DNA of 42,966 bases from Bacilli bacterium (GCA_017450325.1 JAFSVB010000076.1:1-42966); one strand, 5' to 3'. Shown: positions 1 to 42,966, counted from the first letter of the stretch. Notes: generated by a model not told the origin, from the sequence alone. Numbers and translations: made by a program.

Positions 1-36
1 CCAATGGGAGCAAGGGGAATATGTTTTCTGCGTCGC

Positions 37-90
37 AAAAAAGACGCCGGTGACGTTGGAGCCTATCTCCGTGGTCGACGTGGCGTCTTT
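37..90 (-). terminator. Long hairpin terminator of the leftward clpP unit
   Basis: AAAGACGCC at 40-48 pairs perfectly with GGCGTCTTT at 82-90. An inner stem GGAG (58-61)/CTCC (67-70) closes on a 5-nt loop. Read leftward, the outer stem runs into a six-T tract (the A run at 37-42), as expected for an intrinsic terminator just after the stop codon at 97-99. The interior is longer than usual for a terminator. Confidence 0.7.
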
Positions 91-96
91 GATTGG

Positions 97-984
97 CTAG
101 CGAACGAGCTTCCGAAGGTACCACAAGGGTACGAGGAAGTCGCTGTAGAGAATGTCGATGGAGAAGGCCTCCTCATCGTTTTTACCCTGGTATTTCGGAA
201 GCTCCTTCATTAAGAGCATCGGATACGAAACGCACATGGACGCCTTGCTCTCGGGCGAGGCGTGGAAACATAGCGTCCTAAGACACCACGTATCATGCTG
301 AAAGGAGGCCATGTCGCGGAGGAGGCAGGGGTACTCATAGCAGGAACGAAGGGCGCGATAGAACTCTTTTGGGTCTACCTTCTTGCCTTTGAGCGCATCG
401 AGAATCGCCGAAAAGGATTCTTTGGGACAAAGCTCGCCTTCGTTATGCGATAAAGCAAGGCGAAGCTCGTCCTGAATCGCGTCATAGGCGCGCAAATCTT
501 TGCTCGGCCCTAGATAACGCCAATCTCGAGGATGCACATCGACGGCTCGCGGTTCGGATAATGCGAATTGTTCCAGCGGCTTTCCATATAAAGAAAGACA
601 TTCCCAAGCGCCTTGATAGTCCTCGTCCTGGATATCCTGATTACCCTCGCCCTCTATGCAGATGGAAACGTTATAAACAGGATGGGATGGATTCGAGGAA
701 ATGGCGATGACGTTCTTCAGGTTTTCGGGCTCCTTCTCGAGGAATTCAACGTGGATGAGCCCAGCTTTTTCTAGCGGCATAAGCCGATGCGCCAGATTCT
801 GGTATCCTAAGCCGACGCAATAGAACCGCGCTTTTCCAAAATATGGATGACCATAAGCGACGGTGCGCAGAAAAGCCCCCTGTGTGAGGGGGCGATCATC
901 CAAGAAGAGAAAGGTCGGTTCGCTTTGCACACCGATAATATCCCAAAGGTTATCCTCGAGGGCGGAAAGCGACAGCGTCTTCAT
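97..984 (-). CDS. Hypothetical protein, coupled to clpP
   Basis: This 295-residue protein matches no family I recognise. No signal peptide or membrane segment is visible and it should be cytoplasmic. Residues around 50-80 read like a beta-alpha-beta unit (YCVGLGYQNLAHRL) with a G-x-G turn, loosely like a Rossmann/TrkA-N nucleotide-binding start; that is a weak inference. The remainder is mixed alpha/beta with many acidic and aromatic residues. The start is firm: its ATG shares one base with the clpP stop (TAATG), so it is probably translated by coupling from clpP mRNA. A hairpin terminator follows directly. It could be an outlying member of the accessory signalling locus that begins on the other strand at 1854, because that locus also carries Rossmann segments, but no direct evidence ties them together. 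Confidence 0.75.
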   Translation of the reverse strand: MKTLSLSALEDNLWDIIGVQSEPTFLFLDDRPLTQGAFLRTVAYGHPYFGKARFYCVGLGYQNLAHRLMPLEKAGLIHVEFLEKEPENLKNVIAISSNPSHPVYNVSICIEGEGNQDIQDEDYQGAWECLSLYGKPLEQFALSEPRAVDVHPRDWRYLGPSKDLRAYDAIQDELRLALSHNEGELCPKESFSAILDALKGKKVDPKEFYRALRSCYEYPCLLRDMASFQHDTWCLRTLCFHASPESKASMCVSYPMLLMKELPKYQGKNDEEAFSIDILYSDFLVPLWYLRKLVR

Positions 985-1556
985 TAGATTTCCTTCAAAA
1001 TAGAATCGGCGAGGCCCATTTCGATGGCTTCCTCGGCGGTAAGGAAATTATCATGCTCGCAGGCGGCGTGCATTTCCTCGATGCTCTTTCCAGAGGTTTC
1101 GGAAAGAATTTGCTCCAGACTATCGCGCATTCTCTTAAAGTGGCGGCCTTCGCGTTCAAAGTCACTCTGGTTGTAAGAGGCTTCGACCTGTCTCCAAGGC
1201 TGGTGGATCATCACTTCGGAATGAGGAAGGACGTAGCGGTGTCCTTTGGTGCCGCAGGCGAAGATCACCGCGCCCATCGAAGCGGCCAAGCCGAAGTTGA
1301 TGGTGTAAATCGGAGACTTGCAGAGCCTCATGTTGTCGATGATGGAAAGCCCTGCGGATACGGAACCGCCTGGGGAGTTGATATAGATGTAGATTGGGTC
1401 GTGGGAATCGATATCGAATTGACGGAGCAAAAGCATCATGCGAAGCGCTAAATCCTGATTGATTTCACCCGCGATGATGAGATTTCTTTCGGACTGGAAC
1501 TGCAAGACCAATTCGTTTGAGAGCAAAGGCAACGTAACACCTTGTTGATCGGACAT
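984..1556 (-). CDS. clpP: ATP-dependent Clp protease proteolytic subunit ClpP
   Basis: ClpP is the serine peptidase barrel that degrades unfolded or tagged proteins delivered by Clp AAA+ unfoldases in the cytoplasm. The 190-residue length is normal. The Ser-His-Asp triad is visible: Ser93 in GLAASMGA, His118 in MIHQPW and Asp169 in EHDNFL. The SPGGSVSAG oxyanion and handle region is also intact. An in-frame upstream ATG at 1769 would add 71 unrelated residues. The start at 1556 is preferred because AGGGGG lies 9 nt upstream and the protein then starts where ClpP proteins normally do. No CIRCE or CtsR operator was seen upstream. The next gene overlaps by one base (TAATG). The gene is divergent from the RyR/TrkA gene at 1854. 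Confidence 0.97.
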   Translation of the reverse strand: MSDQQGVTLPLLSNELVLQFQSERNLIIAGEINQDLALRMMLLLRQFDIDSHDPIYIYINSPGGSVSAGLSIIDNMRLCKSPIYTINFGLAASMGAVIFACGTKGHRYVLPHSEVMIHQPWRQVEASYNQSDFEREGRHFKRMRDSLEQILSETSGKSIEEMHAACEHDNFLTAEEAIEMGLADSILKEI

Positions 1557-1580
1557 AAAGTACCCCCTGTTGAGTAGATT

Positions 1581-1609
1581 AATGATAACGCATACAACTT
1601 CCTCGCTGA
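1581..1609 (-). promoter_or_regulatory. Possible clpP promoter
   Basis: Read leftward, TTCAGC (1609-1604) is followed after 17 bp by TATCAT (1586-1581), which matches the -10 consensus at five positions. The -35 match is poor. It lies about 25 nt upstream of the clpP start. Weak call based on position and spacing. Confidence 0.3.
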
Positions 1610-1782
1610 ACTTCTTTTTAAGGGGTGGCCAACCTTTACCGCCGATTCTTCGCGTGTCAAAGCGAGAGGACGTTTTGCAAAACAAGGGCGACTTTTTTCG
1701 GATATTTTCAGAAAGAATGGGGATTTGCGTCAATTTTTGTGGGATTTCACTTTTATTTGCGCGCGCCATAGTGCGCTGGTGC

Positions 1783-1810
1783 TTGCGCTTATGAGGGAAT
1801 TTTTTACAAT
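1783..1810 (+). promoter_or_regulatory. Possible promoter of the RyR/TrkA operon
   Basis: TACAAT at 1805-1810 is a good -10 box, 43 nt before the chosen ATG. TTGCGC at 1783-1788 with 16-bp spacing is only a partial -35. As at other promoters in this window, CG/GC alternation lies just upstream (GCGCGCGCC at about 1760-1768). Confidence 0.35.
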
Positions 1811-1853
1811 AAAATAACGATTTAGGTGCGTTTTGCGCCGGATAGGGGTCTAT

Positions 1854-4800
1854 ATGGGGGAGCGTTTAGGAAATTCTTCCGCACAGACGGGAGCCAAACA
1901 TGGTCGGATGCACAATGTTTTCCGCAGCCTTCTTCGCAGCTTGCGCGAGGTGAAGATCAACCTCATCGTCGCGATTGCCACATTCATCGTCATCTACCTC
2001 GTTTTGGGCATCGTCAGCGTGTCGACGGACGCGTTGCGTAACGCTATAAACGCGTTGCCCGTCGCTTTCCGGTATATCTTCTCCATCTTGTATGCTCTTG
2101 GCTTCGTCGCGGGCGGATTCGCTTTGACGATGCTCGTATACCTCATCATTCGCCGCCGCCAATCCAATTCGAAATACCTTGTCGAGGCGGTGATGGTGTT
2201 TTTCGTCTTCCTCGTTAGTTGGGGCTTTAAAATCGCCGTTAGCGTCGACGTGACGCGCATTGCCTATGAAGCGGAATTCGCGACGCCTTACAACCCGAGC
2301 ATGTCGGACATCACATCGATCATCCTCTCTTCTTTTTATGCTACCTTGGGCGGCTTCTCTTTTGAGGGGCTTTCCTATGATCTCGTGGGCGCGAACATTT
2401 TCTACGTGGCGTTCTATTACGGCTCCTCCATCGTCGCGGGCCTTGTCTCCATCTCCGTGATCGCGTCGAAGGCGGCCTATGAATTCTATTCTCGCATCCT
2501 CTTGTTCTTCCTTAAGACCACAGGCAAAAAAATCTACATTTTCACCGCCTTGAACGAAGAGACGCTAAATCTTGCAAATTCTTTGGTGGAAGAGGACCGC
2601 AACCTCGATAGGCACGCGAACCTCATCATTTTCTCTGGCTCGGCCTTGGAGCCTTTCGACCGGCACGACCCGAACTGCGTCGAAGTACTTTCACATGGTT
2701 ATATCTACTGGTCCGTTCTCGCTCGCAAAAAATCCGAGAAACGGAAATCAATCCTGCGGACGATTGGATTGCGCCCTTCGCGCTTTGGCTCCAACGCGTG
2801 GGAATCCGTTACGGTGTTTGCGTTTGATTCTGACAACGACCACATCCCAAACGAAGAAGAGAACATGGACTATGTCCTTTTCGATATCAACAACCGCATC
2901 GCCCGGATGAGGGCTTTGAATCAGAAGCGCATCGCCTCCAGCGAGGATTATTTCCAATGCTTGGAGGAATTGGAATCGCTTGAGAACGAGAGAAACGACT
3001 ACGAATCCCTCGCTAATACGAGCCCGAAGCTCGTCGATCAGCAACGGCTTGGTTATCTACGCGACGCGATTCAAGAACGTCAAAGCCGCATCGCTTTCTA
3101 TAGGGACAAATACCAAGAAATCCTTCGGAATATTGAAGAAAGAAGACGCAATTTCATTGAAAAAGCCGTAGCGGTGGCGAAACAAAAAGGCGAAAACGAA
3201 TCCGATGCTCGCTTCAAGGCTGATGCGTTGTTCGAAGAGAAAATGCGCCAGAAGAATCGCCTTGGGCACGCTCACGTCGCCTATTACATCCTGACCAAGC
3301 GTAAAATTGATTACCAAGCCTATCAAGACAAAATTGAGCGCATGCAGGAGGAATACTCCAAGCTCTTTATGCATGTGGATGACGAATCCGTTCAAACCCG
3401 GGCAAAAGCCATTACGCTCGAGATTGAAATCAACAAAGAAGAGAACCTGGACAAACGGAAAAAGCTCATACGCGAAAAAGAGGTCATTGAAAAGGACCAG
3501 AAGAAGCGCTGGAAGGCCGCCATGCCGTTCTCCGTCCATGTTTGGAACGAATCCGACGCTATCGCCCGTGAGGCGCAATCCTTCGTGCTGGAGGGAAAGG
3601 ACGACCGCATCGTTCCTCGCGAAAGCCAGACATGGGCATGGACGATTGGCTTTGGCGCGACTGGTCAAGCGATTTCCAAGGCCATCTATTGCTTTACCTC
3701 GAATGTGGGACGCGATGGCGTTGCTTCCCGTTACCTTTGCGATGTCTTCGACCCGGACTCCGCGGAAAAGCTCATCAACCAAGTTCGTTTGGATATGCCT
3801 CTTGCGGTATGTCTATCCTCGGAGGTCGCGCGGGAAAGCCTCTATGACGTGTATGCGTCAAGTTGCACGACAATTTACGAAAAATATTTCTCGAATTACC
3901 AAGACGCCAATGCCGGTGATATTCTCGAGGAGCTAAGAGGAACGCCATTCGTTTTAAGGCGCCATTCCGGTGACCCCGTGATCGAGGGCAAGATGGCTTA
4001 TGATCCGGAAAACATACAAACATTGATGACGGCCCTTCGAGAAGAACTGCCTCTTCCTTGTTTTGTGTTCCATAACTATGCTGCTGGCGCCGACAGAATG
4101 CGCAGCATGTTCTTCGACCTCGGCGGCCGGAGTGCGCGCGCCCAAGGCGACCTCCCAACCGAAGAGACGCATGGACAAAAAACGGCGCAGATCTTCGAAC
4201 TCACTTCCGAGATCATGAAAGAAGACGCTGCCCCAAGCACCCGTCCCAGTCCGTACATTGAGTTTGTGGACCAGAAATACCCGGACTATATCGTCATCGC
4301 CGCTGGCGACGACTATGAAAACATCCGTATCGCGAATAGCTTCGTTCGCCATTTCCAGCATTTCGCAACGGGCCATCGCATTACGATTTTCGTCAATATC
4401 TGGGACGACAAGAACAACAACCTTCTCTTCGGATTCAACCGTCAGGGTGACGATCCCGATAAGCAAAAACAGATCATCGACCTCGGCGTCGTGCGCTTAA
4501 TCATCGTCGGCAACAACGAAGATATTTATAAGTGCAGCGCGATTCTCGAGGACAAAAACGCGATGAACTTCAACGCGGTCTATGCCGAAGTCGCGAAATC
4601 CTTGGATCCAAAAGAGAACGCCAAAGGCGCAGAAGAGAACAAAGACTATAATCTGAAATCCCACCTATATTTCAAGAGTAAGGGCGTTTTCTCCGATGTT
4701 TTCGTGCCCACCGAAGCGATTACCATCGCCACGGCCAAGGCCAATACTTGGGATGCTTTGAGCTATCAAGAGCAAAAAGAAGCCGAGCTCAATTGGCGGC

Positions 4801-6440
4801 ACCTGCCCTTATGGGAAAGGGTCTCGTCTGCGGAGGCCTTCCGTTTCGCGCCCGTCTTCTACCAGATGCTCAAGCAGTGGAGGCCGGAGGAGAGCGAAGG
4901 CGTCTTCTTCTCCAACCTCGCCCGCATCGAACATCAACGTTGGATGAGGCGCCATATCGTCGATGGATGGATCCCCAAAGCGAAAAAGGACAAAGCGTCC
5001 CGTTACCATAACTGCATCGTTCCGATGGCGATGCTTAACCGTTATTCCATCTGCTACGACTTATTCAACGTATTTCTTGGAATATCTCTGCAAATCGGCC
5101 CTAAAAATATTAAAAAAGGTTTCGCAGGACAAGTGGATTCTCTTCGCATCGATTCGGTGAAGCGCCAGATGGAAAGCTATCTCGCCGCCCATTATCCTCG
5201 CGTCACGCACAATCATCGTTCTCTAGTTCGTGCCTACTCCTTTGGGTTCGACGAATTCGGCGAAGCCATGGCCGAATCGCTTTTTGTGCACTCCGCCGAT
5301 GCGCGCATTGAAAACGGAGAGTCCAATCACTTCCTCGACAACGTTTTCACGGAAGACGCTGCCCAGCGCGGTTCGATTTACCGCACTTGCCACCAGCAAG
5401 CCATTGTCCTCAGCGGGCTCTCCGCGACGGACATCGCCGCCACTTCCGAAGCGGTTCTTCAGGCGAGGGCGAAACTCGATGAGAGCATCATGAAGAAATC
5501 CTTCGTCGCTAGAGAGTCGCCGCATGCTTACCAAGCGGGCGTGTCCTACCCAGCCTACTCGTTCCACCCGTTCGCCCTCGATGAACGTTCCTCTGGCTCC
5601 CTCGGCTCCTTGTTCCCATCAAAGGAATATCTGCCGGACTATATCCTCTTGTCCTTGCCCGAAGACGCGATGGTGCCAAGCTACCTGCGCGCGATTGTCG
5701 CCAAGCTGCTGCGTCTAGCCGTGGACGAGCACCTGCCCGATAAGGAACATCGCGCTATCACGATCTTCGCCCGCGTCTTTGACGATGAGGCGCTCGCCAA
5801 CGCGAAGAAAGCCATCGCGAACGCACCCTCTTGGATTCGCGTATGCTTCATCCGCGATTTCCGCGATAAGAGCGATGATGAACCTAACCCTAAGGCCATC
5901 GATTACTTCCGCGTCAAAGAGTTGCTCCTTTCTTCCGCGGAGATCGAAGACCATATCGGCGATTACGAGGCAAACATCACCACCTATCTTCTCGAACCGA
6001 ACCCGTCGAGGATGGTGCCTGTTTTGCGTCAGTCCATCGAGACGCTCTTCCAAGACGTTCAGCGCTTCTTGGAAAAACCTGGTTCGTTCTCGTTGCCCTC
6101 TTCCCGCGCGAAGAAAAAATCATGGGAAAAGATCTTTGAAGCCGAACGCAGGACATACGAAGACGCTTGCGCTTTTGGGGAACAGCTTTCGCGCATCGCC
6201 AAAGACAACGCCAAAAGCAAAGAACCCGTCGACTGGGCGGAGCTATGCTGCCACCTCGCCCGCCTCGAGCATCAGCGCTATGTGCGTTCCCTCATCGCCG
6301 ATAGCTGGACGTTCCATGAAGGAGCCAAAGTTCCAAAGCGGCGCATCGCCTCGGACTTGCTTCCTTTGGCGTGTCTAAGCGGAGAAGCGCTTCACCAAAG
6401 CATCCTTTATGCGCTTCTTGCCTTGGCGCTATATCGATAA
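1854..6440 (+). CDS. Giant membrane protein: channel-like TM region, TrkA/RCK-like segments, two RyR domains
   Basis: A 1528-residue protein. Residues about 35-57, 72-99, 108-131 and 180-205 are strongly hydrophobic; between the last two lies a semi-polar segment (FYATLGGFSFEG, about 160-172) placed like a channel re-entrant loop, without the TVGYG potassium filter. Then come a Rossmann-like start (KKIYIFTALNEE, about 225), a charged coiled coil (about 360-550), a clear G-x-G-x-x-G nucleotide-binding turn (GFGATG, 599-604), further Rossmann-like strands (PDYIVIAAGDD near 810, PDYILLSLPED near 1262) and two RyR-type motifs: EHQRWMRRHIVDGW (His1027) and EHQRYVRSLIADSW (His1473). RyR domains are known from ryanodine receptors and from bacterial proteins fused to TrkA-N domains; ligands there are uncertain. 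The ATG at 1854 has AGGGG 5 nt upstream; a TTG at 1833 is the alternative. It heads the unit with the AAA-like and VirD4-like genes. Likely a ligand- or nucleotide-gated membrane sensor or effector (inference). Confidence 0.85.
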   Translation: MGERLGNSSAQTGAKHGRMHNVFRSLLRSLREVKINLIVAIATFIVIYLVLGIVSVSTDALRNAINALPVAFRYIFSILYALGFVAGGFALTMLVYLIIRRRQSNSKYLVEAVMVFFVFLVSWGFKIAVSVDVTRIAYEAEFATPYNPSMSDITSIILSSFYATLGGFSFEGLSYDLVGANIFYVAFYYGSSIVAGLVSISVIASKAAYEFYSRILLFFLKTTGKKIYIFTALNEETLNLANSLVEEDRNLDRHANLIIFSGSALEPFDRHDPNCVEVLSHGYIYWSVLARKKSEKRKSILRTIGLRPSRFGSNAWESVTVFAFDSDNDHIPNEEENMDYVLFDINNRIARMRALNQKRIASSEDYFQCLEELESLENERNDYESLANTSPKLVDQQRLGYLRDAIQERQSRIAFYRDKYQEILRNIEERRRNFIEKAVAVAKQKGENESDARFKADALFEEKMRQKNRLGHAHVAYYILTKRKIDYQAYQDKIERMQEEYSKLFMHVDDESVQTRAKAITLEIEINKEENLDKRKKLIREKEVIEKDQKKRWKAAMPFSVHVWNESDAIAREAQSFVLEGKDDRIVPRESQTWAWTIGFGATGQAISKAIYCFTSNVGRDGVASRYLCDVFDPDSAEKLINQVRLDMPLAVCLSSEVARESLYDVYASSCTTIYEKYFSNYQDANAGDILEELRGTPFVLRRHSGDPVIEGKMAYDPENIQTLMTALREELPLPCFVFHNYAAGADRMRSMFFDLGGRSARAQGDLPTEETHGQKTAQIFELTSEIMKEDAAPSTRPSPYIEFVDQKYPDYIVIAAGDDYENIRIANSFVRHFQHFATGHRITIFVNIWDDKNNNLLFGFNRQGDDPDKQKQIIDLGVVRLIIVGNNEDIYKCSAILEDKNAMNFNAVYAEVAKSLDPKENAKGAEENKDYNLKSHLYFKSKGVFSDVFVPTEAITIATAKANTWDALSYQEQKEAELNWRHLPLWERVSSAEAFRFAPVFYQMLKQWRPEESEGVFFSNLARIEHQRWMRRHIVDGWIPKAKKDKASRYHNCIVPMAMLNRYSICYDLFNVFLGISLQIGPKNIKKGFAGQVDSLRIDSVKRQMESYLAAHYPRVTHNHRSLVRAYSFGFDEFGEAMAESLFVHSADARIENGESNHFLDNVFTEDAAQRGSIYRTCHQQAIVLSGLSATDIAATSEAVLQARAKLDESIMKKSFVARESPHAYQAGVSYPAYSFHPFALDERSSGSLGSLFPSKEYLPDYILLSLPEDAMVPSYLRAIVAKLLRLAVDEHLPDKEHRAITIFARVFDDEALANAKKAIANAPSWIRVCFIRDFRDKSDDEPNPKAIDYFRVKELLLSSAEIEDHIGDYEANITTYLLEPNPSRMVPVLRQSIETLFQDVQRFLEKPGSFSLPSSRAKKKSWEKIFEAERRTYEDACAFGEQLSRIAKDNAKSKEPVDWAELCCHLARLEHQRYVRSLIADSWTFHEGAKVPKRRIASDLLPLACLSGEALHQSILYALLALALYR

Positions 6441-6512
6441 TTGTTTCCTCTATTTCCCAGCGAAAAGGATTGCTTAGGGAACTAGTATCGTAGGAAAATA
6501 ATTTAACTGAGT

Positions 6513-6531
6513 GCGCTTTTCAAGAAAGCGC
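6513..6531 (+). other. Hairpin just before the AAA-like gene RBS
   Basis: GCGCTTT (6513-6519) pairs perfectly with AAAGCGC (6525-6531) over a 5-nt loop, and the ribosome binding GGGGG begins two bases later. No T tract follows, so it is not a terminator. It may protect or process the mRNA or limit access to the ribosome binding site (inference). Confidence 0.45.
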
Positions 6532-6543
6532 TTGGGGGTACCA

Positions 6544-7401
6544 ATGAACTTAGAACAGATTATGGGACGCCCTGGATGCGAGGACATCGCCACGCTCGTG
6601 AAGGGCTGGCGCCGCGTTTCCCAGAGGCAAAAAGGCAGGGAGCTTAAGGTTCCTCTCCCGAATTATTATCTAAATGCCGATGAGGGCTTTGATTTTGATT
6701 CCCTCTTCCTCCTTCTTGGCGAGGAACTCGAGGACCTCGAGCTGATGGAATTCGATGGGCAGCGCAAAGTCTATTCCTTCTTCCTAAAATACTCGCCCGC
6801 GGAGCAGCCGGAGTTCAATTCTTTCCGCATGCTCTACGATGTGGTGGAGCACGAGCTTTCGAAGTTCGGTCATTCTTTCGGTGGCATCCTCGTCGTCGAT
6901 ATCACCGAATGGGTGGAACTCGGCCATACAAGCGACGCGAAGTTCGTCGACTTCCTCTCCTATATGGATACGATCGACGACCGGACGATGATCGTCTTCC
7001 TCGACCGCTCGGGCGGTGGCGTCCATAGCGACGATGCTTTCCGCAAGCTCGACGTCGGCATGCGCATCGAGCGCCTCTTCCTTTCTTATAAGGACGTCGA
7101 TGTGGCCATCGCTTATTTGAAGGAAGAGCTAGCCCGTTATGGCTTCTCTTTGGAAAAAGACTTCGATAAGAAAATCGTCGAGACGGTGGAAACCGTCCTA
7201 TCCACTCCAGGATCGGAAGGTGAGGAATCCATCCGCCAGATGGCGATGGACATGGCCTATTTAGCCTTGAAGAGCGAAGAAGATGTCGGCTTCGTCCTAA
7301 ACGAGAAGAATTCCGCCGCTTTCTTACCCGACGGCGATTGGACCAAGACCTTCCTGAACAAACCCAGAAAGAGACTCGGACTCGTAGGAGGGGATAAATA
7401 A
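6544..7401 (+). CDS. AAA-like protein lacking a Walker A motif
   Basis: A 285-residue soluble protein. The middle (about residues 110-160: GGILVVDITEW, then FVDFLSYMDTIDDRTMIVFL) reads like the Walker B to sensor 1 part of CbxX/SpoVK-type AAA proteins. The following MRIERLFLSYKDVDVAIAYL resembles the arginine-containing and lid region of that family. Where the P-loop should be, after a strand near residue 42, the sequence is NADEGFDFDSLF, with no GxxGK[ST]. The Walker B acid pair is also altered (D-I instead of D-E). It is therefore probably a catalytically dead AAA homologue, perhaps an adaptor or regulator of the VirD4-like ATPase encoded one base downstream. The start at 6544 follows GGGGG with normal spacing; the in-frame upstream TTG-type start at 6511 lies inside a hairpin. 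The family assignment rests on motif reading only. Confidence 0.7.
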   Translation: MNLEQIMGRPGCEDIATLVKGWRRVSQRQKGRELKVPLPNYYLNADEGFDFDSLFLLLGEELEDLELMEFDGQRKVYSFFLKYSPAEQPEFNSFRMLYDVVEHELSKFGHSFGGILVVDITEWVELGHTSDAKFVDFLSYMDTIDDRTMIVFLDRSGGGVHSDDAFRKLDVGMRIERLFLSYKDVDVAIAYLKEELARYGFSLEKDFDKKIVETVETVLSTPGSEGEESIRQMAMDMAYLALKSEEDVGFVLNEKNSAAFLPDGDWTKTFLNKPRKRLGLVGGDK

Positions 7402-7402
7402 C

Positions 7403-9142
7403 ATGAAACACAATTACCGTTACATGAATTACGTCGGCGATTCCCAGTTTGAGAACCGCTTTGCCACTCCCAACGAGATGAAGGCCGTCTTGACCCGCAT
7501 GGATATTTCGGATGCGGATGGCAAGGACATCCCGACCGGTGGTATGCCCTTTATTTCGGATACCAAAGTCGCTTATGGCGATACGCAGGACTACCATACG
7601 CTTGTCCTAGGCTCGACCGGCTCGATGAAAAGCCGCACCTTGATCCTGCCCACCATCTACACCCTTGCGTTAGCAGGGGAGAACATCGTCATCGCGGACC
7701 CTAAGGGCGAGCTTTACGATTTCACCTCGGGCTTCTTGAAGAAGAGAGGCTACATCATCAATGTCGTCAACCTTCGCGACATGAAGCATTCCGATTGCTG
7801 GAACCCCTTGGGCGAAGCATGGACGCTCTTCCATAACGGCGAGCAAGAAGCGGGGCTCAACCTCGCCTATGAGCTCGTTAATTCTTTGACCGACCGCGTC
7901 GCCGACTCCAAGTCCCCGAGCTGGGCTATCGCGGCGAAGCAATTGCTCAACGGTCTCGTCGAACTTATGATCCGCGGCGCGCAAAGCATCGAAGAATGCA
8001 ATGCCGGCTCCCTCTCAACCCTTCTTGACCGCGTCAAGATCGCGGACCAGGACCCTTCCTCCCGCTTCGATGACGATGGCCGTTCCTTCCTCGAATTCGT
8101 CAACTCCCTACCGGAAGGCTGCTCGCTGAAGAACAACCTTTTCTCTTCGGTGAATATGACGCGCACCGCAACCACGACGCTTGCGGGCGTCCTCGACGTC
8201 GCTTACGGAGCCGTCTCTGCTTTCACGACTTCCACGTCGTTGATGTCTTTGACTTCCCACAATACCTTCGATATTCACCATCTTGCCCACGAGGGCGAAA
8301 AGCATGCGATCTTCTTGATCGTTCCGGATGAGGATACCACCTATCACTTCATCGCGACGAGTTTCATCAAGCAGCTCTATAACTGCATGATTAAGGAGTC
8401 TTTCAAGCTGAGTACCGGCCAACTCCCGGTCCGTTTGAATTTCATCCTCGATGAATTCGCGAACCTGCCGAAGATACCCGACATGCCTTCAATGATTACC
8501 GCCGCGAGAAGCCGCAACATGAGGTTCTTCCTCGTCGTGCAAAGCAACAACCAGCTTCACGCGACCTATAAAGACGATGCGGAGACCATCAAGACAAACT
8601 GCCTTAACTGGGTCTACCTCTCCACGAAGGAAGACCAGCTGATTCAACAGATTCAGCGCATGGTCGGCAACCGCTCTGGCAATTCCAACGAGCCGCTTAT
8701 CACCTATCAGGAACTCTCTTCCCTGCGCAAAGTCGTCGGACCTAAAGGTGGCGCGGACGCGCTTATCCTTATGCATCGTTCCCGCCCCTTCGTTTCCTTC
8801 ATGCCCGACGTCTCCCGTTATGAACAGTTCCGGCGCTACCCATCCATCCCCATCCGCGACGCCGATGGAAAGTTCGTGTTCTTCGATCTCAACAAGCGCG
8901 CCCTTTTCCTCGAAGAAGAGGAAGCTCTTGAAATCTATACTGGCGCAGGCAAGCTTGCCACGGACGAGGAACCTGAAGAAAAGCCTAATCCGGAGTCCAA
9001 GACCTCTTCAAAGAAAGACTTAGGCGGCTGGGGCGATTGGGATGAAGAGGAAGAAACCCAGGAACCCGCCAAGAAGCCAAGCAGCTCGACTCTTGACGAA
9101 TTGCTCAAGAAGTTAAAAGAAGGCGACGGCGAGGACGAATAA
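7403..9142 (+). CDS. Soluble VirD4/TraG-like ATPase with altered Walker A
   Basis: A 579-residue protein. The order of motifs is that of VirD4/TraG coupling ATPases: VLGSTGSMKSRTLILP (P-loop region), VIADPKGELYDFT, then CWNPL, and later the Walker B segment FILDEFANLPKIPDM (Asp350, Glu351) with AARSRNMRFFLVVQSNNQL. Coupling proteins pump substrates into type IV secretion channels. Two things differ: no N-terminal membrane segments, so the protein is cytosolic, and Met75 replaces the invariant Gly of GxxxxGK[ST] (Lys76 and Ser77 are kept). Residues about 515-579 form an acidic, lysine-rich tail containing GGWGDW (Trp543, Trp546), the same motif that ends three vWA proteins of this locus. RBS GGAGGGG lies well placed upstream. 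No relaxase or secretion-channel gene is nearby, so a role in remodelling or loading within the signalling system is more likely than conjugation (inference). Confidence 0.85.
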   Translation: MKHNYRYMNYVGDSQFENRFATPNEMKAVLTRMDISDADGKDIPTGGMPFISDTKVAYGDTQDYHTLVLGSTGSMKSRTLILPTIYTLALAGENIVIADPKGELYDFTSGFLKKRGYIINVVNLRDMKHSDCWNPLGEAWTLFHNGEQEAGLNLAYELVNSLTDRVADSKSPSWAIAAKQLLNGLVELMIRGAQSIEECNAGSLSTLLDRVKIADQDPSSRFDDDGRSFLEFVNSLPEGCSLKNNLFSSVNMTRTATTTLAGVLDVAYGAVSAFTTSTSLMSLTSHNTFDIHHLAHEGEKHAIFLIVPDEDTTYHFIATSFIKQLYNCMIKESFKLSTGQLPVRLNFILDEFANLPKIPDMPSMITAARSRNMRFFLVVQSNNQLHATYKDDAETIKTNCLNWVYLSTKEDQLIQQIQRMVGNRSGNSNEPLITYQELSSLRKVVGPKGGADALILMHRSRPFVSFMPDVSRYEQFRRYPSIPIRDADGKFVFFDLNKRALFLEEEEALEIYTGAGKLATDEEPEEKPNPESKTSSKKDLGGWGDWDEEEETQEPAKKPSSSTLDELLKKLKEGDGEDE

Positions 9143-9150
9143 AAAAGAAA

Positions 9151-9193
9151 AAAAGAGGCATTTTGCGGAGATTCTTCGCGAAAAGCCTCTTTT
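9151..9193. terminator. Bidirectional terminator between VirD4-like and TerB-like genes
   Basis: AAAAGAGGC (9151-9159) pairs with GCCTCTTTT (9185-9193), flanked by A and T runs on both sides, between two convergent genes. The loop contains CGGAGATT, which also occurs in the loop of the terminator at 21483-21520. Confidence 0.85.
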
Positions 9194-9200
9194 GTTTTCC

Positions 9201-9764
9201 TTAAATGCGACGGAAGGATTCGAGGAAGATGTCGTTGATTTTCATATTGATGAGGTCTTGCTCGTTCTCACCAAGTTCGCCATCGACCGCGGCGATGTTC
9301 TCGGCGATGCGCGTCGTCAAATCAAGGAGGGTGTCGATATAGGCTTTGCCGTCCGTTCTGCCTGCGGAGATGACGATGAGCTGCGAGAAGTTATCGATGA
9401 TGTCTTCGAGCTGGTCCTCGAGTTTCATCTGGAACTTGGCAACGAGGTATGGGCTCGCTTCGCCATGTTCGTCCCAGGTCCACTGGACTCGATCGTTGGA
9501 AATCATCTTCATGAGGTCGCCGTTTTGGGCGATTTCCTTAATGGCCTGTAGCTCCTCGGGGTGGGCGACGCCATCGCCTAAGACGACCGCGAACAGCATG
9601 CACTGCAAGGCGTAGTCGTACTGGCGGAGGAAGACATCGCGCTTAAAGTCGGTATCACCTGTATCTTCTAAATAGGCATCGACGGTTCCGTTGAGGAATA
9701 ATTGGACGTTCTCATACGCTTTCTTCGCTTTTTCAAAAGCGGCGGGATTGGTATATTCAGCCAT
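9201..9764 (-). CDS. TerB-like protein
   Basis: A 187-residue, mostly helical, acidic, soluble protein. Two segments have the TerB-type pattern of a helix ending in D-G-x and a glutamate a few residues later: VVLGDGVAHPEE (Asp64, Glu70) and AAVDGELGENEQ (Asp161, Glu168). TerB-like domains occur in tellurite-resistance/stress (Ter) gene clusters and are proposed to bind metal through such acidic residues. AGGAG lies 7 nt before the ATG and a promoter is visible at 9790-9819. It is the only leftward gene within the accessory locus. Its presence next to vWA, PP2C and kinase genes fits the known co-occurrence of TerB and TerY-P modules. Assignment is by motif, not by alignment. Confidence 0.7.
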   Translation of the reverse strand: MAEYTNPAAFEKAKKAYENVQLFLNGTVDAYLEDTGDTDFKRDVFLRQYDYALQCMLFAVVLGDGVAHPEELQAIKEIAQNGDLMKMISNDRVQWTWDEHGEASPYLVAKFQMKLEDQLEDIIDNFSQLIVISAGRTDGKAYIDTLLDLTTRIAENIAAVDGELGENEQDLINMKINDIFLESFRRI

Positions 9765-9789
9765 GTTTTTTCTCCTGTAGAGTGCTTTT

Positions 9790-9819
9790 ATTTTATGCTA
9801 GGTATTCCCGCATTGTCAT
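9790..9819 (-). promoter_or_regulatory. Promoter of the TerB-like gene
   Basis: Read leftward: ATGACA (9819-9814, five of six to TTGACA), 18-bp spacer, TAAAAT (9795-9790, five of six). It lies 26 nt before the start codon. Confidence 0.55.
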
Positions 9820-9854
9820 CCTTTTCCTAGCGAAGAGACTTTTGGAGTTAGGGT

Positions 9855-9883
9855 TTGTGTCCCTTTGTTGCGCGCGCTATAAT
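9855..9883 (+). promoter_or_regulatory. Promoter of the LRR-vWA-PP2C-kinase operon
   Basis: Perfect TATAAT at 9878-9883, with TTGTGT at 9855-9860 and a 17-bp spacer. The spacer ends in CGCGCGC immediately before the -10. The start codon of the LRR gene is 26 nt downstream. Confidence 0.65.
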
Positions 9884-9908
9884 TTTTTAAGTTAATGGGG
9901 GTAAATAG

Positions 9909-12900
9909 GTGGATAAGATTCTCGACAAGATTTTTCGAGAGATCGGCCGTCTTCCAACCGACGGAACTTTCGGCAGGAAAGTCGTCCGTGCGGCAAAGGA
10001 TAAGTTCCAGAAACAGGAATTTGCCGATGACGCTTTTTTGCACTCTCTGAATTTCGTTTGCCATCGTTACGGCAAAGCCCTAGACACGATTGTCACAGCC
10101 GCTCTTAAGTATGACGAAAAGGGCACCGAGGATGCGCTCATGGCCATGCTTGACGCGGCGAATGCCGATGGCGTTCCCGTGGAAGTCTATGGCGTTTTCC
10201 TCAACCGTCTTTTGGCTTATTGCGGCATCCACGTAGATCCAACGAAGTACCAAAGCCTCGCCGATTTTGACCCGAAAAGCCGCAGGGTTTCCGAGACGAT
10301 GGGCAGCTATGCCCCAAATCCCGCCGATTTCGTCATCGACTCTTCCAAGGGTTGCCTTTCGCGTTATCTTGGGAAGGCGAAAGCCGTCCTCGTTCCTACG
10401 GGTATTCGCGCGATTGCCGATGGTGCTTTCGCCAAGTCTTCCGCTCAGTTCGTCTGCTTGCCGAACTCGGTGCAGATCATCGGAAAAGGTGCCTTCGAGG
10501 GTTGCACGGAATTAATCGACCTGCGCTTGCCTGCGGGACTTACGGAGATTCCAGAAAGCTTATTCAAAGGGGATAAGTCCTATTCTCTTTTCTGCTCCCC
10601 CGGAATCAAAAAGATCGGCAAAGGGGCCTTCGCGGGCACTTCCGTTCCCTTCGGTCCTTTCTTTGCCGAGGTCGAAGAAATCGGAGAATACGCATTTGCC
10701 GGCGATCCCAATATAGGGAACCTGCGCTTAGGACCAGACGTGAAGAAAGTTGGCGCATACGCATTTGCCGAATGCGCGAATCTCTCCGCTTTGCTTGTGG
10801 AGGGAAGCCCGGAAATAGAGGATTATGCCTTTTCGAAGACACCGAAGCTTTCCAGCGTTGACTTTCATGGTCCAAACACCCGACTCGCGGCAAATGTCTT
10901 TGCGGAGAGCCGCATCGTCTCATTGGCGTTCCATGGTGGCGTCATCGGGCAATTTGCGTTCCTAGGATGCGGCGGCCTTGCCAAAGTCCACATCGAAGGC
11001 GACACGATTGTCGGAAGCAGTGCCTTTGCGGGCCTTCCTAGCCTAGCCAATCTTTCTTTCGGCGATGGCAAGATTCGCATCGAAGCGAAGGCTTTCGAAG
11101 GATGTGGAGCGACTTCGCTCTCCTTCAAAAACGTTGCAATCGGCAATTCCGCTTTTGCGGGATGCAAGAAACTCTCCGGCATTCGTTTTGAGGGAAATGC
11201 GATGATTGGCCAACACGCCTTTGAAGGCGATTCCAACCTTAAATCTTTGCAATTCTCCGGCGAAATCGTAATTGAACGCAACGGATTCGCCAACTGCGGA
11301 TTCACGTCGATCTCGCTCGGAAAAGGAAAATACGGCGAAGCTTCCTTTGGTTCGAATGCCGCGCTTCGCGATGTTATCGTTTCCTCGGATGAGGCCATAT
11401 TCTCCCCGGGCGTATTCTCGGGTTGCGGCGCAGTCCAATCCTTGACTGTGCCTTCACTAAATGCGAAAAGCGGCCATCCTTTCCTTGCTCTTTTCGGCAG
11501 ACAGCCATACGAGAACGCCGCCACTCTCGAGTTGCAAAAAGGGCAGTTCTATCTGCATCCGCTAGACCGATTGACCATCGGCTTAATCAATCAAGGCGAT
11601 GTCCTCCCCAAAGGGCTTGCCGTCGGTGAAGTCCGCGTGGAAAACGCGGAAACTCTCCCCGCGAATTTCCTCGAGCATGTGAGTGGGCTGAAGCGCTTCG
11701 TCATCGGCGCTGGCGTCAAGACGATCGAAAGCGGCTTCTGCCATGACGGCTTCGAGTTCGTCGTCGATCCAAAGAACCCATACTTCGCCCAAGAGGATGG
11801 ACTGCTTCTAACCAAAGATAAGAAAGTTGTTTTAGCCGTCCTGGATCCTTCCAAGCTGAGCCCGAACATCTTAAAGAAATACGAACGCATCGGCGCAACC
11901 ATCTTCAAAGGACAATCCTTCCCCAAGTTCCTCTTCGGGGAGAATTCGCCTGTTTTTGGGACTGCCGTCTTCGAGGAATGCTCCTTCGATACTATTGTGA
12001 TCGGCGATTGGTCCAAACTTTCCAAAGATACTTTCTTACGTTGCACGGTGAAGAACATCGAGCTCAAGGACGCGAAAGGAAATCCATGCTTCCTTGACTT
12101 CCCGTATCCGATCGAGACTTTGACGACCTCTCGCGTGGACCGCGGCTATCTCTCGATGGCTTTCTTCGACAAAGTCCCTGCGAAGAAGGTTATCGTCGCG
12201 GACGCCAACGTGACGGGCGAATGCGATATAGCCGGCGAAGAAGTCGAGATGCTTCGCTGCAATTTGACCGATGCCGACCTCCGTTCCATCAGAGTCAAAT
12301 CCCTGGCCTGCCGCGAATGTCGCTTGAATAATGCTCTCCTAAAGAATGTCGTCCTTTCCTCCCTCGCCATTGAGAATTGCGAAGGAAACGGGTTGGATTG
12401 TAGTGATGCAAAAATCGAGAATATCAGCCTTATCTCTGCAAAACCCGTGTCTTTTGCCTACCTTCATAACGGGGAGAGCCCGCTCCACGTCAAAGCCCTT
12501 CGCGTCGAGGCGCCGAAGCTTTTGGCCAAAGATAGAGAAAGCATCGAGGCCGGGACGATCGAAGTGGAGGTTCCCGCCCTTGAAGACGATGCCTTCCATG
12601 GCGTTGCCGGCCAAACACTTTCGTTCCTCGTCCCCGTCAAAGAAGTGGGCGAATACGCTTTTGCCTTCTCTTCCTTCGACACGATGAACATCCCCGAAGG
12701 ATCCTGCTTTTCCAGCAAGGGCAAAGAGCGGTTCCTCGTCAATGCGGAAGGTATCGCTTTCCATGTCGTCGATGCGGATGTCCATCGCATGGCGTTCAAT
12801 GACGAAATCAGAGGGTACACGCCCTCGCTATTCGCGGCGCTTCGCGATAGTGTCGTGGCAGTTCTTCTAGCTACGGACGTCGATGTATCCTCATTGGATT

Positions 12901-15122
12901 TCCAAGGATTCAGCAATCTGACTCGTGTCTCGATCGGTGCTGCTCAAAAATCACTCAACCTGCTCTTCCCGAACTCCCCCATCGAAGAGGTCCTCTATGA
13001 GGATGAAGACGTCCCCGATAATTTCTTCGAAGATCTGCAGGGCCTAAAGCGTGTTGGGACGAAGAAAGCCCTGCGCCATCTCGGCTTCCGCGCCTTCGCT
13101 GGTTGCTCTCGCCTTCAATCGATTGAGAATCTTGAGTCCGTGGAGGAAGTAGGGGACTGGTGCTTCGCGGGAGATGTGAGCTTGCAAGAGATTCGCTTGC
13201 CTCATGTTAAGAAACTTGGCCTACAACCATTCTATGGCTGTTCGGGCTTAACAGATTTAAGCCTTCGCGAGGAAGCGTTCCATGGAAAGCCGCTCGCCGC
13301 GGTTTTCGCGAACATGCCTTACCCAGGCGGCGAAAAAGTCAGCGTGAACAACATCGAGTATTTCATTCCCAAGAACGTAGCCAACATCACGCTTGGTGGC
13401 GTGGGCTTCTGCGATGGCTTCCTAACCGGATTCTCTTCCGCGGACGTCACCTTAACGGACCCCATCGTGAAAGTAGGGGCGGAGGCTTTTGCCCATTGTG
13501 GAGGCCTTCATGCGGACCTCTCACGTTTAGAGGAAGTCGCGGAGCGCGGATTCTATGGCTGTTGGCTCGATGAAAAGCTCGTCTTACCGAGCATTCGCGT
13601 TATAAAGAAAGAGGCCTTCGCGGAATGTGCATCCTTGAAATCCGTGCAAATCGGCCCTCATTTGACGGAAATGGCTCTCGATGCTTTCTGTGGGTTCGAG
13701 TTCCATTCCATCCAGGACTTCGTTTTCGAAGAAGGCGCTTACCGCATCCAGGATTGCTGTTTGTGCCATCATGACGAATTGCTCCGCGCCTTCAATGTCG
13801 TCGAGTTCCCGAAGAACCTGGTCCTTGACCGAGGCGTTAAACGTCTCTGCGCCGGCGCCATCCAGGGCATTGATGCATTGGAAAGCCTTGAGCTCACCGA
13901 CGTAGAAGTCATGGAAAGCGGTGCGGTCGCGAATAACGCGAACCTCGTTTCCATCGCGTTTGGACCAAATATCCGTCAATACGACAAAATCCTCGGTAGC
14001 CCAAATGTCGAAAAGGTCGTTTTAGAAGGCACGCCTGCCTTAGAGGGCGTGCGCAAGCTCTCCGACCTCATGGAATTCGTTGGCCATGTCGCCTCGTTCA
14101 CCGGAAAGCTCGCTTCCATCCCCGAGGGATTCCTCGCGGAAGCGCCTTTAGTGGATGTCGCCTTAACCCTGACGGATGCGACGGAACTGCCCACCGACGC
14201 ATTCGCCACGCCCTCGCTTCGGAATGTTTCCGTCTCTGCGCCGTTATTAGCCAACCTGCCTAAGGGCCTTTTTGACCGTTGCGCGTATCTAGAAGGGTTG
14301 GATCTTCTTGGCTGCCCGCGCCTACAAGTGAGCGCGGAAGACCTCGCGAATCTAGCGGGGCTCACCACCATAAAACTCAGTCTCTTAGAAGAGCCGATTA
14401 AGAAAATCCTTGCAAAACGCTGCTTATCTTATCTGAAAAACATTGTTATCGGGGATTGCCCGGAACTCAAGAAAGAGATGTTCACCGGCCTGACTTCCAT
14501 CGAAACGATCGAAATCAAGAAGCACGGCAGCCTCATCCACCAGGCCTGTTTTGAAAACCTACCTGTGAAAACAATCGCTTTCGGCAGCGCGATCATCGGC
14601 GTGGAATCGCAGGCGTTCCGCGATTGCCATTCCTTGACGTTTAACCCTGCCTTCTTCCAAACGATCATCGCCATTGGGGAAGAAGCCTTCGCGGGCGTCT
14701 CCAACCTCGGGAGGTCGCTATCCTTCCGCGTGCTTGGCGACGTGAAACGCCGCGCCTTTGCCGATACGAATCTCGATAGCCTCGAAATCACGGAGGATAC
14801 CGCGGTCACCTTCTCCGAGGACGCTTTTGCTGGAACGAAACTACGCGAAGTCTCTGTTGCCGGCGACCTCACGCTTGGCGACCGGTGCTTCGCGAATAGT
14901 TTCGTCGGCGTCTCCTACCTGCGTCTACGCGGCCACTTGAGGTCCGTGGGCGAACGCGTCTTCCAAGGCTGTGCCGGTTTGACGCTGGAATATACCTACA
15001 AAGGGGATATCGACGCGCTTCGCGGCGACGATTCGTGGAAACAATTCCGTGACTTTGGCTCCAAGCCTGGCTTCTTCGGAAAGATTTTCCATTCGCCATA
15101 CATCAAAGTAAAAAGGATTTAG
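9909..15122 (+). CDS. Giant BspA-type leucine-rich repeat protein, apparently cytosolic
   Basis: A 1737-residue protein. After a helical N-terminal domain (about residues 1-130) nearly the whole chain is made of BspA-type leucine-rich repeats (LRR_5 family) of about 22-24 residues, with the recurring pattern I-G-x-x-A-F-x-G-C-x-x-L; clear copies are IGKGAFEGCTEL and VGAYAFAECANL. Such solenoids normally bind proteins. Most BspA-type proteins are secreted or cell-wall bound, but here there is no signal peptide, no LPXTG motif and no membrane segment. The first codon is GTG, preceded by GGGGGT at suitable spacing; the next Met is about 80 residues in. It heads an operon of four vWA genes, PP2C and kinase, whose first RBS overlaps its stop codon. 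A scaffold or recognition subunit for the vWA/kinase machinery is the likely role (inference). Confidence 0.9.
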   Translation: MDKILDKIFREIGRLPTDGTFGRKVVRAAKDKFQKQEFADDAFLHSLNFVCHRYGKALDTIVTAALKYDEKGTEDALMAMLDAANADGVPVEVYGVFLNRLLAYCGIHVDPTKYQSLADFDPKSRRVSETMGSYAPNPADFVIDSSKGCLSRYLGKAKAVLVPTGIRAIADGAFAKSSAQFVCLPNSVQIIGKGAFEGCTELIDLRLPAGLTEIPESLFKGDKSYSLFCSPGIKKIGKGAFAGTSVPFGPFFAEVEEIGEYAFAGDPNIGNLRLGPDVKKVGAYAFAECANLSALLVEGSPEIEDYAFSKTPKLSSVDFHGPNTRLAANVFAESRIVSLAFHGGVIGQFAFLGCGGLAKVHIEGDTIVGSSAFAGLPSLANLSFGDGKIRIEAKAFEGCGATSLSFKNVAIGNSAFAGCKKLSGIRFEGNAMIGQHAFEGDSNLKSLQFSGEIVIERNGFANCGFTSISLGKGKYGEASFGSNAALRDVIVSSDEAIFSPGVFSGCGAVQSLTVPSLNAKSGHPFLALFGRQPYENAATLELQKGQFYLHPLDRLTIGLINQGDVLPKGLAVGEVRVENAETLPANFLEHVSGLKRFVIGAGVKTIESGFCHDGFEFVVDPKNPYFAQEDGLLLTKDKKVVLAVLDPSKLSPNILKKYERIGATIFKGQSFPKFLFGENSPVFGTAVFEECSFDTIVIGDWSKLSKDTFLRCTVKNIELKDAKGNPCFLDFPYPIETLTTSRVDRGYLSMAFFDKVPAKKVIVADANVTGECDIAGEEVEMLRCNLTDADLRSIRVKSLACRECRLNNALLKNVVLSSLAIENCEGNGLDCSDAKIENISLISAKPVSFAYLHNGESPLHVKALRVEAPKLLAKDRESIEAGTIEVEVPALEDDAFHGVAGQTLSFLVPVKEVGEYAFAFSSFDTMNIPEGSCFSSKGKERFLVNAEGIAFHVVDADVHRMAFNDEIRGYTPSLFAALRDSVVAVLLATDVDVSSLDFQGFSNLTRVSIGAAQKSLNLLFPNSPIEEVLYEDEDVPDNFFEDLQGLKRVGTKKALRHLGFRAFAGCSRLQSIENLESVEEVGDWCFAGDVSLQEIRLPHVKKLGLQPFYGCSGLTDLSLREEAFHGKPLAAVFANMPYPGGEKVSVNNIEYFIPKNVANITLGGVGFCDGFLTGFSSADVTLTDPIVKVGAEAFAHCGGLHADLSRLEEVAERGFYGCWLDEKLVLPSIRVIKKEAFAECASLKSVQIGPHLTEMALDAFCGFEFHSIQDFVFEEGAYRIQDCCLCHHDELLRAFNVVEFPKNLVLDRGVKRLCAGAIQGIDALESLELTDVEVMESGAVANNANLVSIAFGPNIRQYDKILGSPNVEKVVLEGTPALEGVRKLSDLMEFVGHVASFTGKLASIPEGFLAEAPLVDVALTLTDATELPTDAFATPSLRNVSVSAPLLANLPKGLFDRCAYLEGLDLLGCPRLQVSAEDLANLAGLTTIKLSLLEEPIKKILAKRCLSYLKNIVIGDCPELKKEMFTGLTSIETIEIKKHGSLIHQACFENLPVKTIAFGSAIIGVESQAFRDCHSLTFNPAFFQTIIAIGEEAFAGVSNLGRSLSFRVLGDVKRRAFADTNLDSLEITEDTAVTFSEDAFAGTKLREVSVAGDLTLGDRCFANSFVGVSYLRLRGHLRSVGERVFQGCAGLTLEYTYKGDIDALRGDDSWKQFRDFGSKPGFFGKIFHSPYIKVKRI

Positions 15123-15132
15123 GAGGTAACCC

Positions 15133-15879
15133 ATGCCTAATTACATGACCGATGAGGATTTGCTCATCAACCCTTCACCCCGTATCCCCCTGTGCGTCTG
15201 CATCGACGTCTCGCGTTCCATGACTCATAAGGATGGCGACGACGTGAACCGCTTCGACGAACTTAAGGCCGGCCTTGCGGACTTGATCAACATCATTCGC
15301 GACGACGCCATGATGTCTTCTTCTTTGGAGATCGCGGTCGTCGCCTTCAACGATGAAGCCGCGGTCCTCCATCCTTTCTCTAGCGCCGAGAACCTCGATG
15401 TCAATAGCCTTAAGCCATCTTTGTCCGGTAACTCCGACCTCGGCGCGGGCGTCTTGCGGAGCCTGGAACTCTGCGATGAGCGAAAGCAGGCCTACCGCGA
15501 ACATGCGATTGACTACTACCAGCCCTGGCTCGTCATCATGACCGACGGCAAGCCCTCGGGCTCCGCTCCCGATTGGAAAGAGCGCATCAAGAAGGCCCAA
15601 CAAGAGACGCGAACGCGCGAAGAAAACAACAAACTCACCACCATCTGCGTGCTCTGCGGTGGCGATAAGGACATCGGCTCCGTGGAGGAGGCAAAGGACC
15701 AAGTCGCGGTCGAAACATTGCGGAAATTCACCGCAAATCCCGTTCAAAATTTCTCTGGAGCCGGATATAAGGGCCTCTTCCGCTGGCTCGGACGTTCGAT
15801 GTCGAATTCGATGTCTGGCGTCCGTCCCGACTTCAGCACCATCTTATCCAACGAAGACGATTGGGTTACCGATTGGTAA
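15133..15879 (+). CDS. vWA domain protein 1 (TerY-like)
   Basis: A 248-residue cytosolic protein that is essentially a single von Willebrand A domain, as in TerY. The metal-ion-dependent adhesion site is visible as D25-V-S27-R-S29, and the later MTDGKP supplies the distal Asp. The segment that usually gives the MIDAS Thr reads GNSDLGAG, with Ser in place of Thr. The N-terminus (NYMTDEDLL, then NPSPRIPLC) is nearly the same as in vWA 2 and related to vWA 3 and 4, so the four genes are tandem paralogues. The C-terminus ends DWVTDW, a variant of the W-G-x-W tail seen in the others. AGGAGG overlaps the stop codon of the LRR gene, showing co-translation. Probably a metal-dependent protein-binding adaptor (family knowledge). 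Confidence 0.9.
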   Translation: MPNYMTDEDLLINPSPRIPLCVCIDVSRSMTHKDGDDVNRFDELKAGLADLINIIRDDAMMSSSLEIAVVAFNDEAAVLHPFSSAENLDVNSLKPSLSGNSDLGAGVLRSLELCDERKQAYREHAIDYYQPWLVIMTDGKPSGSAPDWKERIKKAQQETRTREENNKLTTICVLCGGDKDIGSVEEAKDQVAVETLRKFTANPVQNFSGAGYKGLFRWLGRSMSNSMSGVRPDFSTILSNEDDWVTDW

Positions 15880-15897
15880 CGCGAGAAAGGAGTGACA

Positions 15898-16662
15898 ATG
15901 TGCCCCAATTACATGACGGATGAAGACTTGCTCACCAATCCTTCCGCTCGCATCCCCGTTTGTCTATGCATCGACACTTCCGGGTCCATGCTCGCTTGCG
16001 AAGGCGGCGAGGACACGGGCGAGACGATCGTCCGCGATGGCGTGACCTATCGCGTCGTGACGGGCGATGCCGTGGCGGTGCTCGACCACGTCAACAACGG
16101 CCTCAAGGAAATGGTGCGTTCTTTGCAGGGCAATGACCAAACCCGCAATTCCGTGGACCTCTCCATCATCCTATTCGATGACACGTCTCGCGTTTACCTG
16201 CCCTTCACCACCATCTCAAGCCTTGAGGATATCCCGCAGATTCCCTACGAAGAAGTCCACGACATGACCATCATGTCGCAAGGCCTTCGCCTCGCCTTGG
16301 ATACCATCCTGGCCCGCAAAAGATCCTATAAAGAGAACCGCGTGGACTATTACCAGCCCCAAATCGTCCTCTTCACCGATGGTGAGACCAATGTCGACGA
16401 TCCCATCGCGCCGCTTCAAAATGAAATCAGGGGCCTCTGTGCGAACCGCAAGCTGACGTTCATCCCCATCAACATCGAGACGATGACGGACGAAGCCCGC
16501 GAATTCCTAAAAGGATTCGGCGGAAAGCCACCCGTCTATGCCAAGGACATCGTCGGCTTCTTCGAGTGGTATTCCAAATCGCTTGTCAGCATCTCGAGTT
16601 CCAAGCCTGGCGAGTCCGTCCCCGTCGACGTCGACGGCATCGACTCGTGGGGCGATTGGTAA
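15898..16662 (+). CDS. vWA domain protein 2 (TerY-like)
   Basis: A 254-residue vWA protein. MIDAS: D26-T-S28-G-S30, then a Thr in DMTIMSQG and a distal Asp in LFTDGET. It has an insertion of about 25 residues after the MIDAS strand (acidic, then DGVTYRVV) that its paralogues lack, which may alter binding specificity. The protein ends DSWGDW. The start at 15898 is chosen over the in-frame GTG at 15892 because AAAGGAG (15885-15891) abuts the GTG but sits 6 nt before the ATG, and because the paralogue starts at the same place. Member of the operon from 9909 to 21480. Confidence 0.9.
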   Translation: MCPNYMTDEDLLTNPSARIPVCLCIDTSGSMLACEGGEDTGETIVRDGVTYRVVTGDAVAVLDHVNNGLKEMVRSLQGNDQTRNSVDLSIILFDDTSRVYLPFTTISSLEDIPQIPYEEVHDMTIMSQGLRLALDTILARKRSYKENRVDYYQPQIVLFTDGETNVDDPIAPLQNEIRGLCANRKLTFIPINIETMTDEAREFLKGFGGKPPVYAKDIVGFFEWYSKSLVSISSSKPGESVPVDVDGIDSWGDW

Positions 16663-16729
16663 ACGAAGGAACCATCGCGATTACGCGAAAAATAGATGAC
16701 AATCTCAACCGTGAAAGGAGCAAATACAC

Positions 16730-17458
16730 ATGGCTGAAAATGACTATCTTGGCATGGATGATCTTCAAATCAACCCTGCCGCCCGCATCCCTCTATGCTT
16801 CTGCGCTGACATCTCCGGCTCCATGGCTCGTGAAAACGCCGAAGGAAAGAAGCCCATCGAGGAACTCAACACCTTCCTCAACGAAATGATGTCCTACATC
16901 CGCGACGAAGCGAACCTCGCCGAATCGGTCGAAGTGGCGATCGTCACCTTCCAAAGCTCGGTCGATGTCGTCCGCGACTTCGCCCTTTGCAAAGCGGAGG
17001 ACGGTTTGGTCGAGCTGACCGCTTCTGGCGGCACGGCCCTCGCCCATGGTGTCGATAAGGCAGTCGAGATTCTCGAAGCCCGCAAACAGATGTACAAAGA
17101 CCAAGCGGTCGATTATTATCAACCGATTCTCGTCCTCATCACCGACGGCAAGCCGGGCGACTTAGAGGATTTACCCGCGGTCGAGGCGAAGACGTGCCAG
17201 CTTTCCAACGAGAACAAGCTCTCCCTCTTCCCGGTCGTCATCGGAGCCGATGGCGACGAAGCAAAGTGGCGCTCCATCATGGATTGCCTCAAGGGTTTGT
17301 CCCCCAACCACGCCCCCTTGCATCTTAAGGGGCTTCAGTTCCAAGGTCTTCTGCAGTTCCTTGGCAAATCCATCGAGCGCTTGCACGAATCCAACCCCGG
17401 CCAGCAAGAAGAAAAGACCACCGGCGAAGAAGTCGGCGGCGGCTGGGGCGAATGGTAA
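16730..17458 (+). CDS. vWA domain protein 3 (TerY-like)
   Basis: A 242-residue vWA protein with a complete MIDAS: D27-I-S29-G-S31, Thr in SGGTALAHG and Asp in LITDGKPG. The N-terminus (DYLGMDDLQINPAARIP) pairs it with vWA 4 rather than 1 or 2. It ends GGGWGEW. AAAGGAG precedes the ATG with normal spacing. The 67-nt gap upstream is the longest between the vWA genes and holds nothing I recognise. TerY-type vWA proteins are known partners of PP2C phosphatases and kinases and may be their substrates. Confidence 0.9.
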   Translation: MAENDYLGMDDLQINPAARIPLCFCADISGSMARENAEGKKPIEELNTFLNEMMSYIRDEANLAESVEVAIVTFQSSVDVVRDFALCKAEDGLVELTASGGTALAHGVDKAVEILEARKQMYKDQAVDYYQPILVLITDGKPGDLEDLPAVEAKTCQLSNENKLSLFPVVIGADGDEAKWRSIMDCLKGLSPNHAPLHLKGLQFQGLLQFLGKSIERLHESNPGQQEEKTTGEEVGGGWGEW

Positions 17459-17485
17459 TCCCATATATTTTAAGGAGTAATAAAT

Positions 17486-18169
17486 ATGAGCAATTTCGAC
17501 TACCTCGGTGCTGATGACATCGAATTGAAGACAAATCCTTCCGCCCGCATCGCCGTCGCGCTTTGCGTCGACACCTCCGGTTCTATGTGCGGCCTCATCG
17601 ACATCGTGAACCAGGGCGTCGCCGAGCTGTTCGACGCGCTGAAAAACGAAGCGTCGACCGCGAACTCTGTCGAGCTCTGCATTGTTGAATTCAATAGCAG
17701 CGCCAAACTCGTTCGCGATTTCGCCCTCATCGACGGCCCCGCACCTCATCTTGGCCCCGCCACGGGCGGCACCAACCTCGGCGAAGGCATCAATATGGCC
17801 CTCGACCTGCTCGATGAGCGCAAGAAGAAATACCAGCAGAACCGCGTCGATTACTATCAGCCGCATTTGGTCGTCTTCTCCGATGGCGAGCCGAACTATC
17901 CTTACGAAACCGCTCGCGATCGCGTCAAAGACCTCACGGCGAAAAGGAAGCTCACCTTCCTTCCGATCATCCTCGGTGAGGCCGGTTCCGCCGCCGAAGA
18001 AGCCGCGGGCGTCCTACGCGAATTCAGCAATAACGCCCCTATTCGCGCAAAGGATATCGTCAAGTTCTTCCAGTGGTATTCCAAGTCTCTTTCCAGCATC
18101 TCCTCGTCTCAGCCTGGTGAAAAAGTCCCCATGGATAAAGAAGGCATCGGCGGCTGGGGTGAATGGTAA
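17486..18169 (+). CDS. vWA domain protein 4 (TerY-like)
   Basis: A 227-residue vWA protein, the shortest of the four. MIDAS is complete: D29-T-S31-G-S33, Thr in TGGTNLGEG and Asp in VFSDGEP. The last residues are GGWGEW. Between the vWA core and the tail, residues about 195-215 (FFQWYSKSLSSISSSQPG) closely match the same position of vWA 2 (FFEWYSKSL), so that part is conserved independently of the N-terminal pairings. AAGGAG lies upstream of the ATG. The next gene (PP2C) starts 12 nt after the stop, with its RBS overlapping the end of this gene. Confidence 0.9.
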   Translation: MSNFDYLGADDIELKTNPSARIAVALCVDTSGSMCGLIDIVNQGVAELFDALKNEASTANSVELCIVEFNSSAKLVRDFALIDGPAPHLGPATGGTNLGEGINMALDLLDERKKKYQQNRVDYYQPHLVVFSDGEPNYPYETARDRVKDLTAKRKLTFLPIILGEAGSAAEEAAGVLREFSNNAPIRAKDIVKFFQWYSKSLSSISSSQPGEKVPMDKEGIGGWGEW

Positions 18170-18181
18170 AAGGAGCCCCTT

Positions 18182-19570
18182 ATGACCGATTCCCAACAGG
18201 AAAACCAAGAACAGGTGGCGGAAGCCGTTGAGAACGAAAAGCCCCTCGTTCCGCCGCTAGCGCAAGGCAGCGATGCCCAAAACGCCCACTTCCGTTTTAA
18301 CATGGCCCGCAGCGAGGGCTTGCGCCACATCAAGGAAAACATCCCGTGCCAAGATGCCGTCGCGGCGCTTGTCAAAGCGAAAAACGGCGCGCTTACCCAC
18401 GCGATTGCCTTAAGTGATGGCTGCTCGAGCTCTTCGCTCTCCCATTATGGTTCGCAAATCACCGTCAACACGGTCGTCACGTTGCTCTGCGAGCAGTTTG
18501 ACCGCTTGAAGATGATGCCCGACCGCGGCCTCATCCCCTATGTCGTCGACTCCATCATCCGCGCCCAGAAGCAATTCATCGCGGAGCACCGCGACCTCTT
18601 TGAGGCTGAGAAGGAAAAAGAGGGCAAATACGAGGCATTCGTAGAGCGTTATGGTTCCCGCCTTCCCAAAGAATCGCCCGACGATATCGAAACGCTTTAC
18701 TTCCTCCGCATGATGAATGCGACCTGCCTCTTCGTCGCGGAACGCCTTGGTCAGACGATCTATGGCCATCTTGGCGACGGCTATATCATGCGCCTCACCG
18801 CCGAGAATAAGATGACCATCGCCTCGATGGAGGACAAGACCGAAGAGCATAACGTCACCGTCTATCCTCAAAGCGTGCATTTCCGTTATTGCATGACGGG
18901 GAACACCATGGCCTATCGCCAGATGAAGATCGGGCGCACAAAGGAGCCTTCCTATGCCTGGATCCTTATTTCCGACGGCCCCGAGAATACCCTCATCGAG
19001 AAGAAGGGTCCCGAACTGAAAGTCCGTCCCTATGTCTTCAACCTCATGGTTCGTTGCACGATGCTCGAGGAGAACTACGAAGCGTCCCACAAGGTGCTGC
19101 AGGAGTTCTTCGATGGCAAGTTGCGCGACTCCACGGCCATCCATGGCGGCGATGATATCTCGACCGCGATCATGGTCCACGAAGACTGCATGGACACTTG
19201 CCGCGATCCCGCCGCCCACCCCGTGGACTATGTGACTACGGTGCTCGAGACCCCTGTGGAGGAGCCTTCTCCAGTCCCCGTGGCCCCAAAGGTGCGGGAA
19301 CACCATAGCAAAGAAGAGCTCGAGGCCGCGAAAGGCCAGATCCTCGCCTTGTTCCGCGATGAGGAGCGCCTCACGCCCTCCGATATCATGGAAGTGCTCG
19401 AGGACCGCGAGAACCCCTTCAATCCTCTGGAAATCGACAACATTCTCTCGTCCCTCATCGCCGAGGGGCTCATCCGCCGCCTCGAGATGGCGGTCGATGA
19501 ATCCAGCGGCACCCATAGCTACGAATACATCGGTCCGAACGAGCCTGAAGAAGACTCGGAAGACGAATAA
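18182..19570 (+). CDS. PP2C-family protein phosphatase with C-terminal winged helix
   Basis: A 462-residue protein. Residues about 35-335 are a PP2C (PPM) metal-dependent Ser/Thr phosphatase: Asp79 in ALSDGCSSSS, Asp199 in HLGDGYI, Asp265 in ISDGPEN and Asp324/325 in GGDDISTAIMV are the metal-binding acids in the usual order. Residues about 385-450 look like a winged-helix domain (helices EELEAAKGQILALF and LTPSDIMEVL, recognition helix EIDNILSSLIAEGLI, then a wing). The end is acidic (EPEEDSEDE), like the end of the VirD4-like ATPase. The N-terminal CQD and SDG positions match phosphatases of TerY-P triads. It should reverse phosphorylation by the downstream kinase-like protein. AAAGGAG lies 6 nt before the ATG. 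The winged helix could mediate protein contacts or DNA binding; I cannot tell which. Confidence 0.88.
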   Translation: MTDSQQENQEQVAEAVENEKPLVPPLAQGSDAQNAHFRFNMARSEGLRHIKENIPCQDAVAALVKAKNGALTHAIALSDGCSSSSLSHYGSQITVNTVVTLLCEQFDRLKMMPDRGLIPYVVDSIIRAQKQFIAEHRDLFEAEKEKEGKYEAFVERYGSRLPKESPDDIETLYFLRMMNATCLFVAERLGQTIYGHLGDGYIMRLTAENKMTIASMEDKTEEHNVTVYPQSVHFRYCMTGNTMAYRQMKIGRTKEPSYAWILISDGPENTLIEKKGPELKVRPYVFNLMVRCTMLEENYEASHKVLQEFFDGKLRDSTAIHGGDDISTAIMVHEDCMDTCRDPAAHPVDYVTTVLETPVEEPSPVPVAPKVREHHSKEELEAAKGQILALFRDEERLTPSDIMEVLEDRENPFNPLEIDNILSSLIAEGLIRRLEMAVDESSGTHSYEYIGPNEPEEDSEDE

Positions 19571-19581
19571 CCGCATCTTTA

Positions 19582-19607
19582 CCCCAGGGCCGAGCCTGGC
19601 CCTGGGG
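19582..19607 (+). other. Strong GC hairpin between PP2C and kinase genes
   Basis: CCCCAGGGCC (19582-19591) pairs perfectly with GGCCCTGGGG (19598-19607) over a 6-nt loop. No T tract follows, so it is not a standard terminator. It sits 11 nt after the PP2C stop and 25 nt before the kinase start. A processing or stability site, or an attenuator of kinase expression, is plausible. Confidence 0.6.
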
Positions 19608-19632
19608 ATCCATATCCCTGCTAGGAGGTCCC

Positions 19633-21480
19633 ATGCCTATCGATCTCATAAAAGAAACCGTCGCGAAGGGCTATGCCTTATTGCTTGACGAGTCTGCGAT
19701 CCGTAACACGAAGTTCGTGAATTTTCTTATTCAGAACAAAAACAATTTTCCTCCACAATCCATCGTCTTGCTACGCAGTGTCGGCAACGGCGTCGCCGGA
19801 CAGACCCTACGCAATGGCTTCTTAGGCATCTCGGGAAAGGCCAACCCCATCATCCTCGTCGGCTACGATAAGCCTGCCGGCAGCGCGCTTATTGAAAAAG
19901 GCGGCAGCAAGAAGCTCGCCATTGTCACCGCCGACTCGGCTAAGGCTCAGATCTATGCGGGCGTCGATACGGCCGTTCCGCACCTGACCGTTCTCATCGA
20001 TTCCATGGGGGCCTGCTCCTTAGTGTCCCGACCTTCTCAAGGGCCTGCGCCGAAGCCGGTTCCACCGACCCCACCCGCTCCCCAAGGAGCACAAGAAGGG
20101 CCAGAACACGAGGCCTGCATCAAACCGAATCACGTCTTTACGTATAACGGGGGCAAGAAGATAAGCCCGCCAGCCCTCGGCAGCCATGTCGACGTGGCCT
20201 GCCCACCTTCCCCCGATGCGGAAATCGGCAAGGAGTTCGTCGGTCTTCGCGGCAAAGTCTATAAACTTACGGTTCCCGTCGGTGCGGGCGCATCGGCGCA
20301 GATTTACCGCTGCGATGACCCGAGCGTTGTCGTCAAGCGCTTCTTTAACAAGCAGCTTTATACCTCTGAACAGGAAAAGATTCACTTTATGGCGGAGCAT
20401 CCTCTCCAGCATCCGCATATCATCTGGCCGCTCGACATGGTCTCGAAAAGAGGCAACAACCGTACCTTAAAGGACATCGGCTACGTCATGAGGTCCTGCC
20501 CTTATGGCGACTTGGAGGCGACGAAAGCCCCGATGCCGATGAACAAGCGTTTCAAGACCAAGGAGCGTCTGATCCGGGCGATCGTCCAACTACTCGATGC
20601 TTTCGAGTGCATGCAGCAAGCCAATATCGTCAATGGCGATATCAAGCTGCAGAACTGCGTCTTTGACGATAAATCAGGCGATGCTTATGTCGTCGATCTC
20701 GACGCCGTGCAGATCGACAAATGGATCAACCGCATGGCTTCGAACTTCTACATACCTCCCGAGGATTACCAAGCGTGCAAAGACCATGGCGGCAACTGGC
20801 AATTCTACCGTGAAAAAAGCAGCGATAATTACGCGATTGCCGTCATGCTCTTCTTCCTATTGATAGGTGGTTACCCCTTTAGTTCCAACATGAACAACTG
20901 CGCGGATGATGCGGTGGCCAAAGCCGTTTCGGCCAGGGGTGAATTCCCTTATGCCGGCAATAATCAATCCATCCAGCACGCCGTCCACCCGAGCTATTAT
21001 GTTCGCTGGACGCACCTTCCCTCCTTCATCCGTCAGGCCTTCATCGATACCTTCAATGCCGGAGGAAAATACGTCAGCCCAGCCAAGCGCTTGGCCCCTG
21101 GAGCTTGGAAGAAACTCTTCCTCAGCTACCTGCAGATGGTTCGCGACCCGCAATCCAAACTCGCCAAGGCGGACCCGGACTACTACAACGTGCCCGCCCC
21201 GTTATTGAAGAAATCGGGCAAGGGGCTCGCCGATATCGATTTGAAGCTTCTGGATATCCAAGCCATTCAGGAAGTCGACGCCAAAGGGCGCGGCATGAAC
21301 CTTGAAAAAGCGGTGGATGCCGCGATTCGCAATGCCCGTCTTTCCCTAAGAGCAAGCGAGGTCGCCATGGGACTGATGAAAGGAAGGGGCACCTACGTAA
21401 GCGGCGGCGCCACCTTCACATTGACGGTATGCCTTCCCTTCCTGAAGGTCGTCACCGTCCACGCAAAAATCATATCTTAA
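19633..21480 (+). CDS. Protein kinase-like protein with N-terminal PIN-like region
   Basis: A 615-residue protein. Residues about 205-500 are a Ser/Thr kinase-like domain: glycine-rich loop VGAGASAQIY (from 217), Lys235 in VVVKRF, catalytic NGDIKLQN (Asp336, Asn341; Asn-Gly replaces His-Arg before the Asp) and VVDLD (Asp355, DLD in place of DFG). It may be active. Residues 1-130 have alternating strands with ALLLDESAIRN and LAIVTADSAKAQ, the pattern of a PIN-like fold, though a full acidic quartet is not evident. A Pro-rich linker (about 135-160) joins the two parts. The region after 500 is helical. AGGAGG is well placed. It ends the operon begun at 9909 and is followed at once by a terminator. 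With the vWA and PP2C genes it forms the TerY-P-type set. Confidence 0.85.
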   Translation: MPIDLIKETVAKGYALLLDESAIRNTKFVNFLIQNKNNFPPQSIVLLRSVGNGVAGQTLRNGFLGISGKANPIILVGYDKPAGSALIEKGGSKKLAIVTADSAKAQIYAGVDTAVPHLTVLIDSMGACSLVSRPSQGPAPKPVPPTPPAPQGAQEGPEHEACIKPNHVFTYNGGKKISPPALGSHVDVACPPSPDAEIGKEFVGLRGKVYKLTVPVGAGASAQIYRCDDPSVVVKRFFNKQLYTSEQEKIHFMAEHPLQHPHIIWPLDMVSKRGNNRTLKDIGYVMRSCPYGDLEATKAPMPMNKRFKTKERLIRAIVQLLDAFECMQQANIVNGDIKLQNCVFDDKSGDAYVVDLDAVQIDKWINRMASNFYIPPEDYQACKDHGGNWQFYREKSSDNYAIAVMLFFLLIGGYPFSSNMNNCADDAVAKAVSARGEFPYAGNNQSIQHAVHPSYYVRWTHLPSFIRQAFIDTFNAGGKYVSPAKRLAPGAWKKLFLSYLQMVRDPQSKLAKADPDYYNVPAPLLKKSGKGLADIDLKLLDIQAIQEVDAKGRGMNLEKAVDAAIRNARLSLRASEVAMGLMKGRGTYVSGGATFTLTVCLPFLKVVTVHAKIIS

Positions 21481-21482
21481 AC

Positions 21483-21520
21483 AAAAAGAGGCGGGGTTTA
21501 CGGAGATTTCGCCTCTTTTT
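21483..21520 (+). terminator. Terminator of the LRR-vWA-kinase operon
   Basis: AAAAAGAGGCG (21483-21493) pairs with CGCCTCTTTTT (21510-21520), followed by more T. The arms and the loop segment CGGAGATT resemble the terminator at 9151-9193. Confidence 0.9.
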
Positions 21521-21567
21521 TGTATGATTTTTCTTTTTACGTGAGCACAAAAGCGCGAAAGTGGTGT

Positions 21568-22110
21568 ATGCTCTTGCACATGCCGTACACGTGCATCTTC
21601 TTCAAAAACCTCGCCGAGACCACCGTATCCCCCTTGCCGTTTGTCTTCTCGGCCATCGGCACCATCGTGCTGTTTATTTTGGTGCGCCTCGCTATGTACC
21701 TTTATCGCTATGGCGACCGCAACCTCCTGATTTTTGCCCGCCGCATCGCCGACCTCGATGCCTGCATGCTGCGGCTAGACCTCGTCATCGAGAACCTCGA
21801 GCGCGGGGAGAAGCAACTGAGCAACCTCCGCATCGTCTCCTACCAAGGACATGCCAGCGAGACGCTCGCCGAGCTGAAAGTCGCCCCCATCCAGCGCCAA
21901 GGCAGTTCTGCGTTCATTCAAAAAGACGGAAGCGGTTATAGCCTCCATGCTGCAAACGGCACGAAAAACGAAGCGGTGGTGGAGTTCGTCTTAACCGCCC
22001 CCTGCAAGCAAGCCTACCTCGTCGCGGAGAACCAAAAGGGCAAGACCGTGAAAGCCTATCTCAATCTATCCACCTCGGAGACGCAGATGCTTTCCTTCCG
22101 CAAAGCTTAA
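21568..22110 (+). CDS. Single-pass membrane protein of unknown function
   Basis: A 180-residue protein with one strong membrane segment at about residues 22-50 (PFVFSAIGTIVLFILVRLAM), followed by a charged helix (RRIADLDACMLRLDLVIENL) and a C-terminal beta-rich part. The C-terminal domain is probably cytoplasmic because the segment is followed by Arg residues (positive-inside rule). I do not recognise the family. The start is uncertain: the frame is open back to 21520, inside the preceding terminator; ATG 21568 (weak AAAGTGG upstream) and ATG 21580 are candidates, and no strong RBS is visible. It is followed after two bases by the candidate HEPN gene, so the two are probably co-translated. 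Position and orientation suggest it belongs to the accessory locus. Confidence 0.6.
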   Translation: MLLHMPYTCIFFKNLAETTVSPLPFVFSAIGTIVLFILVRLAMYLYRYGDRNLLIFARRIADLDACMLRLDLVIENLERGEKQLSNLRIVSYQGHASETLAELKVAPIQRQGSSAFIQKDGSGYSLHAANGTKNEAVVEFVLTAPCKQAYLVAENQKGKTVKAYLNLSTSETQMLSFRKA

Positions 22111-22112
22111 GC

Positions 22113-22544
22113 ATGGAACTGAATTTCGAGACCTTTAAGAAGTGGCATAGCGAAATCGTCTTGTTCGCGCAGATCATCGAGAACGACCTTAAATGGATCT
22201 ACGCCTATCTCCATCCGGGAAACCCGCAGGAAAACTACGACGCGCTCATCGCCCAAAAAATAACCTTCGGCCAAGTCGTCTATGAACTTCGCGAGCTCGA
22301 TGGCTCTTCCGCCCACCCTTTCCTCACCGAGGAGGATTATGCTTTCCTTCAGCATATGGCTCAGAAGCGCAACTACTGGTGCCATCGCTGCGCCCTGGAT
22401 TTCGTCTACGCGCCAAACTTCCTTCAAAGCAAGGAGTACCAAGAGACCTGCCACAAGCTTTTTCGCGACCACGAACGCTTCAATGAGGTGAACGAAAACG
22501 TGGAAGCCGCAAGGCTAAATGCCGTTCGCCGCTACCGCCGATAA
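22113..22544 (+). CDS. Candidate HEPN-domain protein
   Basis: A 143-residue, mostly helical, soluble protein. Residues 86-91 read R-N-Y-W-C-H, which fits the R-x4-6-H motif of HEPN domains, and it lies in a helix after a long loop (HMAQKRNYWCHRCALDFVY), as HEPN motifs usually do. The preceding helix IIENDLKWIYAYL is also compatible. HEPN proteins are often RNases in toxin-antitoxin, abortive-infection and CRISPR systems; others are non-catalytic. The assignment is by motif and predicted helicity only. The start lies two bases after the stop of the membrane-protein gene, with no RBS of its own, implying translational coupling. If real, it offers an RNase-type output for the neighbouring signalling system (inference). 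Confidence 0.6.
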   Translation: MELNFETFKKWHSEIVLFAQIIENDLKWIYAYLHPGNPQENYDALIAQKITFGQVVYELRELDGSSAHPFLTEEDYAFLQHMAQKRNYWCHRCALDFVYAPNFLQSKEYQETCHKLFRDHERFNEVNENVEAARLNAVRRYRR

Positions 22545-22593
22545 GGCCCTCCATTACCAATTAGGAACCTTTTTCGACAAGATAGGAAAGATT

Positions 22594-22617
22594 GCTTTCT
22601 ATGAAAGCCTTTTTTTC
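22594..22617 (+). terminator. Probable terminator closing the accessory locus
   Basis: GCTTTC (22594-22599) and GAAAGC (22603-22608) form a 6-bp stem with a 3-nt loop, followed by C and a seven-T run. It is short but well formed, and the GH3 promoter follows at once. Confidence 0.6.
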
Positions 22618-22619
22618 TC

Positions 22620-22625
22620 TATAAT
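22620..22625 (+). promoter_or_regulatory. -10 box of the GH3 gene
   Basis: Perfect TATAAT, 40 nt before the ATG and directly after the T run of the terminator. No convincing -35 box was found at 16-18 bp. Confidence 0.5.
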
Positions 22626-22664
22626 CAACTCATCGAGCGACGTAGTCGTAACATAGGAGGCCAT

Positions 22665-25121
22665 ATGGCACTGAAACATCAAGAACTCATCTCCACTTTG
22701 ACCCTGGAGCAGAAATGCTCTTTGCTTTCCGGCTTTGATTTCTGGCAAACCGAGCCGATCGGCGACAAGATCCCCGCCGCCTTCCTCAGCGATGGCCCTT
22801 CCGGCCTCCGCAAGCAAGCCAAGGCTGCCGACCACCTCGGATTGAATCCCTCGATCCCCGCCGCCTGTATGCCTTCTAGCGCGACCGTCGCCAACTCCTG
22901 GGACCCCGATCTAGCCTATACCGTCGGCGCGACCATCGGTGAAGAAGCTCTCGCCGCCGAAGTCACCTTGCTCCTTGGTCCTGGCGTCAATATGAAGAGA
23001 AGCCCTGCCTGCGGCCGCAACTTCGAGTATTTCTCCGAAGACCCGTATCTCGCCGGCAAGATGGCCGCTGGATATATCCGCGGCGTCCAGAGCAACGGCA
23101 TCGGTTCTTGCATCAAGCACTTCGCCGCGAACAACCAGGAAATCCGCCGCATGACGAGCGATTCCATCGTGGACGAGCGCGCCCTTCGCGAGATTTACCT
23201 CACCGCCTTTGAAATCGCCATCAAAGAAGCCAACCCCGCTGCCTTGATGACCTCCTATAACCGCATCAACGGCACCTACGCCAACGAGCATCCCCATCTT
23301 CTTCGCGATATCCTCCGCGACGAGTGGGGCTACCAAGGCGTCGTCGTCTCTGACTGGGGTGGCGATAATGACCGCATCGCGGCGTTGCTTGCTTCCAGCG
23401 ACCTCGAGATGCCTACTTCCGGTGGCGAGACCGACTTAGAAGTCCTCAACGCTGTCAAAGAAGGCAAGATCGAAGAGAAGTTCGTCGACGAATCGGTCGA
23501 CCGTCTCCTCGAGATGATCCTCTCCGCAAAAAAGTCCATCGATGCGGGCCCGCGCGCTTTCGACAAAGAAGGCCACCATCAGCAAGCCCAGAAAGTCGCA
23601 GAGGAATCCCTCGTCCTTCTGAAGAACAAAGACGATGTTTTGCCTCTTCCTGCTGGAGCGAAAGTCGCCATCATCGGCGATTTCGCCCGCGATGCCCGTT
23701 ATCAAGGCGCCGGTTCTTCCGTCGTCAACCCGCTCAAGATCGACCAGATCAACGACTGCGTGAAGGAATACTCCCTCGAAGTCGTCGGCTACGAGCCGGG
23801 CTTCATGCGTTATGGCAAGAAGAAGCAGAAGCTCATCGATAACGCTATCAAGCTCGCCGAAAAAGCGGACTACCTCCTCGTGTTCTGCGGCCTCGACGAA
23901 GTCACCGAAGCCGAAGGCATCGACCGTAAGCATATCCGCCTGCCGGGCAATCAGCGTGCCCTCATCAACGCCCTCTATCACACGGGCAAGAAGCTCATCC
24001 TCGTCCTCGAGTGCGGCGCACCGGTGGAGCTCCCCTTCGTCTCTCGCGTCGACGCGTTGCTCCATGCCTATCTTTCGGGCGAAGCGGGCGCACGCGCAAT
24101 CCTTAATATCCTTACGGGCAAAGTGAACCCGAGCGGCAAACTCGCCGAGTCCTATCCGATGGGCTATGTCGATTGCCCCTGCGCCGACCACTTCGGCAAA
24201 TCCGACCCGCAGATCGAATACCGCGAGTCCATCTACATCGGCTATCGCTATTACAACTTCTCTGGCGCCTATGCCCGCATTCCGTTCGGCTATGGTCTAA
24301 GCTATACCAAATACCAATATAGCGACCTCAAGGTCGACGACAAGGGCGTCACCTTCAAAGTCAAGAACGTCGGAAGCCGCGACGGCAAGGAAATCGCCCA
24401 GCTCTACATCGGCTTGAAGAATTCCTTCGTCTTCCGTCCCAAGTACGAACTTAAGGGCTTCAAGAAAGTCGCGATTAAAGCAGGTGAGGAAGTGGAAGTT
24501 CGCATCCCCTTCGACGAATATTCCTTCCGTTATTTCAATATCCAAACCAAGAAGTTCGAGATCGAGTCCGGCACGTATCAGGTCTATGTCGGCTCCTCTT
24601 CCCGCGACATCCTGCTCGAAGGCGAAATCGCCGTCAAGGGCACCGAAGCCCCCGCGCCATATGATCTCGCCAAGATCCCACATTACGTCAACGGCGAAGT
24701 CCGCGACGTACCCGACGAGGAATTCGAGGCGGTTCTAGGCGAGCCGATTCCCGAAAAGGGCATCCGCTTCATCAAGCGTCACCGCATCGAGGTCGACTAC
24801 AACACCTCTTACTCCGACCTTCGTTACGCGAAGGGCTGGGCAGGACGTTTCGCCGAGCGCGCCGTGCGCCACTTCATCGGTTTCCTCCGCAAGATCGGCA
24901 AGCGCACCACGGCGAATACCCTCGTCATGGGCGTCTACTATAACCCCGTCCGTTCCTTCTCCCGCATGACTGGCGCGGCCATCTCCATGGCGCAGCTCGA
25001 CGGCCTCATCATGATTTTCAATGGCCACTTCTTCAAAGGCCTCGGCCATTTCCTCAAGAAAGGCAGAGAGCGGAAGAAAGCGAATAAAGCCAAGGCTGCA
25101 GCGGCCAAAGATTCGAAGTAG
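22665..25121 (+). CDS. Glycoside hydrolase family 3 (beta-glucosidase-like)
   Basis: An 818-residue cytoplasmic protein with no signal peptide. GH3 enzymes remove terminal beta-linked sugars from oligosaccharides or glycosides. The N-terminal barrel shows LSDGPSG, KHFAANNQE and the nucleophile motif VVSDWGG (Asp230). The alpha/beta C-domain (about 300-540) and an Fn3-like domain (about 580-680) follow in the usual order. Residues about 690-818 form an extra basic tail with two hydrophobic stretches (NTLVMGVYYNP, LDGLIMIFNGHFF), longer than the minimal family. AGGAGG lies 5 nt before the ATG. The glycosyltransferase gene follows after 9 nt, probably in the same transcript. Substrate cannot be told from sequence. 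Confidence 0.93.
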   Translation: MALKHQELISTLTLEQKCSLLSGFDFWQTEPIGDKIPAAFLSDGPSGLRKQAKAADHLGLNPSIPAACMPSSATVANSWDPDLAYTVGATIGEEALAAEVTLLLGPGVNMKRSPACGRNFEYFSEDPYLAGKMAAGYIRGVQSNGIGSCIKHFAANNQEIRRMTSDSIVDERALREIYLTAFEIAIKEANPAALMTSYNRINGTYANEHPHLLRDILRDEWGYQGVVVSDWGGDNDRIAALLASSDLEMPTSGGETDLEVLNAVKEGKIEEKFVDESVDRLLEMILSAKKSIDAGPRAFDKEGHHQQAQKVAEESLVLLKNKDDVLPLPAGAKVAIIGDFARDARYQGAGSSVVNPLKIDQINDCVKEYSLEVVGYEPGFMRYGKKKQKLIDNAIKLAEKADYLLVFCGLDEVTEAEGIDRKHIRLPGNQRALINALYHTGKKLILVLECGAPVELPFVSRVDALLHAYLSGEAGARAILNILTGKVNPSGKLAESYPMGYVDCPCADHFGKSDPQIEYRESIYIGYRYYNFSGAYARIPFGYGLSYTKYQYSDLKVDDKGVTFKVKNVGSRDGKEIAQLYIGLKNSFVFRPKYELKGFKKVAIKAGEEVEVRIPFDEYSFRYFNIQTKKFEIESGTYQVYVGSSSRDILLEGEIAVKGTEAPAPYDLAKIPHYVNGEVRDVPDEEFEAVLGEPIPEKGIRFIKRHRIEVDYNTSYSDLRYAKGWAGRFAERAVRHFIGFLRKIGKRTTANTLVMGVYYNPVRSFSRMTGAAISMAQLDGLIMIFNGHFFKGLGHFLKKGRERKKANKAKAAAAKDSK

Positions 25122-25130
25122 AATATAGGC

Positions 25131-26162
25131 ATGCCCGAAACGAAGAAGCTCATTACTTTCTGCGTGCCTTCCTATAATTCGGAGGAGTATCTTCACTATG
25201 CACTCGATAGCCTGATCGGCCACGAGGAGGCGGAGGTTCTCATCATCGATGATGGCTCCAAGGATGGCACATTAGCCATTGCCCAGGAGTACCAGAAACG
25301 CTACCCCGAGATCTTCAAGGCCATCCATCAGGAGAATAAGGGGCATGGCGGCGCGATCAACACCGCCGTCTCTTTGGCCACGGGCGAATACTTCAAGGTC
25401 CTCGACTCGGACGATTGGGTCGATAAGGATGCCTATGACAAACTCATCGATTTCCTGAAAAATCAGAAAAACGACCGCAAATCCGACCTCATTTTGATGG
25501 ATTACGTCTATCAGCAGGGCCGTGACAACCCGACGACCCGCATCGGATTCCGCTTCTATTTTCCCGTGAACGAAGTCGTCGAACTGAGCCAGATGCGCAA
25601 CCACATGCGCTTACAGGATAACGTTACCCTGCACTCCGCCATCTACCGCCTTGCGGTGATTAAGGAGTCAGGCGTCACCCTTCCTGAGCATTGCTCTTAC
25701 GAAGACAACTATTTCGTCTATGCCCCTATGGGTCTCATCAAGACCGTCGCTTATATCCCCGAGCCGCTTTATCAGTACCTCATCGGGCGCGAAGGCCAGT
25801 CGATGACGCGGGAGACCTGTATCCGTAAATACCATGATTTCGTGCGGTGCGGCGAGCTGATTTTCCGTTGCTTCGACGTGATGAAATTCGAGGAAACGGA
25901 CAAAAAACGCTACCGCTTGATGCGTCATCATCTCATCCTTTCGATGCTTTTCCTCGTCATCTATCCGCAACTGAATGGCGATCCTAAGGCCATCGAGGAG
26001 ATGAACGAGGCGATGAAGCGCTGTGAGGAGAACAACCCTAAGCAATACGCGATGGTCGTCCGTTCCCTCCGCGTCTCGACCTTCTTCCGCAAGGGCAAGC
26101 CCGCGAAGAAAAGAGCCAAATTCTGGTATAGCGTCGCCCACTTGTTCGTCAAATTCAACTAA
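25131..26162 (+). CDS. Family 2 glycosyltransferase
   Basis: A 343-residue GT-A-fold glycosyltransferase. The N-terminus shows the GT2 pattern: FCVPSYNSEEYL, VLIIDDGSKDGT, then NKGHGGAINTA and the metal-binding LDSDDWVD. Such enzymes transfer a sugar from a nucleotide-sugar donor, for example to cell-wall glycopolymers, glycolipids or exopolysaccharide. No membrane segment is obvious; the basic C-terminus (RKGKPAKKRAKFW) may contact membrane lipids. Only a short AGG lies just before the ATG, so translation may depend partly on the GH3 gene 9 nt upstream. A strong terminator follows. The acceptor is unknown. Confidence 0.9.
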   Translation: MPETKKLITFCVPSYNSEEYLHYALDSLIGHEEAEVLIIDDGSKDGTLAIAQEYQKRYPEIFKAIHQENKGHGGAINTAVSLATGEYFKVLDSDDWVDKDAYDKLIDFLKNQKNDRKSDLILMDYVYQQGRDNPTTRIGFRFYFPVNEVVELSQMRNHMRLQDNVTLHSAIYRLAVIKESGVTLPEHCSYEDNYFVYAPMGLIKTVAYIPEPLYQYLIGREGQSMTRETCIRKYHDFVRCGELIFRCFDVMKFEETDKKRYRLMRHHLILSMLFLVIYPQLNGDPKAIEEMNEAMKRCEENNPKQYAMVVRSLRVSTFFRKGKPAKKRAKFWYSVAHLFVKFN

Positions 26163-26190
26163 GACGTTCGAAAACGCAAAAAAGTCGATG

Positions 26191-26216
26191 AAAAGGGAGA
26201 TTGCATTCTCCCTTTT
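26191..26216 (+). terminator. Strong intrinsic terminator
   Basis: AAAAGGGAGA (26191-26200) and TCTCCCTTTT (26207-26216) form a perfect 10-bp stem with a 6-nt loop, followed by more T. It ends the GH3-GT2 unit. Confidence 0.92.
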
Positions 26217-26230
26217 TTAACGCGCGCATA

Positions 26231-26236
26231 TATAAT
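26231..26236 (+). promoter_or_regulatory. -10 box of the UPF0371 gene
   Basis: Perfect TATAAT, preceded by CGCGCGC (26221-26227) plus ATA, 42 nt before the start codon. No -35 box at standard spacing; that position falls in the terminator arm. Confidence 0.55.
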
Positions 26237-26277
26237 CTATCCGTTAAGCTGACCTAGGGAAGTGGGGGTGATCAACA

Positions 26278-27771
26278 ATGGATACCATCGGGTTCGATAA
26301 CGACAAATACGTGCAGATTCAGACGGAGAAAATCAAGGAGCGCGTCGCCAAGTTCGGCGGTAAGCTTTACTTGGAGTTCGGCGGCAAGCTCTTCGACGAC
26401 TTCCACGCCTCCCGCGTCTTGCCTGGCTTCAAGCCAGACACCAAACTTCACATGCTGATGGAGATGAAGGACGAGGCCGAAATCATCATCGCAATCAACT
26501 CGCAAGCCATTGAAGAGATGAAGGTCCGCGCTGATATCGGCATCACCTATGACCAAGATGTCCTTCGTTTAATCGACGCATTCCGCGAAGCCGGATTATA
26601 CGTCGGATCTGTCGTCTTGACCCGTTACGCGGCCCAAAAAGGTGCAAAGCGGTTTGAGAAATACCTCAACAAACTCGGCATCAAGACCTATCGCCACTAC
26701 GCGATCGCCAACTATCCCTACGACGTCGACCGCATCGTCTCTAAGGACGGTCTTGGCAAGAACGACTATATCGAAACCACCCGTTCCCTCGTCGTCGTCA
26801 CCGCTCCTGGTCCAGGGTCTGGCAAGATGGCGACATGCTTAAGCCAGATGTACCACGATTCTCTCCGGGGGGTCAAATCGGGCTACGCCAAATTCGAGAC
26901 CTTCCCCATCTGGAACCTTCCCCTGAAGCATATGGTCAACCTCGCCTACGAAGCGGCGACGGCCGACCTCGACGACGTCAACATGATCGACCCGTATCAC
27001 CTCGAGCATTATGGCGTCTCCACCGTCAACTATAACCGCGACGTGGAAATCTTCCCCGTCCTCAACCGCCTCATCTCCGCGATTTTTGGCGAATCGCCCT
27101 ATTTCTCGCCCACCGATATGGGCGTTAATATGGCGGGGTATTGCATCAGCGATGACGAAGCATGCCAAAAAGCATCCCGTCAGGAGATCATCCGCCGTTA
27201 CTACAAGGCCATGATGGATAGCCGTAATGGCCGTTCCACTGAAGGCGCGGTCGCGAAGATCGAAAGCCTCATGCTCAACAACGATATCTCCGCCTCGGAA
27301 CGCCTTTGCATCGCCCCTTGCCTCGACAAAGCGAAACTCACCGGCGCCCCCGCCTCCGCGATGGAACTTGGCGATGGGCAGATCATCACCGGCAAGACCT
27401 CCTCGCTTTTAGGGGCGACGGCTGCGATGATCCTCAATGCCTTGAAGGTTCTTGCCGGCATCTCCGACCGCGTCTATTTGCTCCCGAAGGCCATCATCGA
27501 GCCGATCTGCGACATGAAGATTCGTGGTCTTGGGCATCATAACCCACGCTTGCACGTCGATGATGTCTTGCTGGCCCTTTCCATCTCCGCCGTTACCAAT
27601 CCGCTCGCGGATATGGCGCTTGCGCAGCTTCCGAAACTGCGCGGATGTGAATCGCATTCTTCCGTCATCCTCTCTTCGCGCGACCTTTCGACTTTGAACC
27701 GCCTTGGCATCCGCCATACCTGCGAACCTTATTACGAGACGCGCAAACTCTACCATAGCACCAAACTTTAA
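26278..27771 (+). CDS. UPF0371/DUF1846 family protein
   Basis: A 497-residue cytoplasmic protein that I recognise as UPF0371 (DUF1846) from GKLYLEFGGKLFDDFHASRV near the start, IAINSQAIEEMKVRADIGI after it and the overall length, which is typical. The family is common in Firmicutes and its biochemical function is, to my knowledge, not settled. Residues 180-187 contain APGPGSGKMATC, a glycine-rich turn that looks like a nucleotide-binding loop. GTGGGGGTGATC precedes the ATG as a ribosome binding site. The M18 aminopeptidase gene follows 46 nt later with no terminator between, so they probably share a transcript. Confidence 0.93.
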   Translation: MDTIGFDNDKYVQIQTEKIKERVAKFGGKLYLEFGGKLFDDFHASRVLPGFKPDTKLHMLMEMKDEAEIIIAINSQAIEEMKVRADIGITYDQDVLRLIDAFREAGLYVGSVVLTRYAAQKGAKRFEKYLNKLGIKTYRHYAIANYPYDVDRIVSKDGLGKNDYIETTRSLVVVTAPGPGSGKMATCLSQMYHDSLRGVKSGYAKFETFPIWNLPLKHMVNLAYEAATADLDDVNMIDPYHLEHYGVSTVNYNRDVEIFPVLNRLISAIFGESPYFSPTDMGVNMAGYCISDDEACQKASRQEIIRRYYKAMMDSRNGRSTEGAVAKIESLMLNNDISASERLCIAPCLDKAKLTGAPASAMELGDGQIITGKTSSLLGATAAMILNALKVLAGISDRVYLLPKAIIEPICDMKIRGLGHHNPRLHVDDVLLALSISAVTNPLADMALAQLPKLRGCESHSSVILSSRDLSTLNRLGIRHTCEPYYETRKLYHSTKL

Positions 27772-27817
27772 TGATGGCCCGAACTCCATCAACACCGTTA
27801 TAAAAGGAGACGTAAAT

Positions 27818-29086
27818 ATGGCTTATTCCGAAAACGTACTGAAACTCTTGTCAAGGAGTCCTTCCGTGTTCCACGTGGTGGATAACATGGAAAAGGCCTT
27901 CGCGGCCCAGGGATACCAAGAACTCCGCGAAGGCGAACCCTTTGCCGTCGCTCCAGGCAAAGGCTATTACGTCAAGCGGAATGGCTCGAGTATCATCGCC
28001 TTTTATGTCCCTGCCGAATTCCAATGGGGGATGTCTTTAGCCGCAACCCATAACGATTCACCATCTTTCGCCATAAAACCCCATCCATTTTTGAAAAAAG
28101 GCAACGTGACAGCCCTGAATGTGGAACCTTATGGAGGCGGCATTTTCTATACCTGGTTGGACCGCCCGTTAAGCTTCGCGGGTCGCGTTTACACCAAAGT
28201 AGGGGAGGAGATTCGCTGCAATCTCGTCGACATCGACCAAGACCTCCTCGTCATCCCTAGCCTCGCTATCCATATGAACCGCGATGTCAATAATGGTTAT
28301 GCCTTCAATGCCGCGAGGGACATGACGCCGATCTTCTACGTCGAACCTGAGTTCGATACTTTTGAGGAATATCTAAAAGCTACATGCTCCCTCGAAGGAG
28401 AAGTACTTTCCCATGATCTCTTCCTTTATGTGCGGGAGAATCCGCGCGTCATCGGACCGAAGCAAGACCTCGTCCTCTCTCCGCGCCTTGATGACCTTTC
28501 CTCCGCTTATGCGAATTTGCTCGCCTTCCTTGTGGCCAACCGCGATAAGAAGGCAGGGAAGATCTCGGTCTTTGCCTCTTTCGATAATGAAGAAGTAGGG
28601 TCTTTGACCGCTCAAGGAGCCCATTCCGACTTCCTCCGCTCCACGGTTGATCGGATGCTCATTGCTTTAGGGGGCGACGAAGAACATCGCCACATGGCCA
28701 TCGCCAATGCTCTCATGCTCTCTGTCGATAATGCCCACGCAAGCCATCCGAACCACATGGACAAGTGCGACCCGACGAGCATCGTGAACCTCAACGGCGG
28801 CATCGTCATCAAATACAATGCCGATCAGAAATACACTACCAACGCCGCCTCAAGCGCTTACGTGAAGTCCCTATGCCTCGACTTAGGTCAGAAGTTCCAG
28901 GAATTCACCAACCGCAGCGACATGCGCGGCGGGTCGACGCTAGGGAATATCTCTAACGCTGAGGTTTCCATCCTTTCAGCCGATATTGGCATTGCGCAGC
29001 TCGCCATGCATTCATGCGTCGAACTCTGCGGCCTTAAGGACATCGAGGAGATGAAGAACCTCCTTGCCGCCCACTATTCCCGCTAA
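27818..29086 (+). CDS. M18 family aminopeptidase
   Basis: A 422-residue zinc aminopeptidase of the M18 (aspartyl aminopeptidase) family, which frees N-terminal residues from peptides in the cytoplasm. Metal-binding and catalytic stretches are in order: ATHNDSPSFAIKP (His), SPRLDDLSSAY (Asp), FDNEEVGS (Glu pair), SVDNAHASHPN (Asp) and the C-terminal QLAMHSC (His). The frame is open upstream into the UPF0371 gene, but AAAGGAGA (27803-27810) followed by ATG at 27818 marks the start and gives the family's usual N-terminus. The nucleosidase gene begins 11 nt after the stop. Confidence 0.95.
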   Translation: MAYSENVLKLLSRSPSVFHVVDNMEKAFAAQGYQELREGEPFAVAPGKGYYVKRNGSSIIAFYVPAEFQWGMSLAATHNDSPSFAIKPHPFLKKGNVTALNVEPYGGGIFYTWLDRPLSFAGRVYTKVGEEIRCNLVDIDQDLLVIPSLAIHMNRDVNNGYAFNAARDMTPIFYVEPEFDTFEEYLKATCSLEGEVLSHDLFLYVRENPRVIGPKQDLVLSPRLDDLSSAYANLLAFLVANRDKKAGKISVFASFDNEEVGSLTAQGAHSDFLRSTVDRMLIALGGDEEHRHMAIANALMLSVDNAHASHPNHMDKCDPTSIVNLNGGIVIKYNADQKYTTNAASSAYVKSLCLDLGQKFQEFTNRSDMRGGSTLGNISNAEVSILSADIGIAQLAMHSCVELCGLKDIEEMKNLLAAHYSR

Positions 29087-29097
29087 GGAGGATGACA

Positions 29098-29811
29098 ATG
29101 ACTTATTGCTTTCTTTCCGCGATGGCGGCGGAGGTCGAGCCGATTCTTAAAGCCGCGACCCTCATCGGCGAAGAACATCTAGGTTTTGCACGACTCTATC
29201 ACCTTGATTACCAAGGCATCCCTTTCTATGTTTGCCTCTCGGGCGTCGGCAAGGTGCTGGCCGGAAGCGCCGCGACGGCATGCTGCCTCGCCCATAAGGA
29301 TATCGACGCGTTCATAAATATCGGTATCGGTGGTTCCTTGGACGCAATAAAAGCTCCGTGCCTTTCCGCGGTCATCGGCAAAGACTTCGCGCAACACGAT
29401 CTCGATACCACCGCTGTCGGGGATCCTCTTGGATATCTCAGCGGTCTCGACATCATCAAAATCGACGCAGATTCGGCATTAAATGAAAAAATAAGCGGCG
29501 TTTGCAAAGAAATCGGCATCCCCTGTTGCGAAGGAAGCATGGCCTCTGGAGACCGCTTTATAGCGGATGAGGCGGATATGGCGAAGGTCGTCAAGAACTT
29601 CGGCGCCTTGCTTATTGACATGGAGGCCTCCGCTTACGCTGAGGTCTGCTATCTCTACCACAAGCCCTTTACCGCCCTCCGCATCGTCTCCGACGCCGTG
29701 GACCACGAAAAGGAATATGTCCAAAACAAGAAGGCCGCCTGCGAGAAAGCGTGCCTCGTCGCGCTTGCGCTTCTTTCTTCGTCCTCCCACGCCCACGCGA
29801 ATCGTATATAA
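29098..29811 (+). CDS. mtnN: 5'-methylthioadenosine/S-adenosylhomocysteine nucleosidase
   Basis: A 237-residue nucleosidase that cleaves the adenine-ribose bond of MTA and SAH in methionine salvage and detoxification. Visible landmarks are the catalytic-type Glu12 in MAAEVEPI, the INIGIGGSL phosphate/ribose region, the purine-site ASGDRFI, DMEAS (Glu176) and RIVSDAVD (Asp199, general acid). ATG 29098 is preferred over ATG 29092 because AGGAGG (29086-29091) abuts the latter but sits 6 nt before the former. Other nucleoside phosphorylase-type specificities are possible but less likely given the Glu12/Asp199 pair. Its stop codon overlaps the -10 box of gpmA. Confidence 0.88.
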   Translation: MTYCFLSAMAAEVEPILKAATLIGEEHLGFARLYHLDYQGIPFYVCLSGVGKVLAGSAATACCLAHKDIDAFINIGIGGSLDAIKAPCLSAVIGKDFAQHDLDTTAVGDPLGYLSGLDIIKIDADSALNEKISGVCKEIGIPCCEGSMASGDRFIADEADMAKVVKNFGALLIDMEASAYAEVCYLYHKPFTALRIVSDAVDHEKEYVQNKKAACEKACLVALALLSSSSHAHANRI

Positions 29812-29812
29812 T
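29807..29812 (+). promoter_or_regulatory. -10 box of gpmA
   Basis: Perfect TATAAT overlapping the mtnN stop codon, 26 nt before the gpmA ATG. Upstream is CGCGAATCGTA; no good -35 box is visible. Confidence 0.45.
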
Positions 29813-29838
29813 TACCTCGCAACACGAAAGGAACAACA

Positions 29839-30549
29839 ATGATCAAACTCGTTCTTATCCGTCACGGCCAGTCCGAATGGAACCTCAGCAACCTCTTCAC
29901 GGGCTGGACGGACGTCCACCTTTCCGAGCAAGGCGTTAAAGAAGCTCACGAAGCCGGCAAGCTTCTCAAGGAAAAAGGCTATTCCTTTGACATCGCGTTC
30001 TCCTCTGTCTTGGAGCGCGCGAACAAGACCATGGAATATGCCCTCACCGAACTCGGACAATGGGATTCTATCCCCAAATTCTATTCCTGGCGTCTCAATG
30101 AGCGTCACTATGGCGCCCTCCAGGGTCTCAACAAAGCCGAATCCGCGAAGAAGTGGGGCGATGAGCAGGTCCACATCTGGCGTCGCAGCGCTGACGTACC
30201 CCCGTTAGCCCTTACCAAAGAGGACGAGCGTTGGCCCGGCAACCAAGAGAAGTATCAGCAACTCGTCAAAAACGGCGAGATGACCATTGACGAGTGCCCG
30301 CTCACCGAGTGCCTCATCGACACCGCCAAGCGCGTCAAACCGTATTGGGATGAGAAGATTGCCCCTGAAATCAAGGCGGGCAAGAAGGTCCTCATCGCCG
30401 CTCACGGCAACTCCCTCCGCGCGATCGTCATGATGCTCGAGCATCTGACCCCCGAGCAAATCATCTCCGTCGAGATCCCCACGGGTAAGCCGCTCGTCTA
30501 CGAACTCGATGAGAAGACCCTCGAAGTCCTCGCGAAGTACTACCTCTAA
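29839..30549 (+). CDS. gpmA: 2,3-bisphosphoglycerate-dependent phosphoglycerate mutase
   Basis: A 236-residue glycolytic enzyme interconverting 3- and 2-phosphoglycerate. The phosphohistidine motif [10 protein letters not shown] (His9), the acid/base segment [15 protein letters not shown] and the second His in AAHGNSLRA (His189) are all present, and [13 protein letters not shown] is typical of the cofactor-dependent GpmA class. AAAGGA lies upstream of the ATG. The gene has its own promoter and terminator and is therefore probably monocistronic. Confidence 0.97.
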
Positions 30550-30561
30550 TTTCGAAACAAG

Positions 30562-30597
30562 AAAACCCGCAGCCTTATTAATGAAACTGCGGGTTTT
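30562..30597. terminator. Bidirectional terminator after gpmA
   Basis: AAAACCCGCAG (30562-30572) pairs perfectly with CTGCGGGTTTT (30587-30597), with A and T tracts on both sides. It serves gpmA and the convergent lipoprotein gene. Confidence 0.93.
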
Positions 30598-30609
30598 CCT
30601 TTTGCTTGC

Positions 30610-31536
30610 TTATGCGGTTACCTTAACGCCATCGACGGTAAACGAACCGAGAATGCTGACCGCGAGGCCATTGGAGTTATCGCCTGCGACATAGGGGTCG
30701 GAGGCGATGTTCGTCGCGATGACGTTCGCCTGTTCTAGAATCGTTAACGTGGCGTCGGTCTTGAAGACGGAATCGGCATTATCGACGTAAATCTTGCCCG
30801 AATTTACGAGAATCGATCCATTTCCGTTACTGGTTTCAAAGTCGAAGGCCTGGCTGACGACGTTACGAATCGTCAATATACCGGCGTAGACATTGCTCGT
30901 GTCGTCTTTCTCTACGAAATAGAGATGATTGCCATGGAAGGCATCGTGGGCAGAGGCGGTGACGAGGATCGTGGGTGCGCTATAGAGGTAGATGTCCTTG
31001 TCGGCGCGGATGGTATGCGCTTCTCCGCCGAGGCTTGCGAGTTCAAGGTTTCCTTTGCCAGAGAATTCGATGTTGCATGCGGAATGGACCGCGACATTGC
31101 TCCCGAGGTTGAGGATATAGTTGTAAGTGCCGTTTTGGGCTTTAATCTCGATGTTTTTATCCGTGAGGGCATAGTCGATGAGCACCGAAGTTCCGGAATA
31201 GGCGAGACAAGCGTCATTTAGGGTGAGCTTGACGCCCTTATAGGAAGCAAGTCCCGATACGTTCTCGATGACGATGGACCCGTCGAAGAAACCCGACAGG
31301 ACGTATTCCGCTTTCGTCGAAGCGACGGCGAGGGTGTAGACGTTGTTCTCTTCGTCGTATGTATAAGAACCCACGCCTTCCGTTGCGACCTGGATGGAAA
31401 AGTCACCGTATTTCTTTTTTAACGCGGAGGCGTCATAGCTCGGATCGGCGCTTGAAGAAGAGCCGCTTGAGGATGAACCACACCCTAGCAGCAGTGGGAG
31501 CAAGAGGAAGGATAAGACAAGGACAGAATGTTTCAT
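30610..31536 (-). CDS. Lipoprotein with beta-helix carbohydrate-binding-like domain
   Basis: A 308-residue exported lipoprotein. The N-terminus has a type II signal peptide with lipobox LLLGC (Cys19), followed by a Gly/Ser-rich spacer. The rest is strand-rich with short repeats such as DKNIEIKAQNGTY, CNIEFSGKGNLEL and DKDIYLYSAPTILV, then SAHDAFHGNHLYF. This pattern resembles the Cthe_2159-type parallel beta-helix (carbohydrate-binding domain-containing) proteins that bind polysaccharide, which is a family-level guess. It is presumably anchored on the outer face of the membrane. There is no RBS; a -10-like GATAAT sits only 6 nt upstream of the ATG, so the mRNA may be leaderless. Confidence 0.82.
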   Translation of the reverse strand: MKHSVLVLSFLLLPLLLGCGSSSSGSSSSADPSYDASALKKKYGDFSIQVATEGVGSYTYDEENNVYTLAVASTKAEYVLSGFFDGSIVIENVSGLASYKGVKLTLNDACLAYSGTSVLIDYALTDKNIEIKAQNGTYNYILNLGSNVAVHSACNIEFSGKGNLELASLGGEAHTIRADKDIYLYSAPTILVTASAHDAFHGNHLYFVEKDDTSNVYAGILTIRNVVSQAFDFETSNGNGSILVNSGKIYVDNADSVFKTDATLTILEQANVIATNIASDPYVAGDNSNGLAVSILGSFTVDGVKVTA

Positions 31537-31542
31537 GGCAAC

Positions 31543-31548
31543 ATTATC
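31543..31548 (-). promoter_or_regulatory. -10 box of the lipoprotein gene
   Basis: Read leftward, ACGCGGTGATAATG: an extended TG-type GATAAT directly upstream of the ATG, with only six bases between. TTGCCT lies 19 bp further up. Confidence 0.4.
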
Positions 31549-31630
31549 ACCGCGTTTTGGAATATTTAGGCAAAATTTAGTTTGTAATTTTGAAGAAGAA
31601 TCGACACTAGTCTATACGCGCGGATGCGCT

Positions 31631-31636
31631 TATAAT
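31631..31636 (+). promoter_or_regulatory. -10 box of smpB
   Basis: Perfect TATAAT, 19 nt before the smpB ATG, preceded by ACGCGCGGATGCGCT. The nearest -35-like sequence, TCGACA at 31601, has a spacing of 24 bp, which is too long. Confidence 0.5.
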
Positions 31637-31655
31637 CCTCTCACGGGTAATCGCT

Positions 31656-32132
31656 ATGTCCAAAAAGTCCGGTAAAAGTGTTTTGTTAGAGAATCGGAAG
31701 GCCCACTTCCTGTATTTTCTATCGGACTTCATGACCGCGGGGATGGTGCTGACGGGGACGGAAATCAAAAGCCTCCGCGCTGGCAGCGCGTCCTTGTCGG
31801 ATTCTTATGTGGCCTTAAAAAATGGGGAGGCATGGGTCTATAACATGCATATCTCCAATTACAAGGAAGGCACCATATGGAACGCGGACCCTTTACGTCC
31901 GCGCAAGCTTCTGCTCACCAAGCAGGAAATCCATAAGCTCGAGCGCGAACTAACGGGCTCAGGCATGACCTGCGTCCCGACGAAGGTATTCTTGCTCCGA
32001 GGATACGCGAAGATGGAAATCGCCTTGGCCAAAGGCAAGAAGGCCCACGATAAGCGCGACGCCATCAAAGAGCGCGATGCCAAGCGCGAGATGAGCAAGG
32101 CCATGCGCGACCAAGGCAAGGGAGGAGAATAA
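31656..32132 (+). CDS. smpB: SsrA-binding protein SmpB
   Basis: SmpB binds tmRNA and delivers it to stalled ribosomes for trans-translation. The 158-residue length and motifs are typical: NRKAHFLYFL, GMVLTGTEIKSLRAG, NMHISNYKEG and RPRKLLL, then a basic C-terminal tail (KGKKAHDKRD) that folds in the decoding centre. Only a weak GGG lies before the ATG. Tagged products of trans-translation are classic ClpXP substrates, and clpP is at the left edge of the window. No tmRNA gene was recognised here. folC starts one base after the stop. Confidence 0.96.
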   Translation: MSKKSGKSVLLENRKAHFLYFLSDFMTAGMVLTGTEIKSLRAGSASLSDSYVALKNGEAWVYNMHISNYKEGTIWNADPLRPRKLLLTKQEIHKLERELTGSGMTCVPTKVFLLRGYAKMEIALAKGKKAHDKRDAIKERDAKREMSKAMRDQGKGGE

Positions 32133-32133
32133 G

Positions 32134-33366
32134 ATGGTAAAGGAACTCGAAGAGCTGCTGAAGCAGAACCGCTATGGCGAGTATGACCGCGATAATTTCG
32201 ACCGCTATAGCTCCAAGAAAAAGCTCAACCCCCATTGCCCCATCATCCATATTGCGGGTAGCAATGGCAAATCCTGCGTCGCCCATTTCCTCGAGGCCAT
32301 TTACAAGGAGGCTGGCTACAAGGTCGGACTCTTCCTGTCCCCGAGTCTCTATGAGGCTAACGATTCCATCCGCTTTGATGGCAAAAGCATCACGGATGAA
32401 GAGCTTTCGAAGATTTATAACGAGAACTGCAAAGATTTTGAGAAGTTCGGATTGACGTCATTCGAGATTCTCGTCGCTTTGTGCTACCGCTATTTCGAGC
32501 AGAAGAAACCCGATATCGCCATCGTGGAATGCGGGATGGGTGGCGTCTTAGACGCGACCAACCTCGAAGACCTCGATACGCGTCTATCCATCGTCACGAG
32601 CGTTTCCTTGGAGCATACGGGATACCTCGGAACGACCCTTTCCCAAATCGCCCTCCATACTGCGGGCATCATCAAAGCGGAAGTCCCTGTTTTGGTCGGT
32701 CGGCTCGACGATGAATCCCTCGGCATCCTCCGCGATGAGGCGAAGTCCTATAACTCCCCCTTCACGATTGTCGAGCGCTTCTATTTCGATCACTTGACGG
32801 AAGAGGCGTTCCTCTTCGATTACGGAAGCTATAAGAATCTTGGCATCAACACGGATGCCTATTATCAAATCCGTAACGCCTCGATTGCGGTAGAAGCGGC
32901 CTATGAGCTTCGTCATGACTTCCCTTATGAGGAAGAGGCTCTCCGCAAAGGCCTGATGGTCGCGCCGCTCCCGTTACGTTTTGAGCAGTCAGGCAATATC
33001 GCTTTCGACGGCGCGCAGAACCCCGAAGCGGTAGAAGCCCTTGTCCGCTGCATCCCCACGCTCGCCCAAGGCCGTCCTGTCCACGTCTTGTTCGCTTCCT
33101 TCCGCGAAAAGAACATCGCCGTCGAGCTTCCGACGATCGCCAATGCCGTCAGTGACATCACCCTTACCACCTTCACCCATCCGCTCGCTCGAGGCGAGAA
33201 TGACTATTTTCTCTATGCCGGCGACCACCCATTCGAAGGCGATGCCCTTGCGGCGCTTGCCCATTTGAAGGAACAGTTCCCCGACGATATTCTCTTAGTC
33301 ACCGGCTCCCTCGAATTCTGCGCAGAACTTAAGGCAAAAGCGAAAAAGGCGGGGCTTTTGCAATGA
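32134..33366 (+). CDS. folC: Folylpolyglutamate synthase/dihydrofolate synthase family
   Basis: A 410-residue Mur-ligase-fold enzyme that adds glutamate to folates using ATP. Visible motifs are the P-loop IAGSNGKSCVAHFL (41-47), FLSPSLYEANDSI, ECGMGGVLDATN, then TSVSLEHTGYLGTTL. In most FolC proteins the last motif continues IAxEKAGI, whose Lys is carbamylated for metal binding; here it reads IALHTAGIIK, so that Lys is Thr. Residue FDGAQNPEA replaces the usual HNP-containing segment D-G-A-H-N-P with Gln for His. These two changes may lower activity or shift specificity. The RBS GGGAGGAG overlaps the end of smpB. The stop overlaps the next small ORF (ATGA). Confidence 0.88.
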   Translation: MVKELEELLKQNRYGEYDRDNFDRYSSKKKLNPHCPIIHIAGSNGKSCVAHFLEAIYKEAGYKVGLFLSPSLYEANDSIRFDGKSITDEELSKIYNENCKDFEKFGLTSFEILVALCYRYFEQKKPDIAIVECGMGGVLDATNLEDLDTRLSIVTSVSLEHTGYLGTTLSQIALHTAGIIKAEVPVLVGRLDDESLGILRDEAKSYNSPFTIVERFYFDHLTEEAFLFDYGSYKNLGINTDAYYQIRNASIAVEAAYELRHDFPYEEEALRKGLMVAPLPLRFEQSGNIAFDGAQNPEAVEALVRCIPTLAQGRPVHVLFASFREKNIAVELPTIANAVSDITLTTFTHPLARGENDYFLYAGDHPFEGDALAALAHLKEQFPDDILLVTGSLEFCAELKAKAKKAGLLQ

Positions 33367-33524
33367 AAAAAGAAGAAAATGAGCCCGAGATCGACGAGTC
33401 TCTTCTGACGCCGGAACAGAAGCGCTTGATGCACGAGAAGACCTTCAACAAGAAGTGGGCCATCTTCTGGGGCGTGATCCTCACCTTGATGCTCATATGC
33501 GTCATCGTCATCCTTGTTTTGTAG
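33363..33524 (+). CDS. Small single-pass membrane protein (53 aa)
   Basis: A 53-residue ORF whose ATG overlaps the folC stop (ATGA), a strong sign of real translation. The first half is charged (KKEENEPEIDESLL, PEQKRL) and the second half is one membrane helix (WAIFWGVILTLMLICVIVIL) ending in VL and a stop. It would be an N-in tail-anchored-like protein. No family recognised. Below common ORF-size cut-offs, so it is easily missed. Confidence 0.7.
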   Translation: MKKEENEPEIDESLLTPEQKRLMHEKTFNKKWAIFWGVILTLMLICVIVILVL

Positions 33525-33573
33525 CCCGATGCGTCATTCGTCTACTTTCTCCGACAGTGTATAAGATTTGAGG

Positions 33574-33601
33574 TTGCCATGCGCGCGAACGCCTGTAAAC
33601 T
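33574..33601 (+). promoter_or_regulatory. Possible promoter of the small acidic ORF
   Basis: TTGCCA (33574-33579, five of six) and TAAACT (33596-33601, four of six) at 16-bp spacing, with GCGCGCG in the spacer. It is 20 nt upstream of the ATG at 33621. Confidence 0.45.
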
Positions 33602-33620
33602 ATGCCCGAGGCAAAGAACC

Positions 33621-33746
33621 ATGGACGAAGTCAATCAATTCACAGTGCTCTACGATGAAGAAGAAAGCAACGACATGGTCGACTTGATTCTCTCCTGCGA
33701 AAGCGACGAAGACCGCGCCGCGCTCGAAGAAGGATTCCTGAGTTAA
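33621..33746 (+). CDS. Small acidic ORF (41 aa)
   Basis: A possible 41-residue protein, strongly acidic (YDEEESNDMVDLI, then CESDEDRAALEEGFLS). It has a promoter-like sequence 20 nt upstream, GAGG about 10 nt before the ATG, and a hairpin 20 nt after the stop, so it has the layout of a small stand-alone gene. No family recognised. The alternative is that the transcript is a small RNA and the frame is incidental. Confidence 0.4.
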   Translation: MDEVNQFTVLYDEEESNDMVDLILSCESDEDRAALEEGFLS

Positions 33747-33766
33747 TTTCCGCGATATACGAAAAT

Positions 33767-33785
33767 AGAGGCGCAGGCCTCTTTC
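33767..33785 (+). terminator. Weak terminator after the small acidic ORF
   Basis: AGAGGC (33767-33772) and GCCTCT (33777-33782) with a 4-nt loop and only three T residues after it. Confidence 0.4.
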
Positions 33786-33807
33786 CTATATTGGTCCTGA
33801 ATGGGGG

Positions 33808-33891
33808 TTATCGGACGACGAGCCTAAAACCGATATTTACCTCCACGTCATGCATGGCGCGAAGGGTCTTCACAAAGGCCGCCAAACTCGA
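33808..33891 (-). pseudogene. Possible C-terminal remnant of a formylglycine-generating-enzyme-like gene
   Basis: Read leftward, an open stretch of 27 codons between two stops encodes a peptide ending HDVEVNIGFRLVVR. The ending I-G-F-R-L-V is the typical C-terminus of FGE-sulfatase/SUMF1-type domains. There is no start codon or upstream coding region in frame, because a stop lies directly before it, so this would be a decayed fragment. It is short, and chance resemblance is possible. The rest of the gap to 34016 shows nothing I recognise. Confidence 0.25.
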
Positions 33892-34016
33892 TTAGACATC
33901 ATTAACCCCTTCTGAAAATAAGGCTTAAAGGCGTTTTGCGATTCTTTTTGAGAATGATCATAGAATCTCCGACAAAGGCACTGGCGTTTTCCGATTCACG
34001 GTTTATTCTAGTCTAT

Positions 34017-35651
34017 ATGGAAAAAACATGGCTTCGAGGCGCCGTCTACCAGATTTACCCGCGCTCTTTCTGCGACTCGAATGGCGATGGCATCGGCGAC
34101 ATCCAAGGCATTATCTCAAAGCTCGATTATCTTAAAGACCTCGGGGTGAAGATCCTCTGGCTTTCGCCCATTTACAAAAGCCCGCTGTTCGACATGGGCT
34201 ATGACGTGTCGGACTATTACGATATCCATGAAGATTACGGCACGATGGAGGACTTCGAGCAGTTGCTCCTAGAGGCCAAAAAACGCGGCCTGAAAATCGT
34301 GATGGACCTCGTCGTGAACCACACCTCCATGGAGCACGAGTGGTTCCGCCACGCTGTAAAAGGGGAACGGCCCTATCACGATTACTACATCTTCAAAAAA
34401 GGGAAGAAGCAGGGCGAGCCGCCCAACAATTGGACCTCCATGTTCTCGGGAACGGCATGGGAATATGTGCCGGAACTCGACGAATGGTATCTCCATCTTT
34501 ATGACAAAGCCCAGCCGGACCTCAATTGGCATAATCCTGCCGTATTAGAGGAAGTGGAGAAGATTCTTCGCTTCTACCTCGATAAGGGGGTATACGGATT
34601 CCGCTGCGACGTCATCAACCAAATCTACAAGGATTCCTTCGCCGATGGACAGGGAACCTACCCTTCCGGCCGAGGAAAAGAGCATTACCTCATGAAAGAA
34701 GGCAACCATCAGGTTCTTAAGAAACTCTATGAGGATGTCTTCTCCAAATATGAGGATTATGTCGTCATCGGGGAAACCCTCGACGTCGATATCCCTAACG
34801 GCCAGCGCTTCCTCAAGGACAACGAGCTCGATATGTTCTTCACCTTCGAGCATATGGACGTAGGAAAGAAACTCGGCGGGGCGATCTTGCAGGGCTTCAA
34901 GCCTGCGAAGCTGCGCGAGGTTCTTTATAAGTACCAGAAGGAAATACCTTGGAACGCTTTGTATTTTGAGAACCATGACCAACCGCGCTCCCTCGCCCAT
35001 TATGGCGATGAAGGAAAATACCGTGACGCCTCCGCGAAGGCGCTTGCCACGTTGCTGCTCACCTTGAAGGGGACGCCTTTTATCTACCAAGGACAGGAAC
35101 TAGGCGCCTTATGGGCCAAGCCGCGCGACCCACGGAAGTCGAAGGACTGCTGCGCCCATGCGTTACTAAAGATGATGAAGTCCGTTTTCCATCTTCCAAC
35201 TTCTATCGCCAAACGTCTCGTCTACAATCTCGACCGCGACCGTTGCCGCGCCCCGATGGCGTGGGCGCCTGGCCCTGGAATCGGTTTTACAACGGCGGAA
35301 AAAGCGTGGCTCCCCTTTACCAAAGACGATGAGCTGCACAACGTAAAAACGGAAGAAAACTCCGCAAATTCCGTTTTAAATTTCTATAAATCCCTTCTTT
35401 TACTACGAAAGGAGAACGAGGAATTGACCCTAGGCCAGTTTCATGAAGTGCCGACTTCGGGCTCTCTATTTGCCTATCGTCGCCGTTACGAGAACCGTGA
35501 ACTGCTGATCTTAGTGAACCTCAGCAAGAAGACTTTGCGCTTGCCGCGTTATCTCCATAACATCGCTGGCGATGTCGTGCTGGAGTCTGGCAAGGCGAAA
35601 AGCCCTAATTCGTTGCCTCCTTATGGCGTGAAAATCATCCGCGTCGCATAG
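34017..35651 (+). CDS. GH13 alpha-glucosidase/oligo-1,6-glucosidase family
   Basis: A 544-residue cytoplasmic enzyme that hydrolyses alpha-glucosidic bonds of maltose- or isomaltose-type oligosaccharides. The GH13 landmarks are in order: VYQIYPRSFCDSNGDGIGD, VMDLVVNHTS, GFRCDV (nucleophile Asp198), VIGETLDV (acid/base Glu253), FENHDQPR (Asp321), PFIYQGQELG. The stretch after that, to RDRCRAPMAW, matches the family less well than the flanks, but no alternative frame fits better. ATG 34017 starts the protein where family members start; the upstream in-frame extension to 33936 is non-coding in character. No RBS is visible, and TATTCT lies only 7 nt upstream, so initiation may be leaderless. Substrate detail (1,4 versus 1,6 linkages, trehalose-6-phosphate) is not resolved. 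Confidence 0.92.
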   Translation: MEKTWLRGAVYQIYPRSFCDSNGDGIGDIQGIISKLDYLKDLGVKILWLSPIYKSPLFDMGYDVSDYYDIHEDYGTMEDFEQLLLEAKKRGLKIVMDLVVNHTSMEHEWFRHAVKGERPYHDYYIFKKGKKQGEPPNNWTSMFSGTAWEYVPELDEWYLHLYDKAQPDLNWHNPAVLEEVEKILRFYLDKGVYGFRCDVINQIYKDSFADGQGTYPSGRGKEHYLMKEGNHQVLKKLYEDVFSKYEDYVVIGETLDVDIPNGQRFLKDNELDMFFTFEHMDVGKKLGGAILQGFKPAKLREVLYKYQKEIPWNALYFENHDQPRSLAHYGDEGKYRDASAKALATLLLTLKGTPFIYQGQELGALWAKPRDPRKSKDCCAHALLKMMKSVFHLPTSIAKRLVYNLDRDRCRAPMAWAPGPGIGFTTAEKAWLPFTKDDELHNVKTEENSANSVLNFYKSLLLLRKENEELTLGQFHEVPTSGSLFAYRRRYENRELLILVNLSKKTLRLPRYLHNIAGDVVLESGKAKSPNSLPPYGVKIIRVA

Positions 35652-35681
35652 CGGATAACTTCCATTATGCCTGCACGCGTG

Positions 35682-35687
35682 TATAAT
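35682..35687 (+). promoter_or_regulatory. -10 box of the dCMP deaminase-ECF operon
   Basis: Perfect TATAAT, preceded by CACGCGTG. The deaminase ATG is 20 nt downstream. No -35 box at standard spacing. Confidence 0.5.
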
Positions 35688-35707
35688 CCGCGTTGGAGGT
35701 TTTCTTT

Positions 35708-36193
35708 ATGAGCGAGAAACATCGTACGGATAATCTGAATTGGGACGAATACTTCATGGGCATCGCCATCCTTTCGGCGAAGCGCTCCAAAGACCCTTCC
35801 ACCCAAGTGGGCGCCTGCATCGTCGACGTGAACAACAAAGTGGTGAGCATCGGCTATAACGGCATGCCGCGCGGCGTGGACGACGAAGAGATCCCTTGGG
35901 GGCATGGCGAAGGGCTTGAATCCAAGTACCTCTATGTCTGCCATGCGGAATTCAATGCGATTCTCAATACTCGCGATGGCTCTGTCCTCAATGGATGTCG
36001 CATCTACGTGACGCTTTTCCCGTGCAATGAATGCGCGAAAGCCATCATCCAGACGGGCATCAAGGAAATCATCTACCTCGACGACAAATACCATGAGCAT
36101 GTCTCCGAGTGCGCATCGCGCAAACTCCTCGATATGGCAGGGGTAAAATACAAGAAATACGAGGGAAGGGCGGTAACCATCGATGCCCAGTAG
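35708..36193 (+). CDS. dCMP deaminase (ComEB-like)
   Basis: A 161-residue zinc-dependent cytidine/deoxycytidylate deaminase that makes dUMP for thymidylate synthesis. The active site is complete: His79-Ala-Glu81 in VCHAEFNAIL and Cys106-x-x-Cys109 in PCNEC. STQVGACIVD and GYNGMPRGVDD are typical of dCMP deaminases. TTGGAGGT lies 7 nt before the ATG; the in-frame TTG at 35693 is part of that RBS, so the shorter form is correct. It is the first gene of a tightly packed run that continues through the ECF transporter genes. The stop is inside the next gene. Confidence 0.93.
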   Translation: MSEKHRTDNLNWDEYFMGIAILSAKRSKDPSTQVGACIVDVNNKVVSIGYNGMPRGVDDEEIPWGHGEGLESKYLYVCHAEFNAILNTRDGSVLNGCRIYVTLFPCNECAKAIIQTGIKEIIYLDDKYHEHVSECASRKLLDMAGVKYKKYEGRAVTIDAQ

Positions 36194-36419
36194 GCATCAT
36201 CACCGTTCCTACCGCATCATCGCCATCATCTTGGCGTACCTTCTTTTCGGCACGGCGATCTTCGCTCCCTTAGGCGCCCAAAAAGAGCCAAACCTCGTCT
36301 TATTATTCGTTTTGCTGGGCGTCTGGCTTCTCGCCCTCATCGGGACGATCGTCCTCAATGAAATTTACATTAAAAAGAAATACGGTGGCGACTTTCTGCC
36401 CCATGATGAAGAAAAATGA
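36183..36419 (+). CDS. Small two-helix membrane protein
   Basis: A 78-residue protein that starts 11 nt before the end of the deaminase gene and whose stop overlaps the ecfA1 start (ATGA). A basic N-terminus (RHHHRSYR) is followed by two membrane helices (IIAIILAYLLFGTAIF and LVLLFVLLGVWLLALIGTIV), then a charged tail (KKKYGGDFLPHDEEK). No family recognised. Its position between the deaminase and the ECF module is unexplained; a transporter accessory subunit is one possibility. Confidence 0.75.
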   Translation: MPSRHHHRSYRIIAIILAYLLFGTAIFAPLGAQKEPNLVLLFVLLGVWLLALIGTIVLNEIYIKKKYGGDFLPHDEEK

Positions 36420-37234
36420 ATATCGCCGAGATTCGCCATCTTTCGTTTGCCTATAACGAGACCAAGTCCGTCCTGCACGACGTGAGCTTCTCGCTGGAGG
36501 AGGGCAAATACTATTGCCTCGTTGGCCATAATGGCTCAGGCAAGTCCACCCTTGCGAAATGCCTGATGGGCCTACAGTCTGAATTCGAGGGGGACATTAT
36601 CCTTTTTGGTTTGCCGTTAGACCGCAAGAACCTCTTTTCCATCCGTTCCCGCATCGGCATCGTCTTCCAGAATCCTGACAACCAGTTCGTTGGCTCGACC
36701 GTCGCGGACGATATCGCCTTTGGTTTGGAGAACAAACGCATTCCACGCGAGAAGATGCAGTCAATCATCGACGACTTCGCGGCGAAGACGGGGATGGCGG
36801 AATACCTCGACCGAGAGCCTTCGATGCTTTCGGGTGGCCAGAAGCAGCGCGTCGCCATCGCGGGCGTCCTCGCGATGGGGCCAGACCTCATCATCTTCGA
36901 CGAAGCCACTTCCATGCTCGATCCTAAGGGCAAGAAGGAAATCATCGATCTCGTCCATCAGTTGCGTAAAGAAAACCCTGGCCTCACCATCCTTTCCATC
37001 ACCCATGACGTCGAGGAAGCCGCACGAGCGGACGAAGTCCTCGTCATGAACAAAGGATCTATCCTCATGCAGGGCAAGCCCGAGGAGGTTTTCTCGCGCA
37101 TCGATGATCTTAAGGCCATCCACCTGAGCGCGCCGTTTTTCTATGAACTGCGCGCCGCGCTTATCGAACGTGGCCTGAAGATACCCGAAGATATCAAAAC
37201 GGCGGAACAACTGGAGGAATACCTATGCCGATAA
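36416..37234 (+). CDS. ecfA1: ECF transporter ATPase EcfA1
   Basis: A 272-residue ABC ATPase, one of the two that power energy-coupling factor vitamin/metal importers. Walker A GHNGSGKST (37-45), Q-loop VFQNPDNQFVG, signature LSGGQKQRVAIAG, Walker B LIIFDEATSMLDP and switch His in SITHDVEEA are intact. QNPDNQ is typical for EcfA1. It overlaps the preceding gene by ATGA and the next one by 10 nt. No substrate-binding S component is in this window, so it is the shared energising module (group II arrangement). Confidence 0.96.
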   Translation: MNIAEIRHLSFAYNETKSVLHDVSFSLEEGKYYCLVGHNGSGKSTLAKCLMGLQSEFEGDIILFGLPLDRKNLFSIRSRIGIVFQNPDNQFVGSTVADDIAFGLENKRIPREKMQSIIDDFAAKTGMAEYLDREPSMLSGGQKQRVAIAGVLAMGPDLIIFDEATSMLDPKGKKEIIDLVHQLRKENPGLTILSITHDVEEAARADEVLVMNKGSILMQGKPEEVFSRIDDLKAIHLSAPFFYELRAALIERGLKIPEDIKTAEQLEEYLCR

Positions 37235-38082
37235 ACCTTCAGGATGTCACCTACGTCTATAACCCAAAGACCCCGATGGAGAAGAAAGCCCTCAAGGGCG
37301 TGAATCTCGAAATCAAAGAGGGGAGCTTTACCGCGCTTGTGGGAAGGACTGGTTGTGGCAAGTCCACGCTGATTCAGCACCTAAATGCTTTGCTTAGTCC
37401 GACGGAAGGCGCTGTCGTCATCGACTCCTTCCATAACGACTCCAATAAGAAGCGTCGTGACAAAAAGACCAAGGATTTGCGCAAAAACGTGGGCCTTGTG
37501 TTCCAATTTCCAGAATACCAACTCTTTGAGGAAACCATTGAGAAAGACGTCGCTTTTGGCCCGAAGAACTTCGGCGATACCAAGGAGGAGGCGTTAGAGA
37601 AAGCGCACCGCGCCCTCGAAAGCGTCGGCTTAGACGAATCCTTCTATACCCGCTCCCCGTTTGAAATCTCCGGAGGCGAGAAGCGCCGCGTCGCCATCGC
37701 GGGCATCCTTGCCATAAAGCCCAAATACCTCGTCGTCGATGAGCCTACCGCGGGATTAGATCCTTCAGGCGCCAAAGACATCATGGATCTTTTTAAAAAA
37801 GTCCATGAGCAGGGCACGACCGTCATCCTCGTCACCCATGACATGGACATCGTTTTGTCCTATTGCACCGACGTGATCGTTCTCGACCATGGCAAAGTCG
37901 CCCTCGCGTGCAAACCCCAGGATCTCTTTGGCACGGAAGTAGAACAGTATTCCTTGCAGACGCCCCAACTATATTCCTTCGCCTCAAAGCTCGAGTCGCG
38001 CGGTATGGCCCTCGACCATGACGCGGTGAAAGACGTCGCTTCCCTCGCAGATGAAATCATCAAAAGGAGAAACTCTCGATGA
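37225..38082 (+). CDS. ecfA2: ECF transporter ATPase EcfA2
   Basis: A 285-residue ABC ATPase, partner of EcfA1. Walker A GRTGCGKST (40-48), Q-loop VFQFPEYQLFEETI (typical of EcfA2), signature ISGGEKRRVAIAG, Walker B YLVVDEPTAGLDP and VTHDMD are intact. The start lies within the end of ecfA1 and the stop overlaps ecfT (ATGA), implying fixed-ratio translation of the complex. Confidence 0.96.
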   Translation: MPINLQDVTYVYNPKTPMEKKALKGVNLEIKEGSFTALVGRTGCGKSTLIQHLNALLSPTEGAVVIDSFHNDSNKKRRDKKTKDLRKNVGLVFQFPEYQLFEETIEKDVAFGPKNFGDTKEEALEKAHRALESVGLDESFYTRSPFEISGGEKRRVAIAGILAIKPKYLVVDEPTAGLDPSGAKDIMDLFKKVHEQGTTVILVTHDMDIVLSYCTDVIVLDHGKVALACKPQDLFGTEVEQYSLQTPQLYSFASKLESRGMALDHDAVKDVASLADEIIKRRNSR

Positions 38083-38936
38083 ATTTCGCCCTTGGGAAAT
38101 ACGTGCCTTATGACACGTGGGTTCACCGCATGGATGCCCGCGCGAAGCTCGCCGCGACGATTCTTTTCATGGTCGCCGTCTTCTTCCCGATGGCCACCTG
38201 GACGATGACACTGGTGGCGCAGGGGTTCCTGCTTCTTTTCGTCAGCTTCATCCTCGCGTCGACGAAGACGAGGCTCCGTTCCATCTTGACCTCGTTGAAA
38301 TCCCTCTGGGTCATGGTTTTGTTTTTGCTCATCATCTATGTCCTCGTCCCGAAGGCGACCAATACCTTAGGCGTGGCTTGGACGTGGAATGGCTGGACGG
38401 TTTATTGGGATTCGTTCGCGGAGGCGGCGAGAGTCATCGTGCGCTTGGTCATGATGATCATGATCGCCATGGCGCTTACTTCCTCCACCAAACCGCTCGA
38501 CCTAACGTATGCTCTTCAATGGTATTTATCTCCCTTAAAGCCTCTGCATTTCCCTGTTGAGGAGGTCGCGATGACCATTTCCATCGCTTTGCGGTTCATT
38601 CCGACGCTTCTTGAAGACGCGATGCGTGTCATGCGTGCGCAATCGAGCCGTGGCGTGGATTTCGCCCATGGCAACTTATGGAAGCGCATCACGGGCCTCA
38701 CCTCTTTGATCATCCCGCTTTTCGTCTCGAGCTTCCTCCGCAGCGAAGAACTCGCCAACGCGATGGAATGCCGTTGCTATGACCCGCGGGAAAAACGCAC
38801 TAAATACCGCAAGCTTCATTTCCGCGTTTCAGATATCTTCTTGCTTCTAGCCATGGCGGTAATCACTGCAGGCATCATCACGATATCCGCGATGAAGATC
38901 GACTTCTTCGCGCTGATGGGGATCGTTGCCCTATGA
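38079..38936 (+). CDS. ecfT: ECF transporter transmembrane subunit EcfT
   Basis: A 285-residue membrane protein with about six helices that couples the ATPases to the S component. The coupling-helix signature AMECRCYDPREKRTKY is clearly present before the last helix, and AQSSRGVDF is the second typical cytoplasmic motif. It is joined to ecfA2 and truA by ATGA overlaps at both ends. Confidence 0.95.
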   Translation: MNFALGKYVPYDTWVHRMDARAKLAATILFMVAVFFPMATWTMTLVAQGFLLLFVSFILASTKTRLRSILTSLKSLWVMVLFLLIIYVLVPKATNTLGVAWTWNGWTVYWDSFAEAARVIVRLVMMIMIAMALTSSTKPLDLTYALQWYLSPLKPLHFPVEEVAMTISIALRFIPTLLEDAMRVMRAQSSRGVDFAHGNLWKRITGLTSLIIPLFVSSFLRSEELANAMECRCYDPREKRTKYRKLHFRVSDIFLLLAMAVITAGIITISAMKIDFFALMGIVAL

Positions 38937-39688
38937 GGTATCGCGCGACTCTCGCCTATTCGGGCGAACATTACGCTGGCTTCCAGCGGCAGAAAAACAA
39001 AGTGACCGTTCAAGGCACCCTCGAGAAGACGCTTTCCTTTCTCTTAGGAAAAGAGACGACGGTCAAAGGCGCGGGCCGAACTGATGCTGGCGTCCATGCG
39101 CGTGGCCAGGTGTTTTCTTTTGACGCCGACGCCATCAAGGATGTCTCTAAGTTCCGTCATGCATTCAATAGGCTTCTCCCCGAAGATATTTTCATCCGCG
39201 ACATTCAGGTAGTAGGGGAGAACTTTGATTCTCGGTTACATTGCCGTGGAAAGGTCTATGAATATTGCTTCACCATCCATGACCGCGACCCTTTACGCGT
39301 TCATAAAATCGCCCAGCTTCGGCGAGACGATTTTGAATTCGATGGCTTTTTGCGTGGATTATCCGAATTCGAAGGGGAACATTGCTTCCAGAATTTCACC
39401 ACGAAGCCCGAGGATAACAAAGGCTTTGTTCGCAACGTTCATATCGTCTTGGCGGATCTTCTCGAAGATGGAAACTTCGTCCGCGTGGTGCTGCGCGGCG
39501 ACGGCTTTATGCGTTATCAAATACGCATGATGGTCGGCGCGGCCATTCGCGTGGGGCTTCATCGCCTTGCGCCCGAGGACATCCGCGCTAGTTTGCAAGC
39601 TAAGACGCGGAAAATCCTTCCTTATAAGGCTCCCGCGGAAGGCTTATGCTTATTAGAGGTCCTTTATGAAGACGACGCTGCCCTATAA
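38933..39688 (+). CDS. truA: tRNA pseudouridine synthase TruA
   Basis: A 251-residue enzyme that makes pseudouridine at positions 38-40 of tRNA anticodon stems. The catalytic Asp51 lies in GAGRTDAGVHARGQV; YAGFQRQ and FMRYQIRMMVGA are other family motifs. The ATGA overlap with ecfT is a common Firmicutes arrangement. The PHP-family gene starts 23 nt before its end. Confidence 0.96.
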   Translation: MRYRATLAYSGEHYAGFQRQKNKVTVQGTLEKTLSFLLGKETTVKGAGRTDAGVHARGQVFSFDADAIKDVSKFRHAFNRLLPEDIFIRDIQVVGENFDSRLHCRGKVYEYCFTIHDRDPLRVHKIAQLRRDDFEFDGFLRGLSEFEGEHCFQNFTTKPEDNKGFVRNVHIVLADLLEDGNFVRVVLRGDGFMRYQIRMMVGAAIRVGLHRLAPEDIRASLQAKTRKILPYKAPAEGLCLLEVLYEDDAAL

Positions 39689-40472
39689 CCTCCATAGTCA
39701 TACCAAGCGATGTGGCCACGCCTATGGCGAGGATTTTGAATACTGTGACGCCGCGATCAAGGCGGGATTCAGGGAACTCGGCTTTTCCGACCACGTCATG
39801 TTGCCAGGCGTTTCCCAGCCAGGCATCCGCGCAGAATATACGGAACTTGGAAACTACCTCGGCTCCGTTGCCGGGCTAAAGGAAGCCTATCAGGATCGCT
39901 TGTTGATCCGCGCTGGATTCGAGGCGGAATGGCTTGGCGAAGAGTTCGCCGATTATTACCGTTATCTTCTTAGCCGCGAGGACGTCGATTATCTCATCTT
40001 GGGACAGCATGCGTTCATCACAAACAAGAAGCTCGTCTTCTTTTCGTCTCTTGATGAAGAAGAGGGGCCTCGCCGCTATGCCGAAAGCCTCGTCGAAGGG
40101 ATGCGCAGCGGACTATTCACCCTCGTCGCCCATCCGGATTATTTCACCCCCTGGGTCGACCATTGGGACGAGCGATGCGCCCAATATGCTCACCTCATCG
40201 CTAAAACCGCCAAGGAGATGAACCTCCCTCTTGAGATTAACGGTAGCTATTCGAGGTCAAAGCCAGACGTGCTCACCGACCCCACGAGCCTATTGACGCC
40301 CTGTCCGATGTTCTGGGATATCGTCGCGCAATACGATGTGGACGTCGTCATCGGGGTGGACGCCCATTCTCCCTCCCATTATGAGGTCACGGACTACGAT
40401 GCCCTTGTCGCTTTCGCGAACGCCCATAGGCTAAAATTGCTGCCCGAATCGCCTCTTTCCCTCAAAAAATAA
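39666..40472 (+). CDS. PHP-family phosphatase (histidinol-phosphatase-like)
   Basis: A 268-residue metal-dependent phosphoesterase of the PHP superfamily. Metal-binding motifs: NLHSHTKRCGHA, ELGFSDHVMLPG, GFEAEW, LGQHAF, VAHPDYF and GVDAHSPSH. It resembles HisJ-type histidinol-phosphatases, which perform the penultimate step of histidine synthesis, but no other his genes are nearby, so another phosphate ester could be the substrate. The gene begins inside truA with AGAGGT upstream. Confidence 0.87.
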   Translation: MKTTLPYNLHSHTKRCGHAYGEDFEYCDAAIKAGFRELGFSDHVMLPGVSQPGIRAEYTELGNYLGSVAGLKEAYQDRLLIRAGFEAEWLGEEFADYYRYLLSREDVDYLILGQHAFITNKKLVFFSSLDEEEGPRRYAESLVEGMRSGLFTLVAHPDYFTPWVDHWDERCAQYAHLIAKTAKEMNLPLEINGSYSRSKPDVLTDPTSLLTPCPMFWDIVAQYDVDVVIGVDAHSPSHYEVTDYDALVAFANAHRLKLLPESPLSLKK

Positions 40473-40490
40473 GAAGCAAAACCGCCCTTT

Positions 40491-40502
40491 TATGCGCGCA
40501 TA
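40491..40502. repeat. 12-bp alternating CG palindrome
   Basis: TATGCGCGCATA is a perfect palindrome between the PHP gene and the yebC-family gene. The flanks (AAAACC at 40479-40484 and GGTTTT at 40513-40518) can also pair, so the whole could be an imperfect terminator for the PHP gene, or the palindrome could be an operator. Confidence 0.35.
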
Positions 40503-40536
40503 CGAAAATTCGGGGTTTTTGTGTCGCGCCCATGGT

Positions 40537-40544
40537 GCTATATT
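40537..40544 (+). promoter_or_regulatory. Extended -10 of the yebC-family gene
   Basis: TGC followed by TATATT (40539-40544), an extended -10, 23 nt before the ATG. No clear -35 box. A CGCGCC run lies just upstream. Confidence 0.45.
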
Positions 40545-40567
40545 TATCGCCGAAAACGGAGTTTTTT

Positions 40568-41275
40568 ATGGGAAGACATTTTGAAGTACGTGCCGCTGCC
40601 ATGGCGGCCACCGCGAAGGCGAAATCCGCAATCTACATGCGTGCCTCGAGGGAAATCTATGCCGCCGCGAAGTCCGGCGAGCCCGATCCGAACTCGAACC
40701 TCGCCCTTCGTTCCGCGATTGAAAAATATCGCAAACAATGCCCGAAAGACGTCATCGACAGGGCTATTGAAAAAGCGAAAGGCGGCGACGCCGTCGCTTA
40801 CATCCAGGGACGTTATGAGTTCCTTGGTCCGGGCGGATCCAACATCGTCGTCGACACGTTGACCGACAACGTCAACCGCGCCCTCGTCACCGTCCGCACC
40901 ATCTGCACCCGCAAGGGCGGCAAGATGGCCTCGGTCGCCTATAACTTCGAGTCCCTAGGCGCCCTCAACTTCAAGCACGAAAGCCGCGACGCGGTCGAGG
41001 AAGCCTTGATTCTTGGCGACGTCGACGTGCAAAGCGTCGAGGATATCGGCGATGGCAACATCGAAGTTCATGTCGCCCCGGCTGCCTTAGAAGCCGCGAA
41101 GGAAACCTTGGCGGAACTCGGCGTGAAGGACTTTGACCGCTGCGAAATCACCCTCATCCCGAACGAGTGGGTCACCCTCTCGGACGAGGATCTCCCGAAG
41201 GTGAAGGCGATGCTCGAGGAGCTCGACGAGGCCGAAGACGTCCAGAACGTCTACACCAACATCGAGAACATCTAA
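40568..41275 (+). CDS. YebC/PmpR family protein (YeeN type)
   Basis: A 235-residue protein. The start MGRHFEVRAAAMAATAKAKS and GEPDPNSNLALRSAIEK, then YEFLGPGGSNIVVDTLTDN, are characteristic of the YebC family; the N-terminus matches the YeeN-type subgroup found in Firmicutes. Members have been described as transcription regulators and, more recently, as translation factors that relieve ribosome stalling at proline runs. ATG 40568 follows ACGGAG with 6-nt spacing; an upstream in-frame start at 40532 lies in the promoter. The stop codon overlaps the stop codon of the convergent abiEi-like gene and no terminator separates them. Confidence 0.93.
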   Translation: MGRHFEVRAAAMAATAKAKSAIYMRASREIYAAAKSGEPDPNSNLALRSAIEKYRKQCPKDVIDRAIEKAKGGDAVAYIQGRYEFLGPGGSNIVVDTLTDNVNRALVTVRTICTRKGGKMASVAYNFESLGALNFKHESRDAVEEALILGDVDVQSVEDIGDGNIEVHVAPAALEAAKETLAELGVKDFDRCEITLIPNEWVTLSDEDLPKVKAMLEELDEAEDVQNVYTNIENI

Positions 41276-41853
41276 AAGAGTTTCTCCATCAACGACAGTT
41301 CGCCCTCTACATGGAATGCGGCTGCATAAGACCGCAGTTTCTCAAAGTAGGGGGCTTTTTCTTTGCCCTTCAACCAAAGGGATAAGAACGCTTCCTTGTC
41401 ATAGAGGTCTTTATATCGGAGCAAGTCAATCAACGTCCGTTCTAGGTCATAGCAGTTGACGAGGTTGCCTCGCGGCGTGACGACATAGCTAAGGCCGATC
41501 GCATATTCTTTCTGTCCGACGTGGCGGCAGGGAATGCCCTCGATGCCGGAGGTTAGGTAGTTCAAGGGGAGGTTGACTTCGACTGTTTCCTCTTTGCTTA
41601 AGCCATGTAGGAATAGGGCGCTTTTGCGCGCGAAAACGGCCTTATGATAACGGAAGCTTAACTCATAGAAAGTATCGCGCGCATATCCGCGCTTGAGGTA
41701 AAGCCCCTTGGTCACCTTGGTGAATAGGCCTTCTTCCTCCGCTGCGCATAAATAGGTCTGCGCAAGGCCAAAACCCCGGGCTTCCGCGACGGAAACGTAT
41801 CCATCGTTTTGCTCGGCAAGGTCGAATAAAACTTCCGTGTTCTTCTTTTTCAT
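41272..41853 (-). CDS. AbiEi-type antitoxin-like transcriptional regulator
   Basis: A 193-residue protein. Residues about 1-60 look like the AbiEi-type winged helix (VLFDLAEQNDGYVSVAEA, then GLFTKVTKGLYLK), which binds inverted repeats and represses its own operon. The following region (SFRYHKAVFARKSALFLHGL, then RTLIDLLRY) matches the C-terminal antitoxin domain. AbiEi normally precedes the AbiEii nucleotidyltransferase toxin, but downstream lies only the convergent yebC-family gene, so the antitoxin is an orphan here. No RBS is seen; repeated CATA units precede the start. Candidate operator repeats lie upstream (41902-41933). Confidence 0.8.
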   Translation of the reverse strand: MKKKNTEVLFDLAEQNDGYVSVAEARGFGLAQTYLCAAEEEGLFTKVTKGLYLKRGYARDTFYELSFRYHKAVFARKSALFLHGLSKEETVEVNLPLNYLTSGIEGIPCRHVGQKEYAIGLSYVVTPRGNLVNCYDLERTLIDLLRYKDLYDKEAFLSLWLKGKEKAPYFEKLRSYAAAFHVEGELSLMEKLF

Positions 41854-41901
41854 ACATACATAATAACAAAACTATGTTTCAACGAAAATGAAAGATGTGA
41901 A

Positions 41902-41933
41902 ATGTCTTTGACATAGAGGGTAGATGTCGACAT
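41902..41933. promoter_or_regulatory. Two ATGTC/GACAT inverted repeats between abiEi-like gene and rplM
   Basis: ATGTC-TTT-GACAT (41902-41914) and ATGTC-GACAT (41924-41933) are both perfect inverted repeats of the same half-site, with centres about 20-21 bp apart, that is two helical turns. The first overlaps the -35 box of rplM and the second reaches its -10 box. They look like a dimer-of-dimers operator, probably for the divergently encoded AbiEi-like regulator (inference). Confidence 0.55.
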
Positions 41934-41936
41934 AAT
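41908..41936 (+). promoter_or_regulatory. rplM-rpsI promoter
   Basis: TTGACA (41908-41913, perfect), 17-bp spacer, CATAAT (41931-41936, five of six). The best canonical promoter in the window. Confidence 0.8.
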
Positions 41937-41946
41937 TTGCCTCGGC

Positions 41947-41962
41947 GCTTCCCGATGGAAGC
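41947..41962 (+). promoter_or_regulatory. Hairpin at the start of the rplM leader
   Basis: GCTTCC (41947-41952) and GGAAGC (41957-41962) with a CGAT loop, close to the predicted transcription start. L13 leaders in Firmicutes are structured and may be bound by L13; this could be such a leader, but I cannot confirm the consensus. Confidence 0.35.
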
Positions 41963-41987
41963 CATAAGTAAAGAAAGGAAGAAAACC

Positions 41988-42431
41988 ATGCAGCGTCAAA
42001 CCACGTTGGCAAAGAATGAGACGATCGAACGTAACTGGTACGTCGTCGATGCCACCGATATCCCTCTTGGCCGCCTCGCTTCGAAAGTCGCGGTCATCCT
42101 CATGGGCAAGAACAAGCCCACCTACACCCCGAACGTTGACTGCGGTGATAACGTCATCATCGTCAACGCCAAGAAAGTCATGCTCACCGGCAACCACCCC
42201 AAGACCAAGAAGAACTACTACAACGTCTCGGGCTATAACGGCGGTCTCCGCACCCGTTCCTCCGGCGTCATGCTTGAAAACTACACGATCGAAATGGTCG
42301 AGCGTGCCGTCTGGGGCATGATCCCCAAGGGACGCCTTGGCCGTCAGATGCTCAAGAAGCTCTACGTCTACGAAGGCCCTGAGCACAAACATCAAGGTCA
42401 GAACCCGATGGCTCTTGACCTCAGCAAATAA
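41988..42431 (+). CDS. rplM: Large ribosomal subunit protein uL13
   Basis: A 147-residue ribosomal protein L13 of the 50S subunit. [19 protein letters not shown], then [12 protein letters not shown] and [20 protein letters not shown], are diagnostic. The family-typical length and AAAGGAAG before the ATG support the start at 41988 rather than the in-frame upstream codon at 41937. Co-transcribed with rpsI, as is nearly universal. Confidence 0.98.
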
Positions 42432-42442
42432 GGAGATCAACC

Positions 42443-42835
42443 ATGGCTAAAGGAACCCAATATTACGGAACCGGCAGAAGGAAATCCTCTGTCGCTCGCG
42501 TCTACATCACCTCTGGCAAAGGCGAAATCACCGTTAACGGCCGCCCCGTGAAGGACTACTTCCCGTTCGAGACCCTTCTTCTCAACCTCAAGCAGCCTCT
42601 TGCGATGCTCAACGCCGAAGACCGTTATGATGTCAACGCCTTCGTCACCGGCGGTGGATTCACCGGTCAGGCCGAGGCCATTCGCCTTGGCATCGCCCGC
42701 GCCCTCCTCGAGGCCGGCGAAGATCGCGGAACCCTCAAGACCCACGGCATGCTCACCCGTAACGCCCGCTCCAAAGAGCGTAAGAAATACGGTCTCAAAG
42801 GTGCCCGTCGCGCTCCGCAGTTCTCCAAGCGTTAA
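42443..42835 (+). CDS. rpsI: Small ribosomal subunit protein uS9
   Basis: A 130-residue S9 of the 30S subunit. [16 protein letters not shown] at the start, then [20 protein letters not shown] and the C-terminal SKR that reaches the P-site tRNA, are all present. AAGGAG lies between the rplM stop and this ATG. Second gene of the rplM-rpsI operon, followed by a terminator. Confidence 0.98.
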
Positions 42836-42858
42836 TCGCCCGAACACCCAAACCAAAC

Positions 42859-42883
42859 AGCTCGCCCTTGCGGCGGGCTTTTT
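42859..42883 (+). terminator. Terminator of rplM-rpsI
   Basis: AGCTCGCC (42859-42866) pairs with GGCGGGCT (one G-U pair) over a 5-nt loop and is followed by TTTTT. Confidence 0.88.
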
Positions 42884-42920
42884 GCTTTGACTAGGAAATT
42901 GTATTTGACCACCCCCATAG

Positions 42921-42944
42921 GAAAACCGGCCTCTCTGGGCCGGT
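42921..42944 (-). terminator. Terminator of a leftward gene beyond the right edge
   Basis: ACCGGCC (42925-42931) pairs with GGCCGGT (42938-42944). Read leftward the stem is followed by TTTT (42921-42924), so it probably ends a leftward gene outside the window. The last bases of the window are too short to identify it. Confidence 0.5.
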
Positions 42945-42966
42945 CGGTGGCGGGTTTCACTCCGGC

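Follow-up and report, generated by a model that had tools for sequence, protein, structure and literature searches.

Four neighbouring vWA proteins and a VirD4-like ATPase, encoded on a contig of a Bacilli bacterium (GCA_017450325.1, JAFSVB010000076.1; the 42,966 nucleotides analysed are referred to as the window), carry closely similar tryptophan-containing tails, which raises the question of what such a tail does and which protein reads it. An earlier note on this DNA proposed a common docking site, sorting signal or modification site, read by a component such as the kinase, the PP2C phosphatase or the LRR protein. The motifs that it described are exact in translation, with vWA2, vWA3 and vWA4 ending in SWGDW, GWGEW and GWGEW, vWA1 ending in DWVTDW, and the ATPase having GGWGDW at residues 541–546. 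All four vWA proteins match Pfam VWA/VWA_2 and are adjoined by PP2C and Ser/Thr kinase genes, an arrangement that is repeated in homologous loci.

Table 1. Positions of the tails and their host genes in the window, with the sites at which ClpP, AAA-like and VirD4-like genes occur together.
Feature	Position	Strand	Basis or remark
ClpP-like protein, part of resident module	984–1769	minus	
RyR-domain protein, part of resident module	1833–6440		
Resident AAA-like and VirD4-like module	6511–9142	+	Present without cassette (L153)
GGWGDW in acidic tail of VirD4-like ATPase, residues 541–546	9023–9040	+	CDS 7403–9142; lineage-specific, absent in orthologues
Triad cassette (TerB-like, LRR, four vWA, PP2C, kinase)	9143–21632	.	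Absent from otherwise collinear L153 of sister genome G675
Four YegL/TerY-like vWA proteins	15133–18169	+	Pfam VWA/VWA_2; homologues by profile
vWA1 tail DWVTDW	15859–15876	+	CDS 15133–15879; translation
vWA2 tail SWGDW	16645–16659	+	CDS 15892–16662; translation
vWA3 tail GWGEW	17441–17455	+	CDS 16730–17458; translation, AF2 model with weakly ordered tail
vWA4 tail GWGEW	18152–18166	+	CDS 17486–18169; translation, AF2 model
PP2C phosphatase, triad member, candidate reader	18182–19570	+	Pfam PP2C_2, E 3e-19
Ser/Thr kinase-like protein, triad member, candidate reader	19633–21480	+	Pfam Pkinase, E 4e-11
ClpP/AAA-like/VirD4-like sites	window 984–9142; L153 1879–8219; L155 8481–15098; L156 4320–10937; L120 13115–16237		

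Scanning of the organism's own genome (2,382,051 bases in 232 contigs, 95.8% complete) with the pattern TGGGGNGANTGG gave 11 matches, and only in vWA2, vWA3 and vWA4 is the pattern both in frame and C-terminal in a real gene. The other in-frame matches fall within the ATPase, a surface-type protein (L003; HEWGDW) and open reading frames that are short or look spurious. In 20,000 composition-preserving shuffles, WG[DE]W appeared by chance 51 times in any non-vWA protein of the locus and ten times in the ATPase's final 79 residues.

Alignment identifies the C-terminal tryptophan tail as a signature of the vWA family found in YegL/TerY-like kinase–vWA–PP2C triads. A profile built from the four window vWAs and six relatives led to 69 loci in the genome collection, and whole genomes supplied further loci. 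Among 49 aligned vWA homologues from many phyla, 46 end in W-x-[EDT]-[LIWMYF] with zero to three residues before the stop, which shows the tail to be conserved in other genomes. The tryptophan is conserved in at least 90% of these sequences, on a par with the MIDAS residues (D29, S31 and S33 of the DxSxS motif are invariant in alignment A2); the third position of the motif is E (n = 36), D (n = 5) or T (n = 5), and the final position holds L or I more often than W. WG[DE]W is one case of this wider consensus, which in full is S-x-S-x-P-G-E-x-V-x-L-D-x-x-G-I-x-G-W-[GA]-E-[LI]-COOH, with a conserved Ser-rich stretch (Ser-x-Ser-x-Pro-Gly) immediately preceding the tail. When vWA representatives are taken below 70% identity, 44 of 58 have the tail.

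Variants of the tail include GWAEL in Arthrobacter and Nocardioides, GWGEL in Lachnospiraceae and Thermoguttaceae, GWGTL in Campylobacter-assigned and Chromatiaceae-assigned bins, GWAEI in Spirochaetaceae, DDWAEI in Borkfalkia and SWGELD in a Saccharibacteria-assigned bin (organisms are named as in the records, and several of these records are metagenome bins). Records of the plasmid collection extend the set to Cyanobacteria, Deinococcus, Cupriavidus, Pseudomonas, Sinorhizobium and E. coli; viral contigs yielded no vWA relative, and phage records just three. In L025, a homologue of vWA1 ends in VDWTDW, and a strongly diverged protein (7511–8203) that scores poorly as a vWA keeps EWGEW. A limited literature search, which left out most subscription papers, did not turn up the terminal motif.

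As members of one family, the four window vWAs have inherited their tails, which are therefore not independent and are counted once. Chance similarity can be ruled out for the vWA tails, since their conservation spans phyla; it could still account for the ATPase copy alone, given a short motif with a single internal copy in one ATPase, and as an explanation of the whole pattern it is very unlikely. A degron was set aside, the tail being kept across paralogues and phyla. The W-x-G motif of type VII secretion was likewise set aside, as its position differs from that of the vWA tail.

The tryptophan is not universal, since a large group of vWAs has another, acidic–aromatic end (DDFFKFMEE). Most of the loci L054–L079 belong to this clostridial group, in which DDFFKFMEE-type tails replace the tryptophan tail, and several of the kinases beside these vWAs have basic, KKKRFGLF-type ends. 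The acidic–aromatic vWA tail and the basic kinase tail possibly represent a second class of tail pair.

Profile matches and gene content place the vWAs, PP2C and kinase of the window in YegL-type, TerY-like triads. Profile A2, which was built without YegL, finds E. coli YegL at 208 bits; this protein, encoded in 5,364 of 5,426 complete E. coli genomes, ends in PKGWTSV, with the tail tryptophan fourth from the end. The E. coli trio YegL–PphC–YegI (vWA, PP2C and membrane Ser/Thr kinase) is the same as that of the window, whereas the yegL locus has one vWA rather than four, is without LRR or TerB-like protein, and gives a tail that ends TSV where vWA3 and vWA4 end GEW. Within a limited literature search, no role for the YegL tail was found to be published. 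Phosphorylation by YegI and dephosphorylation by PphC, which acts on YegI, are known from the literature (PMC13232886), and conditions promoting expression of yegI–pphC have not been defined (PMC13232886).

TerY-P triads, in which vWA, PP2C and kinase are encoded together (Anantharaman 2012, as given in PMC11090510), share this gene set with the window. The vWAs that are more TerY-like (L080) end in LPPPPPEINVVL-type sequence, unlike the window tails, and the PADLOC TerY model matches only vWA3, weakly (E 9e-4), with no match to the other three. No zinc ribbon or paired CxxC was seen by eye at the C terminus of the window kinase, in which Pfam gives the kinase domain only. Because the zinc ribbon was not seen and the TerY models match weakly, membership of TerY-P in the strict sense may or may not hold. 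Type III-A CoCoNuTs have duplicated vWAs beside ATPases (PMC11090510); the scan of window proteins recognised no CoCoNuT genes.

The ATPase contains T4SS-DNA_transf and TraG-D_C domains and scores 251.9 bits against the CD1115-family (cutoff 250). No mating-pair formation or relaxase genes were found among the window proteins scanned, and the neighbouring genes encode ClpP, RyR-domain and AAA-like proteins. Orthologues whose acidic tail is similar lack WGDW at 78% identity (G675, locus L153) and at 68% identity (G536, also listed as G677, locus L119), as do more distant orthologues in G676, G193, G135, G052 and G072. Membership of the ATPase copy in a conserved system is therefore not supported. 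The earlier note had held that absence of the motif from homologous tails in other species would refute it, and in this respect the two protein families part: the vWA homologues keep the motif, and the ATPase orthologues do not have it. The tail of the G675 ATPase has an aromatic-x-x-hydrophobic sequence, PFDKI, close to the corresponding point, but it is too short to use.

Locus L153 of G675 is collinear with window positions 1006–8898 and 21632–29864, and the TerB–LRR–vWA–PP2C–kinase stretch is absent from it. Because it is missing from this collinear sister locus, the stretch behaves as a cassette (the site is empty in L153, but G675 is only 61% complete and the cassette could lie elsewhere in its genome). 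Because L153 keeps the ClpP, RyR-domain, AAA-like and VirD4-like genes without the cassette, the ATPase is assigned to a separate resident module comprising these genes. VirD4-like modules in L155, L120 and L163 also have vWA, kinase or PP2C genes nearby, which makes a functional link between this module and the triad plausible.

The GGWGDW sequence of the ATPase is lineage-specific and may be either a recent docking site or a product of chance. The ATPase could be a genuine client, having gained the tag so as to join the triad beside it; in favour are the rarity of the motif in shuffled ATPase tails, its agreement with the W-ending flavour (WGDW) of the local vWAs and the three other loci just named. 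This is doubtful, however, as the copy is internal rather than C-terminal and orthologues are without it, even in G677, which carries the same vWA cassette.

Unrelated neighbours with the same end provide a second line of evidence. Immediately upstream of the kinase gene, four loci encode a protein with a weak HTH match and a tryptophan-containing end, namely KGWESID (L026), KGWETIE (L038), KGWDCIES (L037) and NGWEEL (L052); the L037 protein was placed in the family by phmmer and the other three by a weak HTH match. Two homologues, in L049 and L138, are without the tryptophan. The HTH proteins resemble the neighbouring kinases in part, one such kinase being annotated as a PIN-domain protein (L131), and the putative PIN assignment of the HTH proteins is our own reading. 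A further search for homologues gave few matches, including one in L163 that ends in VDWKEV beside a VirD4-like gene, with no vWA recognised near it. Positions 3114–17749 of L163 bring together a VirD4-like ATPase, PIN, the HTH-type VDWKEV protein, a sigma-70 factor, a kinase-STAND/TPR protein and PP2C.

In L085, a Sel1-repeat protein (Pfam) ends in DDYSKKVLAQIDDWNDL following a long acidic repeat, and the adjoining vWA ends in DDYANKLLSQIDDWDDL, so that the flavours of the two tails agree (DDWNDL in the Sel1 protein, DDWDDL in the vWA). Several near-identical EQEYED repeats lie ahead of DDWNDL in the Sel1 protein (8991–9950). A relaxed regular expression matched 8 of 1,083 non-vWA open reading frames, among them three of the HTH proteins and the Sel1 protein, with KGWDCIES of L037 falling just outside the expression. 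In the five co-operonic proteins that end in the tag, an acidic linker often precedes it. The idea of a shared docking site, as first proposed, gains from the tag on four HTH proteins and one Sel1 protein, whose independent recurrence supports it more than the ATPase copy does, and loses that copy as a member of a conserved system.

We consider the W-x-[ED]-[hydrophobic] end to be a docking peptide within the triad, of which some other proteins of the locus took a copy as a recruitment tag, a reading to which we assign a probability of roughly 0.55. The sequences show the conservation of the tail, its terminal position, its retention in minimal triads, its recurrence on unrelated neighbours and its absence from ATPase orthologues. 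The tail would dock the vWA subunit to a triad partner or to itself, the kinase and PP2C would set the docking state, with the Ser-x-Ser-x-Pro-Gly stretch as a possible phosphorylation site, and the HTH proteins, the Sel1 protein and perhaps the VirD4-like ATPase would have copied the tag and thereby joined the triad. We infer that the tail binds, that its reader is a member of the triad and, by preference, that the vWA domain fills this role.

The choice of reader is narrowed by minimal kinase–vWA–PP2C loci that keep the tail, which include E. coli yegL–pphC–yegI as well as actinobacterial and Lachnospiraceae loci. Triads without LRR, AAA-like or VirD4 proteins still have the tail, so any reader should be found within the triad itself: vWA, kinase or PP2C. 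The LRR protein suggested earlier, and likewise the AAA-like protein, are unlikely to be general readers, both being missing from these minimal triads. The adjacency of a VirD4-like gene to the triad would suit a tail that acts in sorting or secretion, with the VirD4-like coupling protein as its reader, but the tail is also kept where the locus showed no VirD4, as at E. coli yegL, and the ATPase bears the motif itself; we set this reading aside as extremely unlikely.

The AF2 single-chain model of vWA4 has a mean pLDDT of 91.5 and a fairly well-ordered tail, with values of 83 for residues 211–220 and 76 for residues 221–227, and places a strand at residues 225–226 in the tail. In the model of vWA3, which has a longer linker, pLDDT falls to 57 for residues 231–240 and 63 for residues 241–242, and a bridge is again placed, with low confidence, at the residue before the last. 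These models hint at a site for the tail on the vWA itself, and on their weak single-chain evidence we favour the vWA domain as the reader, which would take the tail as a latch in cis and clients in trans.

A tail that served only to complete the vWA fold would show the same order in the vWA4 model, and its copies elsewhere would then be a coincidence. Conservation reaches upstream to PGExVxLD, as expected of a structural extension, and packing of the tail on its own domain alone would likewise be conserved. A cis latch of this kind is nevertheless unlikely, as five unrelated co-operonic proteins share the tag, often behind acidic linkers, and as vWA3 still keeps the terminal motif behind a long, weakly ordered linker. 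The kinase or PP2C is a possible reader: docking of the tail to either enzyme would recruit substrates or the phosphatase in the manner of eukaryotic kinase docking motifs. Both enzymes accompany tail-bearing vWAs in minimal loci, conserved Ser is abundant just before the tail, and the action of PphC on YegI fits such an arrangement; AF2, however, places the tail in order within the vWA model itself, and we rate docking to these enzymes as rather improbable.

Parts of the proposed mechanism have precedents, both of them analogies, in Ku80 and ArnB. The fold matches of the vWA4 model are general vWA domains, among them ArnB (PDB entry 8s05; Z 17.6, r.m.s.d. 3.1, 176 residues aligned), and sequence matches in the PDB comprise only PTMP1 and ArnB, with no solved structure of a homologue that has the tail. 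In the archaeal ArnA–ArnB system, with kinase ArnC and phosphatase PP2A, the C-terminal part of ArnB is a phosphorylation-controlled contact region (PMC12852372, PMC6509490); this contact involves a helical bundle and FHA recognition, whereas the window vWAs have a terminal tryptophan motif. In Ku80, a hydrophobic pocket of the vWA domain reads a short tryptophan-containing peptide common to unrelated proteins, and mutation of the tryptophan greatly reduces or abolishes binding (PMC4831024). Ku80 and the Ku-binding motifs belong to eukaryotic DNA repair, and the core of the motif starts R-x-x-P, so that the likeness is one of mechanism, not of family.

More tentatively, the tryptophan peptide could be an interchangeable docking tag throughout such triads, including that of E. 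coli yegL, read by vWA domains and copied by HTH, Sel1 and VirD4-like clients. If vWA domains do read the tag, this would be a prokaryotic parallel to the recognition of short Ku-binding motifs by Ku80. On the vWA subunit, such a terminal tag offers a one-residue handle, the tail tryptophan, and a route to clients by sequence.

Beside the AAA-like and VirD4-like genes of the resident module, a ClpP-family gene recurs at several sites (Table 1), mostly together with a gene for a large protein, either of the RyR-domain kind or of unknown type. The ClpP assignment was made by Pfam in the window, L153 and L120 and by look in L155 and L156. In this setting, the VirD4-like ATPase might feed the ClpP-like protease.
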